Origin: a virus | Virus record (IMG/VR): IMGVR_UViG_3300037189_017154 | Span: 1 to 64,000 of that record | Length of the DNA: 64,000 bases | Direction: 5' to 3' (one strand) | In this document: positions 1-64,000 of the stretch, in pieces | Layout: each line of letters begins with the position of its first letter | How positions within the stretch are numbered: the first letter of the stretch is position 1 | Program-made: the position numbers and the translations under genes | Notes under the pieces: model-generated | What the model saw: the letters and a program-made list of their open reading frames with translations, nothing else | What the model was told of the DNA's origin: nothing | Database searches by the model: none

Positions 1-88
1 AACCGCTAAGAAGCCAGCTGCAGAAAAGAAGCCAACCGCTAAGAAGCCAGCCACTAAGAAGGCGAGCCCAAAGAAGTCAGGTAAGTAA
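1..88 (+). CDS. C-terminal end of a Lys/Ala/Pro-rich protein (partial)
   Basis: The reading frame is open from the window edge and ends with TAA at 86-88. The visible 28 residues are a repetitive basic tail made of units such as TAKKPA and EKKP, ending in SPKKSGK. Such tails occur on histone H1-like and HU-like DNA-binding proteins, but the folded part lies outside the window, so the function is unknown. The stop overlaps the next start (TAATG), implying translational coupling. Confidence 0.7.
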   Translation, partial: TAKKPAAEKKPTAKKPATKKASPKKSGK

Positions 89-300
89 TGTCTTACTGGC
101 AAGCACTGAAGGTAGTCCTCGGTATTGATGCTATTAAGAATCGTAGGAAGATGAATCGTCAGCGTAGGATCGATGCCTTGTTTGCAAGTTCCCACTTCCA
201 AAAACCAGAGCGAGATGAGTATGGTAGGTGGATTGTTTCTGCCCCCAAAAAATCTGGTTGCTGTGGTGGAGAGCAGTGTCAATGCAAGAAGTCGAACTAG
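88..300 (+). CDS. small basic protein with Cys-rich tail
   Basis: A 70-residue protein starting inside the stop codon of the preceding gene. It is Arg/Lys-rich in the first half (NRRKMNRQRR around residues 18-27) and ends with a Cys-rich tail (CCGGEQCQCKK) that could bind a metal. I do not recognise a family. The one-base overlap upstream and 19-base overlap downstream place it in a tightly packed operon; a nucleic-acid-binding role is only a guess from its charge. Confidence 0.6.
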   Translation: MSYWQALKVVLGIDAIKNRRKMNRQRRIDALFASSHFQKPERDEYGRWIVSAPKKSGCCGGEQCQCKKSN

Positions 301-563
301 TCAATGTAAAGACAGCTGCCTATCACGGGCAAGTTTCAATCAGCATGATTGGTTACATGATTCGGCGAGGATACGTAAAGCGTCATCCAATTAAACCGGA
401 ATCAAGATACTATCTAGTTGATTTGAACGAAGTCCTCACTCAGCTTGAGCTTGGAGCAGAACGGAAGTCCAAATGCTACAACCTCCACTGGGATAAACAA
501 CCGAGGGATCGACACGGTAATTTTATTAAGTTATCTAATGATCCTCCGATCAATTTGAAGTAA
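282..563 (+). CDS. small helix-turn-helix protein, excisionase/MerR-like
   Basis: A 93-residue protein. Residues 7-35 (VNVKTAAYHGQVSISMIGY followed by a basic stretch) look like a winged-helix DNA-binding start as in excisionase or MerR-type proteins, where TAAY..G.S...I is the first HTH. The ATG at 282 was chosen because it lies close behind the previous gene and gives the compact HTH start; an in-frame ATG at 228 would overlap the previous gene by 73 bases. A strong terminator follows. Role could be excisionase or small repressor; no integrase is visible. Confidence 0.6.
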   Translation: MQEVELVNVKTAAYHGQVSISMIGYMIRRGYVKRHPIKPESRYYLVDLNEVLTQLELGAERKSKCYNLHWDKQPRDRHGNFIKLSNDPPINLK

Positions 564-570
564 CGGCGAG

Positions 571-604
571 CCCCTGTAAAATCCTTGATTTTATGGGGGT
601 TTTT
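571..604 (+). terminator. rho-independent terminator
   Basis: A hairpin pairs CCCCTGTAAAATC with GATTTTATGGGG and is followed by five T residues. It closes the operon that enters from the left edge. Confidence 0.8.
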
Positions 605-760
605 CCGTTGTTTGTAAATAGGAAGTGTCTCTGTCAGCCAACTCACCCCAAAAAACTTTCCAGCATACTAGTACCGTCACCAAAAATGCAAATTTACGTG
701 ACGTCGGGAAGAGACTTCCAAACTGCGTAGGAACACACGCAAAAATCGGCTGGTCGCACT

Positions 761-1789
761 ATGTCTCTCCCCGCGGTGCGGCCAGTCTTAGAACGGACGT
801 CTACATTGACCACCCTAAACGTCACCCCCGGCGAGGATAGCGGCGAGGATACGAATCCATTTGCCGCCCCCAAAGTTGAAGCCCCCGACGTTCGGATTGA
901 TGAACCGATCAACCTACGTCCAGATCTATCTCAGCTAGGTATCCAAGAGTCTGACCGTGGTGTATGTGAAGATACTTATGAGAACCGTGCCATCTTACGT
1001 CGAGCAAAATTTAACTGGGCTCCTGTCTACGCCACTAACGGTGTCCCAACTGGTTTGATCCAAGCTATCTCTCCCGAGATGTTAACCGAACGTCGAGTAT
1101 TATCCCTCGCTGAGAAGAAACCACTTCTAACGGACCCATCAAACAAGAACTCAGATTACCTGGTTGGTTATGATCTAATAGCTGAAGAAGCAACCGACTA
1201 CCTAGTCCCAGCTTGGGTCTTGGGTGCAACGCGTGCCTGGATCAAAGAACAAACAACGGACGTCGTTAGAAGTTCAAAGAAGAAACCCGCAGCCTTGCCT
1301 GCACGTTGTGCTGCTATAAAAGACGACGGCATCAGATGTCAGCTCTGGACGTCTGGTCGGATCCAAGATGACGGCCTGTGTAGAATTCACCTGGGATCGA
1401 TGAAGCGACGTCCTGGTGATGACATCGAACGAGCTCGTGCAAAGTTAACCCAGGCAGCGCCTTACGCCGTCGACGTTCTCGAAGATATGATGTCTAACGC
1501 TGAGAGCGAACCGGTCAAGCTGAAGGCCGCCACTGAGATCTTGGACCGAGCCGGCGTGCGTGGTGGTGTAGAGTTAGATGCGACGGTAAACTTAGACGTA
1601 CGTCCAGCTGCTAGTATCATTGCTGAACGTCTGAACAGGCTAGCCATCAACGCCATGGAGAACGCGGCCAGCCTGGTTTCAACGGGAGTCACTGTTGAGG
1701 CCGATAAGGACGTCCGGGATGATATAGTAGAAGCAGAAGTTGTAGAAAGCGAAGAGAATGACGACAGTACAAACGAGGTCAAGGAGTGA
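761..1789 (+). CDS. terminase-small-subunit-like protein with zinc-knuckle-like motif
   Basis: 342 residues. The N-terminal 170 residues are not recognised. Around residues 181-212 a Cys/His cluster (RCAAIKDDGIRC then CRIHLG) resembles a short zinc knuckle. Residues about 220-280 (ARAKLTQAAPYAVDVLEDM, then LKAATEILDRAGVRGG) match the helical pattern seen at the C-terminus of several actinophage small terminase-like proteins, in which KLKAAEAILDRAGVRGG is characteristic. The last 40 residues are acidic. It lies 31 kb upstream of the large terminase, so the assignment is tentative; another HTH protein (32315) is adjacent to terL and competes for that role. Upstream DNA 605-760 shows no gene and no good Shine-Dalgarno. 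Confidence 0.55.
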   Translation: MSLPAVRPVLERTSTLTTLNVTPGEDSGEDTNPFAAPKVEAPDVRIDEPINLRPDLSQLGIQESDRGVCEDTYENRAILRRAKFNWAPVYATNGVPTGLIQAISPEMLTERRVLSLAEKKPLLTDPSNKNSDYLVGYDLIAEEATDYLVPAWVLGATRAWIKEQTTDVVRSSKKKPAALPARCAAIKDDGIRCQLWTSGRIQDDGLCRIHLGSMKRRPGDDIERARAKLTQAAPYAVDVLEDMMSNAESEPVKLKAATEILDRAGVRGGVELDATVNLDVRPAASIIAERLNRLAINAMENAASLVSTGVTVEADKDVRDDIVEAEVVESEENDDSTNEVKE

Positions 1790-1791
1790 CC

Positions 1792-1950
1792 ATGGAACAG
1801 ATTCTAGAAGCGGCGAGGGAACATGCCCAACGTCTGCAGGAAGATATCAAACAAGCTGGGAACCGTGTAGATCACATTCGTATGACGACTCGAGCAAACG
1901 AAGCTCAGCACCTGGTGAGCTACCTGGAGCAACTTCAAACGGAGCAGTAA
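1792..1950 (+). CDS. small helical protein
   Basis: A 52-residue, highly charged and probably coiled-coil protein (MEQILEAAREHAQRLQEDIK...). It begins three bases after the preceding stop, behind the SD-like AAGGAG in the end of that gene, and its stop abuts the ATG of the next gene, so the three are co-translated. Function unknown. Confidence 0.6.
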   Translation: MEQILEAAREHAQRLQEDIKQAGNRVDHIRMTTRANEAQHLVSYLEQLQTEQ

Positions 1951-2739
1951 ATGTTTAGCCGCCGGATGAGACGCAGCGGCCAGGGTTTCCGTGAAAAGTT
2001 ACAAGCATTCTTGACTGAAGCGGCGAGCCATCTGGGCTATAGGAGCCATGCTGGACGTGTATCGTTCTACGGCGAGCGTAACGGGTATAGCGGCCAGCCT
2101 TGGTCCGGGTCTTTTATTGATTATGTAGCGAAGGTAACCGACGTCGATATTCCCAGCTGCGTGTATCCTCCAGCTGCTGCAGCAAACTTCTTACGAACGG
2201 GTCGCCTCTACGTTAATCCTAAGCCAGGTGACATCGTCTTCTTTAACTTTTCAACGGGTGGTCACTTTGAGATGCCACACGTGGGGATTGTGATCGACGT
2301 AACCGGTGTAACTTTTAACGGAAGCTTCAAAACGATTGAAGCTAACATCGACACTGGACTCGCGAAGGGACCTCAGGATCGAAACGGGATCTTCGAACGA
2401 ACCAGGTATCTGACGGACGTGATCGCCTTCGGCCGCCCCAACTTCTCACGAAGCCGATTAAAAGAGGGAGATCCGGATCCGAGCTTGCCTCCGGTAAACT
2501 TAGCACGAGTGCTTTCGTTAAAACCTTGCCTGGATGTCGAGCTCATCCAACTCGCCTTGGCCGAAGAAGTCGGACTCAGAAATGCGAAGCGGGGAACGTA
2601 TGACGCTCAGACAAAGTCCGCCTTCGCAAACTTCCAACGAAAGATTGGATACGTTGGTGATGACGCGACTGGCATTCCGGATCGAAAGAGTTTGGAAGCT
2701 CTTGCAATAAAAACAAAAAAGTTTGCGGTTTTGACTTGA
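1951..2739 (+). CDS. CHAP-like wall protein with C-terminal peptidoglycan-binding domain
   Basis: 262 residues. Residues 10-165 have the layout of actinobacterial CHAP/NlpC-type proteins: GYRSHAGRVSFYGERNGYSG, QPWSGSFIDYVA, PAAAANFLRTGR, PKPGDIVFF and PHVGIVID. Residues 185-255 form a PG-binding-1-type domain (VELIQLALAEE...YDAQTKSAFANFQRKIGY...). In active CHAP enzymes the Trp of the second motif is normally followed by the catalytic Cys; here there is WSG, so catalysis is doubtful. It could be an endolysin variant, a wall-binding structural protein or an inactive paralogue. No signal peptide is evident. Confidence 0.65.
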   Translation: MFSRRMRRSGQGFREKLQAFLTEAASHLGYRSHAGRVSFYGERNGYSGQPWSGSFIDYVAKVTDVDIPSCVYPPAAAANFLRTGRLYVNPKPGDIVFFNFSTGGHFEMPHVGIVIDVTGVTFNGSFKTIEANIDTGLAKGPQDRNGIFERTRYLTDVIAFGRPNFSRSRLKEGDPDPSLPPVNLARVLSLKPCLDVELIQLALAEEVGLRNAKRGTYDAQTKSAFANFQRKIGYVGDDATGIPDRKSLEALAIKTKKFAVLT

Positions 2740-2764
2740 CAATGTAGACGTCAAGAGTTATTAT
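2736..2764 (+). promoter_or_regulatory. consensus promoter driving a leaderless gene
   Basis: TTGACA at 2736-2741, a 17-base spacer and TATTAT at 2759-2764. The next ATG (2771) begins six bases after the -10 box, so transcription probably starts on the A of the ATG. There is no Shine-Dalgarno. Confidence 0.75.
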
Positions 2765-2770
2765 CGAACT

Positions 2771-3031
2771 ATGAATACACCACATGACCCATATGAAAAC
2801 CTAACCTTCATCAACGCACTAGTTCAGCAAGACCCGAGCTGGGAGCCCGAAGAAGTCGTTCTCGTTATTGGAGATGGCATTGCTGTCTTTGACGAGGAAT
2901 TCCCGTATGACGAACGCGTCTACTTCCACTTTGACAACGCTGAGCAGTACGAGACAGCAAAGACCACATTGCTGGAAAACGTTGGCTTCGTTGTACTACG
3001 TGAGCTTGAGGAAGAGGAGGGCGAGGAATGA
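2771..3031 (+). CDS. acidic hypothetical protein
   Basis: 86 residues, strongly acidic, ending in a Glu-rich tail (ELEEEEGEE). No family recognised. The start follows directly on a -10 box, giving a leaderless message. Its stop overlaps the next ATG (ATGA). Confidence 0.6.
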   Translation: MNTPHDPYENLTFINALVQQDPSWEPEEVVLVIGDGIAVFDEEFPYDERVYFHFDNAEQYETAKTTLLENVGFVVLRELEEEEGEE

Positions 3032-3186
3032 TCGAACCAAAAGATGAGTACGTATGTGATAACTGCTACGAGATGCAGGCAGACTATGGAGCTCCTGGAA
3101 TTGATGGCACCATGGTTTGGATTTGCAGTGCGTGCAAAGAAGAAGGAACCTACGAGAACGTAGAGTTCGAAGGAGATGACGAATAA
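3028..3186 (+). CDS. small zinc-ribbon protein
   Basis: 52 residues with two CxxC knuckles (CDNC at 10-13, CSAC at 33-36), the arrangement of a minimal zinc ribbon. It begins within the stop codon of the preceding gene. Acidic C-terminus. Function unknown; one of many short CxxC proteins in this genome. Confidence 0.6.
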   Translation: MIEPKDEYVCDNCYEMQADYGAPGIDGTMVWICSACKEEGTYENVEFEGDDE

Positions 3187-3202
3187 ATGCTAGGATTAAA
3201 GA

Positions 3203-3469
3203 ATGAATGATGAAGAACTAACATTTGAAGATTGGATCAAGACCGGCCTGGAGAAGGGTTGGGTAGGACCGCCAGTCTGTGTACCACATGACGGCGTGCC
3301 TATGTCCGCTGAAGAAGACGAAGCTTATGACAACGGCGAGGACCCTTGTTACCACGTAGTCCGGTTATATGATGATCTGGACGTCAAACGGAGCGTAGAA
3401 GAAAACCACTCACCATCTGTATGGCGTGCGACTTCGTACGGCGTGGATCTAGAAAGCAACGGCGAGTAG
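3203..3469 (+). CDS. hypothetical protein
   Basis: 88 residues, acidic, with no recognised domain. AGGATTAAAG upstream may serve as ribosome-binding site. The following spacer (3470-3606) carries one AACTTCTAACGA repeat and GGCGTG/GGCGAG words. Confidence 0.5.
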   Translation: MNDEELTFEDWIKTGLEKGWVGPPVCVPHDGVPMSAEEDEAYDNGEDPCYHVVRLYDDLDVKRSVEENHSPSVWRATSYGVDLESNGE

Positions 3470-3606
3470 CTCAGATCCGGTAAACTTCTAACGAAGCACG
3501 GCGTGCCTTTGTTAGATGCTGCAGCACACTGAACCGCGGCGAGCGTATACGTACGTCCAAATAACATAACGGTGATGTGTATTAGTATTTCTATTGGAGG
3601 TACTAT

Positions 3607-3849
3607 ATGCAACAAGTTGAGCTGCACATAATTAACGATGAGACCGATGCCGGCCTGGCAGAAGAGTCTGGTCTGATCATATTTGAAACCGATGAGTTCT
3701 GCGAGAACTGCAACGAAGCTGTAGCCTACGCGGGTAACGGTAGATTCATCCCATGTGTCCTTGTGCTGGGAGATGTTGACGGGGACGACGTCGAGTACTT
3801 CATATGTAGCGACTGTGCTACACCAATCCTGGATCCTGGAAACTTCTAA
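3607..3849 (+). CDS. zinc-ribbon-like hypothetical protein
   Basis: 80 residues with CENC (about 31-34) and CSDC (about 70-73) pairs separated by a beta-rich stretch, compatible with one zinc site. A strong SD (TTGGAGG) lies seven bases before the ATG. Downstream spacer 3850-4005 holds two AACTTCTAACGA-type repeats and a promoter. Function unknown. Confidence 0.6.
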   Translation: MQQVELHIINDETDAGLAEESGLIIFETDEFCENCNEAVAYAGNGRFIPCVLVLGDVDGDDVEYFICSDCATPILDPGNF

Positions 3850-3955
3850 CGAAGGAAGATCGCAGCTCAGCTGATGAGCGATCCGGATGTGTATAGAAAC
3901 TTTTAACGAAAGCTCGTTCGAAGTTCCGGCCGGAGGAGATCACACTCAACGAAAC

Positions 3956-3984
3956 TTGACATTCCACTGACTGGGACTGTAGAC
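3956..3984 (+). promoter_or_regulatory. promoter
   Basis: TTGACA at 3956-3961 and TGTAGA at 3978-3983 with a 16-base spacer, then AAGGAG before the ATG at 4006. Confidence 0.6.
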
Positions 3985-4005
3985 TTCTATAAAAGAAGGA
4001 GTCAC

Positions 4006-4239
4006 ATGCCAAAGTACAAAATTTACTGGGAAGTCGAGATTGATGGGGAGCCTGCAACCTTGGAACTCAAGGGCTTGTGGGAATCAAAGGAGACAGACCC
4101 TGATGAGGTCTCGTTAGAAGTTGATGCAGATCCAGATCTGATTGGTGATGATTTCATTGGGTATCCAGACAACTATGACGAAGAGCATGAAGTGGTCTGG
4201 AATTCATTCCCGATTGCAATCAGAGTTGACGAAGACTAG
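4006..4239 (+). CDS. acidic hypothetical protein
   Basis: 77 residues, very acidic, with an alternating pattern suggestive of beta strands (KYKIYWEVEIDGEPATLEL). Good SD (AAGAAGGAG). Its end overlaps the end of the convergent gene at 4236-4550 by four bases. Not recognised. Confidence 0.6.
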   Translation: MPKYKIYWEVEIDGEPATLELKGLWESKETDPDEVSLEVDADPDLIGDDFIGYPDNYDEEHEVVWNSFPIAIRVDED

Positions 4240-4550
4240 TCGTCACTATTCATACGATCAATTAGCCTAGGTGATCTAGAAACATACCCGTTGTTTACTG
4301 GGGCATCAGTGAAGTCCCCCGCATTCAGTAGACGCCCGAGTCGAAGCTCAAGGCAACCAATGCATAGCATTCCCTTATCACCCGGTACCACTGGCAACCA
4401 CACGTGATCGTGTACCATGTAGTACTCGTCTAGGTGCAAAGTATTTCCATTGCAATCCATGCAGCTAAATCCATAGCACTCACCTTGACATCCCGGAAAT
4501 TGATCAGGACAAGGGTCTTCATATACATAATCATCACACGCGTAACACAT
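4236..4550 (-). CDS. Cys-rich phage protein of the CIGCLE..LGR..DF family
   Basis: 104 residues on the minus strand. Several CxxC/CxxxC pairs occur in the first 45 residues. The segment MLCIGCLELRLGRLL then DFTDAPVN matches a short module common in uncharacterised phage proteins, where CIGCLE.R.GR.L....F...PVN is recurrent. One of only three minus-strand genes in the window. The ATG follows a TACAAT box by six bases on that strand and has no SD, so it may be leaderless. Likely metal-binding; function unknown. Confidence 0.7.
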   Translation of the reverse strand: MCYACDDYVYEDPCPDQFPGCQGECYGFSCMDCNGNTLHLDEYYMVHDHVWLPVVPGDKGMLCIGCLELRLGRLLNAGDFTDAPVNNGYVSRSPRLIDRMNSDD

Positions 4551-4641
4551 GTATCTATTGTATAAGAAACACAGCTTTCGCGCTATAGCTAGCTCCGAAA
4601 AAAGGATCAGAAAAAAAATTAATTATTTATAGCATTTCGAT

Positions 4642-4668
4642 TTGACTTCCAACGAAACTTCCTATAAG
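4642..4668 (+). promoter_or_regulatory. promoter of the MoxR-VWA cassette
   Basis: TTGACT at 4642-4647 and TATAAG at 4663-4668 (15-base spacer), followed by the leader CTAACGAAAGGTAA before the ATG at 4709. The interval 4551-4708 therefore holds two divergent start regions. Confidence 0.55.
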
Positions 4669-4708
4669 TTAGTCCTATCAACATCCAAACTAACGAAAGG
4701 TAATTCTT

Positions 4709-5188
4709 ATGGATGCTCAACAAACGCTGGCTGGTCAGGCTCTCTACTTAGAGATGTCTAATGGTGCCAAAGGCGATACTGCTCAAATCTTGCTCGTTCC
4801 AATGGGCATCATTGATGGCAAAGTGTCGCAACCTGTAATGCTAAGAAGAACAGTAAATCAATGGTCGCCAAGAGCACAATGGCAACTCGACAAAATCCAA
4901 ACAAACCCTGTTCCAACAATCCCGAGTGGAACTACTGCTACTTTCGGAACAATGTCTGATGAAGAAGCACAGCAACTTTCATTAGAAGTTCTTTCACCAA
5001 TCAGAAATCAACTTGCTTATCTGATGGAAAAGGGTTGGACACTTAGAAATAATAAGCCCCTTGTTGTAGAAGTTTCACAGCAAGACTTGATTGATGTAAG
5101 CAAGTGGTCAAGTCCACAAGGTCTGCTTCGCCGAGTTCTTAGAACTCGTAAAGAAGCAGGTTTCCCCGAAGAACTATTTACCAAGTAA
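4709..5188 (+). CDS. hypothetical protein, first gene of the MoxR-VWA cassette
   Basis: 159 residues, no recognised domain, soluble, mixed alpha/beta in appearance. It is preceded by the standard leader ACGAAAGG and followed after 25 bases by the AAA+ ATPase gene, so the two are very likely co-transcribed. It could be a substrate or adaptor for the ATPase/VWA pair; this is inferred only from position. Confidence 0.65.
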   Translation: MDAQQTLAGQALYLEMSNGAKGDTAQILLVPMGIIDGKVSQPVMLRRTVNQWSPRAQWQLDKIQTNPVPTIPSGTTATFGTMSDEEAQQLSLEVLSPIRNQLAYLMEKGWTLRNNKPLVVEVSQQDLIDVSKWSSPQGLLRRVLRTRKEAGFPEELFTK

Positions 5189-5213
5189 GCCCGAGAGATA
5201 GGACATAAATAAA

Positions 5214-6239
5214 ATGGCTACATACCCCCCTACAAAAACAACAGTAGAAGATTTGGATGCTCTAAAAGCAATCTCGATCGATTTACCAACTGCTCTAATC
5301 GCATACGCCGAACAAGCAGTATCATCAAAGAGCAAGTCAGTTCTTGATGGTCTAACAAACAAGGCTAGTGCCTTGACCAAAAGGGCTTCGGCTGGAACTA
5401 TCCCTACAATGAAAAAGGTTCGTATCGTGGATGCCCCGAGTATTGATGGACAAGAGAGTTATGCTCGCCCTAATGGTGAGTTGTATTACTCTCGTAAATG
5501 GTCAGAGATGCCTGATGTCGAAGTCTTGCGTAAAGGTCGTGCCAATGGACACTATGCGTTGCTGTATGGTGCCCCTGGGTGTGGAAAGACAGCATTGGTC
5601 GAAGCAAGTTTCGGGGATGAACTTTATACAATTCTCGGTTCTGGCGATACCGAACTTTCAGACTTCATTGGTGGCTATGTCCAAACTCCGAGTGGTGGCT
5701 TCGAGTGGGTTGATGGTGCTCTAATCAAGTCTGCCGAGCAAGGTAAAGTTCTGCTCATTGACGAGATTGGATTGATTGACCCGAAAGTTCTTTCTGCTCT
5801 CTATGGATTGATGGATGGTCGTAAAGAAATCACCATCACTCAAAATCCCGAGCGTGGAACTGTAAAGGCGAAAGATGGGTTCTATGTCGTTGGTGCGACA
5901 AACCCTAATGCCCCTGGGGTTCGCCTTTCAGAAGCCTTGCTATCTCGTTGCTTGCTACAAGTCGAACTGACTACTGATTGGTCGCTTGCTAAGAAGTTGG
6001 GCGTTCCAATGTTGGCAATCACAGCAAGTCAGAACTTGGCGAAGAAACAACTTTCAGGTGAAGTATCTTGGTCGCCACAGTTCCGAGAGTTGCTTGCGTT
6101 CCGAGAAATCGAAAGTGTCTATGGAACTGATTGGGCGATTGCGAACTTGCTTGCTTGCTCACCTGAAATGGACAGACCTGTTGTGGCTGATGTCTTTACC
6201 CGAGTATTCGGAAAAGATTGTCGCCCTGCCAAAATCTAG
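5214..6239 (+). CDS. MoxR/CobS-like AAA+ ATPase
   Basis: 341 residues. Walker A GAPGCGKT at 119-126, Walker B VLLIDE at 179-184, a sensor-1-like segment VVGATNPN and an Arg in LLSRC typify the MoxR/CobS branch of AAA+ proteins. These work with VWA proteins as metal-insertion or remodelling machines (CobS-CobT, MoxR-VWA). The N-terminal 95 residues look helical and are not recognised. The partner VWA gene follows 138 bases downstream. Inferred role: ATP-dependent remodelling together with the 6378-8222 product. Confidence 0.85.
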   Translation: MATYPPTKTTVEDLDALKAISIDLPTALIAYAEQAVSSKSKSVLDGLTNKASALTKRASAGTIPTMKKVRIVDAPSIDGQESYARPNGELYYSRKWSEMPDVEVLRKGRANGHYALLYGAPGCGKTALVEASFGDELYTILGSGDTELSDFIGGYVQTPSGGFEWVDGALIKSAEQGKVLLIDEIGLIDPKVLSALYGLMDGRKEITITQNPERGTVKAKDGFYVVGATNPNAPGVRLSEALLSRCLLQVELTTDWSLAKKLGVPMLAITASQNLAKKQLSGEVSWSPQFRELLAFREIESVYGTDWAIANLLACSPEMDRPVVADVFTRVFGKDCRPAKI

Positions 6240-6321
6240 GTAGTCCTATCCCTAGATCAGATTGGTAGTCGAGCTAGTGAAAATTAGCTCGGCTACTGAT
6301 CCTGAAACTAGCTGATAGAAC

Positions 6322-6350
6322 TTGCTATAAAACTAAATCACCATTACAAT
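6322..6350 (+). promoter_or_regulatory. promoter
   Basis: TTGCTA at 6322-6327 and TACAAT at 6345-6350 with a 17-base spacer. A hairpin at 6266-6295 (11-bp arms) lies upstream without a U-tract; it could be a weak terminator or processing site between the ATPase and VWA genes. Confidence 0.6.
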
Positions 6351-6377
6351 CGAAGTAAGTCAAACGAAAGGTAAAAA

Positions 6378-8222
6378 ATGGCTCACTATGGAAATGTAGA
6401 AATCACAGCAACAACTCCGAAAGAGTGGCTTGCTGTTGGTGCGAAACTCGGGCAGTTGGTCAATGAGTGGTCAGGTCGTAATGACCTTGCTGTTCTGATT
6501 GCTCACGAAATCGCTCACCCGAACCCTGCTCTATACAACCCGACAAGTTCGGAAATCGAAGTAAGTATTCCTATGGCATTTGGCATTGGAACTACCCCTG
6601 CCAATCTTGGCGATTTATCAGACAAAGCAATTCAGTATGAGAACGCTAAGGCGATTGGCGTTATCTATCACGAGAGTTGCCACGCTAGGTTCTCTCGATA
6701 CTCACTCGAAGATGCGAGCAAGGCTCTAACTGAAAACGAGTTCGGTGCTCTACACCTGCTCGAAGAAAGTCGTATCGAACATTGGGGCATTACTGCTATT
6801 CCAAGTCATAGAGAGTTCCTAAGAAGTTCTGCTCTCGAAATTGTATTGGCAGAGATTGATACAGCAGTAGAGAAGATGTCTGCTATTCGTGCTGGTGCTT
6901 ACCTATCAGGTCTGACCCTTGCTCGAATTGATGCTGGCGTTCTTGATGCTATGGATTTAGTTTCAGTATCAGAGTTCTTGGATGGATTACTTGGTGCTGA
7001 AAATGTTGCTCGCTTGCGTGAAGTGTGGGTCGAGTTTCAGGCTCACGCTGACCACGCTAACGCCGAACCCCTTTACGCCTTAGCTCGAAAGTGGGAAAGT
7101 ATCGTGAAAGAACTTTCCGAACAGGCAGGTCAAGAACCCGAAAATGGTCAGGATGGATGTAAGTTCCCTATTGGTGGCGAAGATGGTGAGAGTGGCGAAA
7201 AGGGCAAGGGTCGTGGAACAGGTCGATCGATTTCAGAGATGTTGGATGCTCTAACTGATGATGCTGATAACACTATGCTCTCGTCAAGACAGAGTTTAGA
7301 TAGACAGCAGACAGCCGAAGATTGGGATAAAGAAGTCAAGGCTCGTCAGAGTTCGGCAAAGAGAAATGCTGACCACCAAAAGGTAGCAAAGCAGATTATC
7401 GAACAGAACAAAAGGGGAAATGAACCTAGTTGCGATACCAACTCAAAGTTCTTGGGTGCGAGAAAACCAACTGCTATCGAAAGGTCGTCTGCTGTTCTCG
7501 TTGCGAAGTTGCTAGAAAAGGCAAAGTATCGTGAGAGAGATGTTGTCGTTCACAATCAAGTTCTTCCTGCTGGAAAACTTAGAACTCGAACAATCGTTCA
7601 GGCACAGGCTCTCAAAGCAAAAGGTATTCACAATCCAATCGAGATGTGGAAGAACAAAACTCGCAAGCAAACTGACGAGCCAACTTTATCTATCGGCGTG
7701 ATGGTGGACATTTCTGGCTCAATGGGTTCTGCTATGGAACCAATGGCAACGACAGCGTGGGTTCTATCCGAAGCAGGTCGGCGAGTTCAGGCGAGAACAT
7801 CAATGGTCTATTTCGGCTCAGATGTATTCACCACACTCAAAGCAGGGCAACACTTGGAAGAAGTGCTGACCTACTCGGCTAATGACTACACCGAGAAGTT
7901 CGACAAAGCGTTTCAGGCAACGGATGGGATGCTCAACTTACTAAACGGAAGTGGGGCGAGATTGCTCGTTGTTGTATCGGATGGACATTACACTCCCGAA
8001 GAAACTAAAAAGGCGAGAGAGTGGATTGCCGAGTGTAAGCGTAGTGGCGTGGCTGTTCTATGGATTGGCTACGATAAATCCGTTGGTGGTGCCGAGTTCA
8101 TTATCAAGGGAACGGATGCTGAATTAGTTTCTGTATCTAATGATGTTGCCGAAGCAAGTAGGGCTATCGGCGAGATGGCGAGTAGAGTTCTGTCCAAGAT
8201 GGGCGAGCGCAACTCCTACTAG
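6378..8222 (+). CDS. VWA-domain protein with N-terminal HExxH metallopeptidase-like domain
   Basis: 614 residues. Residues 98-102 are HESCH, followed by Glu-rich LLEESRIE (E129/E130/E134), the arrangement of the putative metallopeptidase domain that precedes VWA domains in DUF2201-type and CobT-like proteins. A low-complexity acidic/Gly linker (about 245-280) is CobT-like. The C-terminal VWA carries a complete MIDAS motif DISGSMGS starting at D444. Placed directly after the MoxR/CobS-like ATPase, it is the expected partner. The target is unknown: metal chelation, protein remodelling or proteolysis are all possible. Confidence 0.8.
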   Translation: MAHYGNVEITATTPKEWLAVGAKLGQLVNEWSGRNDLAVLIAHEIAHPNPALYNPTSSEIEVSIPMAFGIGTTPANLGDLSDKAIQYENAKAIGVIYHESCHARFSRYSLEDASKALTENEFGALHLLEESRIEHWGITAIPSHREFLRSSALEIVLAEIDTAVEKMSAIRAGAYLSGLTLARIDAGVLDAMDLVSVSEFLDGLLGAENVARLREVWVEFQAHADHANAEPLYALARKWESIVKELSEQAGQEPENGQDGCKFPIGGEDGESGEKGKGRGTGRSISEMLDALTDDADNTMLSSRQSLDRQQTAEDWDKEVKARQSSAKRNADHQKVAKQIIEQNKRGNEPSCDTNSKFLGARKPTAIERSSAVLVAKLLEKAKYRERDVVVHNQVLPAGKLRTRTIVQAQALKAKGIHNPIEMWKNKTRKQTDEPTLSIGVMVDISGSMGSAMEPMATTAWVLSEAGRRVQARTSMVYFGSDVFTTLKAGQHLEEVLTYSANDYTEKFDKAFQATDGMLNLLNGSGARLLVVVSDGHYTPEETKKAREWIAECKRSGVAVLWIGYDKSVGGAEFIIKGTDAELVSVSNDVAEASRAIGEMASRVLSKMGERNSY

Positions 8223-8238
8223 CCGACAACAAGAGCTT

Positions 8239-8301
8239 CCCTATCGGGTGTCTGACTTCCCTTTCCTTTCGTTCATCAGACACTCGGTAGGGATTTCTTT
8301 T
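8239..8301 (+). terminator. terminator with pyrimidine loop complementary to phage leaders
   Basis: A 17-bp hairpin (8239-8255 with 8276-8292) is followed by ATTTCTTTT. The 20-base loop (8256-8275) contains CTTTCCTTTCGTT, the exact complement of the leader AACGAAAGGAAAG used by many genes here. Confidence 0.85.
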
Positions 8302-8840
8302 ATCGGCGAGCCTATGATCTCGGCGAGACGTAGCTGTAATAACGGCGAGCCCTACCCGGGTACTAAATTTATAACCGCGTGACCTAGGTGATCCTGGGAT
8401 CATAGCTGCATCAGTGTAACGGGGAATCTAACTTCTAACGGAGTGATGTTTGCAGCTGGTGAGATCTGTCCTTACATGTGCTTCGCGACTTCTAATGAAC
8501 CGCTCGTGAAAAGATCTGATGAGAGATGAGAGGATCAGAGGATCAGAGGAGAGGATGGGAACTTCTAACGGAGAGCTCATCAGAAGATATGCTGCCAGGT
8601 AGTACGTGGGAACCGGTGTGATAAGAAGCTGCCCTGCTCAGGGTGCTCAGGGTGCTCAGGGTCCTCAGGGTCCAACCGGTGGAACCGAAGTCTGACGAAG
8701 CTCATCGGAAGTTTACCTGGATCAGAAGCTGCCTGGTCGAACCTGGATCTGATCAGCTTCGTTCGAAGATTGCGGCCGGTGTATGTGGATCTAATGCTGG
8801 CTGAGCTCCGAAAAATTAATTAAAAAATTTCGTGAAATGT
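8302..8840. other. non-coding spacer rich in four-base palindromes
   Basis: No gene is visible. The stretch is dense in GATC, AGCT, CCGG and GGCC, has two AACTTCTAACGG repeats (8430-8441, 8560-8571) plus a diverged one near 8487, and a 9-bp tandem repeat (GCTCAGGGT and variant, four copies at 8636-8671) that in one frame reads as a short collagen-like Gly-X-Y run without a start. Confidence 0.7.
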
Positions 8841-8842
8841 GC

Positions 8843-8870
8843 TTGCTAATGTCGTGTCGTGTGTAATAAT
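8843..8870 (+). promoter_or_regulatory. promoter with TGTC element
   Basis: TTGCTA at 8843-8848, then ATGTCG, and TAATAAT at 8864-8870. The leader ACGAAAGGAAAC precedes the ATG at 8907. Confidence 0.6.
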
Positions 8871-8906
8871 AGATACACCAAGCACACTTCTACGAAAGGA
8901 AACCCT

Positions 8907-9254
8907 ATGTGCGACAACCCTGAACACGACCACGAGAACTTTGACCCTATTGAACTAATCAGGAATACTGACGATGGGCAAGAGATTCTGGCTATCCTAG
9001 TGGCGAGCAACCTTGCCCTACTTGCTGACCACGCTGAAAAAGAATTTGTATCTCCACCAATGTCGCAAATGGCAGAAATCCTTGTTGCTGTTGCTGAACG
9101 AATTGGAAATCAAGAAGGCATTGACCTTGCCAAGTTCATCAAGATTACCATTGACGATGCTGTTGCTAACAATTGGGAAGTAGCCGAAGATGATGGCGAC
9201 ACTACAACTTGGGTTCATAAAGCAGATAAAGATGATTTAGGCGAGGGTGCGTAA
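8907..9254 (+). CDS. acidic helical hypothetical protein
   Basis: 115 residues. The ATG at 8907 was preferred to the upstream in-frame ATG at 8859 because the standard leader CGAAAGGAAACCCT precedes it. Middle part is helical with Leu/Ala/Val repeats (EILAILVASNLALLADHAEKE); the N-terminus has a His/Asp-rich stretch. Unknown function. Confidence 0.65.
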   Translation: MCDNPEHDHENFDPIELIRNTDDGQEILAILVASNLALLADHAEKEFVSPPMSQMAEILVAVAERIGNQEGIDLAKFIKITIDDAVANNWEVAEDDGDTTTWVHKADKDDLGEGA

Positions 9255-9410
9255 ATGACCCTTGCTGAATTCTGCGATGAGAAGATTACCGAGCTGGAAG
9301 AGATGGCAATTGTTGCTATGGAAGAAGGCGATGATGACTTGGCGAGCTACTTGGAAGGATCTATTGATGCCTACTCCATTATCAAAAACAAGTTGGGCGA
9401 GTTGGCGTAG
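9255..9410 (+). CDS. small acidic helical protein
   Basis: 51 residues starting immediately after the previous stop (TAA-ATG). Sequence is Glu/Leu/Ala-rich and probably a single long helix pair. Co-translated with the upstream gene; unknown function. Confidence 0.6.
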   Translation: MTLAEFCDEKITELEEMAIVAMEEGDDDLASYLEGSIDAYSIIKNKLGELA

Positions 9411-9489
9411 CTCGGCGAGCACGATCTATGACTTGCGACAAATCTAAATAACCACTAAACTCTTACTATGGCTAACGAAAGGAAATCAA

Positions 9490-10149
9490 ATGCCAAACTG
9501 GGTCTATAACTATGTTACTGTTACTGGCAAGACCGAAGAACTAAAATCGTTCATCACCAAATCAACTGAACCACGCCCCTATGAGAACGGCTTGTCGGAA
9601 AACCGAGACTTCTCGTTCTGGAACTTTGTGGCTCCACCCGAAGACAGACTGGATGAGTATTTCGGTATTCACGGATGGGTTGACGGCAAGCAACAAGGCG
9701 ATACTGCTGTGAACTGGTATAACTGGAACAACGAAAACTGGAATACCAAGTGGGATGCTTGCGACCAGTATGTAGCCGAGATGGATGAACTTGGTGATGG
9801 AACGGCGAGAATTAGTATTTCATACAATACGGCGTGGAGTATTCCTGAACCTGTGATGCGTGCGATGGTTGAGCAACATCCTGAACTTCGCTTTGAGTTC
9901 TCTTGCGAAGAAGAACAAGGATGGGGTGCTGACTTTGTTGGCGAGAACGGCGAGTTGGAAGAAACTAAATCTTGGGACATCCCGAACTCTCACGCTGACT
10001 ATGTTGAGAGAGATAATGAAGACGGATGCCTTTGTAGTCACTTTGACGATGAAGACGAATGGTATAGTGACTGTCCTAAAGACACCGACCCTAACCGAGT
10101 TATCTCTATTGCCGAGATGGACAAAGACTTTAGGAACTTCGCCGAATAA
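9490..10149 (+). CDS. Api92-like (DUF1281) phage protein
   Basis: 219 residues starting MPNWVYNYVTVTG and containing AVNWYNWNNENWNTKWDA, both signatures of Api92-like/DUF1281 proteins (MPNWCxNxLxVxG and NWYxWxxxNWGTKWDA). The N-terminal domain has a ferredoxin-like fold in the family; function is not established. C-terminus is acidic and contains a C-x-C pair. Standard leader ACGAAAGGAAAT precedes the ATG and a strong terminator follows. Confidence 0.8.
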   Translation: MPNWVYNYVTVTGKTEELKSFITKSTEPRPYENGLSENRDFSFWNFVAPPEDRLDEYFGIHGWVDGKQQGDTAVNWYNWNNENWNTKWDACDQYVAEMDELGDGTARISISYNTAWSIPEPVMRAMVEQHPELRFEFSCEEEQGWGADFVGENGELEETKSWDIPNSHADYVERDNEDGCLCSHFDDEDEWYSDCPKDTDPNRVISIAEMDKDFRNFAE

Positions 10150-10177
10150 ACTTGTGGTGAAAGCCACCTGACTAGAA

Positions 10178-10214
10178 CCCCCCTACACTTCCTTCCTTTC
10201 CTGTAGGGGGGTTT
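10178..10214 (+). terminator. terminator with pyrimidine-only loop
   Basis: Stem CCCCCCTACA (10178-10187) pairs with TGTAGGGGGG (10202-10211), followed by TTT. The 14-base loop CTTCCTTCCTTTCC is complementary to GGAAAGGAA, the core of the phage ribosome-binding leaders. Confidence 0.8.
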
Positions 10215-10406
10215 AGTCTATCCATAGATCATTGACGGTTAGCCTGGGCGAGCTCAGCTCAGATTAGCTCCGGACGTGGCTTGCCGGTGATCAGAATCTT
10301 AGCTGCGAAATTTGGATCTAAACACGCCATAAATAGTTTCGTTAGAAGTTGCGAAATGTCGTATCAAAGCATTATACTTTTAGTGTCTAAACGAAAGGAA
10401 ATCCAA

Positions 10407-10913
10407 ATGGGACTAGACATGTATCTATACGCTCGCAAGTATGTATCGGGCGTGGACTATTCACGAGCAAATGGTGAAGTAGTATCAACACCAAATCCAA
10501 TGTTCACTTCTGTAATCAACGCTATTGGACTTACTACTGACGAACTAAGTGAAGATTTTCCGTCTGCCACTATTTCGGTCAAAGTTGGTTATTGGCGTAA
10601 GGATAATCAAATCCATAGTTGGTTTGTAAATAATGTTCAGGGTGGCGAAGATAACTGCGAAGAGTTTCATGTAAGCAGAGAGCAGTTGTTAGAGTTGCGA
10701 GATGTCTGCCGAAAGGTTGTTGCCGATAACTCACTTGCCGAAGAACTACTACCACCAGCCGAAGGATTTTTCTTCGGGTCATACGAGTATGACGAGTGGT
10801 ATTTTGAAGGTATCAAGGCGACTATCGCTATCTTGGATAGGATTTTGACTAACCCTAAGTTTGAAGATACGGGCATGTTCAGTTGGGACTTTTACTACCA
10901 GAGCAGTTGGTAG
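10407..10913 (+). CDS. conserved phage protein of the MGLDMYL..VGYWRK.N.IH.WF family
   Basis: 168 residues. It has the hallmarks of a widely distributed uncharacterised phage family: MGLDMYLYARK at the start, VGYWRKDNQIHSWFVNNVQGG, an ELLPPAEGFFFGS segment and YDEWYFEGIKATI. The start at 10407 follows ACGAAAGGAAATCC and restores the canonical N-terminus. No function is known for the family; the invariant YWRK..IH..W segment suggests a binding or catalytic site. Confidence 0.8.
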   Translation: MGLDMYLYARKYVSGVDYSRANGEVVSTPNPMFTSVINAIGLTTDELSEDFPSATISVKVGYWRKDNQIHSWFVNNVQGGEDNCEEFHVSREQLLELRDVCRKVVADNSLAEELLPPAEGFFFGSYEYDEWYFEGIKATIAILDRILTNPKFEDTGMFSWDFYYQSSW

Positions 10914-11048
10914 AAAGTTGGCGTGGTGCCGGTGGAGAAATCTGCCGGCTCACCGGCCAGCAATCAGATCGATCGAAGACACGCGGCGAGCTGTTGCAAT
11001 GAAATAATAAATCTTGTAAGATGGAGCTACGTTCGAGAAAGGAACAAA

Positions 11049-11231
11049 ATGAAACTAACCAAAGCTGAACACGATTTCCTAATGAAGCTCATGGCTCAGA
11101 CATGGGCATACGCCGACAGACACGAAGATGCTGTCGAACGTCAGGAGCTAGCTATGTCTATTATGGACAAGCTCGAAGAGAACCTAATCAGTAACGGATA
11201 CGCTGACCAAATCGGCGAGCTAGGGGACTAG
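11049..11231 (+). CDS. small helical protein, paralogue of the 12365 gene
   Basis: 60 residues (MKLTKAEHDFLMKLMAQT...). It shares the pattern of the gene at 12365-12505 (KFTEEELDFVFGLLYDA): a T/K-x-E-x-x-F start and a later IMxKLxE segment, indicating a small family. The leader CGAGAAAGGAAC decides the start. Function unknown. Confidence 0.65.
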   Translation: MKLTKAEHDFLMKLMAQTWAYADRHEDAVERQELAMSIMDKLEENLISNGYADQIGELGD

Positions 11232-11318
11232 TGAAACGGATCGGGTTGTGGCGTGTTGTAGAAAATGTCACCCCGATTTGGTAGAGTTGTATCATAACAA
11301 CTAGTGAAAGGACTAGCC

Positions 11319-11540
11319 GTGAATAAAAAAGTTAGAAAGTTCTACTTAGAAAAAGTTGGTATGCCAAGAAGTTTGGTTTACCGACTAATGTTCTACAAAG
11401 TATTTCCAAAGGCAAGGGGCAAGGCTTTATTTGATGCCCTTGTAAACATCTTCCTTTACCGATACTACGAGAAGGTTGGCGAGCAACAATTCTTACTAGA
11501 AACAAGTATTGTGAAGCACCCAGCAGGAAAGAGAAAGTAA
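11319..11540 (+). CDS. basic hypothetical protein
   Basis: 73 residues, basic. The GTG at 11319 lies six bases after GAAAGGA and was preferred to the GTG at 11304, which lies inside that SD region. One-base overlap with the next gene (TAATG). Not recognised. Confidence 0.55.
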   Translation: MNKKVRKFYLEKVGMPRSLVYRLMFYKVFPKARGKALFDALVNIFLYRYYEKVGEQQFLLETSIVKHPAGKRK

Positions 11541-11827
11541 TGAGTGGCGTGATTGACCCTTGCCACTATTGTGGCGAGAGCACGGCTTTCGGGTCTGGCA
11601 AGTTTGTGAACCGACTACCGGTAGAAGACGGCTGGGGTTGTGCCGAGTGTTCTGGCTTTGCTTGTGATAAGTGCTACAAGCAGATTTATTTAGACACCGA
11701 TGTCCGTGATAAAGACGGATACTTTTATCACGCTACATGCTTACCGGTTGGCGAGCATGTTGGATTCAATGAAGACCTTTATGATGAGAGTTGTTGGTGC
11801 GAACTACATGAAACGGAGAGTGAGTAA
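11540..11827 (+). CDS. Cys-rich zinc-binding protein
   Basis: 95 residues with CHYC, CAEC, CDKC and CWC groups plus two His, enough ligands for two zinc sites in a treble-clef or LIM-like layout. One-base overlaps with both neighbours. Function unknown. Confidence 0.65.
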   Translation: MSGVIDPCHYCGESTAFGSGKFVNRLPVEDGWGCAECSGFACDKCYKQIYLDTDVRDKDGYFYHATCLPVGEHVGFNEDLYDESCWCELHETESE

Positions 11828-12021
11828 TGGCCGAGCTAATCCACTTTGTTCTTGCTGTTGATCTTGAAACCGGCGAGGTGATCCTAGATGACGATACCCT
11901 GATCGCGCGATTCCATGATGGAGCTGTATGGGATACCGAAGCTAATGAGTGGCGAGCTGAGACGGAAGCTGAGTACGATAGATCAGTTGCGAAAATCAAA
12001 CCGATACTTGACATTCGATAA
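11827..12021 (+). CDS. hypothetical protein
   Basis: 64 residues, coupled by a TAATG overlap to the gene upstream. Asp/Glu-rich with a beta-type start (ELIHFVLAVDLETGEVILDDDT). Unknown function. Confidence 0.6.
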   Translation: MAELIHFVLAVDLETGEVILDDDTLIARFHDGAVWDTEANEWRAETEAEYDRSVAKIKPILDIR

Positions 12022-12062
12022 TAAATCACTAAACTGGTAATACGCTAACGAAAGGAAGAATC

Positions 12063-12251
12063 ATGGCGAGTTACACCGTAACACTAACAACCAGCAACAC
12101 CTCTTTTATCACGACCGTTGATTACGATGGCGAGATTGAAGCAGACGACTATCACCTTGCGATGATTGCTGTGTCCCGTATCTATGACAATGAGGGACTA
12201 GACCTAACCCTTAGGCGTTGGGACTACACCGTGGAGCCTCTCGATGAGTGA
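12063..12251 (+). CDS. small beta-rich protein
   Basis: 62 residues (MASYTVTLTTSN...), behind the standard leader CTAACGAAAGGAAG. Resembles in general shape the genes at 13227, 15260 and 21282: an initial strand pair followed by an acidic E/A-rich helix. Unknown function. Eight-base overlap with the next gene. Confidence 0.6.
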   Translation: MASYTVTLTTSNTSFITTVDYDGEIEADDYHLAMIAVSRIYDNEGLDLTLRRWDYTVEPLDE

Positions 12252-12372
12252 TTGGGAGTTTAGAGAAGACCAAGATATCTCTTGGTGGCACTGTAACCAG
12301 CCTGGTTATTGGGAGGGCGAGGAAGTTTATTGCTCTAAGTGTCAAGCTAAATTGGAGGATACCGATGAGTAA
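12244..12372 (+). CDS. tiny CxxC protein
   Basis: 42 residues starting inside the previous gene (ATGAGTGA) and ending inside the next (ATGAGTAA). Trp-rich with one CSKC pair and an HC pair, a probable minimal zinc knuckle. Coupling on both sides supports that it is expressed. Confidence 0.55.
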   Translation: MSDWEFREDQDISWWHCNQPGYWEGEEVYCSKCQAKLEDTDE

Positions 12373-12505
12373 ATTTACAGAGGAAGAATTGGACTTTGTA
12401 TTTGGCCTGTTGTATGACGCTAGCAAACGTGCCGATGATCCTGAATGGGTTACGGATATTATGACTAAGCTGCATGAAACGATCTCCGATAATACGGCGA
12501 GCTAA
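12365..12505 (+). CDS. small helical protein, paralogue of the 11049 gene
   Basis: 46 residues (MSKFTEEELDFVFGLLYDAS...IMTKLHETISD). It shares spacing and key residues with the 11049 product. GGAGGA in the end of the preceding gene acts as SD. Unknown function. Confidence 0.55.
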   Translation: MSKFTEEELDFVFGLLYDASKRADDPEWVTDIMTKLHETISDNTAS

Positions 12506-12535
12506 ACGGATCTGAATTGCGACACGCTAATAGAG

Positions 12536-12563
12536 TTGCACGGAACCACTAAACCTGTATAAT
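12536..12563 (+). promoter_or_regulatory. promoter
   Basis: TTGCAC at 12536-12541, 16-base spacer, perfect TATAAT at 12558-12563, then ACGAAAGGAAAA before the ATG at 12594. This one lacks the TGTC element. Confidence 0.7.
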
Positions 12564-12593
12564 GGACTTACGACCAAACGAAAGGAAAAAATT

Positions 12594-13037
12594 ATGGTCA
12601 AGACTGAAATTGAATTACTGGACTATTGCACTTGCACTAAGTGGGATGAAGAAACCGAAGCCGAAGTTCTGGATGAACACGGCGACCCTGTGCCAGCCGA
12701 ATGGTGTTCGGGTTGCTTTGATGACGACAAGTCAAACCTAGAGTATGAAATTGTTATGCCGTTCTTGAAGTCTAAGGGAATTGACGGCGAGCAGTTGCTC
12801 TACATCGGAGCAAGTGGAATTGGATGGCAGAGTAGAAGTGGATACGCCGTTGCTAAGGCGAACACGGATGCGATTATCAAGGCTCTCTCTATCAACGGCG
12901 ACTTTAGACTTGTCTTCACTTACGAAGACGGCGAGATGACTGCCGTTCGCTATTCTCACGATGAACCGATGGGGACTGGCAAGTTTGAGTTTAGACTTGC
13001 GACCGATGAAGAAATTGAAGCGTGGGACTACCGATAG
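12594..13037 (+). CDS. hypothetical protein with Cys cluster
   Basis: 147 residues. The first 45 residues contain CTC and CSGC groups, possibly one zinc site; the remainder is a mixed alpha/beta domain (LLYIGASGIGWQSRSGYAVAK...) seen in small phage proteins but not assignable. Strong leader and its own promoter. Spacer after it (13038-13226) is rich in GGCGAG and GATC words. Confidence 0.65.
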   Translation: MVKTEIELLDYCTCTKWDEETEAEVLDEHGDPVPAEWCSGCFDDDKSNLEYEIVMPFLKSKGIDGEQLLYIGASGIGWQSRSGYAVAKANTDAIIKALSINGDFRLVFTYEDGEMTAVRYSHDEPMGTGKFEFRLATDEEIEAWDYR

Positions 13038-13169
13038 CCTGAAGTCAAACGGCGAGGGGATATTGCTTAGGTGATATCCCCTTTAGCTTTACCGGCCGGC
13101 GAGCTGATGGCGTGTAGAGATCTGTTGAACGGATCACTGAACGGCGAGCTAAGACTTACTGGCGTGTTG

Positions 13170-13198
13170 TTGCGTGAAGATACCTAAACCGATAGACT
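13170..13198 (+). promoter_or_regulatory. promoter
   Basis: TTGCGT at 13170-13175, 17-base spacer and TAGACT at 13193-13198; CTAACGAAAGGAAAC leader before the ATG at 13227. Confidence 0.5.
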
Positions 13199-13226
13199 TT
13201 ATACACGCCTAACGAAAGGAAACCTA

Positions 13227-13442
13227 ATGGCTAGTTATCAAGTTCTAACGGGCAAGAAGTATGATGTTGTTGCCGATACCCCCGAAGAAGCCGAGCAGAA
13301 GTATCACGCTTACCTTGCTGGTGAAGATTGCCCTTGTGGCTTTGCTCAATGGGGAGAAGAAGCAAGTGCCAATGGAGATGAACTTTGCTCTTGCGTAGAG
13401 TTTAGTGAGATTGATACTTGGGTGATTGGTGGTGATGAGTGA
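13227..13442 (+). CDS. small protein with Cys cluster
   Basis: 71 residues. Begins with a strand-helix motif (MASYQVLTGKKYDVVADTPEEAEQ) of the type in the 21282 product and continues with CPCG and a CSC group that could bind metal. Unknown function. Followed at once by the next gene. Confidence 0.6.
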   Translation: MASYQVLTGKKYDVVADTPEEAEQKYHAYLAGEDCPCGFAQWGEEASANGDELCSCVEFSEIDTWVIGGDE

Positions 13443-13664
13443 ATGACTAAATACTATTTTGCCGAAGATGGAAACTTTGGAGATGCTAACGACATCTTGC
13501 TAGTTGATGATGAGAACCTTGACGTTCACTTTTGGGAAGGTCTTGATTGGTCTGCCGATAGTGACAGATTGACTTTTGCTAAGTGGTTTGCTGGTAACAA
13601 CCATAAGACAGATAGCAAGGGAACTCAAACTAGTTGCTCTCTTTGCGATAGCAAGATTAGTTAG
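13443..13664 (+). CDS. hypothetical protein with C-terminal CxxC
   Basis: 73 residues, directly adjacent to the previous stop. Acidic, aromatic-rich (YYFAEDGNFGDAND..), ending in CSLCDSKIS. Unknown function. Terminator follows. Confidence 0.55.
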   Translation: MTKYYFAEDGNFGDANDILLVDDENLDVHFWEGLDWSADSDRLTFAKWFAGNNHKTDSKGTQTSCSLCDSKIS

Positions 13665-13685
13665 CAAGTAATCTCTACAAGAAGC

Positions 13686-13718
13686 TCCGGTGCCGATTGG
13701 TGCCGGATTTTCTTTTTC
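13686..13718 (+). terminator. rho-independent terminator
   Basis: Nine-bp stem (TCCGGTGCC with GGTGCCGGA, two G-U pairs) followed by a T-rich tail. Confidence 0.7.
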
Positions 13719-13764
13719 TAGCTTCACGCGGATCCAAATATTATGGCCGGTGCAGCAACGTTAG

Positions 13765-13923
13765 TTACTCGCCGTCATCAATAGGGAACGCTTGTCTAAA
13801 CGCTTCATCTACCTCGGGGTCAAACAACCAACCTAGAAAGCCCTTGATACCCTCGGGGGTGTTCAGGTCAAACTTAGGGTTTAGTAGTGGATTCTGGTCT
13901 GGGTCTGGAATTTGATTAGTCAT
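13765..13923 (-). CDS. MTNQIPDPDQNPLL family protein, minus-strand copy
   Basis: 52 residues on the minus strand. It is clearly homologous to the plus-strand gene at 27434-27595: both start MTNQIPDPDQNPLL and share WLFDPEVD, AF.QAFP and an acidic end. Conservation of the frame in two distant, oppositely oriented copies is strong evidence that both are real genes. Function unknown; Pro/Asp-rich N-terminus followed by a short amphipathic helix. Confidence 0.75.
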   Translation of the reverse strand: MTNQIPDPDQNPLLNPKFDLNTPEGIKGFLGWLFDPEVDEAFRQAFPIDDGE

Positions 13924-14082
13924 ACTAAATAGAACTAAATTTGTTTAGGATTTATTCCCCGAATTAGAAATAAATTTTAATCGTGATCTGATCTAGCTCC
14001 GGCCGGTGTCCGGTAATTTGGATCTAACTTGGATCTGATTCCGAGCTCTGCCGACACGCCGAAATTTATTTCCCGAATGGAC

Positions 14083-14110
14083 TTGCCAAATGTCGTGGGG
14101 TTGCTATAAA
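14083..14110 (+). promoter_or_regulatory. TGTC-type promoter
   Basis: TTGCCA at 14083-14088, AATGTCG at the start of a 16-base spacer, TATAAA at 14105-14110. Confidence 0.75.
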
Positions 14111-14149
14111 CTGGCAAGGTAAATGATTCCCGACTGAAAGGAAACTAAA

Positions 14150-14668
14150 ATGGGAATGGATGTCTATGGTAAGAACCCTGCTAACGAAGTAGGGTCATAC
14201 TTTCGTAGGAATGTTTGGGGCTGGCGACCACTCTGGGATTACTGCCTAAATGTTCATAACGAAATTGCTGGTGCTGTTGAGTATGGACACTCTAACGATG
14301 GCGATGGACTGGATGGAACTGCTAGCGTAGAACTTGCTAACGCTATTCTCTCTGCTATTGCCGATGGAACTGCTCAGGATTACATTACTCAGCGAAACAC
14401 TTATCTCGCTAATCTGCCGAGATTAGACTGCGACCTTTGTGCTGGAACTGGAATCAGGGCTGACGAAGTTGGCGTTGAGAATGGAATGCCTGAAAGGGAA
14501 CTTTCTGCCGAGATGGCAATTCTCTTAGGCAGAACTAAGGGCTGGTGTAATTCTTGTAATGGCGAAGGCAAGAAAGAATCTTGGGATACTAACTACGATT
14601 TGGAACTTGACGACCTGAAAGAGTTTGCCGAGTTCTTGCTAAATTGTGGTGGCTTTGAGATTTGCTAA
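14150..14668 (+). CDS. MGMDVYG phage family protein with DnaJ-like zinc motif
   Basis: 172 residues. The N-terminus (MGMDVYGKNP...YFRRNVWGWRPLWDY) matches a widespread uncharacterised phage family. Residues about 97-145 contain CDLCAGTG and CNSCNGEG, two CxxCxGxG-type knuckles as in the DnaJ zinc domain, which together could bind one zinc. Own promoter, leader TGAAAGGAAAC and terminator, so a monocistronic unit. The coding region shows no GATC, AGCT or CCGG although both flanking spacers are full of them. Confidence 0.75.
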   Translation: MGMDVYGKNPANEVGSYFRRNVWGWRPLWDYCLNVHNEIAGAVEYGHSNDGDGLDGTASVELANAILSAIADGTAQDYITQRNTYLANLPRLDCDLCAGTGIRADEVGVENGMPERELSAEMAILLGRTKGWCNSCNGEGKKESWDTNYDLELDDLKEFAEFLLNCGGFEIC

Positions 14669-14686
14669 TCTAATCGCCTAACGCTT

Positions 14687-14724
14687 ACACGCCTGACCCG
14701 AAAGGGTTGGGCGTGTTTGCTTTT
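14687..14724 (+). terminator. rho-independent terminator
   Basis: ACACGCCTGACCC pairs with GGGTTGGGCGTGT around a GAAA loop, followed by TTGCTTTT. Confidence 0.8.
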
Positions 14725-14912
14725 ACATGATCTAAACTGCCGAGCTCCGAATGCCGGCCGGCCAGGTGAATAGTTCCCGCGGTAAATAAATTGGATCACT
14801 GCGGCTGAGATCTAGCTTGTGCCGAGAGATCTCTGAACACGCTCTAAATAAACTTGTGCGAATTATCTAATAGGACTAAACTGATTACACGCCTAACGAA
14901 AGGAAATCAAAA

Positions 14913-15260
14913 ATGGCGATTACTAAAACTGAAACTACACTTATCGGCTGGTGTGCTGTTGATAGTGGACAAATCCTAATCACTGACCCTAGTTATCTTG
15001 CCGACTGGAGAGATAACGAAATGGGCGACACTGGCAAGGGCGACTATTCTTGGTCTGGTGCTTGTGCGACAACCTTGACTGACGAAAGGGCTGGGCAACT
15101 AAACTTTCTTGCTGGACACTCTGGGGCTGGTGTAGTTTCTAGCACGGGTCTTGGAGATGGTTTCTATCCTGTTATGGCTACTTATGTAGATGACGACACT
15201 TGGGGTAAGCGTGTTTCTAAGTTGGAGATTATCTTTATTCAGGATGGAGAACTGGACTAA
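14913..15260 (+). CDS. conserved phage protein (VDSGQ..ITDPSYL family)
   Basis: 115 residues. The segment CAVDSGQILITDPSYL and the later GLGDGFYPVMATY and KLEIIFI resemble small phage proteins in which VDSGxLxIxDPxY and GDGxYxV are conserved, similar to DUF4241-type beta proteins. Preceded by ACACGCCTAACGAAAGGAAAT. One-base overlap with the next gene. Function not known. Confidence 0.65.
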   Translation: MAITKTETTLIGWCAVDSGQILITDPSYLADWRDNEMGDTGKGDYSWSGACATTLTDERAGQLNFLAGHSGAGVVSSTGLGDGFYPVMATYVDDDTWGKRVSKLEIIFIQDGELD

Positions 15261-15442
15261 TGGCGAAAGAGACTTACACGGTTGAACTTAGACAAATCTA
15301 CGAGGTTACGGTTGAGGAGGGCCAAGACTGGACCGAAGCCTTAGATGAGAGTCTGCGGACTTACTACAAAACCGGTGTTGAGACTGATGACGTGACTATG
15401 CTCCATAGTGCGTTTGAAGTGCTGGAAGTAACTGGAAGTTAA
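15260..15442 (+). CDS. small beta-rich protein
   Basis: 60 residues coupled to the previous gene by TAATG. Strand-rich N-terminus (TYTVELRQIYEVTVEEG) followed by an acidic helix. General shape as in the 12063, 13227 and 21282 products. Unknown function. Confidence 0.6.
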   Translation: MAKETYTVELRQIYEVTVEEGQDWTEALDESLRTYYKTGVETDDVTMLHSAFEVLEVTGS

Positions 15443-15544
15443 TCGATAGGGCTAGGTTATCGCGATGCGATTGCCTAGCTCTTTCGGATCGATCTCTGAA
15501 ACTTGCAGCTTATAAAAGTGGATCTAAACACGCCATAAATAAAG

Positions 15545-15572
15545 TTGCCAAATGTCTGCGGTGTCCTATAAA
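15545..15572 (+). promoter_or_regulatory. TGTC-type promoter
   Basis: TTGCCA at 15545-15550, AATGTC, TATAAA at 15567-15572 (16-base spacer). Upstream is the conserved element GATCTAAACACGCC. Confidence 0.8.
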
Positions 15573-15600
15573 CTGGACTTATCTATCCCGAAAGGAAACT

Positions 15601-16083
15601 ATGTCTATCTTAGATATTGTTATTGTTCTACCGCTTGCCTATCTTGCGGTTGTTGCCATTCCCCTAATCGTTACTGACGCTAGGGTTCATCGCCTACCTA
15701 ACAAGTATGTGTTGCCGTTCATTCTTGTTTCATTCCTAACTACTATTGCGGTTGCGATTATTAGTGCCGATTGGATTAGGTTTGTAATCACCTTTGGTGT
15801 TGCGGTTGCTACTTTGCTTATTGGTATCTATCTCAATGGTAGGGATATCTTGGGTATGGGCGATGTGAAACTATTTGTCGGTATCGTTCTTGCTCTAGGT
15901 TCATTCTCTCTGTGGTTTGCTCTTATTGCTATTGCGGTTGGCTTTGTAGTTTCAGTTGCGGTTACTCTAGTTAGAATGTTTGTAGTCAAGTCTGTAAGTA
16001 TGTATGGGACTACAACTATTCCACTTGGCGTATTCACTATCTCAGCAACTTTGGTTACTGGGTTAGTTGCGGTTGTAATCTAA
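15601..16083 (+). CDS. type IV prepilin peptidase-like membrane protein (A24 family)
   Basis: 160 residues, almost entirely hydrophobic with about five or six membrane segments. It contains both aspartyl-protease signatures of the A24 prepilin peptidase family: D26 in TDARVHRLPN (family pattern D-x6-PN) and D88 in GMGDVKL (GxGDxK). The length matches the short TadV/CpaA-type peptidases that lack the N-terminal methylase domain. These cleave pre-pilin or pseudopilin leader peptides at the cytoplasmic face. Own TGTC promoter, leader and terminator. No pilin gene is visible in the window, so the substrate may be a host pilin (inference). Confidence 0.8.
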   Translation: MSILDIVIVLPLAYLAVVAIPLIVTDARVHRLPNKYVLPFILVSFLTTIAVAIISADWIRFVITFGVAVATLLIGIYLNGRDILGMGDVKLFVGIVLALGSFSLWFALIAIAVGFVVSVAVTLVRMFVVKSVSMYGTTTIPLGVFTISATLVTGLVAVVI

Positions 16084-16097
16084 CTCAGTAGAGTGTG

Positions 16098-16128
16098 ACC
16101 CCTGAGCATAGCTCGGGGGTTTCACTTT
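16098..16128 (+). terminator. rho-independent terminator
   Basis: ACCCCTGAGC pairs with GCTCGGGGGT around an ATA loop, followed by TTCACTTT. Confidence 0.75.
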
Positions 16129-16244
16129 ATCCGGAGTGCCGGTTAGGATCAGCCACGTGAAAGATCTCTGGCGTGTTTGTAGCTTGGTAGTTGCGAACTC
16201 TGCCGATAAGTGCTAACTTTGTATTACCTAGAAAGGAAACTCAA

Positions 16245-16520
16245 ATGAAGTTTAGAGAAGCATTAGGTTCTGTTATTCAGGAATACCGATACAACAATAA
16301 TCTAACCCTGCGTCAAATGTCGGGTGGTGGTTCTGGGCGTATCTCAACAACTTACCTTTGGGAGTTGGAGAACTCACGCAAGGAAGCAAGTAGCGAAATG
16401 CTTACGGAAGTTGCCGAGTGTATGAGCATTACAACTGCCGAATTGGTTATTCGTGTTGGGTTCTTTATGGGGGGTATCCCTGATTATGTGCCACAAGATT
16501 TGCTAGAACTCACCAGATAA
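16245..16520 (+). CDS. ClgR-like XRE-family regulator
   Basis: 91 residues. The HTH region (REALGSVIQEYRYNNNLTLRQM, then TTYLWELENSRKEASSEML) parallels actinobacterial ClgR, where LGYLSEVERGRKEASSELL is typical. ClgR activates clp protease and stress genes. The ATG at 16245 follows AGAAAGGAAAC; upstream in-frame codons lack an SD. It probably binds DNA as a dimer; whether it regulates phage or host genes is not evident. Confidence 0.75.
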   Translation: MKFREALGSVIQEYRYNNNLTLRQMSGGGSGRISTTYLWELENSRKEASSEMLTEVAECMSITTAELVIRVGFFMGGIPDYVPQDLLELTR

Positions 16521-16676
16521 TTTGGGTGAGCTTCTAGATCTGTTCATGCCGGACTGATCTGGTTGCGGCCACCTGATTAATCCGGATCTAAAACACGCGG
16601 AAAATTATCTTGCCAATTGGGAATAATTTGTCGTAAGGTGCGGTTATAATTTATGTAGACACGGAAAGGAAAACTA

Positions 16677-16868
16677 ATGTCTAATAAATCATTCGAAACT
16701 CTATCTGAAACTGAAGTGCTAGAACTTATCCCTAGAACATTCTCGGCACTTGACCACGCTAGTGAAATTGGAAGTGTTCGGGACATTGTGATTATGAAAA
16801 TGGGTTTGGAGAAACTCATTGATAGACTGATTGAGTTGCTACTCACCACCGATGGAAAGGAAAACTAA
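16677..16868 (+). CDS. small helical acidic protein
   Basis: 63 residues, helical, Leu/Glu-rich, no recognised domain. Preceded by TATAAT at 16645-16650 and a GGAAAGGAAAA leader. One-base overlap with the next gene (TAATG). Confidence 0.6.
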   Translation: MSNKSFETLSETEVLELIPRTFSALDHASEIGSVRDIVIMKMGLEKLIDRLIELLLTTDGKEN

Positions 16869-17008
16869 TGAACTGCGAAAACTGCGAAACTGCACGTGGA
16901 ACTATTCATTACCAAATTCGTAAAGATAAGTATCTCTATCTCTGCCTAACTTGCTATGAAGTGTTGGAAGAATACATCGCTTTGCGAAGAGCTCTACGCG
17001 GTAAATAA
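16868..17008 (+). CDS. tiny zinc-knuckle protein
   Basis: 46 residues with CENC (3-6) and CLTC (27-30), a minimal four-Cys zinc site, then a basic helix (LRRALRGK). Coupled to the upstream gene. Function unknown; possibly nucleic-acid binding. Confidence 0.6.
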   Translation: MNCENCETARGTIHYQIRKDKYLYLCLTCYEVLEEYIALRRALRGK

Positions 17009-17148
17009 TTCTGACTGCGGCCACCCGGTGCAGCTGCATGGATCCGTCACCCGGTAACGATCAATGAAGCTAGGATCTGAAATCGGGGAATAATTACGGT
17101 GAAATGTCGGTTCTATTTAGTATGATGGAAGTTATGGAAAGGACTGAA

Positions 17149-17394
17149 ATGATAACTGGTGAATTGTCTCAACTAATCGGGGAAGTTCTACGGGAACTTA
17201 GATTAGAGAAGAATCTAAAACTTAGACAACTAAGTTCGGCTAGTGGTGTTGCTCTCGGCTACCTAAGTGAAGTGGAGCGTGCCGTCAAAGACATCTCTTC
17301 TAAAATGCTGACCAAGATTCTAATCGCATTAGACATCTCTCTTTATGAATTTCTAATTCTTGTTGCCGAAAAAGAAAAAAATAAAACTCTCTAA
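17149..17394 (+). CDS. ClgR-like XRE-family regulator
   Basis: 81 residues. LIGEVLRELRLEKNLKLRQL, then SGVALGYLSEVERAVKDISSKML is very close to the ClgR DNA-binding domain and keeps the LGYLSEVER recognition-helix core. The ATG at 17149 follows GGAAAGGACTGAA. Second ClgR-like gene within 1 kb of the first, separated by two small genes. In hosts ClgR is a Clp substrate and its C-terminus determines stability; here the tail is Lys/Glu-rich and short. Confidence 0.8.
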   Translation: MITGELSQLIGEVLRELRLEKNLKLRQLSSASGVALGYLSEVERAVKDISSKMLTKILIALDISLYEFLILVAEKEKNKTL

Positions 17395-17455
17395 ATGTTG
17401 CTATTTGGAAGTCATAAGTAGTAAGCTATCTATACGCCAATGAAAGGAAAATAAA

Positions 17456-17725
17456 ATGGCACTCACAAAAGCTCACAAGGTAAGTATCGAAAGACAAGTT
17501 CGAGCAGAATACACCGAACAAATCAGCAAGCTAAATGACCACTCTCTATTCCACATGGTCAAGGGCTTAGACGCTAAGGGCAACAGCGTAGAGGGCAGAC
17601 TAAAGACCTCTGCCATGAAGTACGGGTTCGAAGTTGGAATCCAAATTGCTACTGAAGTTCTGGAATCTCGTGGCCATGAAATGGTAGAGTTCCAAGCTAT
17701 GTTCTTTATGTGTGAGCACCTATAA
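17456..17725 (+). CDS. hypothetical protein
   Basis: 89 residues, mostly helical, basic N-terminal half. Leader ATGAAAGGAAAA. No family recognised. Confidence 0.65.
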   Translation: MALTKAHKVSIERQVRAEYTEQISKLNDHSLFHMVKGLDAKGNSVEGRLKTSAMKYGFEVGIQIATEVLESRGHEMVEFQAMFFMCEHL

Positions 17726-17839
17726 ACTAGGTACCACTGATCTATAGGCACACCGGAAATTATTTGCAAAACGCGGAATAAATGTTGCGGTTTGTCGGTT
17801 GTAAATAGTAGGATTTAGTTAGTCAAGGAAAGGACTAAA

Positions 17840-18061
17840 ATGCTCACTCAACTACCGCTAAACGAAGACAAGACTCTATTTGCTTCTGTCGAAATGCCTG
17901 AACTACTATCTCAGTTTGTATCTGCTAACTCAGGGCGTAAGGGTAAAGTAATCTCTCTATCAACTAAACTAACCAAGTCTGGTTATGGCGTATTGGTTAT
18001 TGAGTTTATCCCTAAGGGTCAAACTAAAAGTCAATGGGCAACTATTAGCCCTGTTGCCTAA
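17840..18061 (+). CDS. hypothetical protein, paralogue of the 19789 gene
   Basis: 73 residues. Aligns with the 79-residue product of 19789-20028: both contain LPLN, an A.V.MP.L segment, a basic middle stretch, T.. GYG.L.I.F and end in QWA.(I/V)SP(V/M)A. A small beta-rich family with no known function. Terminator follows. Confidence 0.7.
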   Translation: MLTQLPLNEDKTLFASVEMPELLSQFVSANSGRKGKVISLSTKLTKSGYGVLVIEFIPKGQTKSQWATISPVA

Positions 18062-18096
18062 TCCCTAATCCCCGCCGAGTGTCGGACACACTCACA

Positions 18097-18135
18097 AAAT
18101 CCCTCGGGCGCGCACACAGCTCGGGGGATTTTTTT
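18097..18135 (+). terminator. rho-independent terminator
   Basis: AAATCCC(TCGGG) pairs with (CTCGG)GGGATTT around a GC-rich loop and runs into seven T residues. Confidence 0.75.
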
Positions 18136-18141
18136 ATGCGG

Positions 18142-18165
18142 AGAGATCTCTGCGGCCACGTTCCT
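18142..18165. repeat. 24-bp spacer repeat containing AGAGATCTCT, copy 1
   Basis: This segment, from the palindrome AGAGATCTCT through GCGGCCACGTTCCT, recurs exactly at 18902-18925. The 10-bp palindrome also occurs at 14825, 18599 and 20125. All copies are in spacers. Confidence 0.7.
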
Positions 18166-18326
18166 GGAGCTGCACCGGATCTTGCTGCACCTGGTGGATC
18201 CCGGAGCTTCGCCGGTGATGGATCTAAAACACGCCAAAAAATTATTTGCTATTTGGGAATAATTTAGGGTATTTTCGTGTAGTATTTATGTAGCAACATA
18301 AACCAACTAATAATGAAAGGTATCAA

Positions 18327-18545
18327 ATGAAGACATTTTTTCTTCGTGCTTTGGTTCTAGTCCCGATTACTGCTATTGCTTACCTATCTCAAAAAATCTC
18401 AGGTATGTATCTACAAAGTTGGGTTCTAAACAGCGTGGATGATGACCTAGTTATGTATTCCCGTTGGGAAGTAATTTCTTGGGTGTTCATCGGGCTTACC
18501 CTAATTGGACTAATCTGGGCTATGGTTGCTCCCGATAAAGATTAG
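18327..18545 (+). CDS. small membrane protein with two TM segments
   Basis: 72 residues. Hydrophobic segments at about 5-24 and 48-66 flank a short polar loop. The start MKTFFLRALVLVPITAIAYL resembles that of the 30703 product (MKFFVRRLLAGVVIVPLTAVAYV), so the two are probably related. Membrane role unknown. Confidence 0.65.
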   Translation: MKTFFLRALVLVPITAIAYLSQKISGMYLQSWVLNSVDDDLVMYSRWEVISWVFIGLTLIGLIWAMVAPDKD

Positions 18546-18560
18546 GTTTTCTCTCTAATG

Positions 18561-18594
18561 CTAAACCCCCGCGCTTGCGGGGGTTTAGTTTTTA
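18561..18594. terminator. bidirectional terminator between convergent genes
   Basis: CTAAACCCCCGCGC pairs with GCGGGGGTTTAG, flanked by T-rich sequence on the plus strand, between the convergent genes 18327-18545 and 18618-18821. Confidence 0.8.
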
Positions 18595-18617
18595 GCTGAG
18601 AGATCTCTGGAATGAGT

Positions 18618-18821
18618 TTATAGTTTCATTCCATACTTACGGAGATACTGGCGAATGTATTTGATGGCACGGAAATCACTAGGCGAACTCGCTGAGTGAA
18701 AAAATCTGCCATCTGGCGAAGTCCAACGAATGTGACCTGACTTGGTTGCTTCTATTTGCCAACCTTGCTTAGTTGCTTTTTTGATTAGAGCCATAACATC
18801 TTTGTTTGTGGAGAGTGCCAT
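18618..18821 (-). CDS. HicA-like dsRBD-fold protein
   Basis: 67 residues on the minus strand (MALSTNKDVMALIKKATKQGWQ, then a KSGHIRWTSPDG segment and SPSDFRAIKYIRQYLRKYG). The layout alpha, W-containing strand, GHxRWxxPDG, then S-x-D-x-R-A helix is that of HicA-like mini dsRBD proteins common in actinophages. The catalytic His of HicA toxins lies in the GHxRW strand; it is present here. No HicB partner is adjacent. The start behind GAAAGGTTGCCAA on the minus strand was chosen over upstream in-frame codons. Confidence 0.75.
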   Translation of the reverse strand: MALSTNKDVMALIKKATKQGWQIEATKSGHIRWTSPDGRFFHSASSPSDFRAIKYIRQYLRKYGMKL

Positions 18822-18901
18822 TTGGCAACCTTTCTTTTGTGGTAATACCACTTTACACCTCACCCGTGACATTTTGCCAAATTAGACACGCTGAAGCTTC
18901 T

Positions 18902-18925
18902 AGAGATCTCTGCGGCCACGTTCCT
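18902..18925. repeat. 24-bp spacer repeat containing AGAGATCTCT, copy 2
   Basis: Exact second copy of the 18142-18165 segment. Downstream of both copies, the conserved element GATCTAAAACACGCC and an A/T-rich tract lead into a promoter. Confidence 0.7.
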
Positions 18926-19066
18926 CCGGATCTTCGAGCTCCGGTCACGTGATTAATTTGGATCTAAAACACGCCAAAAAATTATTTGCAAATCGGGAAT
19001 AATTTGTCGTAAGTTCGTGTTATCTTATTTGTAGCAACAAAAAACAATCTCTAGGAAAGGTTCTAA

Positions 19067-19186
19067 ATGAGTGTTCACATCTGCGAAATCTGCGATAACC
19101 CTGTTGAGTTCCAATGGTGCGTTGAGTGTGGTGAAACTGTTTGCGTAATCTGCCACAACGCTTACGGCTGTCCAGAAAACTATTAG
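19067..19186 (+). CDS. tiny Cys-rich protein, B-box-like
   Basis: 39 residues with CEIC, CVEC, CVIC and a following His and Cys, the ligand order of a miniature B-box or treble clef able to bind two zincs. Leader AGGAAAGG before the ATG. Followed nine bases later by the next gene. Function unknown. Confidence 0.65.
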   Translation: MSVHICEICDNPVEFQWCVECGETVCVICHNAYGCPENY

Positions 19187-19195
19187 GAGAAAATA

Positions 19196-19435
19196 ATGTC
19201 CAACACCACTAACTTTGCGTTTGAAGAAGTAATGCGTATGGCAGGGGGGCGAGATGTGTATTCATCTTCTACCCTTGCCATGATCTATGAAGAATGCGAG
19301 ACCAACCGGCAAATCCAAGAACTTGCCGGTTGTCATCTTGTCGTAGCTTCTCCGGAGAAATCTCAGGAATACCTGACACGCTTGCGTTCTACTCTGAAAC
19401 TGGTATTCTTTACTCGTAGTGATTATACAAATTAG
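19196..19435 (+). CDS. hypothetical protein
   Basis: 79 residues with no recognised domain. TTAGGAGAAAATA gives a good SD. Unusually for this region, it contains CCGG words within the coding region. It lies in an operon with the tiny Cys-rich genes on both sides. Confidence 0.6.
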   Translation: MSNTTNFAFEEVMRMAGGRDVYSSSTLAMIYEECETNRQIQELAGCHLVVASPEKSQEYLTRLRSTLKLVFFTRSDYTN

Positions 19436-19448
19436 GAAAGGAACTAAA

Positions 19449-19577
19449 ATGTGCGAATGCGAAGATAGACCTTGCTGCGGTTGTCTTGCTGAGAGCGACA
19501 TCTACGGAAGATACGAGCCAGACCCAATTGACGCTGAGCGTGCGCGTTTGGAAATGGATTACGACTACGAAGATTAG
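19449..19577 (+). CDS. MCE..PCCG tiny Cys-rich protein
   Basis: 42 residues beginning MCECEDRPCCGC, then an acidic tail ending DYDYED. The MCExxxxPCCG start is shared with the 18-residue product at 20643. GGAAAGGAACTAAA precedes the ATG. Probable metal binding; function unknown. Confidence 0.6.
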   Translation: MCECEDRPCCGCLAESDIYGRYEPDPIDAERARLEMDYDYED

Positions 19578-19595
19578 GCTGCCGGCCGGTCTACC

Positions 19596-19628
19596 TAAAC
19601 CCCTCGCATCGCGGGGGGTTTAGTTTTA
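19596..19628 (+). terminator. rho-independent terminator
   Basis: CTAAACCCCTCGC pairs with GCGGGGGGTTTAG, followed by TTTT. Confidence 0.75.
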
Positions 19629-19671
19629 CCTGGTGCAGCTTCTCCGGTGATCTTAAATTACTTACCTAGGT

Positions 19672-19683
19672 AAATAAATAGAA
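19672..19683. promoter_or_regulatory. 12-bp palindrome TTACCTAGGTAA, putative operator
   Basis: Perfect palindrome about 115 bases before the 19789 start. Close copies occur at 21158-21169 and 21544-21555, all in spacers upstream of small genes. Confidence 0.4.
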
Positions 19684-19730
19684 GCTCGGAGATCTATGCG
19701 ACACGCTGAAATAAATGTCGGGAATAAATG

Positions 19731-19758
19731 TTGCCAAATGTCGGTTCTATACTATAGA
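19731..19758 (+). promoter_or_regulatory. TGTC-type promoter
   Basis: TTGCCA at 19731-19736, AATGTCG, TATAGA at 19753-19758 with a 16-base spacer. Confidence 0.75.
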
Positions 19759-19788
19759 CTGATAATGTCCAAACGAAAGGAAACCAAA

Positions 19789-20028
19789 ATGGCAGGACAA
19801 ACCACACTACTACCACTAAACACCGAACGCTCTAAGTTTGCCGAAGTTGCTATGCCAACACTAGGCGACACTTACATTACCCCTAATGGTAGAACTGGCA
19901 TCGTTGTTGAAATGGTGGTCAAGATGACTAAGGGTGGCTACGGAACTTTGAACATCTGCTTTGAAACCATTGATGCCGAAACTGGCGACATTGATGTTCA
20001 ATGGGCTTGCGTAAGTCCAATGGCTTAG
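19789..20028 (+). CDS. hypothetical protein, paralogue of the 17840 gene
   Basis: 79 residues, homologous over its length to the 17840 product (shared LPLN, AMP.L, KGGYGTL and a QWACVSPMA end). The start at 19789 follows AAACGAAAGGAAACC. Monocistronic with its own TGTC promoter and terminator. Function unknown. Confidence 0.7.
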   Translation: MAGQTTLLPLNTERSKFAEVAMPTLGDTYITPNGRTGIVVEMVVKMTKGGYGTLNICFETIDAETGDIDVQWACVSPMA

Positions 20029-20063
20029 GCTTCGCCTAGCCTACTCCAAGGGGCTAGCCGAAC

Positions 20064-20099
20064 GAACCCCCTAGCAGTTGGGCTAGGGGGTTCACCTTT
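20064..20099 (+). terminator. rho-independent terminator
   Basis: GAACCCCCTAG pairs with CTAGGGGGTTC, followed by ACCTTTA. A second small inverted repeat (CTAGCC/GGCTAG) precedes it. Confidence 0.75.
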
Positions 20100-20269
20100 A
20101 CCCGAAATGGATCACCGGAGCTTTAGAGATCTCTAGAGCTTCTCCCGGTATTATAGCTGCAGCTTTGGATCATACACCATCCATCGATAATAGCTAATAG
20201 ATTCCAATAACAATATCTTTATAATAAATTTGCCCTAGATTTGACAAATATGCCGAACCTGTGCTTAGA

Positions 20270-20450
20270 TAGTACTAACAACTTCATACGGGTAAATGTA
20301 AACGGCTTATGGATTTCGATTCCCTGCTCATACTAGTTAAGCTGGAGAATCGAAAATACGAGTGTCAGGACTTCCCTGCCGTCTCTGTAGTTGGTACTTG
20401 CAAGTACAAAGGATTTCCCTCGGGTTCGCGACTCGGGGGATTTTCTTTTA
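20270..20450 (+). ncRNA. possible small RNA (or 54-codon ORF) with own promoter and terminator
   Basis: TTGACA at 20241-20246 and TTAGAT at 20265-20270 form a promoter-like pair with an 18-base spacer. Downstream, a hairpin CCCTCGGG..CTCGGGGG with TTTTCTTTT ends near 20448. An ORF at 20309-20473 runs through the terminator and has no SD, so I favour a roughly 170-nt RNA, but weakly. Confidence 0.35.
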
Positions 20451-20581
20451 TCGGGGGGCAAACTGATCCATAGACTGAGCTGGCCGGTGAGCTGAGCTAG
20501 CTGATCAGTTGCAGCTAAGATCACCAGGGATCTGATCAGGATCTATGAGCTGCCGGATGTTACAGACACTCCGGAATAGAT

Positions 20582-20609
20582 TTGACTTTTCCGGTGTGTA
20601 GTGTATTCT
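20582..20609 (+). promoter_or_regulatory. promoter of the microprotein gene
   Basis: TTGACT at 20582-20587 and TATTCT at 20604-20609 with a 16-base spacer, leading to the purine-rich SD GGAAAGGAAAGGAGGGGG. Confidence 0.5.
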
Positions 20610-20642
20610 TATAGTATTCCCGGAAAGGAAAGGAGGGGGCTT

Positions 20643-20699
20643 ATGTGTGAAGATTATCCATGTTGCGGACATGACAATGGCAACTGCCCTCGCAAGTAG
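20643..20699 (+). CDS. 18-residue Cys-rich microprotein
   Basis: MCEDYPCCGHDNGNCPRK followed by TAG. It has an exceptionally strong SD and lies alone between a promoter and a perfect terminator, so the transcript appears dedicated to it. Start and Cys pattern match the 19449 product (MCE...PCCG). Three Cys and one His could form a metal site. Function unknown. Confidence 0.6.
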   Translation: MCEDYPCCGHDNGNCPRK

Positions 20700-20703
20700 T
20701 TCT

Positions 20704-20731
20704 AGCCCCCGGTGCAAGCCGGGGGTTTTTA
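20704..20731 (+). terminator. rho-independent terminator
   Basis: CCCCCGG pairs with CCGGGGG around TGCAAG, followed by five T residues. Confidence 0.85.
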
Positions 20732-20850
20732 CTTACCGGCCGGAGCTTCACAGATCTCTAGAAAATATTTTTATATTTCGGGAATAAATGGATTAGGCTA
20801 ATGGTTATTATTACTGTAAGGTAAATACAAATAACTCGAAAGGTTAGCCA

Positions 20851-21117
20851 ATGAACATCACGCCAGAGAAGTATGCCGAAATGGTAATCGCAAAGTTTTA
20901 CAAGGTTGAGAACATCTACAACTTGACTAGGGCTATTGCCAGAGTTGCCGACAAGTATGCCAAGTGGGTTATGGAAGCCAGTAACAGACTTACTTGGGCA
21001 ACTGACGGAACTGACGAACACGCTAAACAAAATGAACTTGCTCAAAAAGAAGCACTGGTCAAGTGTGAAGCGTATCGCCTAGCGTTATTTATGCTCACCG
21101 ATAAACTCCCTAAGTGA
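20851..21117 (+). CDS. helical hypothetical protein
   Basis: 88 residues, predicted helical (YAEMVIAKFYKVENIYNLTR...), no recognised family. Leader CGAAAGG. Downstream spacer 21118-21281 carries a TTACCGCGGTAA palindrome. Confidence 0.65.
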   Translation: MNITPEKYAEMVIAKFYKVENIYNLTRAIARVADKYAKWVMEASNRLTWATDGTDEHAKQNELAQKEALVKCEAYRLALFMLTDKLPK

Positions 21118-21157
21118 TTAGGGAGTTTAGGGGAGCTCACCGGAGATCCTAAATCAG

Positions 21158-21169
21158 TTACCGCGGTAA
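21158..21169. promoter_or_regulatory. 12-bp palindrome TTACCGCGGTAA, putative operator
   Basis: Perfect palindrome 113 bases before the 21282 start, same outer half-sites as 19672 and 21544. Confidence 0.4.
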
Positions 21170-21281
21170 CTAAAAGAAGCTCACAGATCTCTAGAAGACA
21201 CGCCAAAAAAAGTTTCAAATAAACTTGCACAAAAAACAAAAACTACGCTAAACTGAAATCACTCAGGAAAGGAGTTGCCAA

Positions 21282-21476
21282 ATGGCAATGTTCGATGTAA
21301 AAATCCAAGTCAATTACTCAGGTCAAATCGAAGCAAGTTCGGCAGAAGAAGCCGAGCAACTTGCTTGGTCTGCTTACTACGGAGATGACGCAACGCTAGA
21401 ATACGATGGCGTTGAAAGTATCGAAGTTGAAGAAGCCGAAGAAGAAGAAGAAGAAGAAGAAGAAGAAGAAGAATAA
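21282..21476 (+). CDS. small protein with poly-Glu tail
   Basis: 64 residues. Residues 4-45 have the strand-helix pattern VKIQVNYSGQIEASSAEEAEQ also seen in the 13227 product; the last residues are an unbroken run of about a dozen Glu encoded by a GAA microsatellite (about 21437-21473). Poly-Glu tails can mimic nucleic acid or bind basic proteins. Leader AGGAAAGGAG. Function unknown. Confidence 0.65.
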   Translation: MAMFDVKIQVNYSGQIEASSAEEAEQLAWSAYYGDDATLEYDGVESIEVEEAEEEEEEEEEEEE

Positions 21477-21495
21477 AAATCTTCTGAAGCGTGAA

Positions 21496-21528
21496 GCCCG
21501 TCAGGAATCTCTGGCGGGCATTCTTCTT
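21496..21528 (+). terminator. rho-independent terminator
   Basis: GCCCGTCAG pairs with CTGGCGGGC, followed by ATTCTTCTTCT. Confidence 0.7.
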
Positions 21529-21543
21529 CTATAGATCTGTTAT

Positions 21544-21555
21544 TTACCTAGGTAA
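21544..21555. promoter_or_regulatory. 12-bp palindrome TTACCTAGGTAA, putative operator
   Basis: Identical to the 19672 palindrome, 91 bases before the 21635 start. Confidence 0.4.
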
Positions 21556-21634
21556 CTATAACTAGATCTCTGCAGCTGAAATGTTGCGAAATGCCGGCCG
21601 GCCCTGGTAGACTGGAATCAACGAAAGGAATCTT

Positions 21635-21859
21635 ATGACTCACGCTAAATCTCAAAAAACTTTATTCCTAACACCGGAGCAACTTGACGCCGGCGGTTAT
21701 GAAAAGTGGGAGCTCGAAACTATTTATTGCTTGCCAGGTTGCGGCGTTCACTTTTACAGTCCGGACGGAATCGGCCGAATCTTTACCGGAGATGATTACG
21801 ACCTGGCCGAAATGATTGGCGACCAGGGAGACCGGTTTGTGAGAATCCTGGAAGCGTGA
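21635..21859 (+). CDS. hypothetical protein
   Basis: 74 residues starting MTHAKSQ (the 27839 product starts MTHAVYL). Contains a CLPGC group and an acidic beta-rich end. Leader AACGAAAGGAATC. Unlike neighbours the coding region includes several CCGG and GGCC words. Unknown function. Confidence 0.6.
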   Translation: MTHAKSQKTLFLTPEQLDAGGYEKWELETIYCLPGCGVHFYSPDGIGRIFTGDDYDLAEMIGDQGDRFVRILEA

Positions 21860-21964
21860 GCTTCGAAAAGGATCTAAAAATAATTATTTATTTCGGGAAT
21901 AAATAACTTGTAATGTCAGTTGTTATTAGTAAGATGAACTTACCACTAGACAAAGGAAACTGAA

Positions 21965-22216
21965 ATGGAAGAACGCCTAAATAACTTACTTGCTAAGTTC
22001 GAAATTGCTCGCCTAGACCAAGTTGGTATTCTTGCTCGCATGGAAGGACTTGCTGTTGAAATCCGTAATGCCGAAGCAGATGAAGAATACCTAACTAAGT
22101 TAGTAGCAGACTTGGACAACATGTTGACAAGATTGAAGAGCAACAAAAAACTTATGCTCGAAGTGATTGAAGGTATGGATTCAATCCAAAGAGAACTAAA
22201 TCAGGAGGAAGAATAA
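21965..22216 (+). CDS. coiled-coil protein
   Basis: 83 residues, almost entirely charged heptads (EERLNNLLAKFEIARLDQVG..LTRLKSNKKLMLEVIEG), a likely coiled coil. A weak promoter TTGTAATGTCAG...TAAGAT lies upstream around 21909-21934. Ends one base before the next ATG. Confidence 0.65.
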   Translation: MEERLNNLLAKFEIARLDQVGILARMEGLAVEIRNAEADEEYLTKLVADLDNMLTRLKSNKKLMLEVIEGMDSIQRELNQEEE

Positions 22217-22393
22217 ATGGCTACTTATGAAGAAGCTCCGATTAGTAAATGTACCGAGTGTAATGACTTGCCACTGATCTGTCGAATGAAACTACACTCA
22301 CTAGATCGATGGTATTACGCTTGGTCATGGCCGGGTGTGTACTGGGTATTCAAGAAGCTTCACCGATCGGTGTGTAAAAACACGCCAAAATAA
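22217..22393 (+). CDS. Trp-rich CxxC protein
   Basis: 58 residues beginning directly after the preceding stop, with AGGAGGAAGA as SD. One CTEC pair and further Cys residues; the middle is Trp/Tyr-rich (RWYYAWSWPGVYWVF), possibly membrane associated. Its 3' end overlaps the upstream element of the next promoter (ACACGCCAAAA), so the true end of function may be earlier. Confidence 0.5.
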   Translation: MATYEEAPISKCTECNDLPLICRMKLHSLDRWYYAWSWPGVYWVFKKLHRSVCKNTPK

Positions 22394-22396
22394 ATG

Positions 22397-22424
22397 TTGC
22401 CAAATGTCGCAACTGGGGTATAAA
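22397..22424 (+). promoter_or_regulatory. TGTC-type promoter
   Basis: TTGCCA at 22397-22402, AATGTCG, TATAAA at 22419-22424, 16-base spacer; ACACGCCAAAATAAA precedes it. Confidence 0.8.
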
Positions 22425-22452
22425 CTGGACTTACTCGGGAAAGGAGTAAAAA

Positions 22453-22818
22453 ATGAGAGCAGTATTTACAGATGCCAAAAAGTGTGGTGCTAGTGAACTG
22501 GTGCTAACTGAAAACTGGTACGAGCAAATGAAGGAAGCAGTTGGGGGTTATGTCGAGATGGTTCGACTAACTGATTTCCTAACTATGTGGGTCAATGAAG
22601 AAGGTCTACTTCACGACTTGCCGATAAACGCAGTTGGCTCACTTGCTTACGGAGTTGCGTTTGATGCTATTGGAACACCAATCGCAGGGGACATCGTATT
22701 CACTGGTGGACTAAACGGCGAAGGTGAGCCAACTGGAATTACTCAGGATGGTCTTGATTGGCTAGCGATGGTTGGTCAGTACGGGATTATTATGAACGCC
22801 AACAAGCGCAAAGACTAA
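22453..22818 (+). CDS. conserved-looking phage protein (DUF3846-like)
   Basis: 121 residues. The sequence VGGYVEMVRLTDFLTMWVNEEGLLHDLPINAVGSLAYG, followed by a segment with GDIVFTGG, has the layout of DUF3846-type phage proteins (Q..VGG.ie......l...vdEeGk...lp.N..A.......GtpI.GdvvvtG). Function of the family is unknown. TGTC promoter, leader GGGAAAGGAG and terminator make this a single-gene unit. Confidence 0.75.
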   Translation: MRAVFTDAKKCGASELVLTENWYEQMKEAVGGYVEMVRLTDFLTMWVNEEGLLHDLPINAVGSLAYGVAFDAIGTPIAGDIVFTGGLNGEGEPTGITQDGLDWLAMVGQYGIIMNANKRKD

Positions 22819-22836
22819 GTAATCTTTAGAGAGAAG

Positions 22837-22870
22837 CCAGACATCCGACAGGGTGTCTGGTTTTTCTTTT
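22837..22870 (+). terminator. rho-independent terminator
   Basis: CCAGACATCC pairs with GGGTGTCTGG around GACA, followed by TTTTTCTTTT. Confidence 0.85.
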
Positions 22871-23013
22871 ACGAGCTAGAGCAATTACGATCCTAAACTA
22901 GCTGCAGATCATCCAGGGAGATCCTGGCCGGATCCTGGTTGCAGCTCAGCTCCGGATCTAGCTCAGCTCGCGATCCGGATCTAAAAAAAGTTTTAAAAAT
23001 AGTGTGTTTGGAC

Positions 23014-23042
23014 TTGCGGAATAGTTTGGTTTCCTATACCAT
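23014..23042 (+). promoter_or_regulatory. promoter of a candidate structured RNA
   Basis: TTGCGG at 23014-23019, 17-base spacer, TACCAT at 23037-23042. The same -10 (TACCAT) is used by the candidate sRNA at 26491. Confidence 0.5.
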
Positions 23043-23048
23043 AGAGAT

Positions 23049-23273
23049 AACAAGGTTCCGACGGGAACTTTGGAGTGTGGCTGAATAGTTCTGAAAGTCA
23101 AATAGGCAGAACAAAGCAACGCCTGAACTTAGCGGTTCACCTTAGCGGGTAAAGGGCGGGTGTGCTCAAAGCGGTACTTAGAGACCACATTGACTAGGCA
23201 CTTCTGGTAAAAGCAATCCAGACACTCACTATGAACACCACGAAGCCCCTTGCGGAAACGCAGGGGGTTTCGT
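23049..23273 (+). ncRNA. candidate structured non-coding RNA, about 225 nt
   Basis: A 225-base interval between a promoter-like pair and a strong hairpin (23240-23254 with 23259-23273, GAAA loop) that has no ORF with an SD. It contains local hairpins such as GTTCC-GAC-GGGAAC at 23055-23068 and GTTCTG...CAGAAC at about 23088-23112. Its base composition is more balanced than the surrounding spacers and it is largely free of GATC and AGCT. Class not recognised; not a tRNA or tmRNA. Confidence 0.55.
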
Positions 23274-23450
23274 GCTTCTGGCCAGCTTCACGGATCCATG
23301 GCCGGCCGGATCAGATCAAGCTAAGATCAATGCTAGGATCTTAGTTAGACACGCCAAAAAATTATTTCCAAAATACTTGACAAAATGTCATTCCCGTATG
23401 GTACTATTTAGGTATGGCAAAAAGCCACAGACAATTAGGAAAGGAACCAA

Positions 23451-23720
23451 ATGTCTCAATTAGTTAGCACAGTAGTTAGATTTGTCGCACAGGAAAGAAA
23501 TGTCAAGGAAGATTCTGTTACTGGAGTTCCTAGACTTATGGAAATTATCGGCTTCCTATGCGAAGATAAAATGGCAGACCTATCGGCTTCATACGAAATG
23601 GCTGTTCTAGCCTTGCGTATGTATGACGCCGAACTTGCCGTAGTCAAGCAAGTTGAAAAGGAAAAGCAGGCTGAAATCAAAAAGTACTGGGACACAAAAC
23701 TTGCTGAGTTCCCTGCCTAA
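23451..23720 (+). CDS. helical hypothetical protein
   Basis: 89 residues, helical with a charged C-terminus (VVKQVEKEKQAEIKKYW). TTGACA-AAATGTC at 23377 lies upstream and GGAAAGGAACC precedes the ATG. Function unknown. Confidence 0.65.
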   Translation: MSQLVSTVVRFVAQERNVKEDSVTGVPRLMEIIGFLCEDKMADLSASYEMAVLALRMYDAELAVVKQVEKEKQAEIKKYWDTKLAEFPA

Positions 23721-23735
23721 TAAGTTCTAAACTTA

Positions 23736-23768
23736 CCCCCGAACGAAAGTTCGGGGGTTTAGTTTTAT
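23736..23768 (+). terminator. rho-independent terminator
   Basis: CCCCCGAAC pairs with GTTCGGGGG around GAAA, followed by TTTAGTTTT. Confidence 0.85.
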
Positions 23769-23883
23769 TCAAGGATCTCTAAGCTCACGCCGGCCGCCAC
23801 GATCTAAACTCGCCAAACTAAATGTTGTAAAAATATTTGAAATGCGAGTAGAATGTAACTACGAACTACGAAAGGAAAACTAA

Positions 23884-23979
23884 ATGTTCGAAGACGCAAT
23901 CAATGAAGAAGCCATCGAAGCACTTACCGAAGAGCAGGTGGATGAGGTTTTGGCAATTCTAATCAAGGCAGGTTACTAA
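23884..23979 (+). CDS. 31-residue acidic microprotein
   Basis: MFEDAINEEAIEALTEEQVD then a short hydrophobic helix. Preceded by ACGAAAGGAAAAC and coupled to the next gene by TAATG, both supporting translation. Function unknown. Confidence 0.55.
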   Translation: MFEDAINEEAIEALTEEQVDEVLAILIKAGY

Positions 23980-24203
23980 TGGGCTACTGGAAGATGAGAG
24001 GCTCATTCTCGGACTTGTTCGGACACGCAGAGCCAGAAGAGGTTACCGGTGTTTGGGGAGATTCACCGGCAGACATTATGGGCAACGCCATTGACCAAAT
24101 TGTAAATACATTCCAAGAAGACATTGGAAGAATGCCAACCAAAACAGAGTTGAAGAACGGGTTGCTATTCACAATTCAAGTTATGGATGAGTTGCCAGAA
24201 TAG
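23979..24203 (+). CDS. hypothetical protein
   Basis: 74 residues, TAATG-coupled to the microprotein upstream. No recognised domain (MGYWKMRGSFSDLFGHAEPE...). Terminator follows. Confidence 0.6.
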   Translation: MGYWKMRGSFSDLFGHAEPEEVTGVWGDSPADIMGNAIDQIVNTFQEDIGRMPTKTELKNGLLFTIQVMDELPE

Positions 24204-24217
24204 GTGATGACTCACCG

Positions 24218-24250
24218 AAAGCCCTAGCTTATGCTAGGGCTTTTACTTTA
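24218..24250 (+). terminator. rho-independent terminator
   Basis: AAAGCCCTAGC pairs with GCTAGGGCTTT around TTAT, followed by a T-rich tail. Confidence 0.8.
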
Positions 24251-24306
24251 TAGATCTGTTTCCGGATCACCGGATAGAAGCTCCGGAAACACGCGAAAAG
24301 AATAAG

Positions 24307-24334
24307 TTGCGAAATGTCAGGGCTAGGGTGTAAT
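24307..24334 (+). promoter_or_regulatory. TGTC-type promoter
   Basis: TTGCGA at 24307-24312, AATGTC, TGTAAT at 24329-24334. From TGTC through TGTAATCTAG it is identical to the promoter at 24764-24791, evidence of a duplicated unit. Confidence 0.75.
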
Positions 24335-24364
24335 CTAGTTATACCCTAACGAAAGGAAATCAAA

Positions 24365-24703
24365 ATGGGCGACAGGTCAAGAATTATTGTAAAGAGTGAG
24401 AGTTTCCCTAACGCTATTCACCTTTACGGACATTGGGCAGGGACAGACAACCTAACTGCCGTAGTAAATGTTTTAGCCAAGACAGACAGAATTGGCGACC
24501 CTAGTTATCTAACGGCTCAACTTTTTTATGAGTTCGCTAGTGATTACGATGGCAATTTAGGTTTTGGTATCAGCGTAGATGATGATGGAGTTTTTGACGA
24601 CAACTCACCAATTACTATTTTTGCCGATAATGGTGATGTTGCTTATCAAGATTACTTTTATACCAAGCAAGAGTTTTTGGAAAAGTTTGGAGTTAGTGTC
24701 TAG
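24365..24703 (+). CDS. MGDRS phage family protein
   Basis: 112 residues. MGDRSRIIVKSESFPNAIHL followed by YGHWAG is the characteristic start of a widespread uncharacterised phage protein (MGDRSNIVI.......I.LYGHW.G). A beta-rich C-terminal half follows (GFGISVDDDGVFDDNSPITI...). Own TGTC promoter and leader TAACGAAAGGAAAT. Function unknown. Confidence 0.75.
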   Translation: MGDRSRIIVKSESFPNAIHLYGHWAGTDNLTAVVNVLAKTDRIGDPSYLTAQLFYEFASDYDGNLGFGISVDDDGVFDDNSPITIFADNGDVAYQDYFYTKQEFLEKFGVSV

Positions 24704-24763
24704 GCGAAAGCCTAGGCACTACCAAGCTTCACTAAAACAGATCTAAACTCACCGGCCGGAATG

Positions 24764-24791
24764 TTGACATATGTCAGGGCTAGGGTGTAAT
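24764..24791 (+). promoter_or_regulatory. TGTC-type promoter
   Basis: TTGACA at 24764-24769, ATGTC, TGTAAT at 24786-24791, 16-base spacer; spacer sequence nearly identical to 24307-24334. Confidence 0.8.
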
Positions 24792-24821
24792 CTAGACTTA
24801 TCAAGACGAAGGGAGTTCACT

Positions 24822-25037
24822 ATGGCAAAGCCAAGCGTGAAACTTGTAAAGGAATGGACAATCGCTTACGACAGCGACCTAGTTACAGTTAGTTACGGAA
24901 CAGCAGTGTTTGAGCAGGACTATTGGAAATTAGTGAACAAGGTAACTAAAAAGACAACCTATTTTTACGGGGAGTCTGCGTGGTCAAACGCTAGGCGTAT
25001 TGCTAGCGACACAGACTTTGGTGCGTGGAGTATCTAA
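24822..25037 (+). CDS. hypothetical protein
   Basis: 71 residues, beta-rich. The ATG at 24822 follows GAAGGGAG; upstream in-frame codons overlap the promoter. TAATG coupling to the next gene. Unknown function. Confidence 0.65.
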   Translation: MAKPSVKLVKEWTIAYDSDLVTVSYGTAVFEQDYWKLVNKVTKKTTYFYGESAWSNARRIASDTDFGAWSI

Positions 25038-25228
25038 TGGAAACTTGCGTATTGTGTGTTGAGAAAAGACACAAAATCTATTGGGGCGAAATGTCTGAAA
25101 AAGATATGGAACTATCCGGAGTCACTTATCACAAGTGTTCATTCTGTTCATACGAACCTCTAATTTGGAATACCGGTATTGGAGATGCTAGTTGCGAGAG
25201 TTGTGGCAAATGGCAGAACGAGAGTTAG
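25037..25228 (+). CDS. zinc-ribbon protein
   Basis: 63 residues with CVLC, CSFC and CESC pairs, giving six Cys in three knuckles. Starts in the previous stop codon. Probably zinc-binding; function unknown. Confidence 0.65.
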   Translation: METCVLCVEKRHKIYWGEMSEKDMELSGVTYHKCSFCSYEPLIWNTGIGDASCESCGKWQNES

Positions 25229-25241
25229 GGGAGAGACTCTA

Positions 25242-25358
25242 ATGGCCGATCAATGTGAACACGAGAACCTAAAACACGCTGATAGTTCGGCTCACTTAGC
25301 TTTCTGCCCGGACTGCGACCTAGAGTTTTTTTGTGAATGTGAAAATCCGGATTCGTAA
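25242..25358 (+). CDS. tiny Cys/His-rich protein
   Basis: 38 residues with CEHE, CPDC, CEC and several His. Preceded by GGGGAGAG. Last gene of the three-gene unit starting at 24822. Function unknown. Confidence 0.55.
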   Translation: MADQCEHENLKHADSSAHLAFCPDCDLEFFCECENPDS

Positions 25359-25443
25359 ACGGATCTAGTTTTATTCCAATATGTGCTTGCGTTTTTTGTT
25401 TTATGGTGTAGTCTAGTTATGTAGTTAGACGGAAGGAAATCAA

Positions 25444-25656
25444 ATGAACTTACTACAAGCTGAAATCCTAGTTATCAACCTTGAGCACGAAATCAAAGCA
25501 GACGGAAAAATGTCTTTCGGCGAACCGGCTATGAAATCTATTAGCCGGCTTTTAGGAATTGACGCCTACAAGACTTTCGGGCGTGGCGTAAAGGGCCGCC
25601 AAGCTGCGCTCGATTGGCTGCGAGAACAAATCGCCGAGAACACGCCGGCAGAGTAA
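25444..25656 (+). CDS. hypothetical protein
   Basis: 70 residues, helical, basic near the C-terminus (GRGVKGRQAALDWLREQIAE). A promoter-like TTGCGT..TAGTCT lies upstream and GGAAGGAAAT precedes the ATG. Not recognised. Confidence 0.65.
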   Translation: MNLLQAEILVINLEHEIKADGKMSFGEPAMKSISRLLGIDAYKTFGRGVKGRQAALDWLREQIAENTPAE

Positions 25657-25674
25657 AAAAGCTCTATCAATGTG

Positions 25675-25701
25675 AAAACCCCTGGGAAACCAGGGGTTTT
25701 T
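25675..25701 (+). terminator. rho-independent terminator
   Basis: AAAACCCCTGG pairs with CCAGGGGTTTT, followed by T residues. Confidence 0.85.
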
Positions 25702-25732
25702 GCTATTTTTGCCGGAAAATAGATCTAAATTG

Positions 25733-25845
25733 TTGCTTATGATCATGATCACCCTTTATAATTTAGGAATACTGATCTTCGGATCAGTAGTTGGGAGACC
25801 CGACAATAAACGACCTGTACTAACGCAAGGAAAGGTGGTCGCTAA
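25733..25845 (+). promoter_or_regulatory. promoter and leader with UUCG hairpin upstream of the NlpC/P60 gene
   Basis: TTGCTT at 25733-25738 and TATAAT near 25756-25761, then a leader containing ACTGATC-TTCG-GATCAGT (25777-25794), a UUCG-capped hairpin, and the SD AAGGAAAGGTGG before the ATG at 25846. The hairpin could be a stability element or a regulator of the lipoprotein gene. Confidence 0.5.
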
Positions 25846-26406
25846 ATGAAGAGGTTCATCACAATAGCTAGTGTGCTCCTACTACTAGCTGGATGTTCAT
25901 CAGCTGCAGCTGGATATGATCGAAAGCCGGTCGATCCTGTGCAGAAATTGAGTATTGTAAAAGCTAAGACTTTTACCCAAAAGGTAAAGTCTCAGCGTAA
26001 TGCAATACGGATGAAGCAGGTTCTAAAGTACCTACGGACTAGAGTGGATCGGACATCGTATGTCTTTTCCGGATCTAGCCCTAGGGGATGGGACTGCTCG
26101 GGATTGGTACGCTGGACCTATGAACGGTTTGGCCTAGAAATCCCTCACTCTGCCAATAAGCAAGCGCATATTGGTAAGCGTGTATCTCACCCCGTCCCTG
26201 GGGATATAGTTGTGTTCGCTTATAACGGCAGCACTAACTTTTATCACGCTGCGATCTATCTAGGGAACGGAAAGATCATTAACGCTCACTACGGAGCTGG
26301 TACCACGATCATTCAACCATTGAGTGATTACAAAAGTGGCCAGATCCGGTTTGTTAGGGTTATTGATCAATTTGTCCCTAAAAAAGTTGGATCGTATTTC
26401 AACTAA
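25846..26406 (+). CDS. NlpC/P60 lipoprotein, putative cell-wall endopeptidase
   Basis: 186 residues. N-terminal lipoprotein signal peptide with lipobox LLAGC (Cys17), so it should be exported and lipid-anchored. Residues 50-165 are an NlpC/P60 domain with catalytic C84 in WDCSGLVRW, H134 in FYHAAIYLG and H148 in INAHY as third polar residue. Such D,L-endopeptidases cut peptide stems. In a phage, a host-anchored form could remodel the wall, aid release, or exclude superinfecting phages. Its codon use contains many GATC and AGCT words unlike most small genes, suggesting separate origin. Confidence 0.85.
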   Translation: MKRFITIASVLLLLAGCSSAAAGYDRKPVDPVQKLSIVKAKTFTQKVKSQRNAIRMKQVLKYLRTRVDRTSYVFSGSSPRGWDCSGLVRWTYERFGLEIPHSANKQAHIGKRVSHPVPGDIVVFAYNGSTNFYHAAIYLGNGKIINAHYGAGTTIIQPLSDYKSGQIRFVRVIDQFVPKKVGSYFN

Positions 26407-26410
26407 ATAC

Positions 26411-26447
26411 GGAAAGAGCTACAGCTTACGCTGTAGCTCTTTTTCCG
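26411..26447 (+). terminator. rho-independent terminator
   Basis: AAAGAGCTACAGC pairs with GCTGTAGCTCTTT around TTAC, followed by TTCCGTTTT. Confidence 0.9.
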
Positions 26448-26455
26448 TTTTAGAG

Positions 26456-26484
26456 TTGCTTTTTGTTTTGTAATCTGCTACCAT
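26456..26484 (+). promoter_or_regulatory. promoter of candidate sRNA
   Basis: TTGCTT at 26456-26461, 17-base spacer, TACCAT at 26479-26484. Confidence 0.6.
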
Positions 26485-26490
26485 CATAAA

Positions 26491-26634
26491 GAGCCAATCA
26501 ATAACGGTTTGTCATATTGTTTGGTTGGCTCGGCTTAGTAGTTTTTTGATTGTATTTCCCTACTAAGTCAGTTGTTTCCTTTCCATAAAGGCTCCCCGAT
26601 AGTTTGTATTCCTATCGGGGAGTTTTATTTTTAC
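26491..26634 (+). ncRNA. candidate trans-acting sRNA with anti-Shine-Dalgarno seed
   Basis: About 145 nt between a promoter (26456-26484) and a terminator (26589-26632), with no ORF carrying an SD. Three hairpins are visible: GAGCCAA...TTGGCTC (26492-26531), CTTAGTAG...CTACTAAG (26534-26567) and the terminator. The single-stranded gap between the last two holds GTTTCCTTTCC (26574-26584), the complement of GGAAAGGAAAC, which is the ribosome-binding leader of many genes here. This hairpin, seed, terminator layout is typical of regulatory sRNAs. Confidence 0.6.
26589..26632 (+). terminator. rho-independent terminator
   Basis: GCTCCCCGATAG pairs with CTATCGGGGAG, followed by TTTTATTTTT. Confidence 0.85.
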
Positions 26635-26658
26635 GGAGGATCTAATTCTGGCGTGTTG

Positions 26659-26685
26659 TTGCGAATGTCGGTAGTAAGGTGTAAT
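26659..26685 (+). promoter_or_regulatory. TGTC-type promoter
   Basis: TTGCGA at 26659-26664, ATGTCG, TGTAAT at 26680-26685 (15-base spacer). Confidence 0.65.
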
Positions 26686-26710
26686 CTGGTTATGACGAAA
26701 GGAAGTCATA

Positions 26711-26893
26711 ATGATTGGTGAAATTATCGCTATCAAAGTTATTGCTAAAATCGCAACCAAGGTATTAGCCCCGATTGCTAACGAACACAAATCTCTAGAC
26801 ATTGCTCACAAGGTAGTGTCTGGTCTTGATAGTGTTGGAATTGACGATGTAAAGGAACTTGTATCTCTTAGGCGTAAAAAGAGAGTAAGGTGA
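26711..26893 (+). CDS. small amphipathic protein with basic tail
   Basis: 60 residues. The first 30 are hydrophobic/amphipathic (MIGEIIAIKVIAKIATKVLA) and the end is strongly basic (RRKKRVR). Could associate with membrane or nucleic acid. SD GAAAGGAAG. Unknown function. Confidence 0.6.
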   Translation: MIGEIIAIKVIAKIATKVLAPIANEHKSLDIAHKVVSGLDSVGIDDVKELVSLRRKKRVR

Positions 26894-26897
26894 GACT

Positions 26898-27104
26898 ATG
26901 GAAAAGTGTTCGAGATGCGATAGAGATGTTGAGTTAGAACTTACTAGTTCGGAGTTCGGGGAGTGTCCGGAATGTAATGAAATCACGGAGCAAGAGATCT
27001 CTAAGAATGAAGCAATTATGGAGCAGGTATTCACTAGGCACGAAGCTGAGAGTGAAGCTGTAATCAAGGGGATCCAGGAAAGAATGGGAAGGTTCTACGA
27101 CTAG
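26898..27104 (+). CDS. zinc-ribbon protein
   Basis: 68 residues. CSRC (4-7) and CPEC (24-27) form a compact zinc ribbon, followed by a long acidic helix (ITEQEISKNEAIMEQVF). Similar in layout to DksA/TraR-type or transcription-associated ribbons, but too short to assign. Four bases after the previous stop. Confidence 0.65.
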   Translation: MEKCSRCDRDVELELTSSEFGECPECNEITEQEISKNEAIMEQVFTRHEAESEAVIKGIQERMGRFYD

Positions 27105-27195
27105 CTGCTCCGGCCGGTAAAGGATCTAAAAATAATTATTTATTTCGGGAATAAATCTAAGAAGTAATCAGTTCTTATTCTTGGAAAGGATACTT

Positions 27196-27399
27196 ATGTT
27201 TATAGAGCAACCCAGAGATGCCGAAATGGCAGAACTATTTGCGTTAGGTCTAATCAAAGAGCCTAAGGAAGAACCAAGACTAATCCTTGTTCCTTGTAAG
27301 CACCCGAAGTGGTGTAAGACACACGGGACTACACGGATTAGGTTTAGAATCCTGAAAAATAGAATCAAAAGAATTCTAAAATTTGGGAATAAATCCTAA
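27196..27399 (+). CDS. hypothetical protein with basic C-terminus
   Basis: 67 residues. The ATG at 27196 follows GGAAAGGATACTT; an upstream TTG at 27181 lies in the SD region. Contains CKHPKWCKTHGT, a possible metal site, then a strongly basic tail (RIRFRILKNRIKRILKF). Possibly nucleic-acid binding. Confidence 0.6.
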   Translation: MFIEQPRDAEMAELFALGLIKEPKEEPRLILVPCKHPKWCKTHGTTRIRFRILKNRIKRILKFGNKS

Positions 27400-27433
27400 A
27401 CAAATCTAGTTCTATTTACTGAAAGGAAAATAA

Positions 27434-27595
27434 ATGACTAATCAAATCCCAGACCCAGACCAGAACCCGTTACTGAAATCACCACGCCTAAACCTAGAAA
27501 CAGGTGAAGGGCGTAGAAGTTTCTTAGAGTGGTTATTTGACCCCGAAGTTGATAAAGCCTTTGAGCAGGCTTTCCCGTTAGAAGAAGGAGAGTGA
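27434..27595 (+). CDS. MTNQIPDPDQNPLL family protein, plus-strand copy
   Basis: 53 residues, homologous to the minus-strand gene at 13765-13923 (identical first 14 residues, then WLFDPEVD, AFEQAFP and an acidic end). Leader GAAAGGAAAAT. Function unknown. Presence of two diverged copies shows selection on the protein. Confidence 0.75.
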   Translation: MTNQIPDPDQNPLLKSPRLNLETGEGRRSFLEWLFDPEVDKAFEQAFPLEEGE

Positions 27596-27597
27596 GA

Positions 27598-27762
27598 GTG
27601 AGAGCAAGAGTGAAGCTAACACCTGAACAGATCACTGAGTTGGATAAGTTCCAGACACGGAAGCTCTATGAGTTTGTCTATCTAGGGATGGCCGCCGGTA
27701 TCATCCCCTTTGTCCCTAACCTAAGACTTAGCCGGATGGTGAGGAAGCTAAAACAGATCTAA
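27598..27762 (+). CDS. small basic/hydrophobic protein
   Basis: 54 residues from GTG 27598; a GTG at 27592 overlapping the previous stop is equally possible. Residues 25-40 are hydrophobic (FVYLGMAAGIIPFVP) and the end is basic. GAGAGTGAGAG provides an SD-like run. The end merges into the conserved upstream element GATCTAAACTCGCC of the next promoter. Confidence 0.45.
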   Translation: MRARVKLTPEQITELDKFQTRKLYEFVYLGMAAGIIPFVPNLRLSRMVRKLKQI

Positions 27763-27779
27763 ACTCGCCTAAGTAAATG

Positions 27780-27807
27780 TTGCGAAATGTCTGTTGCTCA
27801 GTGTAAA
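27780..27807 (+). promoter_or_regulatory. TGTC-type promoter
   Basis: TTGCGA at 27780-27785, AATGTC, TGTAAA at 27802-27807, 16-base spacer; GATCTAAACTCGCC upstream. Confidence 0.75.
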
Positions 27808-27838
27808 CTGAAACACCAACTAGGAAAAGGAGTGTCTT

Positions 27839-28075
27839 ATGACTCACGCTGTTTATCTAAGAGACGATGTATTTGGAGATGTAATCGAAGCTTTATGGTT
27901 CTGTTCGGATCCTTGTGCTAGAACTCACCCTGAGTATCAGGGCTGGAACGGTTGCCAAGAAAACTACTCGCAACCAAACTGCCAGAACGAAATGTGTAAA
28001 GAAGCCTTGAGTTGGTATTGCGAAGATGAGCAAATCTGGTATATTGGAGATACACCACAAGAGAAAGCGAACTAA
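27839..28075 (+). CDS. Cys-rich hypothetical protein
   Basis: 78 residues with six Cys (CSDPC, NGCQ, NCQNEMC, WYC), a likely zinc-binding fold of unrecognised type. First gene of a five-gene unit with overlapping starts running to 28782. Confidence 0.65.
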   Translation: MTHAVYLRDDVFGDVIEALWFCSDPCARTHPEYQGWNGCQENYSQPNCQNEMCKEALSWYCEDEQIWYIGDTPQEKAN

Positions 28076-28236
28076 TGGAAATCATTGACCAAATCCTAAA
28101 AAACTTAGTCAAGTCTGGCAGAGTTGATAAAGAAGATAACGCTTATGCGTATCTTGCTGGAATGGCTTTCGCTGTTCTTACAGAAGAACAGCAACAAGAA
28201 ATCTTAGCGATTACTGAAAAGGAGTATGAGCATTGA
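28075..28236 (+). CDS. helical hypothetical protein
   Basis: 53 residues, TAATG overlap with the gene before and a four-base overlap (TTGA) with the gene after. Helical (MEIIDQILKNLVKSGRVDKEDN). Unknown function. Confidence 0.6.
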   Translation: MEIIDQILKNLVKSGRVDKEDNAYAYLAGMAFAVLTEEQQQEILAITEKEYEH

Positions 28237-28418
28237 GCAAGTATGTAAAACACCTAACTAATGACGAACTGCTAGAACGCTTGGCAGATGAGTTAGCAAC
28301 TATGCACAAGGAAACCTACATTGAGTTAGGTTCTTGGGAAACTGCCAGAGAGTTAGTAGAGCGTTTCTACGAAGTAAATACCGAAGTGACTGTTGGCAGA
28401 AAAAAGGAACAGAGATGA
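28233..28418 (+). CDS. helical hypothetical protein, TTG start
   Basis: 61 residues. The TTG at 28233 overlaps the previous stop and follows AAAAGGAG, so it is the likely start. Helical, Leu/Glu-rich, basic end. Overlaps the next gene by four bases. Confidence 0.6.
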   Translation: MSKYVKHLTNDELLERLADELATMHKETYIELGSWETARELVERFYEVNTEVTVGRKKEQR

Positions 28419-28564
28419 ATAAACTAAACCACATTCTATCTATGCTCTCCGGTGAAAGTCAGATCGATGTGTTTCTTCTTGCCGAAGATGAAGCTTTGGT
28501 TGAGATGATTACGAGTGGAACTGATTACGCTGAACTGCTAGACTATCTAAACGATAATTACTAG
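28415..28564 (+). CDS. acidic helical microprotein
   Basis: 49 residues starting within the previous stop (ATGA), SD AAAAGGAACAG. Acidic helical sequence. Unknown function. Confidence 0.6.
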   Translation: MNKLNHILSMLSGESQIDVFLLAEDEALVEMITSGTDYAELLDYLNDNY

Positions 28565-28575
28565 GAAAGGAAATT

Positions 28576-28782
28576 ATGTTTAGGAAATACTATGTCTATA
28601 TTTTTGATTGCGTTCATTGTGCCAAGTTCTACGGAGAGCAATCTCTAACTAGAACTGGTGAATTGCTTTGTCCGTCTTGTGGAGCAGAGCAGTGGAAAGA
28701 AAGCGATTATGTTGAGAAGATGAGAGTGAAGCGTAAGCCTAAACCCTTTGACCCCTTGATTGCTTTTGCCGATTACATCTAA
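28576..28782 (+). CDS. zinc-ribbon protein
   Basis: 68 residues with CVHC (about 12-15) and CPSC (about 35-38), then a basic segment (KMRVKRKPKP). Typical minimal zinc ribbon. Last gene of the unit that starts at 27839; spacer 28783-29007 is dense in GATC, CCGG and GGCC. Confidence 0.65.
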   Translation: MFRKYYVYIFDCVHCAKFYGEQSLTRTGELLCPSCGAEQWKESDYVEKMRVKRKPKPFDPLIAFADYI

Positions 28783-28952
28783 TCATTCTTCACAAAGCTT
28801 CCCCGGTGATCACTAGATCGCCGGGGATCTTTATACCTGGATCAGATCAGATCCGGATCAGTTGATCAAGCCGGATCGGATCTTGCCTGGCCGGTGCAGC
28901 TAGATCCGGAATGATCTCTCCGGAAGGATCTCCCGAAACACCTTACGAAATC

Positions 28953-28980
28953 TTGACAAGACACGCCTAACTGATAAACT
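28953..28980 (+). promoter_or_regulatory. promoter
   Basis: TTGACA at 28953-28958, 16-base spacer containing ACACGCC, TAAACT at 28975-28980. Confidence 0.6.
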
Positions 28981-29007
28981 GGAACTACCATTCGGGAAAG
29001 GAATGAA

Positions 29008-29175
29008 ATGAACAAGGCGAATAAGGCAAGGCGTAATGCCGAAGCGTTAGCGTTAGAGATTATCTTGCGTGAGCGTTCACGCTCTAACGCTTCTGGCGTT
29101 CACGCCAACAAGGCAGACAAGCGAGCAAGAACTCGCAAGGCTAGACTAAACAAGGCGATAAGAGAGTGGAACTAA
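29008..29175 (+). CDS. very basic small protein
   Basis: 55 residues, about one third Arg/Lys (NKANKARRNAEALALEI...KADKRARTRKARLNKAI). Likely nucleic-acid binding. The coding region contains an inverted repeat (GCGTTAGAG with CTCTAACGC). TAATG overlap with the next gene. Confidence 0.6.
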   Translation: MNKANKARRNAEALALEIILRERSRSNASGVHANKADKRARTRKARLNKAIREWN

Positions 29176-29294
29176 TGACTAAAAGAGAACTAACACCTGA
29201 GCAAGCTAAGGCCAAGCGTGCTGATGAGATTGCTTGCCGAGTATCTCTAAGCTTGTTTGTAATCTTTATGCTTATCCAAGTATTTACTAGATAA
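29175..29294 (+). CDS. tail-anchored small membrane protein
   Basis: 39 residues: a charged N-terminal half followed by one hydrophobic segment (VSLSLFVIFMLIQVF) and a short Thr-Arg end. Coupled to the upstream gene by TAATG. Function unknown. Confidence 0.55.
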   Translation: MTKRELTPEQAKAKRADEIACRVSLSLFVIFMLIQVFTR

Positions 29295-29371
29295 AAACGG
29301 ATCCAAATTTATTTCTAATTTCGGGAATAAATCTGTTAGAGTTTGAGTTGTTATTACTGAAAGGAATAAAA

Positions 29372-29896
29372 ATGACCAACTATGAAAAGTCTTATGACGA
29401 AGCCAAAACTAAGAAGTTCACCAAGCCTGAACTTTGGAGTGAAATCTTACCTAACCTATGGCTAGGTGGAACTGACGATAATGACCGAGTTGGTGATAAG
29501 CATTGCGAGTTTGATAGACAAGACATCTCTATCAAGCCACGACACTTTGATAGTGTCTATACCTTTTATGCTCACGCTAATCCTGTTGATTGGCTAGTGA
29601 AAGAGTTTAGATACGGCTACTTTGATAGTGCTGATACTGACTTTGATAAGTCAGCGTTTATGCGTATCGCTTACAACATCTTTACTGATTGGAAGTCTGG
29701 CGATAAAGTGTTGGTGCGTTGCCAAGCAGGTCTAAATAGGTCTGGCTTACTTATGGCGATAGTGCTAATGCTTGACGGCTACGAAATCCAAGAAGCGATT
29801 GACCTTATGCGTGAGAAGCGACACGAACTAGTGCTGTTCAACCCTAACTTTGTTGAGTGGTTGAGAAACCTAGACATTACCAACCCTAGTTGGTAG
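29372..29896 (+). CDS. dual-specificity / tyrosine phosphatase-like protein
   Basis: 174 residues. The Cys-based phosphatase loop CQAGLNRSG starts at C117 with R123, matching CxxGxxRS; the preceding residue is Arg rather than the usual His. An acidic loop containing DSADTDFD near 90-98 can supply the general acid. The start SEILPNLWLGGTDDN is typical of dual-specificity phosphatases. The ATG at 29372 follows GAAAGGAATAAAA. It could act on host or phage phosphoproteins or on nucleotide/RNA 5' ends; substrate unknown. Confidence 0.85.
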   Translation: MTNYEKSYDEAKTKKFTKPELWSEILPNLWLGGTDDNDRVGDKHCEFDRQDISIKPRHFDSVYTFYAHANPVDWLVKEFRYGYFDSADTDFDKSAFMRIAYNIFTDWKSGDKVLVRCQAGLNRSGLLMAIVLMLDGYEIQEAIDLMREKRHELVLFNPNFVEWLRNLDITNPSW

Positions 29897-30057
29897 TGTC
29901 TAGGGTTGAGGCCGAAGCTTGGAGATCACTAGATAAGATCACACCGGGCCGGCCGGGGGATCCAATTGGATCTACAAACACGCTAATAAATAGAGTTGCG
30001 AATTATTTGTTTGTGTGGTTAGATTGACTTATTCCCGATTAGAAAAGGAGAAATAAA

Positions 30058-30288
30058 ATGGGAAAGAAGAAACTAGATACTTGGGCGTGGTTTGTTGCTC
30101 AGTATGAAAGTCAGGGCTACAAGTCTCTAAATCAGTTCGCAATCGCAACGGGCTTACAGAAGTCTAGCCTGAGTAGGTATTTCCACAATCAGCGACACAT
30201 TCCGTCAAACACACTTGCTACGCTCTGCCGAGAGTTGCGTGTCTCACCTTACGAGTTGCTAACTGCTATTGGTGAGAAAGTTTCATAA
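30058..30288 (+). CDS. XRE-family HTH regulator
   Basis: 76 residues. A Cro/C1-type HTH spans about 20-66 (SLNQFAIATGLQKSSLSRYF, then IPSNTLATLCRELRVSPYELL). Preceded by AAAAGGAG. Likely a phage transcription regulator; differs from the two ClgR-like genes. Confidence 0.8.
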   Translation: MGKKKLDTWAWFVAQYESQGYKSLNQFAIATGLQKSSLSRYFHNQRHIPSNTLATLCRELRVSPYELLTAIGEKVS

Positions 30289-30372
30289 GCCAATCTCATA
30301 GAAAGAGATAACACCTGAGCAAGTGTTCTAAACTGCTCACTTACCGATAGACTTACAACATAAGGAGTTCTA

Positions 30373-30477
30373 ATGAAAAAGAAGCTTGCTAAAAGTTTGC
30401 TAAGTCTTAGTGGTGCTCTAATGGGTATTGCTCATAGATTATCTTGGACTGCTCATAACCTAAACACTAAAAAATAA
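30373..30477 (+). CDS. 34-residue amphipathic microprotein
   Basis: MKKKLAKSLLSLSGALMGIA, then an HRLSWTAHNLN segment and a Lys end. A cationic, amphipathic/hydrophobic peptide, possibly membrane-active. SD TAAGGAG. Function unknown. Confidence 0.5.
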   Translation: MKKKLAKSLLSLSGALMGIAHRLSWTAHNLNTKK

Positions 30478-30490
30478 AGGAACAGATCTA

Positions 30491-30619
30491 ATGACTGATA
30501 AAAATAAATCTAAGCTAGCTAAAAAAGAAAGCTGGTCTTGTATGCTGTGTGGAGCTACTACAACGGATCCAACACAAGCTCTAATCACTTATTTCCACTG
30601 GCCTTGCCCTAAAAGGTAA
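30491..30619 (+). CDS. tiny CxxC protein
   Basis: 42 residues with CMLC and a later WPCP; basic N-terminus. SD AAAGGAACAG. Probably metal-binding; function unknown. Confidence 0.5.
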   Translation: MTDKNKSKLAKKESWSCMLCGATTTDPTQALITYFHWPCPKR

Positions 30620-30642
30620 TAAAAGAAACACCGAATAAATAC

Positions 30643-30670
30643 TTGTGTATTTGTTCCCTTGTGGTATAAA
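30643..30670 (+). promoter_or_regulatory. promoter of membrane-protein cluster
   Basis: TTGTGT at 30643-30648, 16-base spacer, TATAAA at 30665-30670. Confidence 0.6.
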
Positions 30671-30702
30671 CTGGACTTATCTCTCGGAAAGGAGATTAGG
30701 AA

Positions 30703-30906
30703 ATGAAGTTCTTTGTTCGTAGATTACTTGCTGGTGTTGTTATCGTTCCACTTACGGCAGTTGCTTATGTTCTTGTCTGTGCTTTGCTTATCGGTCTTGG
30801 TGCTGGGCAGAATGAATCGGTTGCTGGGTATTTCGGTATTGGTCTATGGTTTGGTGTAGGCTTGACCTTAGTGTTTGCTTTTGACGCTCTTAGGAAGGTG
30901 AAGTAA
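30703..30906 (+). CDS. small membrane protein, two TM segments
   Basis: 67 residues with hydrophobic spans at about 8-30 and 42-60 and short basic ends. Starts like the 18327 product. TAATG overlap with the next gene. Candidate holin-like protein given the small size, two TM topology and neighbouring peptidoglycan-binding gene. Confidence 0.6.
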   Translation: MKFFVRRLLAGVVIVPLTAVAYVLVCALLIGLGAGQNESVAGYFGIGLWFGVGLTLVFAFDALRKVK

Positions 30907-31091
30907 TGAAGTTCTTGTTGATGTTCTTGGCTGTCTGGTCTATTGTTGCTGGTATTTATTATGGTGAAGTAGAAGGACACTTTGTATCCTTGATGATTGG
31001 TCTATCTCTTGGTGCTTTACTGATGTTTGGTGCTTTGGTTCTTGCGATTAGTGAGTTGCCACGATTCATTAGGCGTAGGAATAGACGCTAA
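30906..31091 (+). CDS. small membrane protein, two TM segments
   Basis: 61 residues with two hydrophobic spans (about 2-20 and 30-50) and a C-terminal Arg cluster (RFIRRRNRR). Coupled to the upstream gene. Possible holin/antiholin partner. Terminator follows. Confidence 0.6.
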   Translation: MKFLLMFLAVWSIVAGIYYGEVEGHFVSLMIGLSLGALLMFGALVLAISELPRFIRRRNRR

Positions 31092-31102
31092 CCTGTTTTA
31101 CT

Positions 31103-31133
31103 AAACACCCCTAGGAAACTAGGGGTGTTTTTT
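31103..31133 (+). terminator. rho-independent terminator
   Basis: AAACACCCCTAG pairs with CTAGGGGTGTTT, followed by a T run. Confidence 0.9.
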
Positions 31134-31152
31134 ATAGTGGTATCCTTGACTT

Positions 31153-31305
31153 ATGATCGAAATAATTATTTATATTCTTTTAGCTATAACTGGGCTGTTT
31201 ATTTTTTACATAGCTGCCCTGCTACCTATAGCTAAGCTCATCTACACATACGGAGAGTCTAAAGACGATTGGTATTCGCATTATGAGGAAGAAGCATTAG
31301 ATTGA
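31153..31305 (+). CDS. single-TM small membrane protein
   Basis: 50 residues: one long hydrophobic segment (about 3-29) followed by an acidic cytoplasmic-type tail (YGESKDDWYSHYEEEALD). TGATG overlap with the next gene. Function unknown; part of the membrane-protein cluster. Confidence 0.55.
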   Translation: MIEIIIYILLAITGLFIFYIAALLPIAKLIYTYGESKDDWYSHYEEEALD

Positions 31306-31466
31306 TGGAGATTGCTGGTTTAGTATTGATCCTTGTATTCCTGGCCGGATTGACTGCCGGGATCTCATATTTGATCTTGTTCGTGTATGCTAATCGAGTG
31401 ATCCGGAATAATGATCCGGATCCACAAACTCTACTCGGAGTAGTATCTCCGAAGAAAGAAGACTAA
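31305..31466 (+). CDS. single-TM small membrane protein
   Basis: 53 residues: hydrophobic span about 5-28, then a polar tail containing NDPDPQ. Overlaps both neighbours by one base. Function unknown; single-pass proteins next to lysin-like genes can be spanin or holin components (inference). Confidence 0.55.
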   Translation: MEIAGLVLILVFLAGLTAGISYLILFVYANRVIRNNDPDPQTLLGVVSPKKED

Positions 31467-31627
31467 TGTCTAGTTGGCTTATTCGTTTGCGTGATCTAGT
31501 TTGGCCGGCGATCATCTCTGTGATCCTGGTATCTGCTTCTGTGATCGTTGCGTTCTTTGCTCCACCTATCGCCGTAGTTCTAGGACTCGGTGGTATCTCA
31601 TTCGCTCTATTAGCTCAGCGTGCTTAG
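31466..31627 (+). CDS. holin-like membrane protein, two TM segments
   Basis: 53 residues with two hydrophobic spans separated by a short turn (LVWPAIISVILVSASVIVAF and PPIAVVLGLGGISFALL), short charged ends. Small size and position directly before a peptidoglycan-binding protein fit a holin. Coupled by TAATG upstream. Confidence 0.55.
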   Translation: MSSWLIRLRDLVWPAIISVILVSASVIVAFFAPPIAVVLGLGGISFALLAQRA

Positions 31628-31648
31628 CTGAGAGATTGGTAATAAATT

Positions 31649-32215
31649 ATGTCAAGTAAGAAATCAAATGGATCTGATGATCTAGATCCGATCGTAGATC
31701 AAGATCAGGATCTAGAAGTTGATCAGATTGTAGATCCGGAGCCGATCGTTGATCAGGATCCGATCGTAGATCCGGTTGTTGATCAGGATCCGGTTGTTGA
31801 TCAGGTTGTAGATCCGATCGTAGATCCGGAGCCGATCGTTGTAGCCCCGATCATTGAGATCACTGATGGTGGAATGATCCCGATCCCTTCTCGCCCGATC
31901 GTTCCTCAGGAAGTAACTCCGGCTGGCCCGGCTGTTGTTGGGTTTGGAGTCTTTGATGAAGTGTTCCTGGACAAGTGTATCTACAAGAATGTATACAATC
32001 GTAAGTCGCTAACGATCCACCACTTACAACGGAGATTGTATGAGCTAGGGTACATCGTAGCTCTAAAGGACAAGGATGGGTATTACGGGGATCTAACTAG
32101 ATCAGCTGTAGCTCAGTTCCAGGCAGATCGTAATCTAGCTGGGGATGGCCTTATGACTGCTGAAGCCTTTGAGCTCATCTTTGCTAACGATCCGAATGTG
32201 AAAGTCGTTCTATAG
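31649..32215 (+). CDS. peptidoglycan-binding protein with VD-P/Q repeat linker
   Basis: 188 residues. Residues 10-70 are a low-complexity linker of VDP/VDQD units (PIVDQDPIVDP-type repeats) whose codons are almost continuous GATC. Residues 110-185 are a PG-binding-1 domain (SLTIHHLQRRLYELGY, then YYGDLTRSAVAQFQADRNL and TAEAFELIF). No catalytic domain or signal peptide is seen. May be a wall-anchoring partner of the membrane cluster or a virion wall-binding protein. Confidence 0.7.
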   Translation: MSSKKSNGSDDLDPIVDQDQDLEVDQIVDPEPIVDQDPIVDPVVDQDPVVDQVVDPIVDPEPIVVAPIIEITDGGMIPIPSRPIVPQEVTPAGPAVVGFGVFDEVFLDKCIYKNVYNRKSLTIHHLQRRLYELGYIVALKDKDGYYGDLTRSAVAQFQADRNLAGDGLMTAEAFELIFANDPNVKVVL

Positions 32216-32231
32216 ATCGTTGTTCGCTGTT

Positions 32232-32268
32232 GAGAGATGCCAATCTGTTATACGGGTTGGCATTTCTC
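32232..32268 (+). terminator. hairpin, probable terminator
   Basis: GAGAGATGCCAA pairs imperfectly with TTGGCATTTCTC, followed by GTTATTAT. No strong U-tract, so moderate confidence. Confidence 0.5.
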
Positions 32269-32314
32269 GTTATTATCCTGTAATGTTGGGAAAAGACAAG
32301 ACAAAGGAGAAATT

Positions 32315-32893
32315 ATGTCTAATTATGTAAAGCAGAACCACGAACTACCTAGTGAAGTGCTAGATAGTGCCAAATCTATTCCATCTCGGGATAAGCAGAC
32401 TAGAAACGCTTATGTAAAGGCTCTAAGAGAGCAAGGGTGGACATTTGAGAGCATTAGCGTAGCATTTGGTATGACTAGGGAGAGAGTTCGTCAAATTGCC
32501 ATTATGGAGAGCAATACGGACATTGTGAAGGACTATCCACTACCTTTACCACCATTGGCTCCCGAAGTAGTGAAAGTGAAGCGTGAGCTCATCTTGCCTA
32601 GCGACAAGGTGCTTAGTCGCTTACTAGAACTACAACCACTAGCACAACAGGTGCGTTCCAATAGCAAGAAGTATCGTAGTGAAGCAGAAGAATACTCACA
32701 CTTACTAAATCACGCTATCGAAGTAGAAGGTGTATCAACTTATCGGTTAGCCAAACTACTAGGTATCACTCACGGGGCTATTCGTTTCCGTCTTGCTAGA
32801 TACGGCTATAAGCCTGAAACGGCAGGTAAGAGTTCTGTTTACTCTGCTATTCTGGATAAGAATAGAGTGGGTATCACTACCACCATTGAGTAA
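32315..32893 (+). CDS. HTH protein, candidate small terminase subunit
   Basis: 192 residues with two HTH-like segments: ALREQGWTFESISVAFGMTRERVRQIA (about 41-67, sigma-4/FixJ-like) and STYRLAKLLGITHGAIRFRL near 150. It ends 12 bases before the large terminase gene, the usual place of terS. The 36463 product has the same two-part layout (ALFAAGWTLASIGAAF and IAEIARAAGVTHRAISRRL), suggesting paralogy. The ATG at 32315 follows AAAGGAG. Could instead be a late-gene regulator. Confidence 0.6.
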   Translation: MSNYVKQNHELPSEVLDSAKSIPSRDKQTRNAYVKALREQGWTFESISVAFGMTRERVRQIAIMESNTDIVKDYPLPLPPLAPEVVKVKRELILPSDKVLSRLLELQPLAQQVRSNSKKYRSEAEEYSHLLNHAIEVEGVSTYRLAKLLGITHGAIRFRLARYGYKPETAGKSSVYSAILDKNRVGITTTIE

Positions 32894-32905
32894 TTAGGAG
32901 TGTAA

Positions 32906-34315
32906 GTGGCTAAATCACTTATGGAACAGATCGCTTTACTACCACCTGAAGAACAAGCAAGAGTATTAGCTGGAATGGATCCGGAGACTCTTATGTGGGA
33001 CTGGTCTGCTTGGGGTAGACCTGAGCAACAAGCTCCCGTAGGTGATTGGAACATCTGGGCTTACATCGCTGGTCGTGGTGCTGGTAAGACTAGGACTGCT
33101 GCTGAGTGGGTTCGTGAAGAAGCGAAATACACTACAACAGGACAACGACGCTTTGCTTTGGTAGCAAGAACAGCAGCCGATGTACGAGATGTGATCGTAG
33201 AAGGTGAGTCAGGAATTATGAATGTGACTCCCCCTAGTGAAAGGCCACTATACGAACCATCTAAGCGTAGGTTGACCTGGCCTAACGGAAATGTCGCTAC
33301 TTGCTTTACAGCAGACGAACCAGACTCTCTCCGTGGACCTCAGTTCACTCACGCCTGGGGAGATGAGATTGCTGCCTGGCGACAGACACCAGACGCAGCT
33401 GGTATGACTGCTTTTGATAACTTGCGTGTTGGAACTCGTCTTGGTGCTACTCCTAAGATTATGGTCACTACCACACCGAAGCGTGTTCCACTTTTGTATA
33501 AGTTGATCGAAGAAGCGAAGACAGGTCGAGTAGTGATCACTCGTGGATCTACTATGGATAACTCGGGGAACCTATCTGTTGCTTATCTAGACGCTATTAC
33601 TGGTGTTTATGCTGGAACTCGCCTAGCTCAGCAAGAAATCTATGGTGAGATGCTAGACAGCGTAGAAGGTGCTTTGTGGACAGAAGAACTGATTGAGCAA
33701 CATAGACAAGGTGCTATGCCATTAGGGACTCCACTAAGAGTGATCGGTGTTGACCCTAGCGTTGCTGAGAACCCTAGAGATGAATGTGGGATCGTTGTAT
33801 GTGCTTCTACCTCTGAGCGTGATCTGTATAAGCGACACGCTTGGGTATTAGAAGACGCTAGCGTTCACGGATCTCCGGATGTTTGGGCTAACAAGGTTGT
33901 TGAGATGGCTCGTAAGTGGGGATGTCCTGTAGTAGCTGAAGTAAACCAAGGTGGAGCATTGGTAAAGAATGCGATCCACACTATCGATCCAAACATTACT
34001 GTATTAGAAGTTCATTCTAAGTATGGTAAAGCTCTTAGAGCTGAACCTGTTACATTGGCTTATGAGCAGGGTAGAGTTCACCATTTAGGTTATCTCGGAT
34101 CCTTAGAGAGCCAGATGTATTCCTGGATCCCTGGAGAAGGTAAATCTCCCGATCGTGTTGACGCATTAGTTCACGCTCTCACTGCTCTAATGATCAAGCC
34201 TCCGTCTGGCTTTACTGGGGGAAAGATTACAGCTCGATCCGTGGCCGGAAGAAAGATCCCTAATGTTCGTGGTAATGACGCAACTGGATCTAGGGGAATC
34301 TTTAGAGTTAGATAA
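32906..34315 (+). CDS. terL: terminase large subunit
   Basis: 469 residues, GTG start behind TTAGGAG. ATPase domain: Walker A GRGAGKT at 56-62 and a Walker-B-like WGDE in FTHAWGDEIAAW. C-terminal RNase H-type nuclease with VIGVDPSVAENPRDECGIVV, AEVNQGG and DRVDALVHAL carrying the acidic metal ligands. Length and motif order match actinophage terminases. It packages DNA through the portal. Positioned after the candidate small subunit and 3.3 kb before the portal. Confidence 0.95.
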   Translation: MAKSLMEQIALLPPEEQARVLAGMDPETLMWDWSAWGRPEQQAPVGDWNIWAYIAGRGAGKTRTAAEWVREEAKYTTTGQRRFALVARTAADVRDVIVEGESGIMNVTPPSERPLYEPSKRRLTWPNGNVATCFTADEPDSLRGPQFTHAWGDEIAAWRQTPDAAGMTAFDNLRVGTRLGATPKIMVTTTPKRVPLLYKLIEEAKTGRVVITRGSTMDNSGNLSVAYLDAITGVYAGTRLAQQEIYGEMLDSVEGALWTEELIEQHRQGAMPLGTPLRVIGVDPSVAENPRDECGIVVCASTSERDLYKRHAWVLEDASVHGSPDVWANKVVEMARKWGCPVVAEVNQGGALVKNAIHTIDPNITVLEVHSKYGKALRAEPVTLAYEQGRVHHLGYLGSLESQMYSWIPGEGKSPDRVDALVHALTALMIKPPSGFTGGKITARSVAGRKIPNVRGNDATGSRGIFRVR

Positions 34316-34391
34316 TTATTTGGGAATAAATCCCTTGCTTTGTCGGTTGTATGTAGTAGAGTGTAATCAACTACTACGAAAGGCTCTAACT

Positions 34392-34517
34392 ATGGACGCT
34401 TCTAACCTTTACTATGGCGACGAAACCCTAGACGATTGTACCCGTGAAGAATACGACGCTTGGGTAAATCGTCCTGAAGTTTGGGACGACAACTGGGACA
34501 AGAAGGAAACTGACTAA
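34392..34517 (+). CDS. acidic microprotein
   Basis: 41 residues, acidic and aromatic-rich (DDNWDKKETD end). The ATG at 34392 follows TACGAAAGGCTC. TAATG overlap with the next gene. Unknown function. Confidence 0.6.
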   Translation: MDASNLYYGDETLDDCTREEYDAWVNRPEVWDDNWDKKETD

Positions 34518-34741
34518 TGGCAACTACTAACCCTTACACCAACTACTCGGCCGAAGCTTTGGGCTATGCTCTGGAAGCAGCAAATCGCAAGGTATCACTT
34601 GGCGACACTAGCGAAGACTTGCTCACTATGATTGAGCAGATGGGCGAAGCTTTAGAACAGAAGCAGGGGACGGATAGGTGCCAACACGGCGTCTATCTTT
34701 ATGGTGATGTGTCCCCGTCTTGTTGGGAATGTGAAGCCTAG
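34517..34741 (+). CDS. hypothetical protein with C-terminal Cys cluster
   Basis: 74 residues; helical N-terminal part and a terminal C-x-H...C-W-E-C motif likely to bind zinc. Coupled to the upstream microprotein. Unknown function. Confidence 0.6.
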   Translation: MATTNPYTNYSAEALGYALEAANRKVSLGDTSEDLLTMIEQMGEALEQKQGTDRCQHGVYLYGDVSPSCWECEA

Positions 34742-34750
34742 TAATCTCTT

Positions 34751-34791
34751 AATAAATAATCCCTTATCAAGCTGGTAAGGGATTATTTATT
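34751..34791 (+). terminator. rho-independent terminator
   Basis: AATAAATAATCCCTTA pairs with TAAGGGATTATTTATT. Sequence is homologous to the terminator at 35287-35327, as if duplicated with its gene. Confidence 0.75.
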
Positions 34792-34926
34792 ATGCTGATC
34801 GGTTGCTTCTATGATCATTACCAGGCTAAAAATAGATCCAAAATAAATAAAAAATCTGGGAATAAATACCTTGCCTGATTGGTTATTTATAGTAAGATGA
34901 AATCACCACTCCGGAAAGGAACCCTA

Positions 34927-35274
34927 ATGAACCTAGAACACGCACAACTTTTTGAGTTTATTTGTGATGACGCTAGTTATGGTGGCATTGGCTACTGGGC
35001 TAGTTTGGCTGATAATAACCCTGAGAAGCAGACCTACTCTGTGGAAGTAAGACCTGAATACAGAGATGATGAAATCAAGGACAAGGTGCTAACTTACCAA
35101 GACCTTTATGACGCTTGCGAGAAGTTAGCCACTGGTAAGGTGTCTGTAAATAGCAACACCAAGAAAGTCTGCCAACAGATTATTCTTGACCCTACTGATG
35201 ATGTAGATTATGACGCAGAAGACGCAGACTGTATTGTCCAAGTTGCTATGTTCGGTGAAATCCTATTTGGCTAA
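34927..35274 (+). CDS. hypothetical protein
   Basis: 115 residues, acidic, no recognised domain (MNLEHAQLFEFICDDASYGGIGYWASLADNNPEK has the look of a conserved phage family, but I cannot name it). Leader CCGGAAAGGAACC. Last gene before the non-coding repeat block. Confidence 0.65.
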   Translation: MNLEHAQLFEFICDDASYGGIGYWASLADNNPEKQTYSVEVRPEYRDDEIKDKVLTYQDLYDACEKLATGKVSVNSNTKKVCQQIILDPTDDVDYDAEDADCIVQVAMFGEILFG

Positions 35275-35286
35275 TCACTAATCTCT

Positions 35287-35327
35287 AATAAGTAATCCCT
35301 TGCTGAGCTAGCAGGGGATTATTTATT
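35287..35327 (+). terminator. rho-independent terminator
   Basis: AATAAGTAATCCC pairs with GGGATTATTTATT around a GC-rich inner stem. Ends the rightward transcripts before the repeat block. Confidence 0.75.
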
Positions 35328-35329
35328 TA

Positions 35330-35760
35330 TACGGATGATCATTGCTACTGATCATTGATCATTGATCATACGGATCCGATCATTTGATCTGATCATTTGA
35401 TCTGATCATTGATCATAGGCAGATCCGATCATATACGGTGATCCTGATCCATAGATCATTGCTGCTTAGATCCATTTGTGATCATTGATCTTGATCTGAT
35501 CTTATACGGTGATCTGATCTGATCTGATCATAAGTTTTGATCTAGATCTGATCTGCCGATCTATTACGGCTATACGGTTGATCATTTGTCCCTGATCGTT
35601 GCTTTGATCATTGATCTTGATCTGATCATTATTAGATCAGCTGATCTAATTATTTTTTATTCGTTAGATCATTTGATCATTGCTTTTTTATTTTTATTTG
35701 ATCGTGATCAATAAGACGGAGCCTCTATCTAATGATCATTGCCTATCACTAATGATCAAT
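35330..35760. repeat. GATC-word cluster, candidate origin or protein-binding region
   Basis: Non-coding. GATC occurs every few bases, mostly as GATCATTGATC, TTGATCTGATC or GGATCCGATC. An A/T-rich stretch at about 35648-35710 (runs of T and A) could be an unwinding element. Nothing else in the window except spacers and the 31649 linker approaches this GATC density. Confidence 0.6.
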
Positions 35761-35799
35761 ACCCCCCTGTCCTTTATCAAGTGGAATACGGTGATCATT

Positions 35800-36190
35800 T
35801 ATAGCTCATAGCTCAGCTGGGTAGCTCAGCTCATAGCTCAGCTGGGTAGCTATCTAAGCTCATAGCTCAGCTCATAGCTCAGCTGGGTAGCTCAGCTCAT
35901 AGCTCAGCTGGGTAGCTCATAGCTCAGCTCATAGCTCAGCTCGTATCTGGTAGCTCAGCTCATAGCTCGTAGCTCAGCTCATTAGCTAGCTCATAGCTCA
36001 GCTCAGCTCATAGCTCAGCTCGTTAGAAGTTTGTAGCTCAGCTCATAGCTCGTAGCTCAGCTCATCAGCTAGGTAGCTCAGCTCGTAGCTCAGCTCAGCT
36101 CGTAGCTCAGCTCATAGCTCATCAGCTAGGTAGCTCAGCTCGTAGCTCAGCTCATCAGCTAGGTCATCAGCTCAGCTCGTTAGAAGTTTG
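35800..36190. repeat. AGCT-word cluster (imperfect TAGCTCAGCTCA repeats)
   Basis: Non-coding, built from irregular copies of TAGCTCAGCTCA, CAGCTGGGTAGCTC and TCATCAGCTAGG. Repeats are unevenly spaced and mostly palindromic in the AGCT core. Two TCGTTAGAAGTT motifs are embedded (36020-36031, 36177-36188). The words resemble tRNA D-arm sequence, but no acceptor, anticodon or T arm is present. Confidence 0.7.
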
Positions 36191-36202
36191 TGTGTTATTT
36201 GG

Positions 36203-36221
36203 TTAGGTTAGGCTTGCCTAA
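36203..36221. promoter_or_regulatory. IdeR/DtxR/DmdR-type iron box 1
   Basis: TTAGGTTAGGCTTGCCTAA matches the 19-bp actinobacterial iron box (TTAGGTTAGSCTAACCTAA) at 17 of 19 positions. Such sites are bound by Fe(II)-loaded IdeR/DtxR/DmdR1 to repress iron-regulated genes. Confidence 0.65.
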
Positions 36222-36286
36222 CTTACTAGGTCTGGTCTGGTTCGTTAGAAGTTGGAGCGTTTGTCTGTCCAAATAGTTATGTAAAG

Positions 36287-36305
36287 TTAGGTAAGCCTTA
36301 CCTAA
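36287..36305. promoter_or_regulatory. IdeR/DtxR/DmdR-type iron box 2
   Basis: TTAGGTAAGCCTTACCTAA is a perfect palindrome matching the iron-box consensus at 17 of 19 positions. It lies just after a plausible promoter (TTGTCT at 36261, TAAAGT at 36282), as a repressor operator would. Confidence 0.65.
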
Positions 36306-36448
36306 CTGACGGCATCTCAGGAAAAATTCAGGAAACGATTTAGAGTGCTCCGAAAAACATGCGTTGCCGTCTCGCAGGCCAAAGTCAAAAAACGTTAAGG
36401 TATCACTTTTACGTACAGTACAGTCTTTCAATCAATGTCTCATCTTCT

Positions 36449-36462
36449 GCTAAACTGTACAC
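36449..36462 (+). promoter_or_regulatory. -10 box for a leaderless late-operon gene
   Basis: TAAACT at 36449-36454 lies eight bases before the ATG at 36463 and there is no SD, suggesting a leaderless start of the virion operon. Upstream DNA 36306-36448 shows no gene. Confidence 0.45.
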
Positions 36463-36963
36463 ATGTCTAGACGTCCAGCTCGTAATCAAAAACTTCCGCC
36501 ATCGGAGATCCAACTCTTCAAAACTCTCGACTACAATCACACCGTAGTCCGAGTCAAGGCTCTATTTGCAGCCGGTTGGACCCTGGCTTCCATTGGGGCG
36601 GCTTTCTACCCGTCTAAAGGACGTTCGTCTATCAAAGCTTGGGTGGATCGTCCTACGCCCCCGAACGTTGTCGTCGACGTCCCTATTCCCGATCCAAACT
36701 ATAAAACCCCCAAAAACGGCTACGTCCGTAAGACTCCAGTTTCCCCGGGAATATCTACAGTCACAGAAGGTACTCTCAGACGTCTGGCACCCATAGCTAA
36801 ACGCTACAGATCGGGTATGGCATCGACGTCCCCAGAAGCTATCGCAAACGCTGAGATGGACAAACTCGTGAAGGGACTTAGAGAAGTCGACGTCACTATT
36901 GCCGAGATTGCTCGTGCAGCCGGCGTAACACATCGAGCAATTTCCCGTAGACTGAGTAAATAA
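36463..36963 (+). CDS. HTH protein, related in layout to the TerS candidate
   Basis: 166 residues, basic. N-terminal HTH-like ALFAAGWTLASIGAAF (about 31-46), a Pro-rich linker, and a C-terminal HTH IAEIARAAGVTHRAISRRL (about 145-163). Same two-ended arrangement as the 32315 product. Codon choice is rich in ACGT/GACGTC words unlike 32315. Could be a terminase small subunit, a late regulator, or bind the adjacent repeat block. Confidence 0.65.
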   Translation: MSRRPARNQKLPPSEIQLFKTLDYNHTVVRVKALFAAGWTLASIGAAFYPSKGRSSIKAWVDRPTPPNVVVDVPIPDPNYKTPKNGYVRKTPVSPGISTVTEGTLRRLAPIAKRYRSGMASTSPEAIANAEMDKLVKGLREVDVTIAEIARAAGVTHRAISRRLSK

Positions 36964-37331
36964 TGCAGATATTAGCCGACGTTTTTCCAGCACACTTTTC
37001 CGCTGCTTCAGCAGGCGTTCTTACGGACGTCTTTCAACTCAACCCGATCTCTCAAAGTTCAGGAACGTTCTACGTCGCCACGACAAGAGTTATCGTCTCG
37101 GAGACTCACATCACAGTAGCTTCAGACTCCCCTGAGGGACCCCAGATAGTCTTTCACGAGCCGTATCTCTCTTTCTTTAAGGCAGAGTCTCAGACAGGCG
37201 TATATCGCGTTTTAACGACGTCTGGGAAGATGCTTGCATTTCAAAAAGACACATCCTGCGGTTGTGGCTCACGTCTACGTGCGTGGAATCCATATCGCAC
37301 CCTACAATCGATCATGGACCCAACGGAATGA
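36963..37331 (+). CDS. hypothetical protein
   Basis: 122 residues, TAATG overlap upstream and a four-base overlap (ATGA) downstream. Beta-rich with CGCG near the end. Not recognised; position between terminase-type and portal genes suggests an accessory role in the late operon. Confidence 0.65.
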   Translation: MQILADVFPAHFSAASAGVLTDVFQLNPISQSSGTFYVATTRVIVSETHITVASDSPEGPQIVFHEPYLSFFKAESQTGVYRVLTTSGKMLAFQKDTSCGCGSRLRAWNPYRTLQSIMDPTE

Positions 37332-37621
37332 CAGATATTCCCCTAATTCATTTCCTAGTTCTATCTCTCGCAACGTTTAGACTTGCACGTCTGTTTACCA
37401 CCGACGTTATTTTTGACTGGCTACGTCAACGAGTTTGGAAGCGATTCCCACCGTCCACAACCCTAGGCTATTTCTTCACTTGCAACTGGTGCATGTCCAT
37501 TTGGTTCGGATCACTAGTAACTATTTCCTATACAATATATCCATCAGTAACGTTTGTCTGCTTGCTGCCGCTAGCTCTTTCTGCAATTGCAGGGCTGGTA
37601 TCTAACAAGCTTGATAACTAA
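37328..37621 (+). CDS. DUF1360-like membrane protein
   Basis: 97 residues. The sequence LATFRLARLFTTDVIFDWLR, then LGYFFTCNWCMSIWFG and further hydrophobic segments matches DUF1360-type phage/bacterial membrane proteins, in which TYRLTRLLTTD and GYLFTCPWCxSxW are conserved. Such genes are frequently found beside portal genes of actinophages. The start at 37328 overlaps the previous stop. Function unknown. Confidence 0.75.
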   Translation: MTDIPLIHFLVLSLATFRLARLFTTDVIFDWLRQRVWKRFPPSTTLGYFFTCNWCMSIWFGSLVTISYTIYPSVTFVCLLPLALSAIAGLVSNKLDN

Positions 37622-37647
37622 CTAGATAACTACAGGAGCCTCCCTCA

Positions 37648-39414
37648 ATGGCAGTTTTCAGACGTGAACAGAATCCAATTCGTGGATCAGTTCCACCTAC
37701 CCGAACTCAGGTAACATCAACACCTACTCCGTTCGGCTACACCCAGCTATCCCCGGCTACATACAACGTTATGCGTCCTCTAACTGCTGCCGCTGCACAA
37801 ATCAAACTTAATGATCGCAGCGAAGCAGACCAGTTCAGAAACCGACGTCTATCATCTTCTTCTGCATGGCAGTCAGAAGCTTGGGAGTACTACGACGCAA
37901 TTGGTGAAATCAAGTACGCATTCTCACTTGTTGCATCCGTTGTCTCACGTATCCGTCTTTACGCTGCAATCATTCTTGACCCAGCTGAAGCTCCGACTCC
38001 AATTCGTAATGCAGCTAGCATTGAAGAACGTCTAGCATCTGCCGCTGAGCGTGCTATCCAACGTCTAGACTCAGCCTACGGAGGCCAAGCAGGTCTCTTG
38101 CGTGACGCTGCTCTAAACCTCGCTGTTACCGGTGAATGTTACCTCGTACAGATTCCTGAACGTCAAGGATCAGGAATTCCTGAGTCCTGGGACATTCGCT
38201 CAGTTGATGAACTTCAGATTGACCAGAAAGGTCAGTACTCTGTTATCGCTAGACGAGAAATGCTTCAGGGAACTGCTAACGGAAAAGGCATGGGAATCAA
38301 ACTTCCTGCGAACGCTTTTGTTGGACGTATTTGGAGAGCCCACCCACGTTTCTCAGAAGAGGCAGACTCCTCTTTACGCGGTCTGCTAGACCTCTGTGCT
38401 GAACTACTACTTCTAAACCGTACATTCCGTGCAACTGCACGTTCACGCCTAAACGCTGGTGCTCTCTATCTACCGGACGGCTTGAGCGTAGCTTCTAGTG
38501 CTGACCCTAACTATCCTTACGATGACGCTGACGGTCTATCTGCAGAACCTACTCCAGAAGAAATCGCAGACGAGTTCGAAGACCAGTTGATCGACGCGAT
38601 GACAACCCCGATTCGCGACGAAGACTCTGCCAGCGCAGTTGTTCCACTTATTATTCGTGGTCCTGCCGAACTTGGTGACAAGATTAAGCAGTTCAAGTTC
38701 GAGCGTTCATTCGATGCAACTCTTGTTCAGCGTGCTGACCGTGTGCTAGAGCGTATTCTGCAAGGTCTCGACGTCCCTAAGGACATCGTTACCGGTCTTG
38801 CAAACGTAAAGTACTCAAACGCTGTTCAGATTGACGAGTCACTTTACAAGGCTCACATTGAACCGTTGATGCTTCTTATTGCTGACGCAATCACAGTTGT
38901 TTATCTACGTCCTTATCTACTTGCCAACGGTTTCTCACAGACCGACGTTGACAGAGTTGTTGCTTGGTATGACCCATCTGCTGTTGCAACTCGTAACGAC
39001 CGTGCAATGGATGCTGACTCAGGTTTCGACAAGATGGCTGTCTCATACGACACATGGAGACGTGCTCACGGATTCTCAGACCAAGATGCACCTAGCCCAT
39101 CTGAAGTAGCTCTACGTATGATTATGGACAAGGGTATGATCACTCCAGAACTTACTGAAGCAATGCTTAATGCTGTTGCTCCAGAGGTCATGGAAGCCAC
39201 TCGTAAGGCCTCACAGGCTAGCTCAGTGGCTCCAATTCCACCAGGCTTAGAGCAGATGCTACAGGGTGCCCAACCAGGCGCTCCTGCCCCTGCTCCCGCT
39301 GCTCCGGCAGCTCCAACTCCAGAGGCAATTCCGCCTTCTGGAGCTCCAACACAAGAAGCTCCGGCTCAGGAAAACCCGGCAGCTCCCCCAATTCCGCTAG
39401 CGGAACCACAGTAA
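37648..39414 (+). CDS. portal protein
   Basis: 588 residues. The central part (AWQSEAWEYYDAIGEIKYAF, ERAIQRLDSAYGG, then IKQFKFERSFD and ERILQGLDVPKDIVTGLANVKYSNAVQIDE) matches actinophage portal proteins; the C-terminus is a long Pro/Ala-rich tail. Strong SD ACAGGAG. It forms the dodecameric DNA gate of the capsid and works with the terminase. Confidence 0.85.
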   Translation: MAVFRREQNPIRGSVPPTRTQVTSTPTPFGYTQLSPATYNVMRPLTAAAAQIKLNDRSEADQFRNRRLSSSSAWQSEAWEYYDAIGEIKYAFSLVASVVSRIRLYAAIILDPAEAPTPIRNAASIEERLASAAERAIQRLDSAYGGQAGLLRDAALNLAVTGECYLVQIPERQGSGIPESWDIRSVDELQIDQKGQYSVIARREMLQGTANGKGMGIKLPANAFVGRIWRAHPRFSEEADSSLRGLLDLCAELLLLNRTFRATARSRLNAGALYLPDGLSVASSADPNYPYDDADGLSAEPTPEEIADEFEDQLIDAMTTPIRDEDSASAVVPLIIRGPAELGDKIKQFKFERSFDATLVQRADRVLERILQGLDVPKDIVTGLANVKYSNAVQIDESLYKAHIEPLMLLIADAITVVYLRPYLLANGFSQTDVDRVVAWYDPSAVATRNDRAMDADSGFDKMAVSYDTWRRAHGFSDQDAPSPSEVALRMIMDKGMITPELTEAMLNAVAPEVMEATRKASQASSVAPIPPGLEQMLQGAQPGAPAPAPAAPAAPTPEAIPPSGAPTQEAPAQENPAAPPIPLAEPQ

Positions 39415-39425
39415 GGTAAACCAAG

Positions 39426-40541
39426 ATGACTCACTCAAAAACTACTCTAAAAGATCACTTAGCAGTGTCTCTAGCTAACGCTGTGGTTATGTATCACACT
39501 AGCCACGGTTACCACTGGAACGTCAAGGGACTTGACTTCAGAGAGTTCCACGAATTCTTTGGCGAAATATATGAAGACGTCTTTGGTTCTATAGACGAGT
39601 ACGCCGAGAACATTCGTAAGATCGGATTTGACGCTCCTTTCACAATGCAGGAGTTCTTGGAGCTAGCTACCTGCGTTCCAGAGAAGGTCACCGTTAGCGA
39701 TCCGACTCGCTTGACCGCTTCTCTGCTAGACGTCAACCTAAAGCTTATTAGCAGCCTAAAGGCAACCTTTGACTGTGCTAACTCTCTAAACGAGCAGGGC
39801 GTTGCTAACTTCCTAGCTGAGCGCATTGATGCACACCAGAAGTGGGATTGGCAGCTTGCTGCAACCCTTGGTAACCAGACTTACTCAACGTCATTCATTG
39901 TTGTAGAAGCTGATATGCAGCCACTACCTCAGACTCAGGAAGGCTGGGATGACGAACTTGCATTCCTAGATGGCTACGACAACGAAGGTACTGCATTCTT
40001 TGCATCTGGCCGATCACGTGAACTAGTTCTTCCACAGAACGTTGAAGCAGAGCTAAAGTCTTTGGTTGACGCTCACAACGCTTCAGCAGGAGAAGGTCTG
40101 AAGACCACTTTTGCTAAGTGTAAGACCGTCTACCGCCGTGGAGCTCGTAAGTATGCTGGCGAACTAGCTGAAGGTACTACACGCCACCGCTTTGCAGTTG
40201 CTCGTGTTGAACAGTTCCTATCTCAGATTGGCAGCGAAAAGCTACTAGCTACATTTAGCACTGACGATGCAGATCTTCTACCAAACTCACACCCTAAGGC
40301 TCTAAGCATTGATCCTCTAGTAGCTTCTGCTGCTGTTAAGAAGGGTCTAACTGTGACTGTTAAGAAGCCTGGAGAATACAAGCGTAACGAGGACGCAGTC
40401 CTAGATATCGCTGAGTTCTCTGGTAAAGGCTACGACGCAGTGAGCCAGATCAAGGATGCTTGGATCTATGGACAGTCTAAAGGCAAGTCAGGCTACAATA
40501 CAGCTCTGGCATTTGCACTAGGCTATTTCGTACACGGATAA
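39426..40541 (+). CDS. Dps-like ferritin domain fused to a phage module
   Basis: 371 residues. Residues 10-155 are a Dps domain: SHGYHWNVKGLDFREFHEFF, EIYEDVFGSIDEYAENIR and a GFDAP segment. H30, H42, D57 and E61 reproduce the spacing of the inter-subunit ferroxidase ligands of Dps (H51, H63, D78, E82 in E. coli numbering). Residues about 225-265 (TTFAKCKTVYRRGARKYAGE...RVEQFL) resemble a short module with VYRRG..AY and ARV..FL found in other phage proteins. DLLPNSHP is echoed in the next protein as DLLPAAHP. Located in the virion operon 11 bases after the portal. Confidence 0.85.
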   Translation: MTHSKTTLKDHLAVSLANAVVMYHTSHGYHWNVKGLDFREFHEFFGEIYEDVFGSIDEYAENIRKIGFDAPFTMQEFLELATCVPEKVTVSDPTRLTASLLDVNLKLISSLKATFDCANSLNEQGVANFLAERIDAHQKWDWQLAATLGNQTYSTSFIVVEADMQPLPQTQEGWDDELAFLDGYDNEGTAFFASGRSRELVLPQNVEAELKSLVDAHNASAGEGLKTTFAKCKTVYRRGARKYAGELAEGTTRHRFAVARVEQFLSQIGSEKLLATFSTDDADLLPNSHPKALSIDPLVASAAVKKGLTVTVKKPGEYKRNEDAVLDIAEFSGKGYDAVSQIKDAWIYGQSKGKSGYNTALAFALGYFVHG

Positions 40542-40646
40542 TTAAATCCGATACTAATCAAAGTTTAGATAATAGGATAAACTTTTTCTAAGCTTGTTAC
40601 AATATAAACAGTTAAGCCATACCTGTAAGTAGGAAGGTACTCTTCA

Positions 40647-43600
40647 GTGAGTCAAAATCTTAGTGCCCTTGTTGCCGCGTTAGAAACTATCAACCAGAAA
40701 GATCTGGAGCTCAGCGTTGTTGAGACCGAACAGATATTCAAGAAGGGCGTTGTAACTCACGTTCTCCAGCAGAATGCTCTAGTTGCATCAATCCGACAGG
40801 TGGCAATTAAAGACGTTCTAAAGTTCACCGACCGCTACATCGCTAGCAAGCTAGATAACGAAGACCCTCGTGATGTTTTCTTCAACGCTGCACGCGAGGT
40901 CACAAGTTTTGTTGAGTACGCTGTCAACGGTCCAGCTCTAGAAAGAGTGATGGCAGTTGAGCACAGGGACCTACTCCCAGCGGCTCACCCGTTCTCAACA
41001 AAAACCATTAGCCCAATTACCGCATCAGCACTTCGCGTACGCAATGCTGCCTGGGTAGCCTGGGACCCACGTATTACTGATGATGCAGCACGTAAGGCTG
41101 TATTTGACGCATACGTACAGCAACCAAACACAACCAAGGGTTTGTATGCAGTTGCACGCCTTGAATCACTAACTGCTTCTGTTGTTCCAGCAGACATCAA
41201 GCTTGGTGCAGTTACAGCTGCATTTGGCGTTGGTAACCCATTTGCTGGTAACAACTCTTCAGCTGCTCGTTCTGCTCGTGCTAAGTTGCAGCGTCGTGAC
41301 CGTAAGGGTCGATTTGCCGAGATGGGTGGAGGATCTCGTATCCTTGCAATGATCGGCAACATGATTAAGTCATTCACCGGTAAATTTGCTGGTATCCCTC
41401 AAGACAGCAACAACATTGAAGTTGAAATTGCTGGCAACTCAGATCTTCCTGGCGGTATTTACTCTGTACCAGCATCAAAGGTTGAAGGTCTTAAGGCTAT
41501 TCTTCGTGGCAACATGGTATCTCCTGCAGTACCAGCCAACTCACGTAACTCACGTGCAGCTATCGACCTACAAGATCTACTTGCAAGCCGTAAGAGTGCT
41601 CCTACTGGTTGGACAGATAACGGTGATGGTAAATTCACATCTGCAGACGGTTATTCAGTTTCACAAATTGATATCCCTCAGGATGCAACTGGAATGAATG
41701 ATAAAAATGGTAACTTTTTACCATTTGAACTTCAAGGCAAATTTATCGGTGCTGGTCCAAACGGATCATACGACCGATCTAAGCCTGTGTTCGAACTTAA
41801 AGATGCTAACGGCAACGTAGTTGGTCGCGCTCAGGAATGGGCAAACCTTCAGAAGCTTGCAGCAGACTCAGACGAGTCTAAGGGTGCAGCTCCTAAGACA
41901 AAGGCACGTCTAAGAACCCCACAGCCTGCTGGCTTCCGTCAAGAACCTGGCGACAACACAGAGCCTATTGACGTAGTTGGCGATTCTGAAGTAGAGCCGC
42001 TACCGGCACCTCCACGTAAAGAAGATGATAATTTTGAAGCTAACTACATAAACTATTTAGCCACTAAGGATTACAAAGCTAAGGACGTTACAGATACCGA
42101 TGGCAAGTACTTCCTATCTGAGCAAGAGCTAGCCGATGGCGGTAAACTTTGGCAAGTAGGCGACGATATGGACGACAACGGTCCTCAGTATGTAGCCCAA
42201 AAAGCAGACGGTACTTTTGAAGTTAATGGTAAGACTTTCTACCCAAAGAACTACGGCGGGGATGTTATTTCTGCTGCAGATGATGCCTTTAGTACTGCTG
42301 ATAAGAATAGATCTGCTGGCAAACGGGGCTTTGCACAGGAGGCTGGTAGCGAAGAAAAAGTTAACAGCGAAACACTGGACGGCTGGGCAAAAAAGTACGG
42401 TGCAGTAGAAACTACTACTCCAGATGACACTGCTAAAAACATGAGAAGATGGGCATTAGATGGCCATGATATTGTTATGGAGAACGCTAATACTGATTCT
42501 ATTAAGCCTTACAATTTTAAAATAAAGATTACTGAGGGCCCAGACGCTGGTAAGTTCTACTGGGGATCAAGCGTTGCAGATATCCCATCTAACTATCAGT
42601 ACGGTCTATCTAGGGAAGAGGATTTAGAACAACTCTTTTCATTCCCTAAAAATATAAAACGTAAAAAAGATGGCTTAGAGCCACTAAAAACAGATAAAAA
42701 TCAGCAACGCGATAGCAAGATTGAAAGAATTAAAAACAATCGTGCTCAAAGAGCTAAAGTAACTAATGCTATAGCTACTGCAGACCCAAAAAAGATTCAA
42801 GAAGCCTTAGATGATGCAGCAATTCCAGAAAAATACCAGGATGTTCTAAAAGCTCAGCTCAAAAAAGCTCAGGATTTTGAAAATGGATTGAGCGAAGATC
42901 CGCACTGGACTAAAGACGAAATTGCTGCTATCGAACAGATGGCAAAAGATTACGGCTATGAAGGCGATATAGTTCCTAATGAAGAAGGCGTGTACTCATT
43001 TACGCTAGGAAGCGAGGATGACTATAGTTGGGCCGAGCTAACTATATTCCCTGGCAATAGAGCTGACTTAACTCAGTATACTACTGGTGCATATAGTCCT
43101 GGTGGATGGGATGAGCCTCCTAGCCAGGATGTAGATTCAGAAACTAGATCAATCCCTGTAGGGTCTTCTATGGACGATCTCGAGAATATATTTGCTGGTG
43201 GAGATAATAGCTCCGATGCGCCAGAACCACCAGAGCGTGACGAAGACGAGGGCTTCTACCAAAAGCCGGGCGAAGAACCAGAAATTAAAACCGTTGATGA
43301 CTACGTAAACTCAAAGTACGGTAGAGGTTTCAAGGAAACAACTACTGAAGCTGATAAAGCAGCTGGAAGACGCGTTTGGTTCTATGAAGACACAGACACT
43401 GGCGGTGGCGGTGAGGTCACTCAGAATGCTGACGGCACTGTTGATATTTCAGGTACCACTTTCTCTCAGGGTATGTTTGGCGAGAGACAATCAGAATTTG
43501 ATGACAGCTTTGACCCTAACTTCTATGGCGAGGGTGAAGACGGTAGAGTCGGTGCAATTGACGACGCCTTTGGTACTATTAAGTACAAAACAGGTGATCC

Positions 43601-46600
43601 TGGCGTACCTGACTCTGACGGCTTCGAGCAGGCTCCTGGCCTCCCTGGATTCAGACAGAAGTCCGGTAAGGGTAAATTTGAACTACCTGAAGACTTTGAC
43701 AGTGTTAAGAACTGGAAAGATCTTGGCAATGGTAAGTACGAGTACACCTCTAAAGACGGACGTCTAAAGGTAAGGTACAACGAAGAATTTGACGCCGAGC
43801 CTGACGGTGAAGGCGGTATGCGTGGCTACGAAAACTCATACGCTGAGATTGAACTAGACGGTGAAGTAATTGAAGACAGTCTAGATGCTAACGGTGCTTC
43901 TTTCCTTTTTGGTGAGGGTGAGAGAGAATTCGAACCAGCTGAGCTAGCTGACAGAGTAGTTAAGTCTCTTAAGGATGCCCAGAGCAAGGGCTTCAAGCAA
44001 GAAGCTGGGAAAGACTCAGAGGCCCAGGCCGAGTCATACTTAAATGAACTAGAGCAAGATGCTTCAGAGATTCTCGATAGAAACCCGATGGGCACCACTG
44101 AATGGACATCTAAAGATGGAAGAGTTAAGGCAGTTCACGGTGATGACGGCAGTGCTGGTGAATACGTCGAGGTATTCCTAGATGGTAAATCCATTGGAGG
44201 TGTTGGTAAGTATTCCCCTGTGGAAGATCCAAAAACTGGAAATTATAGTGAACCATGGGATAGCCCTGATAAAGAGCCAGGTTGGGTAGCTGATGGGATC
44301 TACGAGCTTCTAAAGGAGAACCTAGCTACTGAAGGCTTCAAGCAAGAAGCTGGTAAAGAAAAATTTGAACTTTCAAAAGAGTTTTACAACGACAAGAACT
44401 GGTCTAAGGAACCATTTAAAAATCCTGAATGGACTTCTGCAGACGGTAAGGTAAAAGTCAAGTACGTCTCTGATGGCGACGTAAATGATGAAGGACGTCC
44501 AGTTGACACTTCTTACCTAGAAGTATCCGTTGATGGCGAAGTCATTGGAGATATTTCCGCACCTAATGCCCTTCAGTACAACGCAGGTGATCCTAACGAC
44601 CCTGAATACATGAGGACCGGAATTCCAAGTTCTAAACTAGAACTAGACGAGTACGGCGACGATGTCCAGGCTATGGTTGACAATCACCTAAAGTCTAAGG
44701 GTGGCTTCAAGCAGTCTGCTGGTGAAGCAGGTGGAGTTCGCAAGTCTCACATTTCTGACCTAGACAACTGGTCTAGTGACCCATCAGATGGTGGAGAAGG
44801 TACATACACCTCTCCAGATGGACGTCTAACTCTCGAGGCTATGGCTGACGCTGACACCGACGGTGAAGGCGGAATGAAGGATCTATCTCGCATTGCTGTT
44901 TCTTATGACGGTGAAGAGATTGGAACTCTACCTAAACTTGGCGTAATGTACAACGAGGCAGATCTTGCTGACGACGTCGACAATCTAGTTAGCAAGTACC
45001 TAGAAAAGCAAACTGGTGGTTTCAACCAGCAGCCTGGTTCTGGCAGACGAAAAGTTGGAAACTTTAGAGTAATTCCTAGAGAAGAATTCACCGACATTGT
45101 TGGTGCAGCTGATACTTCTGATGGCGGAATTGTACGTCTTGAGAAAACTAAGAACGGTACAATTACCCCTACCGCTTATAACAGATTTGGTCAGGTGATG
45201 GCTCAGAGCGAGCCTACAACTGATCTAGACGCTGCTCTAAAAGAGGGTGAGCGACTGCTATCTGGTCTTGAAGGCAAGGCCCAGGACAGCCCTGAAGTTT
45301 CTGGATTCTCTCAGAAGCCAGGCGAAGAGCCACCAGCCTGGACTAAGGATCCAGCTACTCCTTTGCAGTACAACAAGCTTCAGGGTATTCTTGACAACCA
45401 GGCTGACAGGCTTCCAACTGATGTCCGTGACATGGTTGAAGAAGCCGTTGCTAACAAGGCTCTAACCAAGGGCGAGATGGGCAAGCTCCTTGCTGAGGTT
45501 GGTAAGAGTGCTGATCTTTCAATTAGCTACACTCCTAAGGTTGATAAGGCTCATGCTTCTGATAGAGCTAACTGGAAGTATGATAAAAAATCTAAGAGTT
45601 ACTCATACACCTCTGCTGACGGAAGACTGTCTATTAATGCTGTGTCTCCAGAAGACGGTGCAACTACAGTAACTTATGACGGTAAGCCAGTTCAGATATC
45701 TAGACCTTACGGCAGTGAGATCTGGCAATCAGTCGATAACGGTGGAGTTCCTATTGGAGATTCTGTCGATACTGCTATCAAAGATCGACTAGATTTTGAA
45801 AATAAAACAGGCATCTATTCAGATAAGTCAGGCTTCGCTCAAGCTCCTGGATCTACTTCAAAAGCAATCCGTACTCCTCAGCCACAGGTTGACGAGGGTC
45901 GTGCGGCATCAGCTAAATTTGCCAAGGACGGTTTCCTAGAACAAACAACCAACTACGGCAGTGGTGACTCTGACTTGTCATGGGAAATTGATGTTGATGA
46001 CATGGAAAGTGCTGCAATAGTTGTTAAGTACTCTCCTAACCGTGGAACATGGTACGCATACGCTCAGTACAGAGATAAGAGAGGTAATCTCAGTACTGCT
46101 GAAAATGGCGACTTAGGAGACTTTAAGACTGCAGAAGAAGCTATGGCTGCAGCTAGTGCTTTTAATAACGATGAAGATCGTATGGATGAGTACAATGAAA
46201 TCATTCGCGATGCTAGAAAAGCTCGTATGCAGGCAGTTGCAACTAAGTTTGAAGAGGCAGTTGCAAACAAAGACTACGATGCTCTAAAAGAGCTTTTAAA
46301 TGATGAAGATGTTCTAACTTCAGAAGACTCCGATTTCTTAGAGAATGACATTCTAGAAGAGATGAACTCTATATCTCTTGAAGAAGAGCGCCAAAGCGAT
46401 GTTGAGGATGCTCTCGCTTCGAATGATAAAGATAGATTAGAAGAGCTACTGGGTGATGACGACTACGAGGAGTATCACTCTAGGCTGGAAGACGCTATCA
46501 ATGACTTCAAACATGGAGAAGAAGATCCAGACGGCTTCGAGCAAGCTCCAGGTAAAAAACTAACTCCTCGAAACAACCAAACTCTCAAACCAAACAGTAT

Positions 46601-49600
46601 TGGTGGCTACGATACAGGAACCGACGGGGATGGCTATATAGAAGTAAATCCTAACAAGGACGGAACATGGGAAGTAAGTCACGCATATAACTACCTGATC
46701 GATGAAAATGGTCCTGAAGGTGTTATGGATGAGGGCTCACAGACTTTCAAGACTAAAGAAGAAGCTATGGCGTATGCTAACGATAAGCTTGAATATTACA
46801 ATAGTCAGGAAGTCTATGATGATGCCTCTGATCACGCTATGGAAGCTGCATACCGTGGTGGAATGTACGATGAGGGCTTTGAGCAACGTCCTGGAAGACA
46901 AGTCAACATTGGTGATTTTGAGGTCTTTAAGGGTAACTATTCTCTAAGTGATAAATTTGAGGACTTCAATGTCAGAATTGAAAAGACTCCAGAAGGTAAA
47001 TGGAAAGTAACTCCATCAGTCTTTGGATTCCCTGGAAACGATGTAAACCGCCGCGAGGACTGGTTTGATCAAACTCCTCAAACATTTGACAACTTAGAAG
47101 ATGCTAAGAAGTCAGCTGTTAAAGAAGCAAACTATCTAAGTAATGACACCAATAGATCCGGTGCCCTCGATGAGAGGGGACCAGGTTATGGTTTCGCTCA
47201 GAAGCCTGGAAAGAAAGTAAGTCCAGAAGTTTCTGCTAAGAACAAGGAACTAGCTAAGAGACTTATGGAAAAGGGTGCTTTTGATCCTGATGGTGGTTTA
47301 GATGAAGATGACCCAGACTATGAAGCTCTTCAAGATATTAAGGATCGTAACGAGGCTTACCTAGATAACCTTGCTGCTACAGATCCAGCAGAGTATTTCT
47401 ATACTATTGCTAAAGCTGGAGAGTTTATGGGCGCTGAACCATCTGACTTCAGACGTATGATTGAAAAGCCATACAACTACCATGCTGAAGTTCTTGAATC
47501 AGAGATGAACAGCTGGGTCGGAGACAACAACAGCGGCTACTGGTTAGATGAAATCGGTCACGGCTCTGAGGGCGAAGGCTTCGCTCAAAAAGCTGGAACT
47601 AAGAAAGTAAATCCAAAGGCAGCAATTCAAAAGATTATTGATGCAGCTCCTAAAGATCAGGGCTTTGCTCAGCGTGCTGGTAAAGAAGACGGTTTAAAGA
47701 GCAACGGTACAATTGCTGGAGATATCTATGATCCAGAGACCTACGGCATGATGGACTGGGCATCTAAATGGACAGATTTCTCGGTTTCTGAAGGAGAAAA
47801 TAGGCTTGGCGAGTGGTGGAAGTGGCAAGAAGAGTTTGGTCAGTGGGCAGTTAGCGAAGATCCAAAAGAAGCTGCGGGTCAGGGTCTAGTTGACGTCTAC
47901 ACTCTTCGTGATATTTTAGATGGAAACGTTGGCACGTTTAATCCTCTAAGCAAGAGAGATTCCGGTTGGCGTGATCGAGGAGATGGTAGTCACGAGTTTA
48001 AATCTGAGACTATAAATATATTCCCTACTAAAAATGATGACGGAACATTTGATTACACCATTACTAATGCGGCTACCGATGAGTTGATTGACACAATCGA
48101 AAACGTAGGTGCGGCTGATAGTGTTGAAAATCTTATTTCTGGTGAATTTAGATCAGATTTGGAAGATATTGGCTATGAAGTCAGTGGTAGATCTAGTAAT
48201 GCTGTTAATCTATTCTCAGATCCATATGACAGAAGTAGAGGGTTTGCTCAAAAGTCTGGATCTGACTCCGGGCTATTAGAAGAAAATCCTGCAGCTATTA
48301 AACTCAGCGGTAAATTTAGTGATACCGGATCTGGTGGAATAAACTATCAGGATTCTGAAGGTAGATCCAAGGGTAGCGTACAAATGTTCTTTACTAAAGA
48401 TAAGAATGGTAAAGAAAGCTACGGTTGGATGGTCGAGTACCTACCATCTAATGGAGAAGGTATTGTACGTAAGAGTTTTATGCAAAAATATGACGGTGCC
48501 TACGAAGGAAAACCGTGGATTGCAGCTGAAAAACATCTAAGAAATCTAATTGCTAAAGACAATGCTAGCCAGAACAAACAAAAAACTGGTGGATTCTCTG
48601 CTAAGCAGATGGAACCTGCAACTCCTGCCCAGTATGCTCTTCTACAAGAGTACGCTGACGAGAGAGTACCAGCTGATGATCTAACTGCACAGGCAATTCA
48701 AGACGCACTTGCTAACAGGAACCTAACTAAGGCACAGATGAGTGCTCTTATTGGTCCTATGAACGATGCTGAATTCAAGCCGGGCGTTGACCCTAACAAG
48801 CCAAGCGACCGTGCTCTTAAGTCATTAAACAGCAAGCTTGTCACTAAAGATCTAACTCCAGAAGAAGTCAAGGACATCCTAGACAACCTACCGAACATGA
48901 ACCGTGCAGAAGTTGATGCTCTAAACGACAGGCTTCGCAGGAAGAAGGATCGTCCAGAGACCATTGGTTTCGCTCAAGAGCCAGGTGGTTCTGATGACGA
49001 GAACATGGAGCAGCTAATGGGCGACGACCTAGGCAACGACAGAAACGTTGAAACCCAGGGCGAAATGTCTGACTACTACAACTCTCTCAAAGGTGACCGT
49101 ATTGCAGAACTTCAAAAGAAACTCGATGCTGCAAATGAAGAAATCAATATCTTCGGTCTAGATGACTTGCAAGAAATGCTAGACGAGGCTGACCCAGATA
49201 GCGAAGCTAACCTAAAGAGATATGGTAAAACTTGGCCTGCAGAGCAGTCTTACATTGCAGCTCAGGATCTTAGAGACGCTGCAGAGCAAATTAGAAACAG
49301 CAATAACCCTAACGTTGACAAGAGTCTAGCTGATGATCTAGACAATGCCGCCAATCAGGTTATGAAGCGTATGGAAGATAGGATCAATCCACTACTGTTC
49401 GCTTCAGTTGAAGATCCATATGGTACCAATTTTGATCTAGGTGATGTAGACACAGATCTAGACCAGATGCGTGAACTCTACTTTGAGACTGACACAGATG
49501 AGATCAAGAAATATCTAGATCAAACTGGAGTCTACGGTGACGTTAGATCTGGTGGAGCAGAAGCAGTAGTTTCTGATAAACCAGAAGAAGATGGCGAAAA

Positions 49601-52600
49601 CAAAGGCAAATACAGAGCTTCTGTAAGTTACGGTGGCGGAACTGCTGCTGATGATCAGGTAGAGTACTTTGATGACCCAGAAGATGCTAAAGACTGGGCA
49701 GCTAATGAAGTTTCTAACTTAAGTAGCTATCACCAAGTAGGTCTTACTCACCCAGACAAATCTTTCTCAGATCTTGATGCAGAAAGAGATGCTGCAATTG
49801 CAAATGGCACTGAGCAGGAGTTCCTAAGTAGACTATCTGACGTAGCAAAAATAATGAGAGATCAGAGAGGCGATGAAAAGCTATCTCGTGAACTTGATGA
49901 CTACGTTGAACGTGCCCAGGCAGCTCTTGACAAGAAGAAGGGCAACGCAGGAGGTCAAGGCTTCGCTCAAAGACCAGGATCTGATGAGAACGAGCAAGAT
50001 ATAATCGACGACATCAAGTCTCGTGGACAAGATATCATTGATGGTCTTAGAGACAATGGCAAAATCGATGTTGAAACTGATGAAGAGTTCGAAGCTAGAA
50101 TTGCTGACTATCAAAGGAACTTGGATGGTCTACTATTCCAACTAAACTTTGGCAATAGCGATACTTTAGAGCGTTTTGGGATGGATTTCGATTCCACAGC
50201 ATGGACAAGTTCTGGTAATGACGAACTTCTTGCTCAGCTAGAAGATCTAGTTCCAGAAGCTAGAAGACGTCGTAGTAGTGCTATTTATGGATCCCGTGGC
50301 TTTGCTCAGGAACCAGGCTCCGGAACCCCTGTCAGAAATGACAAACTAAACCCAACCAGTGATGGTGGATTTGGTACTAATCCTTACTCTGATAGTCAAA
50401 TTGAAGTCAATCCTACCAAAGATGGTAAGTGGGAAGTAAATCATGCTTATAACTACATGATTGACGAGAATGGTCCTACAGGTACCATTGACGAGGGTTC
50501 TAAACTCTTTGATTCCAAAGAAGAGGCTCTTGCATTTGCTAATGAAAAACTTGACTACTACAACAGTTCTGATGTAGACAGAGATGCAGAAGATCACAAT
50601 GCTGATCGTTATACTGGGTTTGATCAAAAGCCAGGCAACGCAGTTGTCTCTCCTAAGATGGGTGAACCAGCTTCAGATGCTCAGTACGACTACCTCAAAG
50701 AACTTGGCGATACTCAGGATGGAATCAGTCCGGATCTAGCTACTGCAATCCAGGATGCTCTATCAAGTAAAAACTTGACAAAGGCTCAGGTGGGTGCATT
50801 GCTAGGACAACTTAGAGCTCTAAAGCCTAAGGCTGGTATTGATACAAGTAAGCCGACTCCTCGTCAAATTCAGAGAGTCAAAGATCTTGCGAACTCACTT
50901 GGCCTAAGCCCTGCTGAAAAGCGTAAGCTTGGTCTTAGCAAGGTGAGCAGCATGTCTTCTGATGAAGTTCAGAAGCTCATTGACAACCTAAAGCGTAGAG
51001 GCGGGGGAGACGAGGGGTCAGGTGGTGTCCGCCCAAAAGGTAGACCCGGCGATAAGCCGGGTGGTGGCGGATCAGTAGGTCAAGTACCCGGAAAATTAAT
51101 TTCTTATACTCCTAGAAGTAAATTCTTAGAAAAAGATAGATCTGACGCTAAAGAAATTTATGACAGAGTAAATAAGAATCTTGACAAATATGCTAGTCAG
51201 GATTCTGAATTTGCAAAAAAATTAGAAGAGTCTAAGAAGAAGTACCCTGAAGGCATCTACAGCATGATTGACATTGCTGCAGATCCTAACTCTACTCAGC
51301 AGCAAATTGACGATGTTATAAAAGACGTCAATGATCTTAATAAAGCTCTGCAGAGTAGTAAAGCGGATGTATTTGCTGGAGACACTAATGTATTAGATGG
51401 TCTTGCTAAATATAAATTTGCCGAGCTAACCCCAGAAGTTAATAAACAAAAACTATCTGGAGGAAGCAAGAAGCACTCTGAAGGTGACACTGTAGATTCT
51501 AGATTTAGTGCTATGTATAACCCTAACCTAGTTGAATACAAGAGCTCAGAAAATGGTAGGGGCTCCACTAATACAGCAATTGGTTATGTAACTACCGATG
51601 CTTTAGAAGGCATGGCTGGAAATGAAATTCGTAATGCAAGTGTAGTTAACGATATTGCAAAAGATCTTAAAAATGGAGTTGGATTTAAAGAACCGATAAT
51701 CATGATTTACGATCCAAAAACCGGTAAAGCATTTATTACTGAAGGTAACCATAGACTTGCTGCAGCAAAAAAGGCTGGAGTTAAATACGTTCCAGTAAGA
51801 ATTGTAAATCTAGATGTAGCTCCAGGTGACCAGATTAAGATGGAGCGAGTTGGTAAGCCTCTAGGACGTAGAGCTGCCCCTATTGGCGGAGGTGAGTGGT
51901 CTTCAACAATTCAGCCTAGTCAAATATTTGATGACTCTCAGCTTCTCCAAGAAGATGCCGGAGGTTTTGCTCAAGCAGCCGGATCACCTAGAGCCAAGAG
52001 ATTCAACGAAATGGCGGCTGACCGTAAGTTTGTAGACGCTACAACTGAAAAAGATGCTAAGAAAGATATTAGCCGTTGGAGTAGAGAAGAAAACGGTCTA
52101 AAAACTGAAATTACTGAACGTAATGGAAGATTCACTGCCAAGTTCAGCGATAAGCCTAAAGAAGAAGTAGACCTTGGTATCAATGAATCTGCAGCGTTTA
52201 AAGAGGCAGAACGCCAGATTATGCTCAGAACCGCTGAGTTTGACACTGTTGACCTAGATGGCTTTGCTCAAAAAGAAGGCGACAAGGGTCCTAAGCGTCA
52301 ACGCGTTCTAGAAGCCATCGCTTCAGTAAGCAACGCCCTCGGTCTATTCGACGAGTGGAAGGGTAAGACTACCAAGGTTCGTGAAGATGTAAACAACGTT
52401 GGCGAATTTGTCAACAACATGCGTTACGTCAAGGCGGATCTTGAAAAAGCAATCAATAACCTAAAGAACTCTAAGGGTGTTGAAGAGAAGATGGCTGCCA
52501 TCTCTGAGCTGACTGCTGCAATCAAGAAAGCAAAACTTGCTGCAAGAATTGCTAAGGATCGTTGGAAGAGAAATCACCCTGAAGACCTGAAGCCTAAGGC

Positions 52601-55034
52601 TCCAAAGACTCCTAAAGCTATTGAAGCTCCTACAGTTGAAAAAGTTAGCAAGAAGTTTGAAGACGATTTAACTGCAGCTGAAGAAGCAATCAGTCCTACC
52701 CCTGGACGACTTCCTAATCCTGAGCCTTACAACATTCCACGTGGTGGAGTGTACATGTATGACGAAAACGGTAACCGCCTACGTCAAGATGGCACACCTT
52801 TTAGACCGATTGGTCCTTCAGATCTGGATGGCTTCGCTCAGTCCCTACCGACCGAGACAGTATCTCCTAAAGATTTCAAGGCTAGACAAGCTAAAGCTAT
52901 AGCAGATAACAAGGCTGCTGCGGCTTCTATGATGGATATTTTCCGTAAGCGTATAAAGAACCCAGCTTGGCACAAATGGCAAGCTCCTTACTCAGATTAT
53001 CCTGCCGACGATCCAATGACTGCTCCGGTTAATCCGAGCAACATGCCATTTAACCCTTCATCTAATCATCAATATAGTGCGATAAACCACCACGCTCTAG
53101 CTACTGCAGCTGCTGAACGTGGCTATACAGACCCTCGCTGGATGACTTCAGCACAGGCTAAAAAACTTGGTGCTACTGTTCGTGATGGCGAGCAGGGTGT
53201 GAAGATCATGACATTTATGACTATTGAAGATGAAGAATCTGGAGAGCGCTCAATAGTCCAAGTACCTAGATTTGTTTTTAACGCTCAGCAAATGGATGGT
53301 CTAGAGCCTTATAGTCCTAGCCAACAACCAAAGATGGATGCTGCACAGGCTATTGATTTCGTTCTTGGTAGATTTAGTGAAGCCGAGAAAAAGCGTGGCA
53401 AGAGTGGAAATATAAAGATCTGGGAGGATCTGTACGGTAGTGACACCCCTATGTGGAGTCCTGCAGGAGCTCGTAGGCCTGAAAATATTAGAATGCCTGA
53501 TCGTAGCAAATACGACAGCCCTGAAGATTACCTATATAGTTTATTCCACGAACTAGCCCATGCAACTGGAACTCAGGATAGACAGGGTAGAGAAGCCCAC
53601 CTAGCTCAAGCGCGTGGGGACATGACTATGGGTCAGCTAGCGGTTGAAGAAGCCACTGCCGAGATTGCTTCTCAGCTATTACTACAGCGTCTAGGTCTAA
53701 ACTATAATCCAGACAGAACAGCCGAATACCTAAGATCTCACGATCTTAATGATGCTCAGCTAAATGAAGCAATGGCAAAAGCAGAGCTAGCAGTTGATTA
53801 TGTACTAGGTAACGATGTTCTCCCTCCATGGCATAACAGCTCTAGCGACATGATGGAAGCTGCAGAAGTCCCTGGATATACTCCACCTGCTTCACGTAGC
53901 TGGAACCCTAATACTAACCTAGGTCCTCAGGACGCTCCTTCAGCATTCCCTGCTGGAACTCCAGGATCTGATGAAAACCCAGAAGTAACTGGTTTTGCTC
54001 AGAAGCCTGGAAAGTTTGACAGAACTGGTAAAAAGTCTGTAACTGATAGCAAGACTGCAACAGAAAAAGTTATGGCCGGTCTTCTTGAGAAGATCAAGCA
54101 GGGAGAGACTCCTTGGCGTAAGCCTTACAAAGAGGGCGAAAAGTACGCAGGTATAGCTCTACCTAGAAACCCATCGTCTAAGCACATCTACTCGGGTGTA
54201 AACGCTATGGCTCTAAGATTTGCTCAAGAAGAGAATGGCTATAGCGATCCTCGATGGATGACCTATAACCAAGCTTCGGCAATGGGTGGTCAGGTACGTA
54301 AGGGTGAGAAGGGTACATTCATTCTTGTTCCTATGCGTATCACTCAGCAGGATGAGAAAGACCCAAACAAGAAGCGTTCATTCACCATGTTCAAAGCTAC
54401 TGCAGTATTTAACGCTGAGCAGATTGATGGTCTGAATCTACCTGAACTATCTACAGAGAGCCTCCCTAAGATGACTCCTCTAGATGCACAGGAATTCATT
54501 GTTGAGCGTTACAAGAAGGCAATGGCAGCTCGTACCGGCAAGGCTCCAAACATCAAACATACTTATGTTGGAAGTGGTGGAGCACACCAGGCTCCAAACT
54601 GGGGAACCTTATCGGATGAAGTTACTCTACCTAACCTAGAGCAATTTAATTCTCCTGAAGATCTGTTTGACACAATCGCTCACGAACTTGTACACAGTAC
54701 AGGCCACCCAGATCGTCTAGACAGATCGGATCTAACCAAGGACTATGCCAATGATTTAGAGTCTAGAGCTAGAGAAGAACTTATTGCTGAAATTGGAGGT
54801 GCTCTACTAGCTAATATGTTTGGTGTAGATGCAACATTTGATAACAGTGCAGCATATGTTCAAAGCTGGCTAAAGCACCTACAATCCAACCCAGACGAGA
54901 TTATCAATGCAACTAGCCAGGCCCAAAAAGCTGTAGACTATATTCTTGGTACAGATCTTGGAGACTGGAGCCCGATTGACGGATATAGCATTGGAAATGC
55001 TGTCCAAAAACCTACAGAAGAAGAGGAGTCATAA
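40647..55034 (+). CDS. giant polyvalent protein with 26 GFxQ motifs, ParB-like and two ArdC-zincin domains
   Basis: 4795 residues, GTG start behind AGGAAGG. Residues 1-430 are a head-type N-terminal region with a basic GRF segment. From 429 to 4449 the protein is divided by 26 copies of G-F-x-Q-x-[PAS]-G or close variants (429, 561, 869, 992, 1001, 1115, 1230, 1353, 1458, 1553, 1729, 1963, 2077, 2182, 2311, 2339, 2532, 2649, 2774, 3105, 3218, 3324, 3773, 3872, 4062, 4449). Between them are acidic modules, many duplicated (YTSxDGRL..DGE.IG units; two copies of a VNPxKDGxWEV unit near 1990 and 3245; DUF3072-like TPxQYxxL..LTKAQ units near 1568, 2655 and 3341). A ParB/Srx-like domain lies near 3585-3740 (EGNHRLAAAKKAGV). 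Two ArdC-N plus zincin units end the protein, with HELAH at 4301 and HELVH at 4679. This is the architecture of polyvalent proteins thought to be delivered with phage DNA. Confidence 0.9.
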   Translation: MSQNLSALVAALETINQKDLELSVVETEQIFKKGVVTHVLQQNALVASIRQVAIKDVLKFTDRYIASKLDNEDPRDVFFNAAREVTSFVEYAVNGPALERVMAVEHRDLLPAAHPFSTKTISPITASALRVRNAAWVAWDPRITDDAARKAVFDAYVQQPNTTKGLYAVARLESLTASVVPADIKLGAVTAAFGVGNPFAGNNSSAARSARAKLQRRDRKGRFAEMGGGSRILAMIGNMIKSFTGKFAGIPQDSNNIEVEIAGNSDLPGGIYSVPASKVEGLKAILRGNMVSPAVPANSRNSRAAIDLQDLLASRKSAPTGWTDNGDGKFTSADGYSVSQIDIPQDATGMNDKNGNFLPFELQGKFIGAGPNGSYDRSKPVFELKDANGNVVGRAQEWANLQKLAADSDESKGAAPKTKARLRTPQPAGFRQEPGDNTEPIDVVGDSEVEPLPAPPRKEDDNFEANYINYLATKDYKAKDVTDTDGKYFLSEQELADGGKLWQVGDDMDDNGPQYVAQKADGTFEVNGKTFYPKNYGGDVISAADDAFSTADKNRSAGKRGFAQEAGSEEKVNSETLDGWAKKYGAVETTTPDDTAKNMRRWALDGHDIVMENANTDSIKPYNFKIKITEGPDAGKFYWGSSVADIPSNYQYGLSREEDLEQLFSFPKNIKRKKDGLEPLKTDKNQQRDSKIERIKNNRAQRAKVTNAIATADPKKIQEALDDAAIPEKYQDVLKAQLKKAQDFENGLSEDPHWTKDEIAAIEQMAKDYGYEGDIVPNEEGVYSFTLGSEDDYSWAELTIFPGNRADLTQYTTGAYSPGGWDEPPSQDVDSETRSIPVGSSMDDLENIFAGGDNSSDAPEPPERDEDEGFYQKPGEEPEIKTVDDYVNSKYGRGFKETTTEADKAAGRRVWFYEDTDTGGGGEVTQNADGTVDISGTTFSQGMFGERQSEFDDSFDPNFYGEGEDGRVGAIDDAFGTIKYKTGDPGVPDSDGFEQAPGLPGFRQKSGKGKFELPEDFDSVKNWKDLGNGKYEYTSKDGRLKVRYNEEFDAEPDGEGGMRGYENSYAEIELDGEVIEDSLDANGASFLFGEGEREFEPAELADRVVKSLKDAQSKGFKQEAGKDSEAQAESYLNELEQDASEILDRNPMGTTEWTSKDGRVKAVHGDDGSAGEYVEVFLDGKSIGGVGKYSPVEDPKTGNYSEPWDSPDKEPGWVADGIYELLKENLATEGFKQEAGKEKFELSKEFYNDKNWSKEPFKNPEWTSADGKVKVKYVSDGDVNDEGRPVDTSYLEVSVDGEVIGDISAPNALQYNAGDPNDPEYMRTGIPSSKLELDEYGDDVQAMVDNHLKSKGGFKQSAGEAGGVRKSHISDLDNWSSDPSDGGEGTYTSPDGRLTLEAMADADTDGEGGMKDLSRIAVSYDGEEIGTLPKLGVMYNEADLADDVDNLVSKYLEKQTGGFNQQPGSGRRKVGNFRVIPREEFTDIVGAADTSDGGIVRLEKTKNGTITPTAYNRFGQVMAQSEPTTDLDAALKEGERLLSGLEGKAQDSPEVSGFSQKPGEEPPAWTKDPATPLQYNKLQGILDNQADRLPTDVRDMVEEAVANKALTKGEMGKLLAEVGKSADLSISYTPKVDKAHASDRANWKYDKKSKSYSYTSADGRLSINAVSPEDGATTVTYDGKPVQISRPYGSEIWQSVDNGGVPIGDSVDTAIKDRLDFENKTGIYSDKSGFAQAPGSTSKAIRTPQPQVDEGRAASAKFAKDGFLEQTTNYGSGDSDLSWEIDVDDMESAAIVVKYSPNRGTWYAYAQYRDKRGNLSTAENGDLGDFKTAEEAMAAASAFNNDEDRMDEYNEIIRDARKARMQAVATKFEEAVANKDYDALKELLNDEDVLTSEDSDFLENDILEEMNSISLEEERQSDVEDALASNDKDRLEELLGDDDYEEYHSRLEDAINDFKHGEEDPDGFEQAPGKKLTPRNNQTLKPNSIGGYDTGTDGDGYIEVNPNKDGTWEVSHAYNYLIDENGPEGVMDEGSQTFKTKEEAMAYANDKLEYYNSQEVYDDASDHAMEAAYRGGMYDEGFEQRPGRQVNIGDFEVFKGNYSLSDKFEDFNVRIEKTPEGKWKVTPSVFGFPGNDVNRREDWFDQTPQTFDNLEDAKKSAVKEANYLSNDTNRSGALDERGPGYGFAQKPGKKVSPEVSAKNKELAKRLMEKGAFDPDGGLDEDDPDYEALQDIKDRNEAYLDNLAATDPAEYFYTIAKAGEFMGAEPSDFRRMIEKPYNYHAEVLESEMNSWVGDNNSGYWLDEIGHGSEGEGFAQKAGTKKVNPKAAIQKIIDAAPKDQGFAQRAGKEDGLKSNGTIAGDIYDPETYGMMDWASKWTDFSVSEGENRLGEWWKWQEEFGQWAVSEDPKEAAGQGLVDVYTLRDILDGNVGTFNPLSKRDSGWRDRGDGSHEFKSETINIFPTKNDDGTFDYTITNAATDELIDTIENVGAADSVENLISGEFRSDLEDIGYEVSGRSSNAVNLFSDPYDRSRGFAQKSGSDSGLLEENPAAIKLSGKFSDTGSGGINYQDSEGRSKGSVQMFFTKDKNGKESYGWMVEYLPSNGEGIVRKSFMQKYDGAYEGKPWIAAEKHLRNLIAKDNASQNKQKTGGFSAKQMEPATPAQYALLQEYADERVPADDLTAQAIQDALANRNLTKAQMSALIGPMNDAEFKPGVDPNKPSDRALKSLNSKLVTKDLTPEEVKDILDNLPNMNRAEVDALNDRLRRKKDRPETIGFAQEPGGSDDENMEQLMGDDLGNDRNVETQGEMSDYYNSLKGDRIAELQKKLDAANEEINIFGLDDLQEMLDEADPDSEANLKRYGKTWPAEQSYIAAQDLRDAAEQIRNSNNPNVDKSLADDLDNAANQVMKRMEDRINPLLFASVEDPYGTNFDLGDVDTDLDQMRELYFETDTDEIKKYLDQTGVYGDVRSGGAEAVVSDKPEEDGENKGKYRASVSYGGGTAADDQVEYFDDPEDAKDWAANEVSNLSSYHQVGLTHPDKSFSDLDAERDAAIANGTEQEFLSRLSDVAKIMRDQRGDEKLSRELDDYVERAQAALDKKKGNAGGQGFAQRPGSDENEQDIIDDIKSRGQDIIDGLRDNGKIDVETDEEFEARIADYQRNLDGLLFQLNFGNSDTLERFGMDFDSTAWTSSGNDELLAQLEDLVPEARRRRSSAIYGSRGFAQEPGSGTPVRNDKLNPTSDGGFGTNPYSDSQIEVNPTKDGKWEVNHAYNYMIDENGPTGTIDEGSKLFDSKEEALAFANEKLDYYNSSDVDRDAEDHNADRYTGFDQKPGNAVVSPKMGEPASDAQYDYLKELGDTQDGISPDLATAIQDALSSKNLTKAQVGALLGQLRALKPKAGIDTSKPTPRQIQRVKDLANSLGLSPAEKRKLGLSKVSSMSSDEVQKLIDNLKRRGGGDEGSGGVRPKGRPGDKPGGGGSVGQVPGKLISYTPRSKFLEKDRSDAKEIYDRVNKNLDKYASQDSEFAKKLEESKKKYPEGIYSMIDIAADPNSTQQQIDDVIKDVNDLNKALQSSKADVFAGDTNVLDGLAKYKFAELTPEVNKQKLSGGSKKHSEGDTVDSRFSAMYNPNLVEYKSSENGRGSTNTAIGYVTTDALEGMAGNEIRNASVVNDIAKDLKNGVGFKEPIIMIYDPKTGKAFITEGNHRLAAAKKAGVKYVPVRIVNLDVAPGDQIKMERVGKPLGRRAAPIGGGEWSSTIQPSQIFDDSQLLQEDAGGFAQAAGSPRAKRFNEMAADRKFVDATTEKDAKKDISRWSREENGLKTEITERNGRFTAKFSDKPKEEVDLGINESAAFKEAERQIMLRTAEFDTVDLDGFAQKEGDKGPKRQRVLEAIASVSNALGLFDEWKGKTTKVREDVNNVGEFVNNMRYVKADLEKAINNLKNSKGVEEKMAAISELTAAIKKAKLAARIAKDRWKRNHPEDLKPKAPKTPKAIEAPTVEKVSKKFEDDLTAAEEAISPTPGRLPNPEPYNIPRGGVYMYDENGNRLRQDGTPFRPIGPSDLDGFAQSLPTETVSPKDFKARQAKAIADNKAAAASMMDIFRKRIKNPAWHKWQAPYSDYPADDPMTAPVNPSNMPFNPSSNHQYSAINHHALATAAAERGYTDPRWMTSAQAKKLGATVRDGEQGVKIMTFMTIEDEESGERSIVQVPRFVFNAQQMDGLEPYSPSQQPKMDAAQAIDFVLGRFSEAEKKRGKSGNIKIWEDLYGSDTPMWSPAGARRPENIRMPDRSKYDSPEDYLYSLFHELAHATGTQDRQGREAHLAQARGDMTMGQLAVEEATAEIASQLLLQRLGLNYNPDRTAEYLRSHDLNDAQLNEAMAKAELAVDYVLGNDVLPPWHNSSSDMMEAAEVPGYTPPASRSWNPNTNLGPQDAPSAFPAGTPGSDENPEVTGFAQKPGKFDRTGKKSVTDSKTATEKVMAGLLEKIKQGETPWRKPYKEGEKYAGIALPRNPSSKHIYSGVNAMALRFAQEENGYSDPRWMTYNQASAMGGQVRKGEKGTFILVPMRITQQDEKDPNKKRSFTMFKATAVFNAEQIDGLNLPELSTESLPKMTPLDAQEFIVERYKKAMAARTGKAPNIKHTYVGSGGAHQAPNWGTLSDEVTLPNLEQFNSPEDLFDTIAHELVHSTGHPDRLDRSDLTKDYANDLESRAREELIAEIGGALLANMFGVDATFDNSAAYVQSWLKHLQSNPDEIINATSQAQKAVDYILGTDLGDWSPIDGYSIGNAVQKPTEEEES

Positions 55035-55204
55035 TGGCTAAAAAAGAAATGCCAGAAGATCCAATGGAGCCTAAACGTTACACAGAAGATGACCCAGAGT
55101 ACTGGGCTCTGATGGCAAGAATTATTGGCAACCCTGTTCCAGACTTTGAAGATGATTCTGATGAAGTCGATGAAAATGGCGTCTACCGCGGAAAATCGAA
55201 ATAG
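55034..55204 (+). CDS. small acidic protein
   Basis: 56 residues, acidic, TAATG-coupled to the giant gene, GAAGAGGAG as SD. No domain recognised. May be an accessory or stabiliser of the giant protein (position only). Confidence 0.6.
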   Translation: MAKKEMPEDPMEPKRYTEDDPEYWALMARIIGNPVPDFEDDSDEVDENGVYRGKSK

Positions 55205-55209
55205 TCACT

Positions 55210-55239
55210 TTTACAATAGAAGTGTACAATAAATATAAA
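55210..55239 (+). promoter_or_regulatory. possible promoter of the protease gene
   Basis: TTTACA at 55210-55215 and TATAAA at about 55234-55239 (18-base spacer) in the 61-base gap before the protease gene; SD is weak (ACAGGAC). Confidence 0.4.
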
Positions 55240-55265
55240 TACTACTCAACAACAGGACTTTTTAG

Positions 55266-58200
55266 ATGATCACATTTATCGGCCAATCTGGGTCGTTGCT
55301 CTTGTTTACAAGTGAGCACCATGGTGTAGTTGTCGACACCGATTTTAATATGGTTGTTGAGTCAGGCGTTCCTGAGACTCTATTTTCTAGCCGTAGCTGG
55401 GAAAAATCTGATACAGAGCCTGGTCAAGATCTAACTGCTTTAGCCTCCATCTCTTTACAGACTATGGATGCAAAAACTATTATTGCGTCTGCTGGACGTA
55501 TGTATACCATTCCAAAATCTGCTCAAGCAGAAGCCAAGAAAGCTCTTGAATGGCACAAGGAGCACCACCGTGGCGGCACTCCTGTCGGCATGAATACAGC
55601 AAGAATTCTTGCTAAGGGTGGGCAAATAAGCCTACAAAAAGTACGCCACATCGCAAAGTACTTCCCTCGTCACGAAGTTGACAAAAAGGGTAAAGGCTGG
55701 AAGCCAGGCCAAGATAACTTCCCAAGCAACGGCAGAATTGCGTGGGCCTTGTGGGGTGGTGATTCAGCTTGGCGTTGGGCTGTTGATATTGTAAAACACG
55801 CAGATCCAAAACCAATTAAAGCTGGTGGCGGTTATCTGGCTCAGCAACAGCCTCAAGACCCTTTCCACAATGCGTTCACTCTTGAAGAAAACTATGGTCC
55901 AGAGTTTATGGCTCGTGTATGCCTTGATGGATCTGGACTAGATCGCCTATACAAAGTTGACATCGATGGTCAAGTTTACGTGTGGGATAACGACTGCTGG
56001 GACGACATGGGAAATGTCGACAGCGATGTCTGGGACTATGACCAGGGGTTAGATTATGAAGATGATGGCATAGAAAAAAGTCACATTCTTATTGATGCAT
56101 CGTCTGCTGTAATGATTGCAGCTCGTTTGGCAAACAATCCTTTCGGCAAAGTTTCTGTTTTTGATCTTGATGAGGACGAAGCTAGACTAGCTGCCCGATC
56201 AATTCCTGAAGAAGACTGGGAGATGATTGACCTAGGTATGGTAGCTGCTGGTGAAGGTGGTATTGGCCCAGCGTCATATACTCCAAAGGAACGTGCAGCA
56301 AACGTAGCTAAGCAACCTCGCTCTGCGGGTGGAAGATTTGGATCAAAGGGTAGTAAGGCTCAAGTTGGCCAGAAGACTACACCTGGAGCTAGCAACCCTG
56401 GTTCAGCTCCAAGTGCTGGAAAACCTGGGGGCATAAGCCTGGAAGATCAGAGAAAGAATGCTAACTCCGGTCTTCCTCCTCAAGAAATACTTGAAGGTCC
56501 TCTAGATACTTCTGGAATCCTTGGAGAACCTCGTACTCCAATCGATAGACCTAACGCTCGAATATCTGGCACTCTTCCTGCAATGACAAAGGAAGATCTC
56601 CACCAGGTTCTTTATGACTTCCCTGCTTGGGTTCAGAGCCAGCGTGCTTCTTATAGTCCTGGTGATTACCACACTCCTATGACTAGTGCTGGTGATGAGA
56701 AAAAAGAATCAGAAGACCCAGAATCTTACGACCACCCTTTACTTAAAAAGTGGCGTGCCACTAAACTCCGCGAAGAGATCAAACCTTCTACAGACACTAG
56801 CTGGGCAGCCCCGGTTGTTGCTGCTGCAGGAGTGGCTGAGGCTCAGAAGCCAGCCGTAGATCCTGAGAAGGAAGTTCAAAAAGATGAAGCCAAACCAGAA
56901 GGTGCTCCAAAGAGCAATCCAAAACCTAGCGATCCTGGTAAGCCGGTACAGCTTACTCCTGAAACTTCTGACGTACAGCCTCTGTATTTTGCTATTGTTG
57001 CTCCAGATGACCCTCAAGCAGTAACCGATCTAATTAGCATGGTCCCAGCCAGCTCAACGTCAACTGCTCCTATGATCTACAAGCGCTTAGATAAGAAGTG
57101 GGTTCGTGATGAGAAGACACTTGCTGATCTAAAGTCTGCAACTCCTCCACCTGTTGTCCCTCTTGACTCTGCAACTCTGAACGATGTTCTAAAGCAGGTT
57201 GACGGTCTAGTTGCATCTGCTGGTTACCTACAACACCAGATGATAGTTCTATGGGGACCTAGAGAAGATATTCTTGTTGCTGCTGGTGGCCTTGATAAAA
57301 ACAGAGGTAACGCAGAAGAACTTCGCCGTTACTGGACTGTTGGCAAGGGTGCAGCCAAGATTCGTTGGAACACTAAGGGTGACTGGACTCGTTGTGTTCG
57401 TCATTTAGAAAAGTATCTAGGCCCACGTGCTAAGGGATATTGTGCTCTACGCCACAAGGAAGTTACTGGTCTGTGGACTGGTGATAAGCGCCATCGTGAG
57501 CTATATGGACGTAAGGGTGTAAATAGTAACAAGGCATTCTTCAGTGATGAAGTCCTTAAGTCTTCAGAAATGGTCATCGACTCAGTAACCTTAGTTGCTC
57601 GTGCTAATGATGCTAAGCACCGTCTAGGTCTATTGGCAAGTGCACCTATTGCCACATCTACTAATGGAGGAATGTTCCGTATTCCTTTAGTAATCCCTGA
57701 GGGTAAGCAAACCGGAGATGGTCGTACTTTCCGCAAGGGATCAATCACAATGCGTGAACTACCACTGCCATTGCTATGGCAAGTTAGAACTTCAGACGGA
57801 CACAATGGGTCCGTTGTAATCGGTCGAATTGACCGAATGGAGCGTACTGAAGAAGGTATTGGAAATGCTGTTGGCATTTTTGATACTGGAGAGTATGGGC
57901 GTGAAGCCGAACGTTTGGTTCGCAACGGATTTATTCGTGGCGTATCAGCCGATATGGATCAGTTCGAGGCTGAAGAAGAAAAAGAAAAGAAAACTTCTAA
58001 GTCAAAGACTGAGAACGACATCGACATCGATGACGATAAAAAAGTTGGTGGGGACAAACTCACTATAAATAAAGCTCGGGTAATGGCAGTCACTATGGTG
58101 CCAAAGCCCGCGTTCCAAGAATGCAAAATCTTCCTCGTAGAGGAAGGTGAACCCCAGGAGGATAATATGATTCCACAAGATGGAATATATGCCGAAGACG

Positions 58201-59978
58201 TGGATTCACCTGACAATGCTGCACTTGTTGCATGTGCAATTGTTGCTGGTGTAATTCCTGTCGTGCCACCTGCTGAATGGTTCAACAATCCTAAGCTAAG
58301 TAAGCCTACTCCTATCACCGTTACTGACGATGGTAAAGTATTCGGCCACATTGCAGCTTGGAACGTTGATCATATCGGTTTGGTAGCAGGCACCAAACCT
58401 CCTCGCAGCAAGAGTAACTACTCTTACTTCCACACTGGCGTGATTCGTACTGCCAATGGTAAGGATGTACCTGTAGGTCAACTTACGCTAGCGGGAGGAC
58501 ATGCTTCACTAGAGGCTAGTGCCCTAGACGCTGTAAAGCACTACGACGACACTGCATCAGCAATTGCTGACGTACATGCCGGCGAAGATGCTCACGGTAT
58601 CTGGGTATCAGGAGGTCTACGCCCATCCGCAACCCCTGAGCAGATCCGTTCGCTTCGTGCATCGGCTCCATCAGGTGACTGGCGTCCAATCCGTGGCTCA
58701 CTTGAGCTAGTAGCTGTATGCCAGGTAAATGTTCCTGGTTTCCCGATCGCTCGTGCTCGTGTTGCTTCAGGTGCTGTTATGGCTCTTGTAGCGGCTGGTG
58801 CTCGTCCACTTGCTGAGCTAAAAGCTTCGCAGTTGTACGGCCCAGAAGCATTGGCTGCTGCTGCTAAGGCTAAGTTCGACCAGCTTCGTGCTGAGCGTGC
58901 TGCTGTTTTTGCAGTTAAGTCAGCTGAGCTATCAAACAAGATCCATGGTTACGTTGATGCTCTAGCAATTACTAAAGCAGAACGCGATACCGCTGCCAAG
59001 AAGCGTCAGGCTCTACCGGACGGTTCATATCCGATTCGTAATGAAGACGATTTGAAGAATGCTATCCAGTCATTCGGCCGTGCTAAGGAAGAAGACCGTG
59101 GAAAGGTACGTCGCCACATTATGCGTCGTGCTAAGGCCCTTGGCAAAATAGATCTAATCCCAGAGAAGTGGAATAAGCAACATGTTGCATCTACTTCAGA
59201 GTCAATCACAGCTTCAACTCAGCCGAATGAACTTCGTGCTCGTGTTGCAGCAGCTGCGGCGGCTCTGGGAAAATCTGATGCGGTTGAGCCTGTAAATCCT
59301 CTCCCTACAGTACCTGTTAAGGCTGAAGCACCTCTTGGTGTAGAACCTAAAGACAAGCCTGTAATGGAGAAGCAACCAGTCGATGAACGACTTACTCAGG
59401 AACAAATTGAGCAGAAGGTTATCCAAGAAGTTAAAAAGGATGCCGACCCATATGCTCAAGCTGGAGGTAAGTACATCCCTGGTAAGACTCAACCGCGTGA
59501 TGAGTATGGCAAGTTCCGTAAGGTTCTAGCCAGACTTAAGCTCAACCTAGGTGTTGCAGGTCTTGAAGATGTAGCCAGAAAAGTCTCAGCGGCAGAGGGG
59601 TACACCGAAATCGGTGACTACGGAACTGCTGCTAAGGCTGCTGGTGATCTGATTGACACTGTAGATCGTTTGGACACTGGTGCTTTGAATGCAAAGTCAC
59701 TAGAGAACATCCGTACTACAACGCAAGAACTAGGTAAAACTATTGCCAACCTACCACTGCCATTTAAGGATCCAAACGCGAAACTTAGATACAGTGACCT
59801 CCCACCTGTTCTGAAAGAGTTGCTTGACAACATGACAGATCGAGTGGAGCAGAAAATTGGTTCTAAGGATGCGGCCGTCGCTACCCAAGACGTACGTTCC
59901 TTTAAGTCAGGATCTAAGCTTTATAGCCAGTCGGATATTTCGACTCAGTTTAATAAGCTTCTAAGACTCCTAACCTAA
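55266..59978 (+). CDS. capsid maturation protease polyprotein
   Basis: 1570 residues, far longer than a standalone prohead protease (about 200-250). Residues about 75-180 hold the module HHRGGTPVGMNTARILAKGG, YFPRHEVD and GRIAWALWGGD common in actinophage head proteins. Residues 803-905 are an HK97-type (S78-like) protease: MFRIPLVIPEGKQTGDGRTF, H846 in SDGHNGSVVIGR and S894 in RGVSADMD as candidate catalytic His and Ser. Residues about 1015-1180 form the GHIAAWNVDHIGL..HASLEASALDAVKHYDD domain typical of actinophage capsid maturation proteases. Around 1255-1305 is the DLKNAIQSFGRAKEEDRGKV..RRAKALG module. Lies immediately before the capsid gene. Confidence 0.85.
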   Translation: MITFIGQSGSLLLFTSEHHGVVVDTDFNMVVESGVPETLFSSRSWEKSDTEPGQDLTALASISLQTMDAKTIIASAGRMYTIPKSAQAEAKKALEWHKEHHRGGTPVGMNTARILAKGGQISLQKVRHIAKYFPRHEVDKKGKGWKPGQDNFPSNGRIAWALWGGDSAWRWAVDIVKHADPKPIKAGGGYLAQQQPQDPFHNAFTLEENYGPEFMARVCLDGSGLDRLYKVDIDGQVYVWDNDCWDDMGNVDSDVWDYDQGLDYEDDGIEKSHILIDASSAVMIAARLANNPFGKVSVFDLDEDEARLAARSIPEEDWEMIDLGMVAAGEGGIGPASYTPKERAANVAKQPRSAGGRFGSKGSKAQVGQKTTPGASNPGSAPSAGKPGGISLEDQRKNANSGLPPQEILEGPLDTSGILGEPRTPIDRPNARISGTLPAMTKEDLHQVLYDFPAWVQSQRASYSPGDYHTPMTSAGDEKKESEDPESYDHPLLKKWRATKLREEIKPSTDTSWAAPVVAAAGVAEAQKPAVDPEKEVQKDEAKPEGAPKSNPKPSDPGKPVQLTPETSDVQPLYFAIVAPDDPQAVTDLISMVPASSTSTAPMIYKRLDKKWVRDEKTLADLKSATPPPVVPLDSATLNDVLKQVDGLVASAGYLQHQMIVLWGPREDILVAAGGLDKNRGNAEELRRYWTVGKGAAKIRWNTKGDWTRCVRHLEKYLGPRAKGYCALRHKEVTGLWTGDKRHRELYGRKGVNSNKAFFSDEVLKSSEMVIDSVTLVARANDAKHRLGLLASAPIATSTNGGMFRIPLVIPEGKQTGDGRTFRKGSITMRELPLPLLWQVRTSDGHNGSVVIGRIDRMERTEEGIGNAVGIFDTGEYGREAERLVRNGFIRGVSADMDQFEAEEEKEKKTSKSKTENDIDIDDDKKVGGDKLTINKARVMAVTMVPKPAFQECKIFLVEEGEPQEDNMIPQDGIYAEDVDSPDNAALVACAIVAGVIPVVPPAEWFNNPKLSKPTPITVTDDGKVFGHIAAWNVDHIGLVAGTKPPRSKSNYSYFHTGVIRTANGKDVPVGQLTLAGGHASLEASALDAVKHYDDTASAIADVHAGEDAHGIWVSGGLRPSATPEQIRSLRASAPSGDWRPIRGSLELVAVCQVNVPGFPIARARVASGAVMALVAAGARPLAELKASQLYGPEALAAAAKAKFDQLRAERAAVFAVKSAELSNKIHGYVDALAITKAERDTAAKKRQALPDGSYPIRNEDDLKNAIQSFGRAKEEDRGKVRRHIMRRAKALGKIDLIPEKWNKQHVASTSESITASTQPNELRARVAAAAAALGKSDAVEPVNPLPTVPVKAEAPLGVEPKDKPVMEKQPVDERLTQEQIEQKVIQEVKKDADPYAQAGGKYIPGKTQPRDEYGKFRKVLARLKLNLGVAGLEDVARKVSAAEGYTEIGDYGTAAKAAGDLIDTVDRLDTGALNAKSLENIRTTTQELGKTIANLPLPFKDPNAKLRYSDLPPVLKELLDNMTDRVEQKIGSKDAAVATQDVRSFKSGSKLYSQSDISTQFNKLLRLLT

Positions 59979-60009
59979 ATAATAAACAACTCAAAAACAG
60001 GGTAAAATA

Positions 60010-60115
60010 AAGTCTGGGTAGAGTGCCTGCCGCATGGTGCGGTAAGTCCCTTTGCTTTGGACCGAACAGCAAGGTATGTGAAATACGCATATCTCTAACT
60101 ATCCTAGGAGGATAA
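60010..60115 (+). promoter_or_regulatory. structured leader of the major capsid gene
   Basis: A TAAAAT box at 60003-60008 precedes about 100 untranslated bases with hairpins GTCC-CTTTGCTTT-GGAC and, around the SD, TATCCT-AGG-AGGATA (about 60100-60114), which would hide AGGAGG. CTTTGCT and AGCAAGG could pair in addition. The arrangement suggests translational control of capsid synthesis. Confidence 0.4.
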
Positions 60116-61948
60116 GTGGATCACATTAAATCGCAGGTAGATGGCCTAGCAGAACTAAGCGACGAGCAAGTCGCCGCTCTGCAAGAGTCAATCGTACGTG
60201 AATTTGAATTGGTCGAGGGTAAAGACCCATCTCCTGAGGTTGTTGACGCTATGACGTCACTTGCCGACATGTTGGACACCGTACGCGGTGAAACCAGTCG
60301 TCGCGAGGCCGCTAAAGAAGAGCTTGCTGCTCGTGCTGCCGAAGCGACTATGCGTGTTACAGGTGAGGACGGGGAGAACCCAGTTGGCGACATGCCAGTT
60401 GAGGAAGCTCCAGCTGAAGGTACTCCTGAAGAAGAGGCTACAGAAACCCCTGAAGAAGAGGCTGTAGAAACTCCTGAAGAAGAGGCCAAAGAAACTCCAG
60501 CTCAAGAGGACGAGGAAAAAAAGAAGGCTTACTCAGCTGAAACCTCTGACGCATCAATGACTCAGGTTGAAGGATCTGAACTATCAACCGAAGAAACCCA
60601 AACAACTACAACCGCTGACGCAGTTCAGCAGGAAGAGCAGGCCCCAGTGACCGCAGCAGCAGAAGAGAGCTTCCAGGCTCCAGCTGACCGTCAGCCTGTT
60701 ATTCAGGTTTCAGAGCCAGCAAAGGTAGCAATTACCGCTGGTGCTGACATCCCTGGCTACAGTGCTGGATCATCCATCTCTGACATGACCGAAGTTGCAT
60801 TAGCAATGGAGAAGAGAATTCATTCTCTACGTCGTGTTAACGGTGGAGATGGAGAGCAGCACATCGTTGCATCCATCACAACCGAATACCCAGAGGCTCG
60901 TACTCTAACAACTGACGCAGAGTCAAACGCTCTGAAGATTGCAGCCGTCGCAGGCCCAGAAGCACTTGTTGCTGCTGGTGGTCACGCAGCTCCATTCGAA
61001 GTCAAGTACGACATCTACTCAATCGGCTCAAGCAACGTTCGTCCTCTACGCGATGCATTGCCTCGCTTCCAGGCTGACCGTGGCGGTATCCGTTTCGTAA
61101 CTCCTCCATCATTCGCAGCTGGTACTTATGACACAGCTGTTGGTGTATGGACTGCAGCTAACGACTCAGCTACCACTCCTAGCCCAGCAAGCAAGACTAG
61201 CTACACTGTTACAGCTGCTGCTGAAAACACAAAGGCTACTGACGCTGTAACCCTACAGCTACAGTTCGGTAACTTGATGACTCGTGCTTACCCAGAGTTG
61301 ATTGCTCGTCACAACGAGCTAGCTCTAGTTCAGCACGCTCGTGAAGCTGAGCAGAACCTACTAAGCGCACTAAGCAGCGGTTCAACTGCTGTTACAACTA
61401 CTAACCTAATCGGTTTTGGTCGTGACTTCCTAGTTCAGATCCGTCGTGCAGCTGTTGCTTACCGTAACCGTCACCGTATCGCTCATGACACTCAGCTTCA
61501 GGCTTTCATCCCTGAGTGGGTATACGACGCTATGGCAGCAGACCTAACCTTGGCAATGCCAGGTGACGGTACTCTGTCTGTATCTAAGTCAGAGATCGAT
61601 GGTTACCTAGCACACAGCAACGTAACTCTAGTTGCTTCTCCAGACATGACTGTATTTGGTTCACAGAGTGCTGCTGCACTTCTTGAGTTCCCGGACAGCT
61701 TTGACTGGTACCTATTCGCTGAGGGAACATTCTTGTTCCTTGACGGTGGAACTTTGGACCTTGGAATTATTCGTGACTCCACCTTGGTTGGCACAAACGA
61801 TTACAAGATGTTCATTGAAACATTCGAAGCTGTTGCAAAGGTTGGTATTGAGTCTCTCAAGGTCACCTCAACCATCAGCATCAACGGTGTTGCTGCTGCA
61901 TTGCGCGACACCACAGGCGGTACTGCTGCCGCTACTATCGAGCTTTAA
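60116..61948 (+). CDS. major capsid protein with N-terminal delta/scaffold domain
   Basis: 610 residues, GTG start behind AGGAGG. Residues 1-75 are a helical delta-type scaffold domain; 85-215 are a long Glu/Thr/Pro/Ala-rich linker with repeats of ETPEEEA. The HK97-fold part runs from about 220 to 590 with PFEVKYDIYSIGSSNVRPLR, QFGNLMTRAYPELIARHNEL, FGRDFLVQIRRAAVAYRNRH and IPEWVYDAMAADL. The position right after the maturation protease fits. The protease presumably removes the N-terminal region at maturation. Confidence 0.85.
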   Translation: MDHIKSQVDGLAELSDEQVAALQESIVREFELVEGKDPSPEVVDAMTSLADMLDTVRGETSRREAAKEELAARAAEATMRVTGEDGENPVGDMPVEEAPAEGTPEEEATETPEEEAVETPEEEAKETPAQEDEEKKKAYSAETSDASMTQVEGSELSTEETQTTTTADAVQQEEQAPVTAAAEESFQAPADRQPVIQVSEPAKVAITAGADIPGYSAGSSISDMTEVALAMEKRIHSLRRVNGGDGEQHIVASITTEYPEARTLTTDAESNALKIAAVAGPEALVAAGGHAAPFEVKYDIYSIGSSNVRPLRDALPRFQADRGGIRFVTPPSFAAGTYDTAVGVWTAANDSATTPSPASKTSYTVTAAAENTKATDAVTLQLQFGNLMTRAYPELIARHNELALVQHAREAEQNLLSALSSGSTAVTTTNLIGFGRDFLVQIRRAAVAYRNRHRIAHDTQLQAFIPEWVYDAMAADLTLAMPGDGTLSVSKSEIDGYLAHSNVTLVASPDMTVFGSQSAAALLEFPDSFDWYLFAEGTFLFLDGGTLDLGIIRDSTLVGTNDYKMFIETFEAVAKVGIESLKVTSTISINGVAAALRDTTGGTAAATIEL

Positions 61949-61976
61949 GCCTTAGTAGTAAATCAGTAATCGTTGA

Positions 61977-62000
61977 GGGGGGCCCGGAAACGGGTCCCCC
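61977..62000 (+). terminator. strong hairpin after the capsid gene
   Basis: GGGGGCCCG pairs with CGGGTCCCCC around GAAA. No U-run follows directly, so it may be a partial terminator or an mRNA stabiliser that sets capsid-to-downstream ratios. Confidence 0.6.
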
Positions 62001-62040
62001 AATACGAAAAAACTTTAAACTTTTTTATTAAGGAATATAA

Positions 62041-63180
62041 ATGGCCACTTTTGACGGAGCGTTTCCAGCCCCGAAGATCGTACCTTCCGCATTTGGATTG
62101 TTTTCTGTAGTTAAGCCGGAAAATCCAAATTCTGAAGATAAGTGGGTTCGTGGTTTTAACCAATGGTGGGAGACCAGACCTAACTATGTACGTAACTGGG
62201 ATGAAACTAGCACTACTTCTTATGTAGTTGATACTAATCCAGCTGCTCCTCGTTACAGCTACCACATTCCATTTTTTATCGAATCTGAAGATTTTGCTTC
62301 GACTTTTGGTCTTAATGGTGAAGACAGATTTGCAAAAGTTCTTCGTCAACTTGAAGGTGTCTCTCAGAAAGCCTGTGAAGTAGAACTTTGGGATGGTGCA
62401 GTAGCACTCCAAGGAACTGGCACTGACTTAGTAAACCCATACCTATCTAAGGGATCTAGCGTCACGGTTCTTTCGGGACGTAAGTCTGATGGCTCAATTG
62501 CAGATCCTACTTCTGATGGTGCAGCAATTTCTGTTAAGCATGGTGTAGCTGTGCTTGAGTATCAAATTGGTCAGTACTCTTCTGGTGGTGAGCAGGGCTG
62601 GATCCACATGACTCGTGATGCAGCTGCAGTTCTTAGTTCTTATAATCAAATGGTATTCCACCAACCCGGAGCTTTAAATACACAGCACCTACAGACTTTT
62701 GGTGGTACCCCTCTAATAGTCGGATCTGGCTACTCAGGTAACGGTCCAGTAGTTAACGTAACTAATAAGGCTGCTGACGGAACTAACGCAACTTTAACTA
62801 CAGCTAACAACCACGGCCTTGCTGTTGGTGACACTGTAGTTGTTACTGGTGTTGACTCTACTTTCAATGGTACTTATGTGACTACCACTGGTACTACCGC
62901 AACTACGATTAAGTATGCTAAAGCATCTACTGTATCTTCTACTGCCGCTACTGGCACTGCTCAAATGCAGGCTAATAGCCGCTACAAATGGATTTACGCA
63001 TCAGGTGAAGTACGAGTTTATCTCGGAAAAGCTGAAGTGGTAAATGACAGCTTAGCTCAAGGCTATGGTGTTACATCAAATCAAAATGACATGAAAATTA
63101 AAGCTACTCGTGCAGCCGCCGTGTACTTTGATACATCCATCCACCTAGGTGTCAAGGTTGACTTGACTCTAACAAACTAA
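62041..63180 (+). CDS. putative minor capsid (second shell) protein
   Basis: 379 residues. After a VRGFNQWWETRPNYVRNW start it has the sequence GWIHMTRDAAAVLSSY, then LQTFGGTPLIVGSGYSG, a pattern seen in HK97-fold shell proteins where the P domain ends in T-x-x-G-T-P-hh-h-G-x-G-Y. Residues about 240-310 are an inserted beta module (NATLTTANNHGLAVGDTVVV, FNGTYVTTT) common in phage structural proteins. Its place between the major capsid and tail tube suggests a pentamer or other shell protein; confidence is moderate. AAGGAATATAA acts as SD. Confidence 0.5.
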   Translation: MATFDGAFPAPKIVPSAFGLFSVVKPENPNSEDKWVRGFNQWWETRPNYVRNWDETSTTSYVVDTNPAAPRYSYHIPFFIESEDFASTFGLNGEDRFAKVLRQLEGVSQKACEVELWDGAVALQGTGTDLVNPYLSKGSSVTVLSGRKSDGSIADPTSDGAAISVKHGVAVLEYQIGQYSSGGEQGWIHMTRDAAAVLSSYNQMVFHQPGALNTQHLQTFGGTPLIVGSGYSGNGPVVNVTNKAADGTNATLTTANNHGLAVGDTVVVTGVDSTFNGTYVTTTGTTATTIKYAKASTVSSTAATGTAQMQANSRYKWIYASGEVRVYLGKAEVVNDSLAQGYGVTSNQNDMKIKATRAAAVYFDTSIHLGVKVDLTLTN

Positions 63181-63199
63181 CAATTAAGGAGAATAGGTA

Positions 63200-64000
63200 A
63201 TGCCTACTCAAGACTATGCAGCCAGCATCCAAGGTGTGTCGATCCGTGTCACCCGCTTGGACGCATCTGGCAACTTGATGACAGGTCCCGGTGACAGCTA
63301 CGCAACATCAGCTTTCATGCGCTTGTCATTCACCCCTGAATACGAAGAAGGTGACGAGATCACTGAGAAGTCAGCAAACGGTACAGTTTGTGTAACTTAC
63401 AAGTCTCCAGACACTCTGAAGCGTATCACTATGGAACTAGCTATTTGTGAGCCAGATCCAGAACTAACTGCTCTATTATCTGGTGGTCTCTTGCTTCGCA
63501 AGAACCTAGGTACTTTTGCTTCAGCTAACAACCAGTCAATTGGTTGGGCAGCTCCAGGTGTTGGCGATGACCCAGCAGGTAACGGTGTTGCTATTGAAGC
63601 TTGGTCATGGGCTATTAAGAACGGTAAGAAGGCAGGAACTCTTCCTTACTTCCACTGGGTATTCCCATACGTTAAGGTTCGTCAGTCAGGTGACCGCGTT
63701 ATTGAAAACGGTCTATTGGCTAACACATTCGAAGGCTACGGTCTAGGAAACCCTAACTTTGCATCTGGTATTGATGGTCGCTGGGAGTTCCCAACTGCAG
63801 CTGAGCGTCCTTACTCATACGCACGTTCTGCTTGGGCTCCAGTAGGTCTATCTGGTTTCTACACTTGGAACTACGCTGGTGAAGGTACTACCGAACTTGG
63901 TACTCCTAACTACACAGCTGTTACTTCACTTGATGGTCTTAACTACAGCCTATCTACTGAAGCAATCACAACTGCTGGTGCGATCACTCTAGTTACTTCA
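63200..64000 (+). CDS. putative major tail (tube) protein, truncated by window end
   Basis: The reading frame starts MPTQDYAASIQGVSIRVTRL and is open to the window end (267 codons visible). The pattern TRLDASG, an EYEEGDEI segment, NGTVCVTYKSPD and LAICEPDPELTALLSGG matches actinophage major tail proteins. SD AAGGAGAATA. Expected to polymerise into the tail tube; the tail chaperones and tape measure should lie just beyond the window. Confidence 0.65.
   Translation, partial: MPTQDYAASIQGVSIRVTRLDASGNLMTGPGDSYATSAFMRLSFTPEYEEGDEITEKSANGTVCVTYKSPDTLKRITMELAICEPDPELTALLSGGLLLRKNLGTFASANNQSIGWAAPGVGDDPAGNGVAIEAWSWAIKNGKKAGTLPYFHWVFPYVKVRQSGDRVIENGLLANTFEGYGLGNPNFASGIDGRWEFPTAAERPYSYARSAWAPVGLSGFYTWNYAGEGTTELGTPNYTAVTSLDGLNYSLSTEAITTAGAITLVTS

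Follow-up and report, generated by a model that had tools for sequence, protein, structure and literature searches.

Six cultured relatives of the virus analyzed here carry exact direct terminal repeats (DTRs) which, taken as the deposited records give them, span 19963 bp in Pumpernickel, 17079 bp in Zooman, 18079 bp in Cece, and 15503 bp in A3Wally, all Microbacterium phages, and 20468 bp in Racecar and 17312 bp in Atuin, both Arthrobacter phages. We verified that the two copies are identical along the full repeat of Pumpernickel; for Zooman, Cece, and Racecar, this check covered the terminal 0.5-0.7 kb, and for A3Wally and Atuin the match to the repeat end covered only the final 25 bases. 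Every one of the six right DTR ends lies within a gene-free stretch, of which 303-652 bp fall inside the end and 41-87 bp fall outside it; in the four Microbacterium phages, the inner-side stretch has the lowest complexity of the examined sequence or comes close to it. No terminal repeat appeared in those stretches of Gordonia phage GMA2 that were compared; Forza carries one of 1605 bp, but a core of the kind described below is not obvious at its end. T7-like phages also have a series of short imperfect repeats near their terminal repeats, beside the packaging end, a trait that our locus would share, but they are unrelated phages, and their terminal repeats are short and their words and motif different. 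Very long DTRs also occur in Xanthomonas phage XacN1, an unrelated jumbo phage whose 66-kb DTR (PMC5852040) is longer than the one predicted here. The paper on Actinomycetia phage DSL-LC01 (OQ999401, Dishui Lake) makes no mention of terminal repeats (PMC10611076).

The window, that is, the whole stretch of DNA that we analyzed, comprises 64,000 nucleotides and corresponds to bases 1-64000 of an 81187-bp virus record. A 126293-bp contig (the source of locus L008) belongs to the same phage, matching over 21.7 kb with one mismatch, and its two ends overlap when placed on the coordinates of the window. The largest ORF-free stretch of the window, 1188 bp long, is very probably the site where this freshwater actinobacterial virus cuts the right-hand end of its packaged genome. 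The features of this stretch, and those elsewhere in the window that bear on it, are:

745-790, plus strand: hairpin region, conserved, whose loop is TCTCTCCCC; it precedes the small-terminase-like gene, and the left genome end is predicted nearby
761-1789, plus strand: small-terminase-like gene, homolog of Cece gp1 (38% identity, E 1e-60); its true start is probably nearer 850
32906-34315, plus strand: large terminase gene, within the predicted terminal repeat
35275-36462, no strand: gene-free stretch, the whole putative terminus region, from the ORF lists
35329, 35368, 35433, 35504, 35572, and 35786 (together 35329-35791), plus strand: six ATACGG copies, the window's form of ATRCGG, candidate recognition element
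35337-35796, no strand: GATC half of the word array, 44 copies
35803-36177, no strand: AGCT half of the word array, 56 copies, with one further AGCT at 35639
36020, 36177, and 36242 (together 36020-36253), plus strand: three copies of TCGTTAGAAGTT
36203-36221 and 36287-36305, no strand: two DtxR/IdeR-like iron boxes, each with 2 mismatches from the consensus
36320-36430 (~110 bp), plus strand: conserved core, GGAAACGATTT ... CTCGCAGGCCAAA ... TTAAGGTATCA ... GTACAGTAC, with homologs at the right DTR ends of cultured Microbacterium phages
36364-36365 (within a few bases), no strand: predicted site of terminase cleavage, where the packaged genome would end on the right, from a profile alignment to three deposited DTR ends
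36463-36963, plus strand: HTH protein gene, first of the virion operon, with two helical HTH-like domains

Gene-free status was scored with a simple ORF mask, the gene caller having missed C-rich late genes and small genes. Between an ORF at 34897-35274 on the left and the HTH gene on the right, the stretch reads as GATC words, AGCT words, the three copies of TCGTTAGAAGTT, the two DtxR-like boxes, and finally the core. Several claims of an earlier note, made on this DNA from its letters, were borne out: the ORF lists confirm that the block lies between the terminase group and the virion operon and that no gene-free stretch of the window is larger, the two iron boxes (at 36203 and 36287) do adjoin it, and the words indeed switch from GATC to AGCT at about 35.8 kb. 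The two TCGTTAGAAGTT motifs that it reported are present (36020 and 36177), and there is a third, at 36242.

The words are far denser here than elsewhere. GATC occurs 96 times per kb in the block and AGCT 149 times, compared with 13.7 and 9.3 per kb in intergenic regions of the left half and 5.5 and 6.3 per kb in coding sequence; in simulated third-order Markov sequences of 64 kb, the counts never exceeded 12 for GATC in 460 bp and 11 for AGCT in 375 bp. The AGCT part has the lowest complexity in the entire 81-kb record. Moderate enrichment of GATC, AGCT, and CCGG was also seen in other intergenic regions, far below that of the block. Left-half clusters of the three words (8223-8858, 20474-20646, 22819-23271, and 28783-29007) often sit between a terminator and the next promoter, and the right half has no such clusters. 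A gene for a peptidoglycan-binding protein (31649-32215) has the N-terminal third of its product coded almost wholly by GATC words (DPIVDQD-like repeats), and looks as though a word array had invaded coding sequence. The shorter sequence CGTTAGAAGTT occurs ten times in the window, on both strands (1264, 3483, 3841, 4112, 8430, 8560, 10340, 36021, 36178, and 36243), seven of these copies falling outside the gene-free block.

A profile built from the freshwater cores alone and searched against the 186-kb Pumpernickel genome gave its best match at 19923-20033, across the DTR end (E 0.01; best shuffled match 2.4), and did not detect the repeat ends of Zooman and Cece. Conversely, a profile built from the three DTR ends alone had its best match at 36329-36432 of the window (E 0.006; next 5.2), and its alignment puts the cut between 36364 and 36365. 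These E-values are modest, and the support comes from the agreement in both directions, the exact position, and the shared layout. Within the core, GGAAACGATTT is followed after ~30 bases by CTCGCAGGCCAAA, TTAAGGTATCA, and a GTAC-rich part. With the end marked by a slash, the right DTR ends read GAAATATAAGGAC/TTTGCAGAAATCGGCCAAACG in Pumpernickel, CAAATAAGGAT/TTACCTCTCAGCGACCAAACG in Zooman, and GAAATAAGGGC/TTTCTTCTCAGCAGCCAAACG in Cece, and the corresponding site of the window reads GAAAAACATGCGT/TGCCGTCTCGCAGGCCAAAG. From this alignment we infer that the window phage would cut at the same base as its cultured relatives. In Racecar and Atuin, core homology was weak and judged by eye.

The surroundings of the predicted cut agree with this placement. 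The window has 1090 bp of gene-free sequence inside the cut and 98 bp outside, resembling the gene-free inner side and short outer gap at the right DTR end of the six cultured phages. The Microbacterium phages share with the window not only the homologous core but also a related portal and large terminase, the latter 61-63% identical to theirs and 77.5% identical to that of DSL-LC01. Similar large terminases usually generate similar ends (PMC5000459), so this relatedness agrees with a packaging terminus. In the Microbacterium phages, however, 5-9 kb of other genes separate the DTR end from the HTH gene, and the surroundings thus differ from those of the window. Taken together, we consider it highly likely that the block represents the right-hand packaging terminus in a phage with long DTRs, that the cut falls in the core near 36364, and that the array forms the end of the packaged molecule.

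The earlier note had proposed a packaging region or a replication origin. Homology to the relatives' right DTR ends strongly supports the former. As an origin, the words would be iterons and the A/T-rich part an unwinding element, with replication starting near the block; an iterated, oriented motif does adjoin a gene for a DNA-binding protein, the motifs of locus L028 are spaced 13 bp apart, and the skew changes at 35-36 kb. That change is local, however: GC skew, a check proposed in the note, is positive up to ~35 kb, negative at 36-41 kb, and mostly positive again from 42 kb. The negative part (36001-41000) is limited to the first virion-operon genes. DSL-LC01 has no global switch either, its cumulative skew rising throughout save for small dips, one of them at 46-48 kb. 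Moreover, an initiator gene was not found beside the block, where the HTH protein gave no significant structural match, and in six cultured relatives the homologous site marks the end of the genome. An origin in place of a terminus is therefore very unlikely, although one overlapping a terminus could exist.

We compared the packaging terminus proposed here with 80 loci reached via the portal protein, which come from uncultured phages related to DSL-LC01 and the Microbacterium phages. In most of them, the lowest-complexity 300 bp of the entire locus falls within 2 kb upstream of the HTH gene; a handful have an HTH homolog without an array. In the comparison with relatives that the earlier note called for, arrays occupy the corresponding position but consist of other words in place of GATC and AGCT, namely TGTGCC (L011), TGGGCT (L015), AATCGT (L024), CAGGCTCA (L048), AAGGC (L036), GGCAGG (L047), CACTACACGC (L085), and CACGCA (DSL-LC01). 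When the block was compared directly, as DNA, with cultured phages, it gave no match. Between L036 and L044, whose genes are 95.5% identical, only 21% of the array could be aligned, and between L022 and L024 (89.4% identical genes) none of it; in pairs with identical genes, the arrays are identical or nearly so. Arrays turn over far faster than the adjoining genes, and the GATC and AGCT words are lineage-specific and not the conserved element. We found no papers describing such arrays at DTR ends, in a partial coverage of the literature.

This replacement bears on the idea that the GATC and AGCT arrays are decoys titrating a restriction or methylation enzyme of the host or the phage. Known enzymes do recognize both words, each of which also shows mild enrichment in other intergenic regions, but the words found at the same place in relatives include non-palindromic ones (TGGGCT, CAGGCTCA, AAGGC, and TGTGCC), which makes a restriction decoy extremely unlikely; nor is either word strongly avoided elsewhere in the window, with 401 copies of GATC and 410 of AGCT. 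We also rejected the notion that the words are genome-wide filler in DSL-LC01, whose array words are not enriched in its other intergenic regions; in the window, where GATC and AGCT do occur in other intergenic regions, it is only mildly true.

DSL-LC01 offers a close parallel in gene order, sharing with the window the succession of array, core, HTH gene, and portal, as well as ATRCGG repeats, with a small-terminase homolog ~26 kb upstream of the core. It differs in its CACGCA-like words and in the annotation of its array (L089 5798-6295; OQ999401 46238-46735) as the hypothetical protein WJZ48502, which is probably spurious.

What is conserved is the core, located downstream of the block that the earlier note had delimited (35330-36190), and ATRCGG, an oriented hexamer repeated throughout the array. 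Across the array regions of 33 loci, ATGCGG ranks first among all hexamers, with at least two copies in 22 loci and at least one in 28 (first by both counts), and its density there is 14.6 times background. It is also first in strand bias, occurring forward in 28 loci and in reverse in three. For AT[AG]CGG over all loci, we counted 276 forward and 17 reverse copies in the array region, compared with 336 and 268 elsewhere. The gene-free stretch of the Microbacterium phages has no forward ATRCGG repeats, and the motif is thus a feature of the freshwater group. Because it is the part of the array that persists, ATRCGG is the natural candidate for a recognition element; judging from this pattern, the repeats may be read by the packaging machinery, with the small terminase as the probable reader.

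The persistence of the motif, with its orientation kept, and a position that is fixed in most relatives also argue against another account, in which the core serves only to regulate the virion operon and the array amounts to slippage-prone junk tolerated upstream of a late promoter. That account fits the free change of the array words, the iron boxes located between array and core, and a -10-like TGATACAAT that in many relatives follows the core just ahead of the HTH start codon. Yet DTR ends homologous to the core occur in phages where reverse-strand genes follow, which this promoter does not explain. We regard the account as unlikely on its own, and the core may well serve as both terminus and promoter.

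Matches as good as the two iron boxes are expected 0.2 times per shuffled 64 kb, and no separate iron box was found elsewhere in the 64-kb window. In the close relatives L009 and L010, both boxes have the perfect consensus; none were found in the remaining loci checked. In the window phage, the gene after the portal (39426-40541) encodes a ferritin/Dps-like domain (Pfam Ferritin, 6e-17). Farther along the virion operon lies one ORF of 4795 residues (40647-55034). At 5214-8222, a MoxR-like AAA ATPase gene stands beside a weakly VWA/CoxE-like gene, a pair that has a similar counterpart in DSL-LC01, annotated as an AAA ATPase and a cobalamin biosynthesis protein.

For the left end of the genome, Cece again provides the guide. 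Its first gene, 63 bp from the left end, is annotated as a small terminase and matches that family. Cece and relatives have a small-terminase-like gene just inside the left end; for the homolog at 761-1789 of the window, this position is a prediction. The hairpin region with its TCTCTCCCC loop is kept in many freshwater loci just upstream of this gene, which suggests a left end near 0.76-0.80 kb. Two other small-terminase candidates were rejected. The annotated small terminase of DSL-LC01, WJZ48567, has no small-terminase match and does not resemble the Cece gp1 homolog of DSL-LC01, located at 20691-21644, and the HTH protein yielded a confident model yet lacked a significant structural match, the Cece gp1 homolog fitting better.

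Combining this left end with the cut at ~36364, we infer a DTR of ~35.6 kb that would hold the large terminase gene. Applied to DSL-LC01 and to the contigs holding both genes, this calculation yields roughly 26-30 kb. The predicted 35.6-kb repeat exceeds that of any cultured relative examined (15.5-20.5 kb).

Based on these comparisons, we propose that the terminase acts on a concatemer, recognizes the terminus region, and cuts within the core near 36364, the array side remaining with the packaged molecule. The array and its ATRCGG repeats, candidate recognition element for packaging, would then lie just inside the cut; in the packaged molecule they would form the terminal ~1.1 kb on the right and, in the left copy of the repeat, its inner edge. 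Fast array turnover may reflect slippage that is permitted provided the position and the motif are preserved. More tentatively, and with considerable doubt, we suggest that these genomes end in satellite-like DNA maintained for its position and for ATRCGG rather than for its words, changing almost completely between phages with 89-96% identical genes; that their DTRs span 26-36 kb and include the large terminase gene; and that the motif is a recognition repeat of the small terminase.

For a large group of uncultured freshwater phages, whose genome ends are hidden in their contigs, our analysis offers a means of locating these physical ends by sequence alone. Their terminal repeats are predicted to be very long and to be missing from current genome sizes, and a concrete candidate binding motif for packaging is provided. 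The analysis further points to a repeat array of fast turnover that keeps its place at a functional genome end; such an array can be taken for coding sequence, as in DSL-LC01, and probably breaks assemblies.

Follow-up and report, generated by a model that had tools for sequence, protein, structure and literature searches.

What does a phage make from a single reading frame of 14.4 kb in which one short peptide returns between domain after domain? The frame lies in the window, the stretch of 64,000 nucleotides analysed here (positions 1 to 64,000 of IMG/VR record IMGVR_UViG_3300037189_017154). The original prediction read it as a polyprotein whose repeated peptide is a processing site or a docking peptide, and both remain plausible and appear to be the right pair of hypotheses for this junction motif; the further step, to 20-odd separate virion cargo proteins from this one gene, is conjecture.

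Genomic setting and domains of the giant protein

The frame was confirmed as unbroken, running on the plus strand from a GTG start at 40647 to 55034 with AGGAAGG about 10 nt 5' of the start; its frame 0 product has 4795 amino acids. Its assignment to a virion operon was equally sound. The TerL gene (32906) lies 5' of it, as do the portal gene (37648..39414, phrog_776) and, between portal and cargo gene, a gene for a ferritin-like protein (39426..40541; PF00210, E=5.6e-17). Downstream are the gene for a 1570-aa virion protein (55266..59978), in which residues ~811-1213 form a head-maturation-protease region and which is a candidate processing enzyme, and that for the major head protein (MCP; 60116..61948). 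The portal, ferritin-like and two downstream genes are on the plus strand, and neither of the two downstream products contains GFxQ. The window contig, from an uncultivated virus, matches a 126-kb record, IMGVR_UViG_3300032334_001128, identically over 33 kb. By portal its closest named relative is the Actinomycetia phage DSL-LC01, the genome of which was itself assembled from a lake metagenome (PMC10611076), and the virus that carries the giant ORF is a freshwater-type actinobacterial phage. In DSL-LC01 the gene that follows the portal repeats the RDxxGRF segment of the cargo protein (51% over 79 aa).

The chain opens with an N-terminal anchor domain (RRDRxGRFAEMGGG; 40647..41930, plus strand), which AlphaFold predicts to be folded to residue ~411 (pLDDT 83) and disordered at its end, with the first junction motif directly behind. 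Residues 1-~411 are kept in ~50 non-redundant relatives and matched no homologue among solved folds, while the sequence C-terminal of them is variable. Here it comprises two ArdC N-terminal domains, two MPTase-PolyVal domains, a Tc-38 match, a ParB-like domain and more than 10 unnamed module families. The ParB-like domain (51573..51815, residues 3643-3723; phrog_8071, E=5.4e-5) is followed on the plus strand by a first ArdC-like/zincin module (52851..53990), with the Tc-38 match at residues 4148-4217 and 34% identity to the second. Further on are an ArdC N-terminal domain (54057..54410, residues 4471-4588; PF08401, E=3e-48), which matches the ArdC crystal structures 6i89 and 6sna (E~7e-40), and an MPTase-PolyVal zincin peptidase with HELVH (54606..54920, residues 4654-4758; PF18818, E=2.7e-40). 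Module families recur both inside one giant protein and across giant proteins; in the window they are 'S-x-DGR' (at least five times), DUF2188-like (three), 'EPATDAQY' (three) and ArdC-zincin (two). The original description of the modules as otherwise different was therefore too broad, several of them being repeated families, but it is true that the same motif connects families that are unrelated.

Because ParB-like, ArdC and zincin domains are the hallmark of polyvalent proteins, the giant protein is assigned, on its predicted domains, to this already described class of virion cargo. Polyvalent proteins have 2-15 domains each and are thought to be packaged and injected, and processing by zincins has been proposed for some of them; the word 'linker' is absent from the text that describes them (Iyer et al., 2017; PMC5512222). 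The likeness to the polyvalent proteins of phages and conjugative elements lies in the joining of many effector-type domains (ArdC-N, MPTase-PolyVal, ParB-like) in one chain and in a gene that adjoins virion genes, with the portal upstream and the head maturation protease and MCP downstream. Unlike those in PMC5512222, the window protein has more than 25 modules, a lineage-specific junction peptide that turns over in concert, and a conserved, predicted -1 frameshift. The open-access literature held no earlier report of either a frameshift or a junction motif in polyvalent proteins. The claim that this was not a described class thus fails for the protein and, within that literature, holds for its motif and for the frameshift; what looks new is the lineage-specific, concerted junction motif together with the -1 frameshift.

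Packaging of the giant protein in the head and its injection are what we infer for it. Cysteine is absent from all 4795 residues and is scarce in the family (79 of 153,924 residues over 58 proteins, or 0.05%, versus 0.74% in the other window ORFs). It is also absent from the MCP and from a 1572-aa ORF at 68028 of the 126-kb parent contig, which is probably the tape measure. Low cysteine was accordingly downgraded as proof of injection, since the MCP and this large tail-region ORF are equally free of it.

The junction motif and its turnover between lineages

The 26 copies originally reported were recovered as 24 exact matches to GFxQxxG and two degenerate ones, spaced 9-449 residues apart; composition alone would give 0.048 exact copies, and in the shuffled giant protein the best four-letter pattern reached at most four. 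All are on the plus strand. The exact copies are GFRQEPG (41931..41951), GFAQEAG (42327..42347), GFYQKPG (43251..43271), GFEQAPG (43620..43640), GFRQKSG (43647..43667), GFKQEAG (43989..44009 and 44334..44354), GFKQSAG (44703..44723), GFNQQPG (45018..45038), GFSQKPG (45303..45323), GFAQAPG (45831..45851), GFEQAPG (46533..46553), GFEQRPG (46875..46895), GFAQKPG (47190..47210), GFAQKAG (47577..47597), GFAQRAG (47661..47681), GFAQKSG (48240..48260), GFAQEPG (48966..48986), GFAQRPG (49959..49979), GFAQEPG (50298..50318), GFDQKPG (50616..50636), GFAQAAG (51963..51983), GFAQKEG (52260..52280) and GFAQKPG (53991..54011). The degenerate copies are GFSAKQM (48591..48611, residue 2649) and GFAQSLP (52830..52850, residue 4062). 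The 25 GFxQ copies all agree in G, F and Q; 21 of them have P or A at position 6, and 13 have A at position 3. At the DNA level all 25 are distinct, with a mean nucleotide identity of 65%, and the conserved residues share codons about as often (0.43) as codon usage would predict (0.35-0.51). The original view that selection acts on the peptide agrees with this variation in codons and with the joint turnover of the motif between lineages. The copies stand at module borders, in linkers of low pLDDT, and an AlphaFold model of one module, a modest one built on eight sequences, likewise places the motif outside the folded part.

No motif of the GFxQ type was found in the other window ORFs in six frames, and a scan of the 126-kb contig and of the window's own record gave no second plausible cargo gene with the junction motif. 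The 126-kb contig has three minus-strand matches, one in a GxQ-rich repeat protein and two outside any ORF of at least 80 aa. A GxQG-rich repeat ORF on that strand is similar to a collagen-like ORF of a related contig (GATGPTG repeats, 710 residues, from L027:6525 onward). Apparent motifs in L027, L043, L137 and L204 were set aside as low-complexity or long repeats.

Related phages use other peptides at their junctions. GFxQxPG is found in close relatives (L016/L097/L098), GFDQAPG in L085, L216 and L220, GLDQxxG in L221 and GLDQDA in L215, giving a graded series GFxQxPG / GFDQAPG / GLDQxAG / GLDQDA. The L110 lineage has EDLG-type junctions; at L110:9956-18901 repeated modules that by eye resemble GNAT acetyltransferases each end in VQSSxQVxEEDLG, and EDLG also stands behind an unrelated module, ADP-ribosyltransferase-like by eye. 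In two more distantly related lineages the peptides are PSQNRE (L038, L047, L122; 11 copies) and GPSPK[EQ]E (L050; 18 copies counted as GPSPK[EQK]E), one in each. Their first giant proteins are ~57-67% identical by BLAST, and the motif has been switched at aligned, orthologous junctions. Both lineages have, behind the first, a further giant gene that exceeds 6,000 codons and repeats the motif of its lineage; in the region read this motif is confined to the two giant ORFs. The junction 7-mers of these systems are 0.91 and 0.83 identical inside a phage and 0.48 between phages, and the two giant proteins of one phage are as alike in them as are copies inside one protein. Two modules limited to the PSQNRE lineage are each flanked by motif copies where the GPSPK lineage has a single motif. 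Tandem giant virion genes were seen in G005 (L173, L180; 3542+6148 codons) and G007 (L122, L174, L181; 3241+6256), and in both the N-terminal part includes an anchor-like RDxxGRW.EMG segment.

As compared across these phages, then, the junction motif appears lineage-specific, with all copies switching together, even across two giant proteins. The simplest explanation is a shared recognising factor, because separate copies with divergent codons have turned over in concert; the pattern suggests recognition in trans, and we consider it likely that one such factor, either a protease or a docking partner, reads the peptide. GFxQ was absent as a repeat from DSL-LC01, Pumpernickel, Racecar, GMA2 and Sixama, and most relatives that share the anchor and the capsid protease have no recognisable junction motif; the motif would therefore be dispensable for the basic function of the family.

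A putative -1 frameshift element

The gene also holds, as an addition to the original observations, a conserved and putative -1 programmed ribosomal frameshift element at 51032. On the plus strand it consists of a slippery heptamer C CCA AAA in frame 0 (51032..51038, codons 3463-3464), a TAG stop in the -1 frame at the second codon past the slip (51041..51043) and, after a spacer of 5 nt, a hairpin ACCCGGC-GATAA-GCCGGGT with a 7-bp stem (51044..51062). This is the pattern of such signals, with X XXY YYZ in frame, a spacer of 5-9 nt and a downstream structure. Frame 0 would give the product of 4795 aa and the -1 frame one of 3465 aa, so that the ParB-like domain would be present in the long product only. 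The layout is common to DSL-LC01, whose deposited annotation shows no frameshift, and to L137, L151, L157 and L168.

Other relatives have the reverse layout (L097/L098, L085, L091, L213-L221), in which frame 0 stops and the -1 frame is open for 173-1773 codons. In L097/L098 and L085 it is the motif-bearing frame that ends early, and the remaining modules run on in the -1 frame; there the slip at C CCA AAA is followed by the stop and then a GC hairpin, and the -1 frame of L098 and L085 is homologous to the C-terminal modules of the window. Separate initiation of the C-terminal part was rejected, as none of nine reverse-layout loci has a -1 start codon within ~30-80 codons past the slip. For that reason the C-terminal modules at these loci need the shift, and three related lineages are predicted to be incapable of making them without it.

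In the viral collection the element was also recovered blind, by pattern, in two scans (29 and 10 stretches). Among these 39 matches, which share ancestry and are not independent, 38 have a long ORF with the heptamer in its slippery frame and the expected frame open behind it, and the sole exception is cut by the contig end. Four of the matches (L192, L203, L206, L209) are portal fusions and not the giant cargo gene. By eye, CCCAAAA, stop and hairpin lie in L192, L203 and L209 between a portal-like domain and an ADP-ribosyltransferase-/MuF-like part, and the predicted frameshift may be used in portal fusions too. Two other candidates were discarded: CCCAAAA in G005 (L173) is made by the codons of the GPSPKQE motif itself, and Pumpernickel gp84 has an A AAA AAA site that was not recovered in Cece.

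Another possibility is that the hairpin at 51044-51062 is an RNA structure with a different role, or arose by chance. The short stretch around the element folds no better than its shuffles in L097 (z=-0.14), as this reading would have it, but in L085 the fold is clearly unusual (z=-5.3). Similar hairpins occur in most of 29 distinct element sequences, with a longer spacer in L091, and their stems differ in sequence yet stay paired; the scan patterns fix part of the stem, and the unbiased cases of pairing are the elements compared apart from the scans. The stop, whether -1 or frame 0, keeps a fixed position relative to the heptamer. An intrinsic terminator is not indicated because a U-tract is lacking. 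Together with the placement of the scan matches in the slippery frame, and with the homologous C-terminal modules that reverse-layout phages could not otherwise reach, this makes a role other than frameshifting very improbable, and we place high confidence in the predicted architecture with its frameshift.

The element was found in 12 of 16 phages with one giant gene, a count that includes L085, L151 and L157, whose reading ended before the next gene; the 11 phages with two giant genes all lack it (Fisher p=1.8e-4, without correction for relatedness). Because it occurs in one-giant-gene but in no two-giant-gene phages, the shift and the second giant gene may be alternative routes to expressing two cargo blocks at different levels.

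Recognition of the junction peptide and related systems

The architecture, the motif statistics and the concerted turnover are read from the sequence itself, as are the element and its frames; the rate of shifting is what we would infer from them. On balance we favour, as the best overall explanation, a Gag-Pol-like virion cargo system built on a junction peptide and a -1 frameshift, with cutting as the most likely use of the peptide. The anchor domain (residues 1-~411) would direct the chain into the head, and behind it would stand a string of folded modules separated by the lineage-specific peptide, GFxQxPG in the window. From one mRNA the shift at 51032 would give a short form of 3465 aa, which would lack the ParB-like/ArdC/zincin block, and a long form of 4795 aa that includes it. 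The shift would set the share of chains that bear this block, in effect how much upstream cargo is made relative to downstream cargo. One phage factor, co-evolving with the peptide, would recognise it in trans. This factor is most probably a protease, for which the candidates are the head maturation protease (ORF 55266-59978) and the zincins carried by the long form; it would cut the linkers while the chain is packaged, afterwards, or once it is injected. A docking partner ranks behind a protease as the recognising factor.

Cutting as the meaning of the motif is a guess, about which we are slightly more doubtful than convinced. The linker position of the motif, the two encoded peptidases and the earlier prediction of zincin processing make it plausible. 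Neither candidate peptidase tracks the motif exactly, and the MCP and the protease, the usual substrates of head proteases, are without it, which counts against cutting, as do the many relatives with no motif and the N4 virion RNA polymerase, a polyvalent protein that is packaged unprocessed (PMC5512222). The match between zincin and motif is only partial: MPTase-PolyVal went unmatched in the EDLG lineage, two lineages that do have MPTase show no clear motif, and co-occurrence was given up as a means of naming the zincin the cognate protease. Giant ORFs of two-gene relatives (L229, L230, L231, L175) have HELTH near the C-terminus, yet the MPTase-PolyVal query gave no match in these records.

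One alternative is that each copy is a docking peptide, one per module, that binds the capsid lumen, scaffold, portal or a phage chaperone and leaves the chain intact and tethered or ready for translocation. A small motif with invariant G, F and Q in disordered linkers would suit such a role, as would its restriction to the giant cargo proteins and its concerted turnover in the two cargo proteins of one phage. However, the universal anchor domain would already provide a docking handle, most relatives manage without the motif, and copies only nine residues apart (992, 1001) would be odd for independent sites; we regard docking as rather unlikely. The motif could also be a neutral linker or recombination joint, recognised by nothing and carried along as modules are shuffled. 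Modules do seem to be gained and lost together with a motif copy, and their families recur inside and between proteins, but copies as different in DNA as the 25 GFxQ copies offer too little for homologous joining, and neutral linkers would drift independently, whereas PSQNRE and GPSPK[EQ]E were exchanged at aligned sites in two proteins. We therefore think a passive joint improbable.

The favoured cargo system, with cutting, has partial counterparts among head proteases. Those of T4 (gp21) and phiKZ (gp175) cut packaged internal proteins at a short consensus, a site that coat or scaffold proteins share. As there, the gene for a head maturation protease is a neighbour of the cargo gene; unlike those substrates, the window MCP and protease are without the motif, and the consensus varies between close lineages. 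Retroviral and totiviral Gag-Pol (reviewed in PMC5009743) likewise has an X XXY YYZ heptamer with a hairpin, one mRNA with two products (predicted here), a common N-terminal part that would anchor the chain in the virion, and a peptidase module behind the shift. The present system differs in belonging to a dsDNA tailed phage, in having no homology to Gag-Pol and in that its cutting is hypothetical, and in the layout of the window and DSL-LC01 the shift shortens the product rather than extending it. Shortening of a product by frameshift is familiar from dnaX. Known phage frameshifts comprise the lambda G/GT tail chaperone, the Ig-like extension of the T3 coat protein and Listeria PSA (PMC5009743). 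They share with the predicted shift its place in a late virion operon and two forms at a set ratio, but here a giant cargo gene stands between portal and capsid protease and the forms differ by more than 1,300 residues of effector modules. We tentatively propose a class of Gag-Pol-type dsDNA phage polyproteins, with a single giant virion gene or two of them, which can encode more than 6,000 residues apiece, products cut at 10-26 lineage-specific junctions into injected effectors that act separately, a conserved -1 frameshift that sets the cargo ratio, and a site and protease that co-evolve.

If this is true, tailed phages would have independently reached the solution of RNA viruses, a polyprotein with a programmed frameshift, and each particle would be loaded with many early effectors in fixed proportions. 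With the junction peptides, proteins that otherwise resist annotation can readily be parsed into modules, and because the peptides turn over in concert, the choice between protease and docking is open to direct test. A pattern search suffices to look for the frameshift element, which would explain why giant phage genes come to be annotated as split or truncated.
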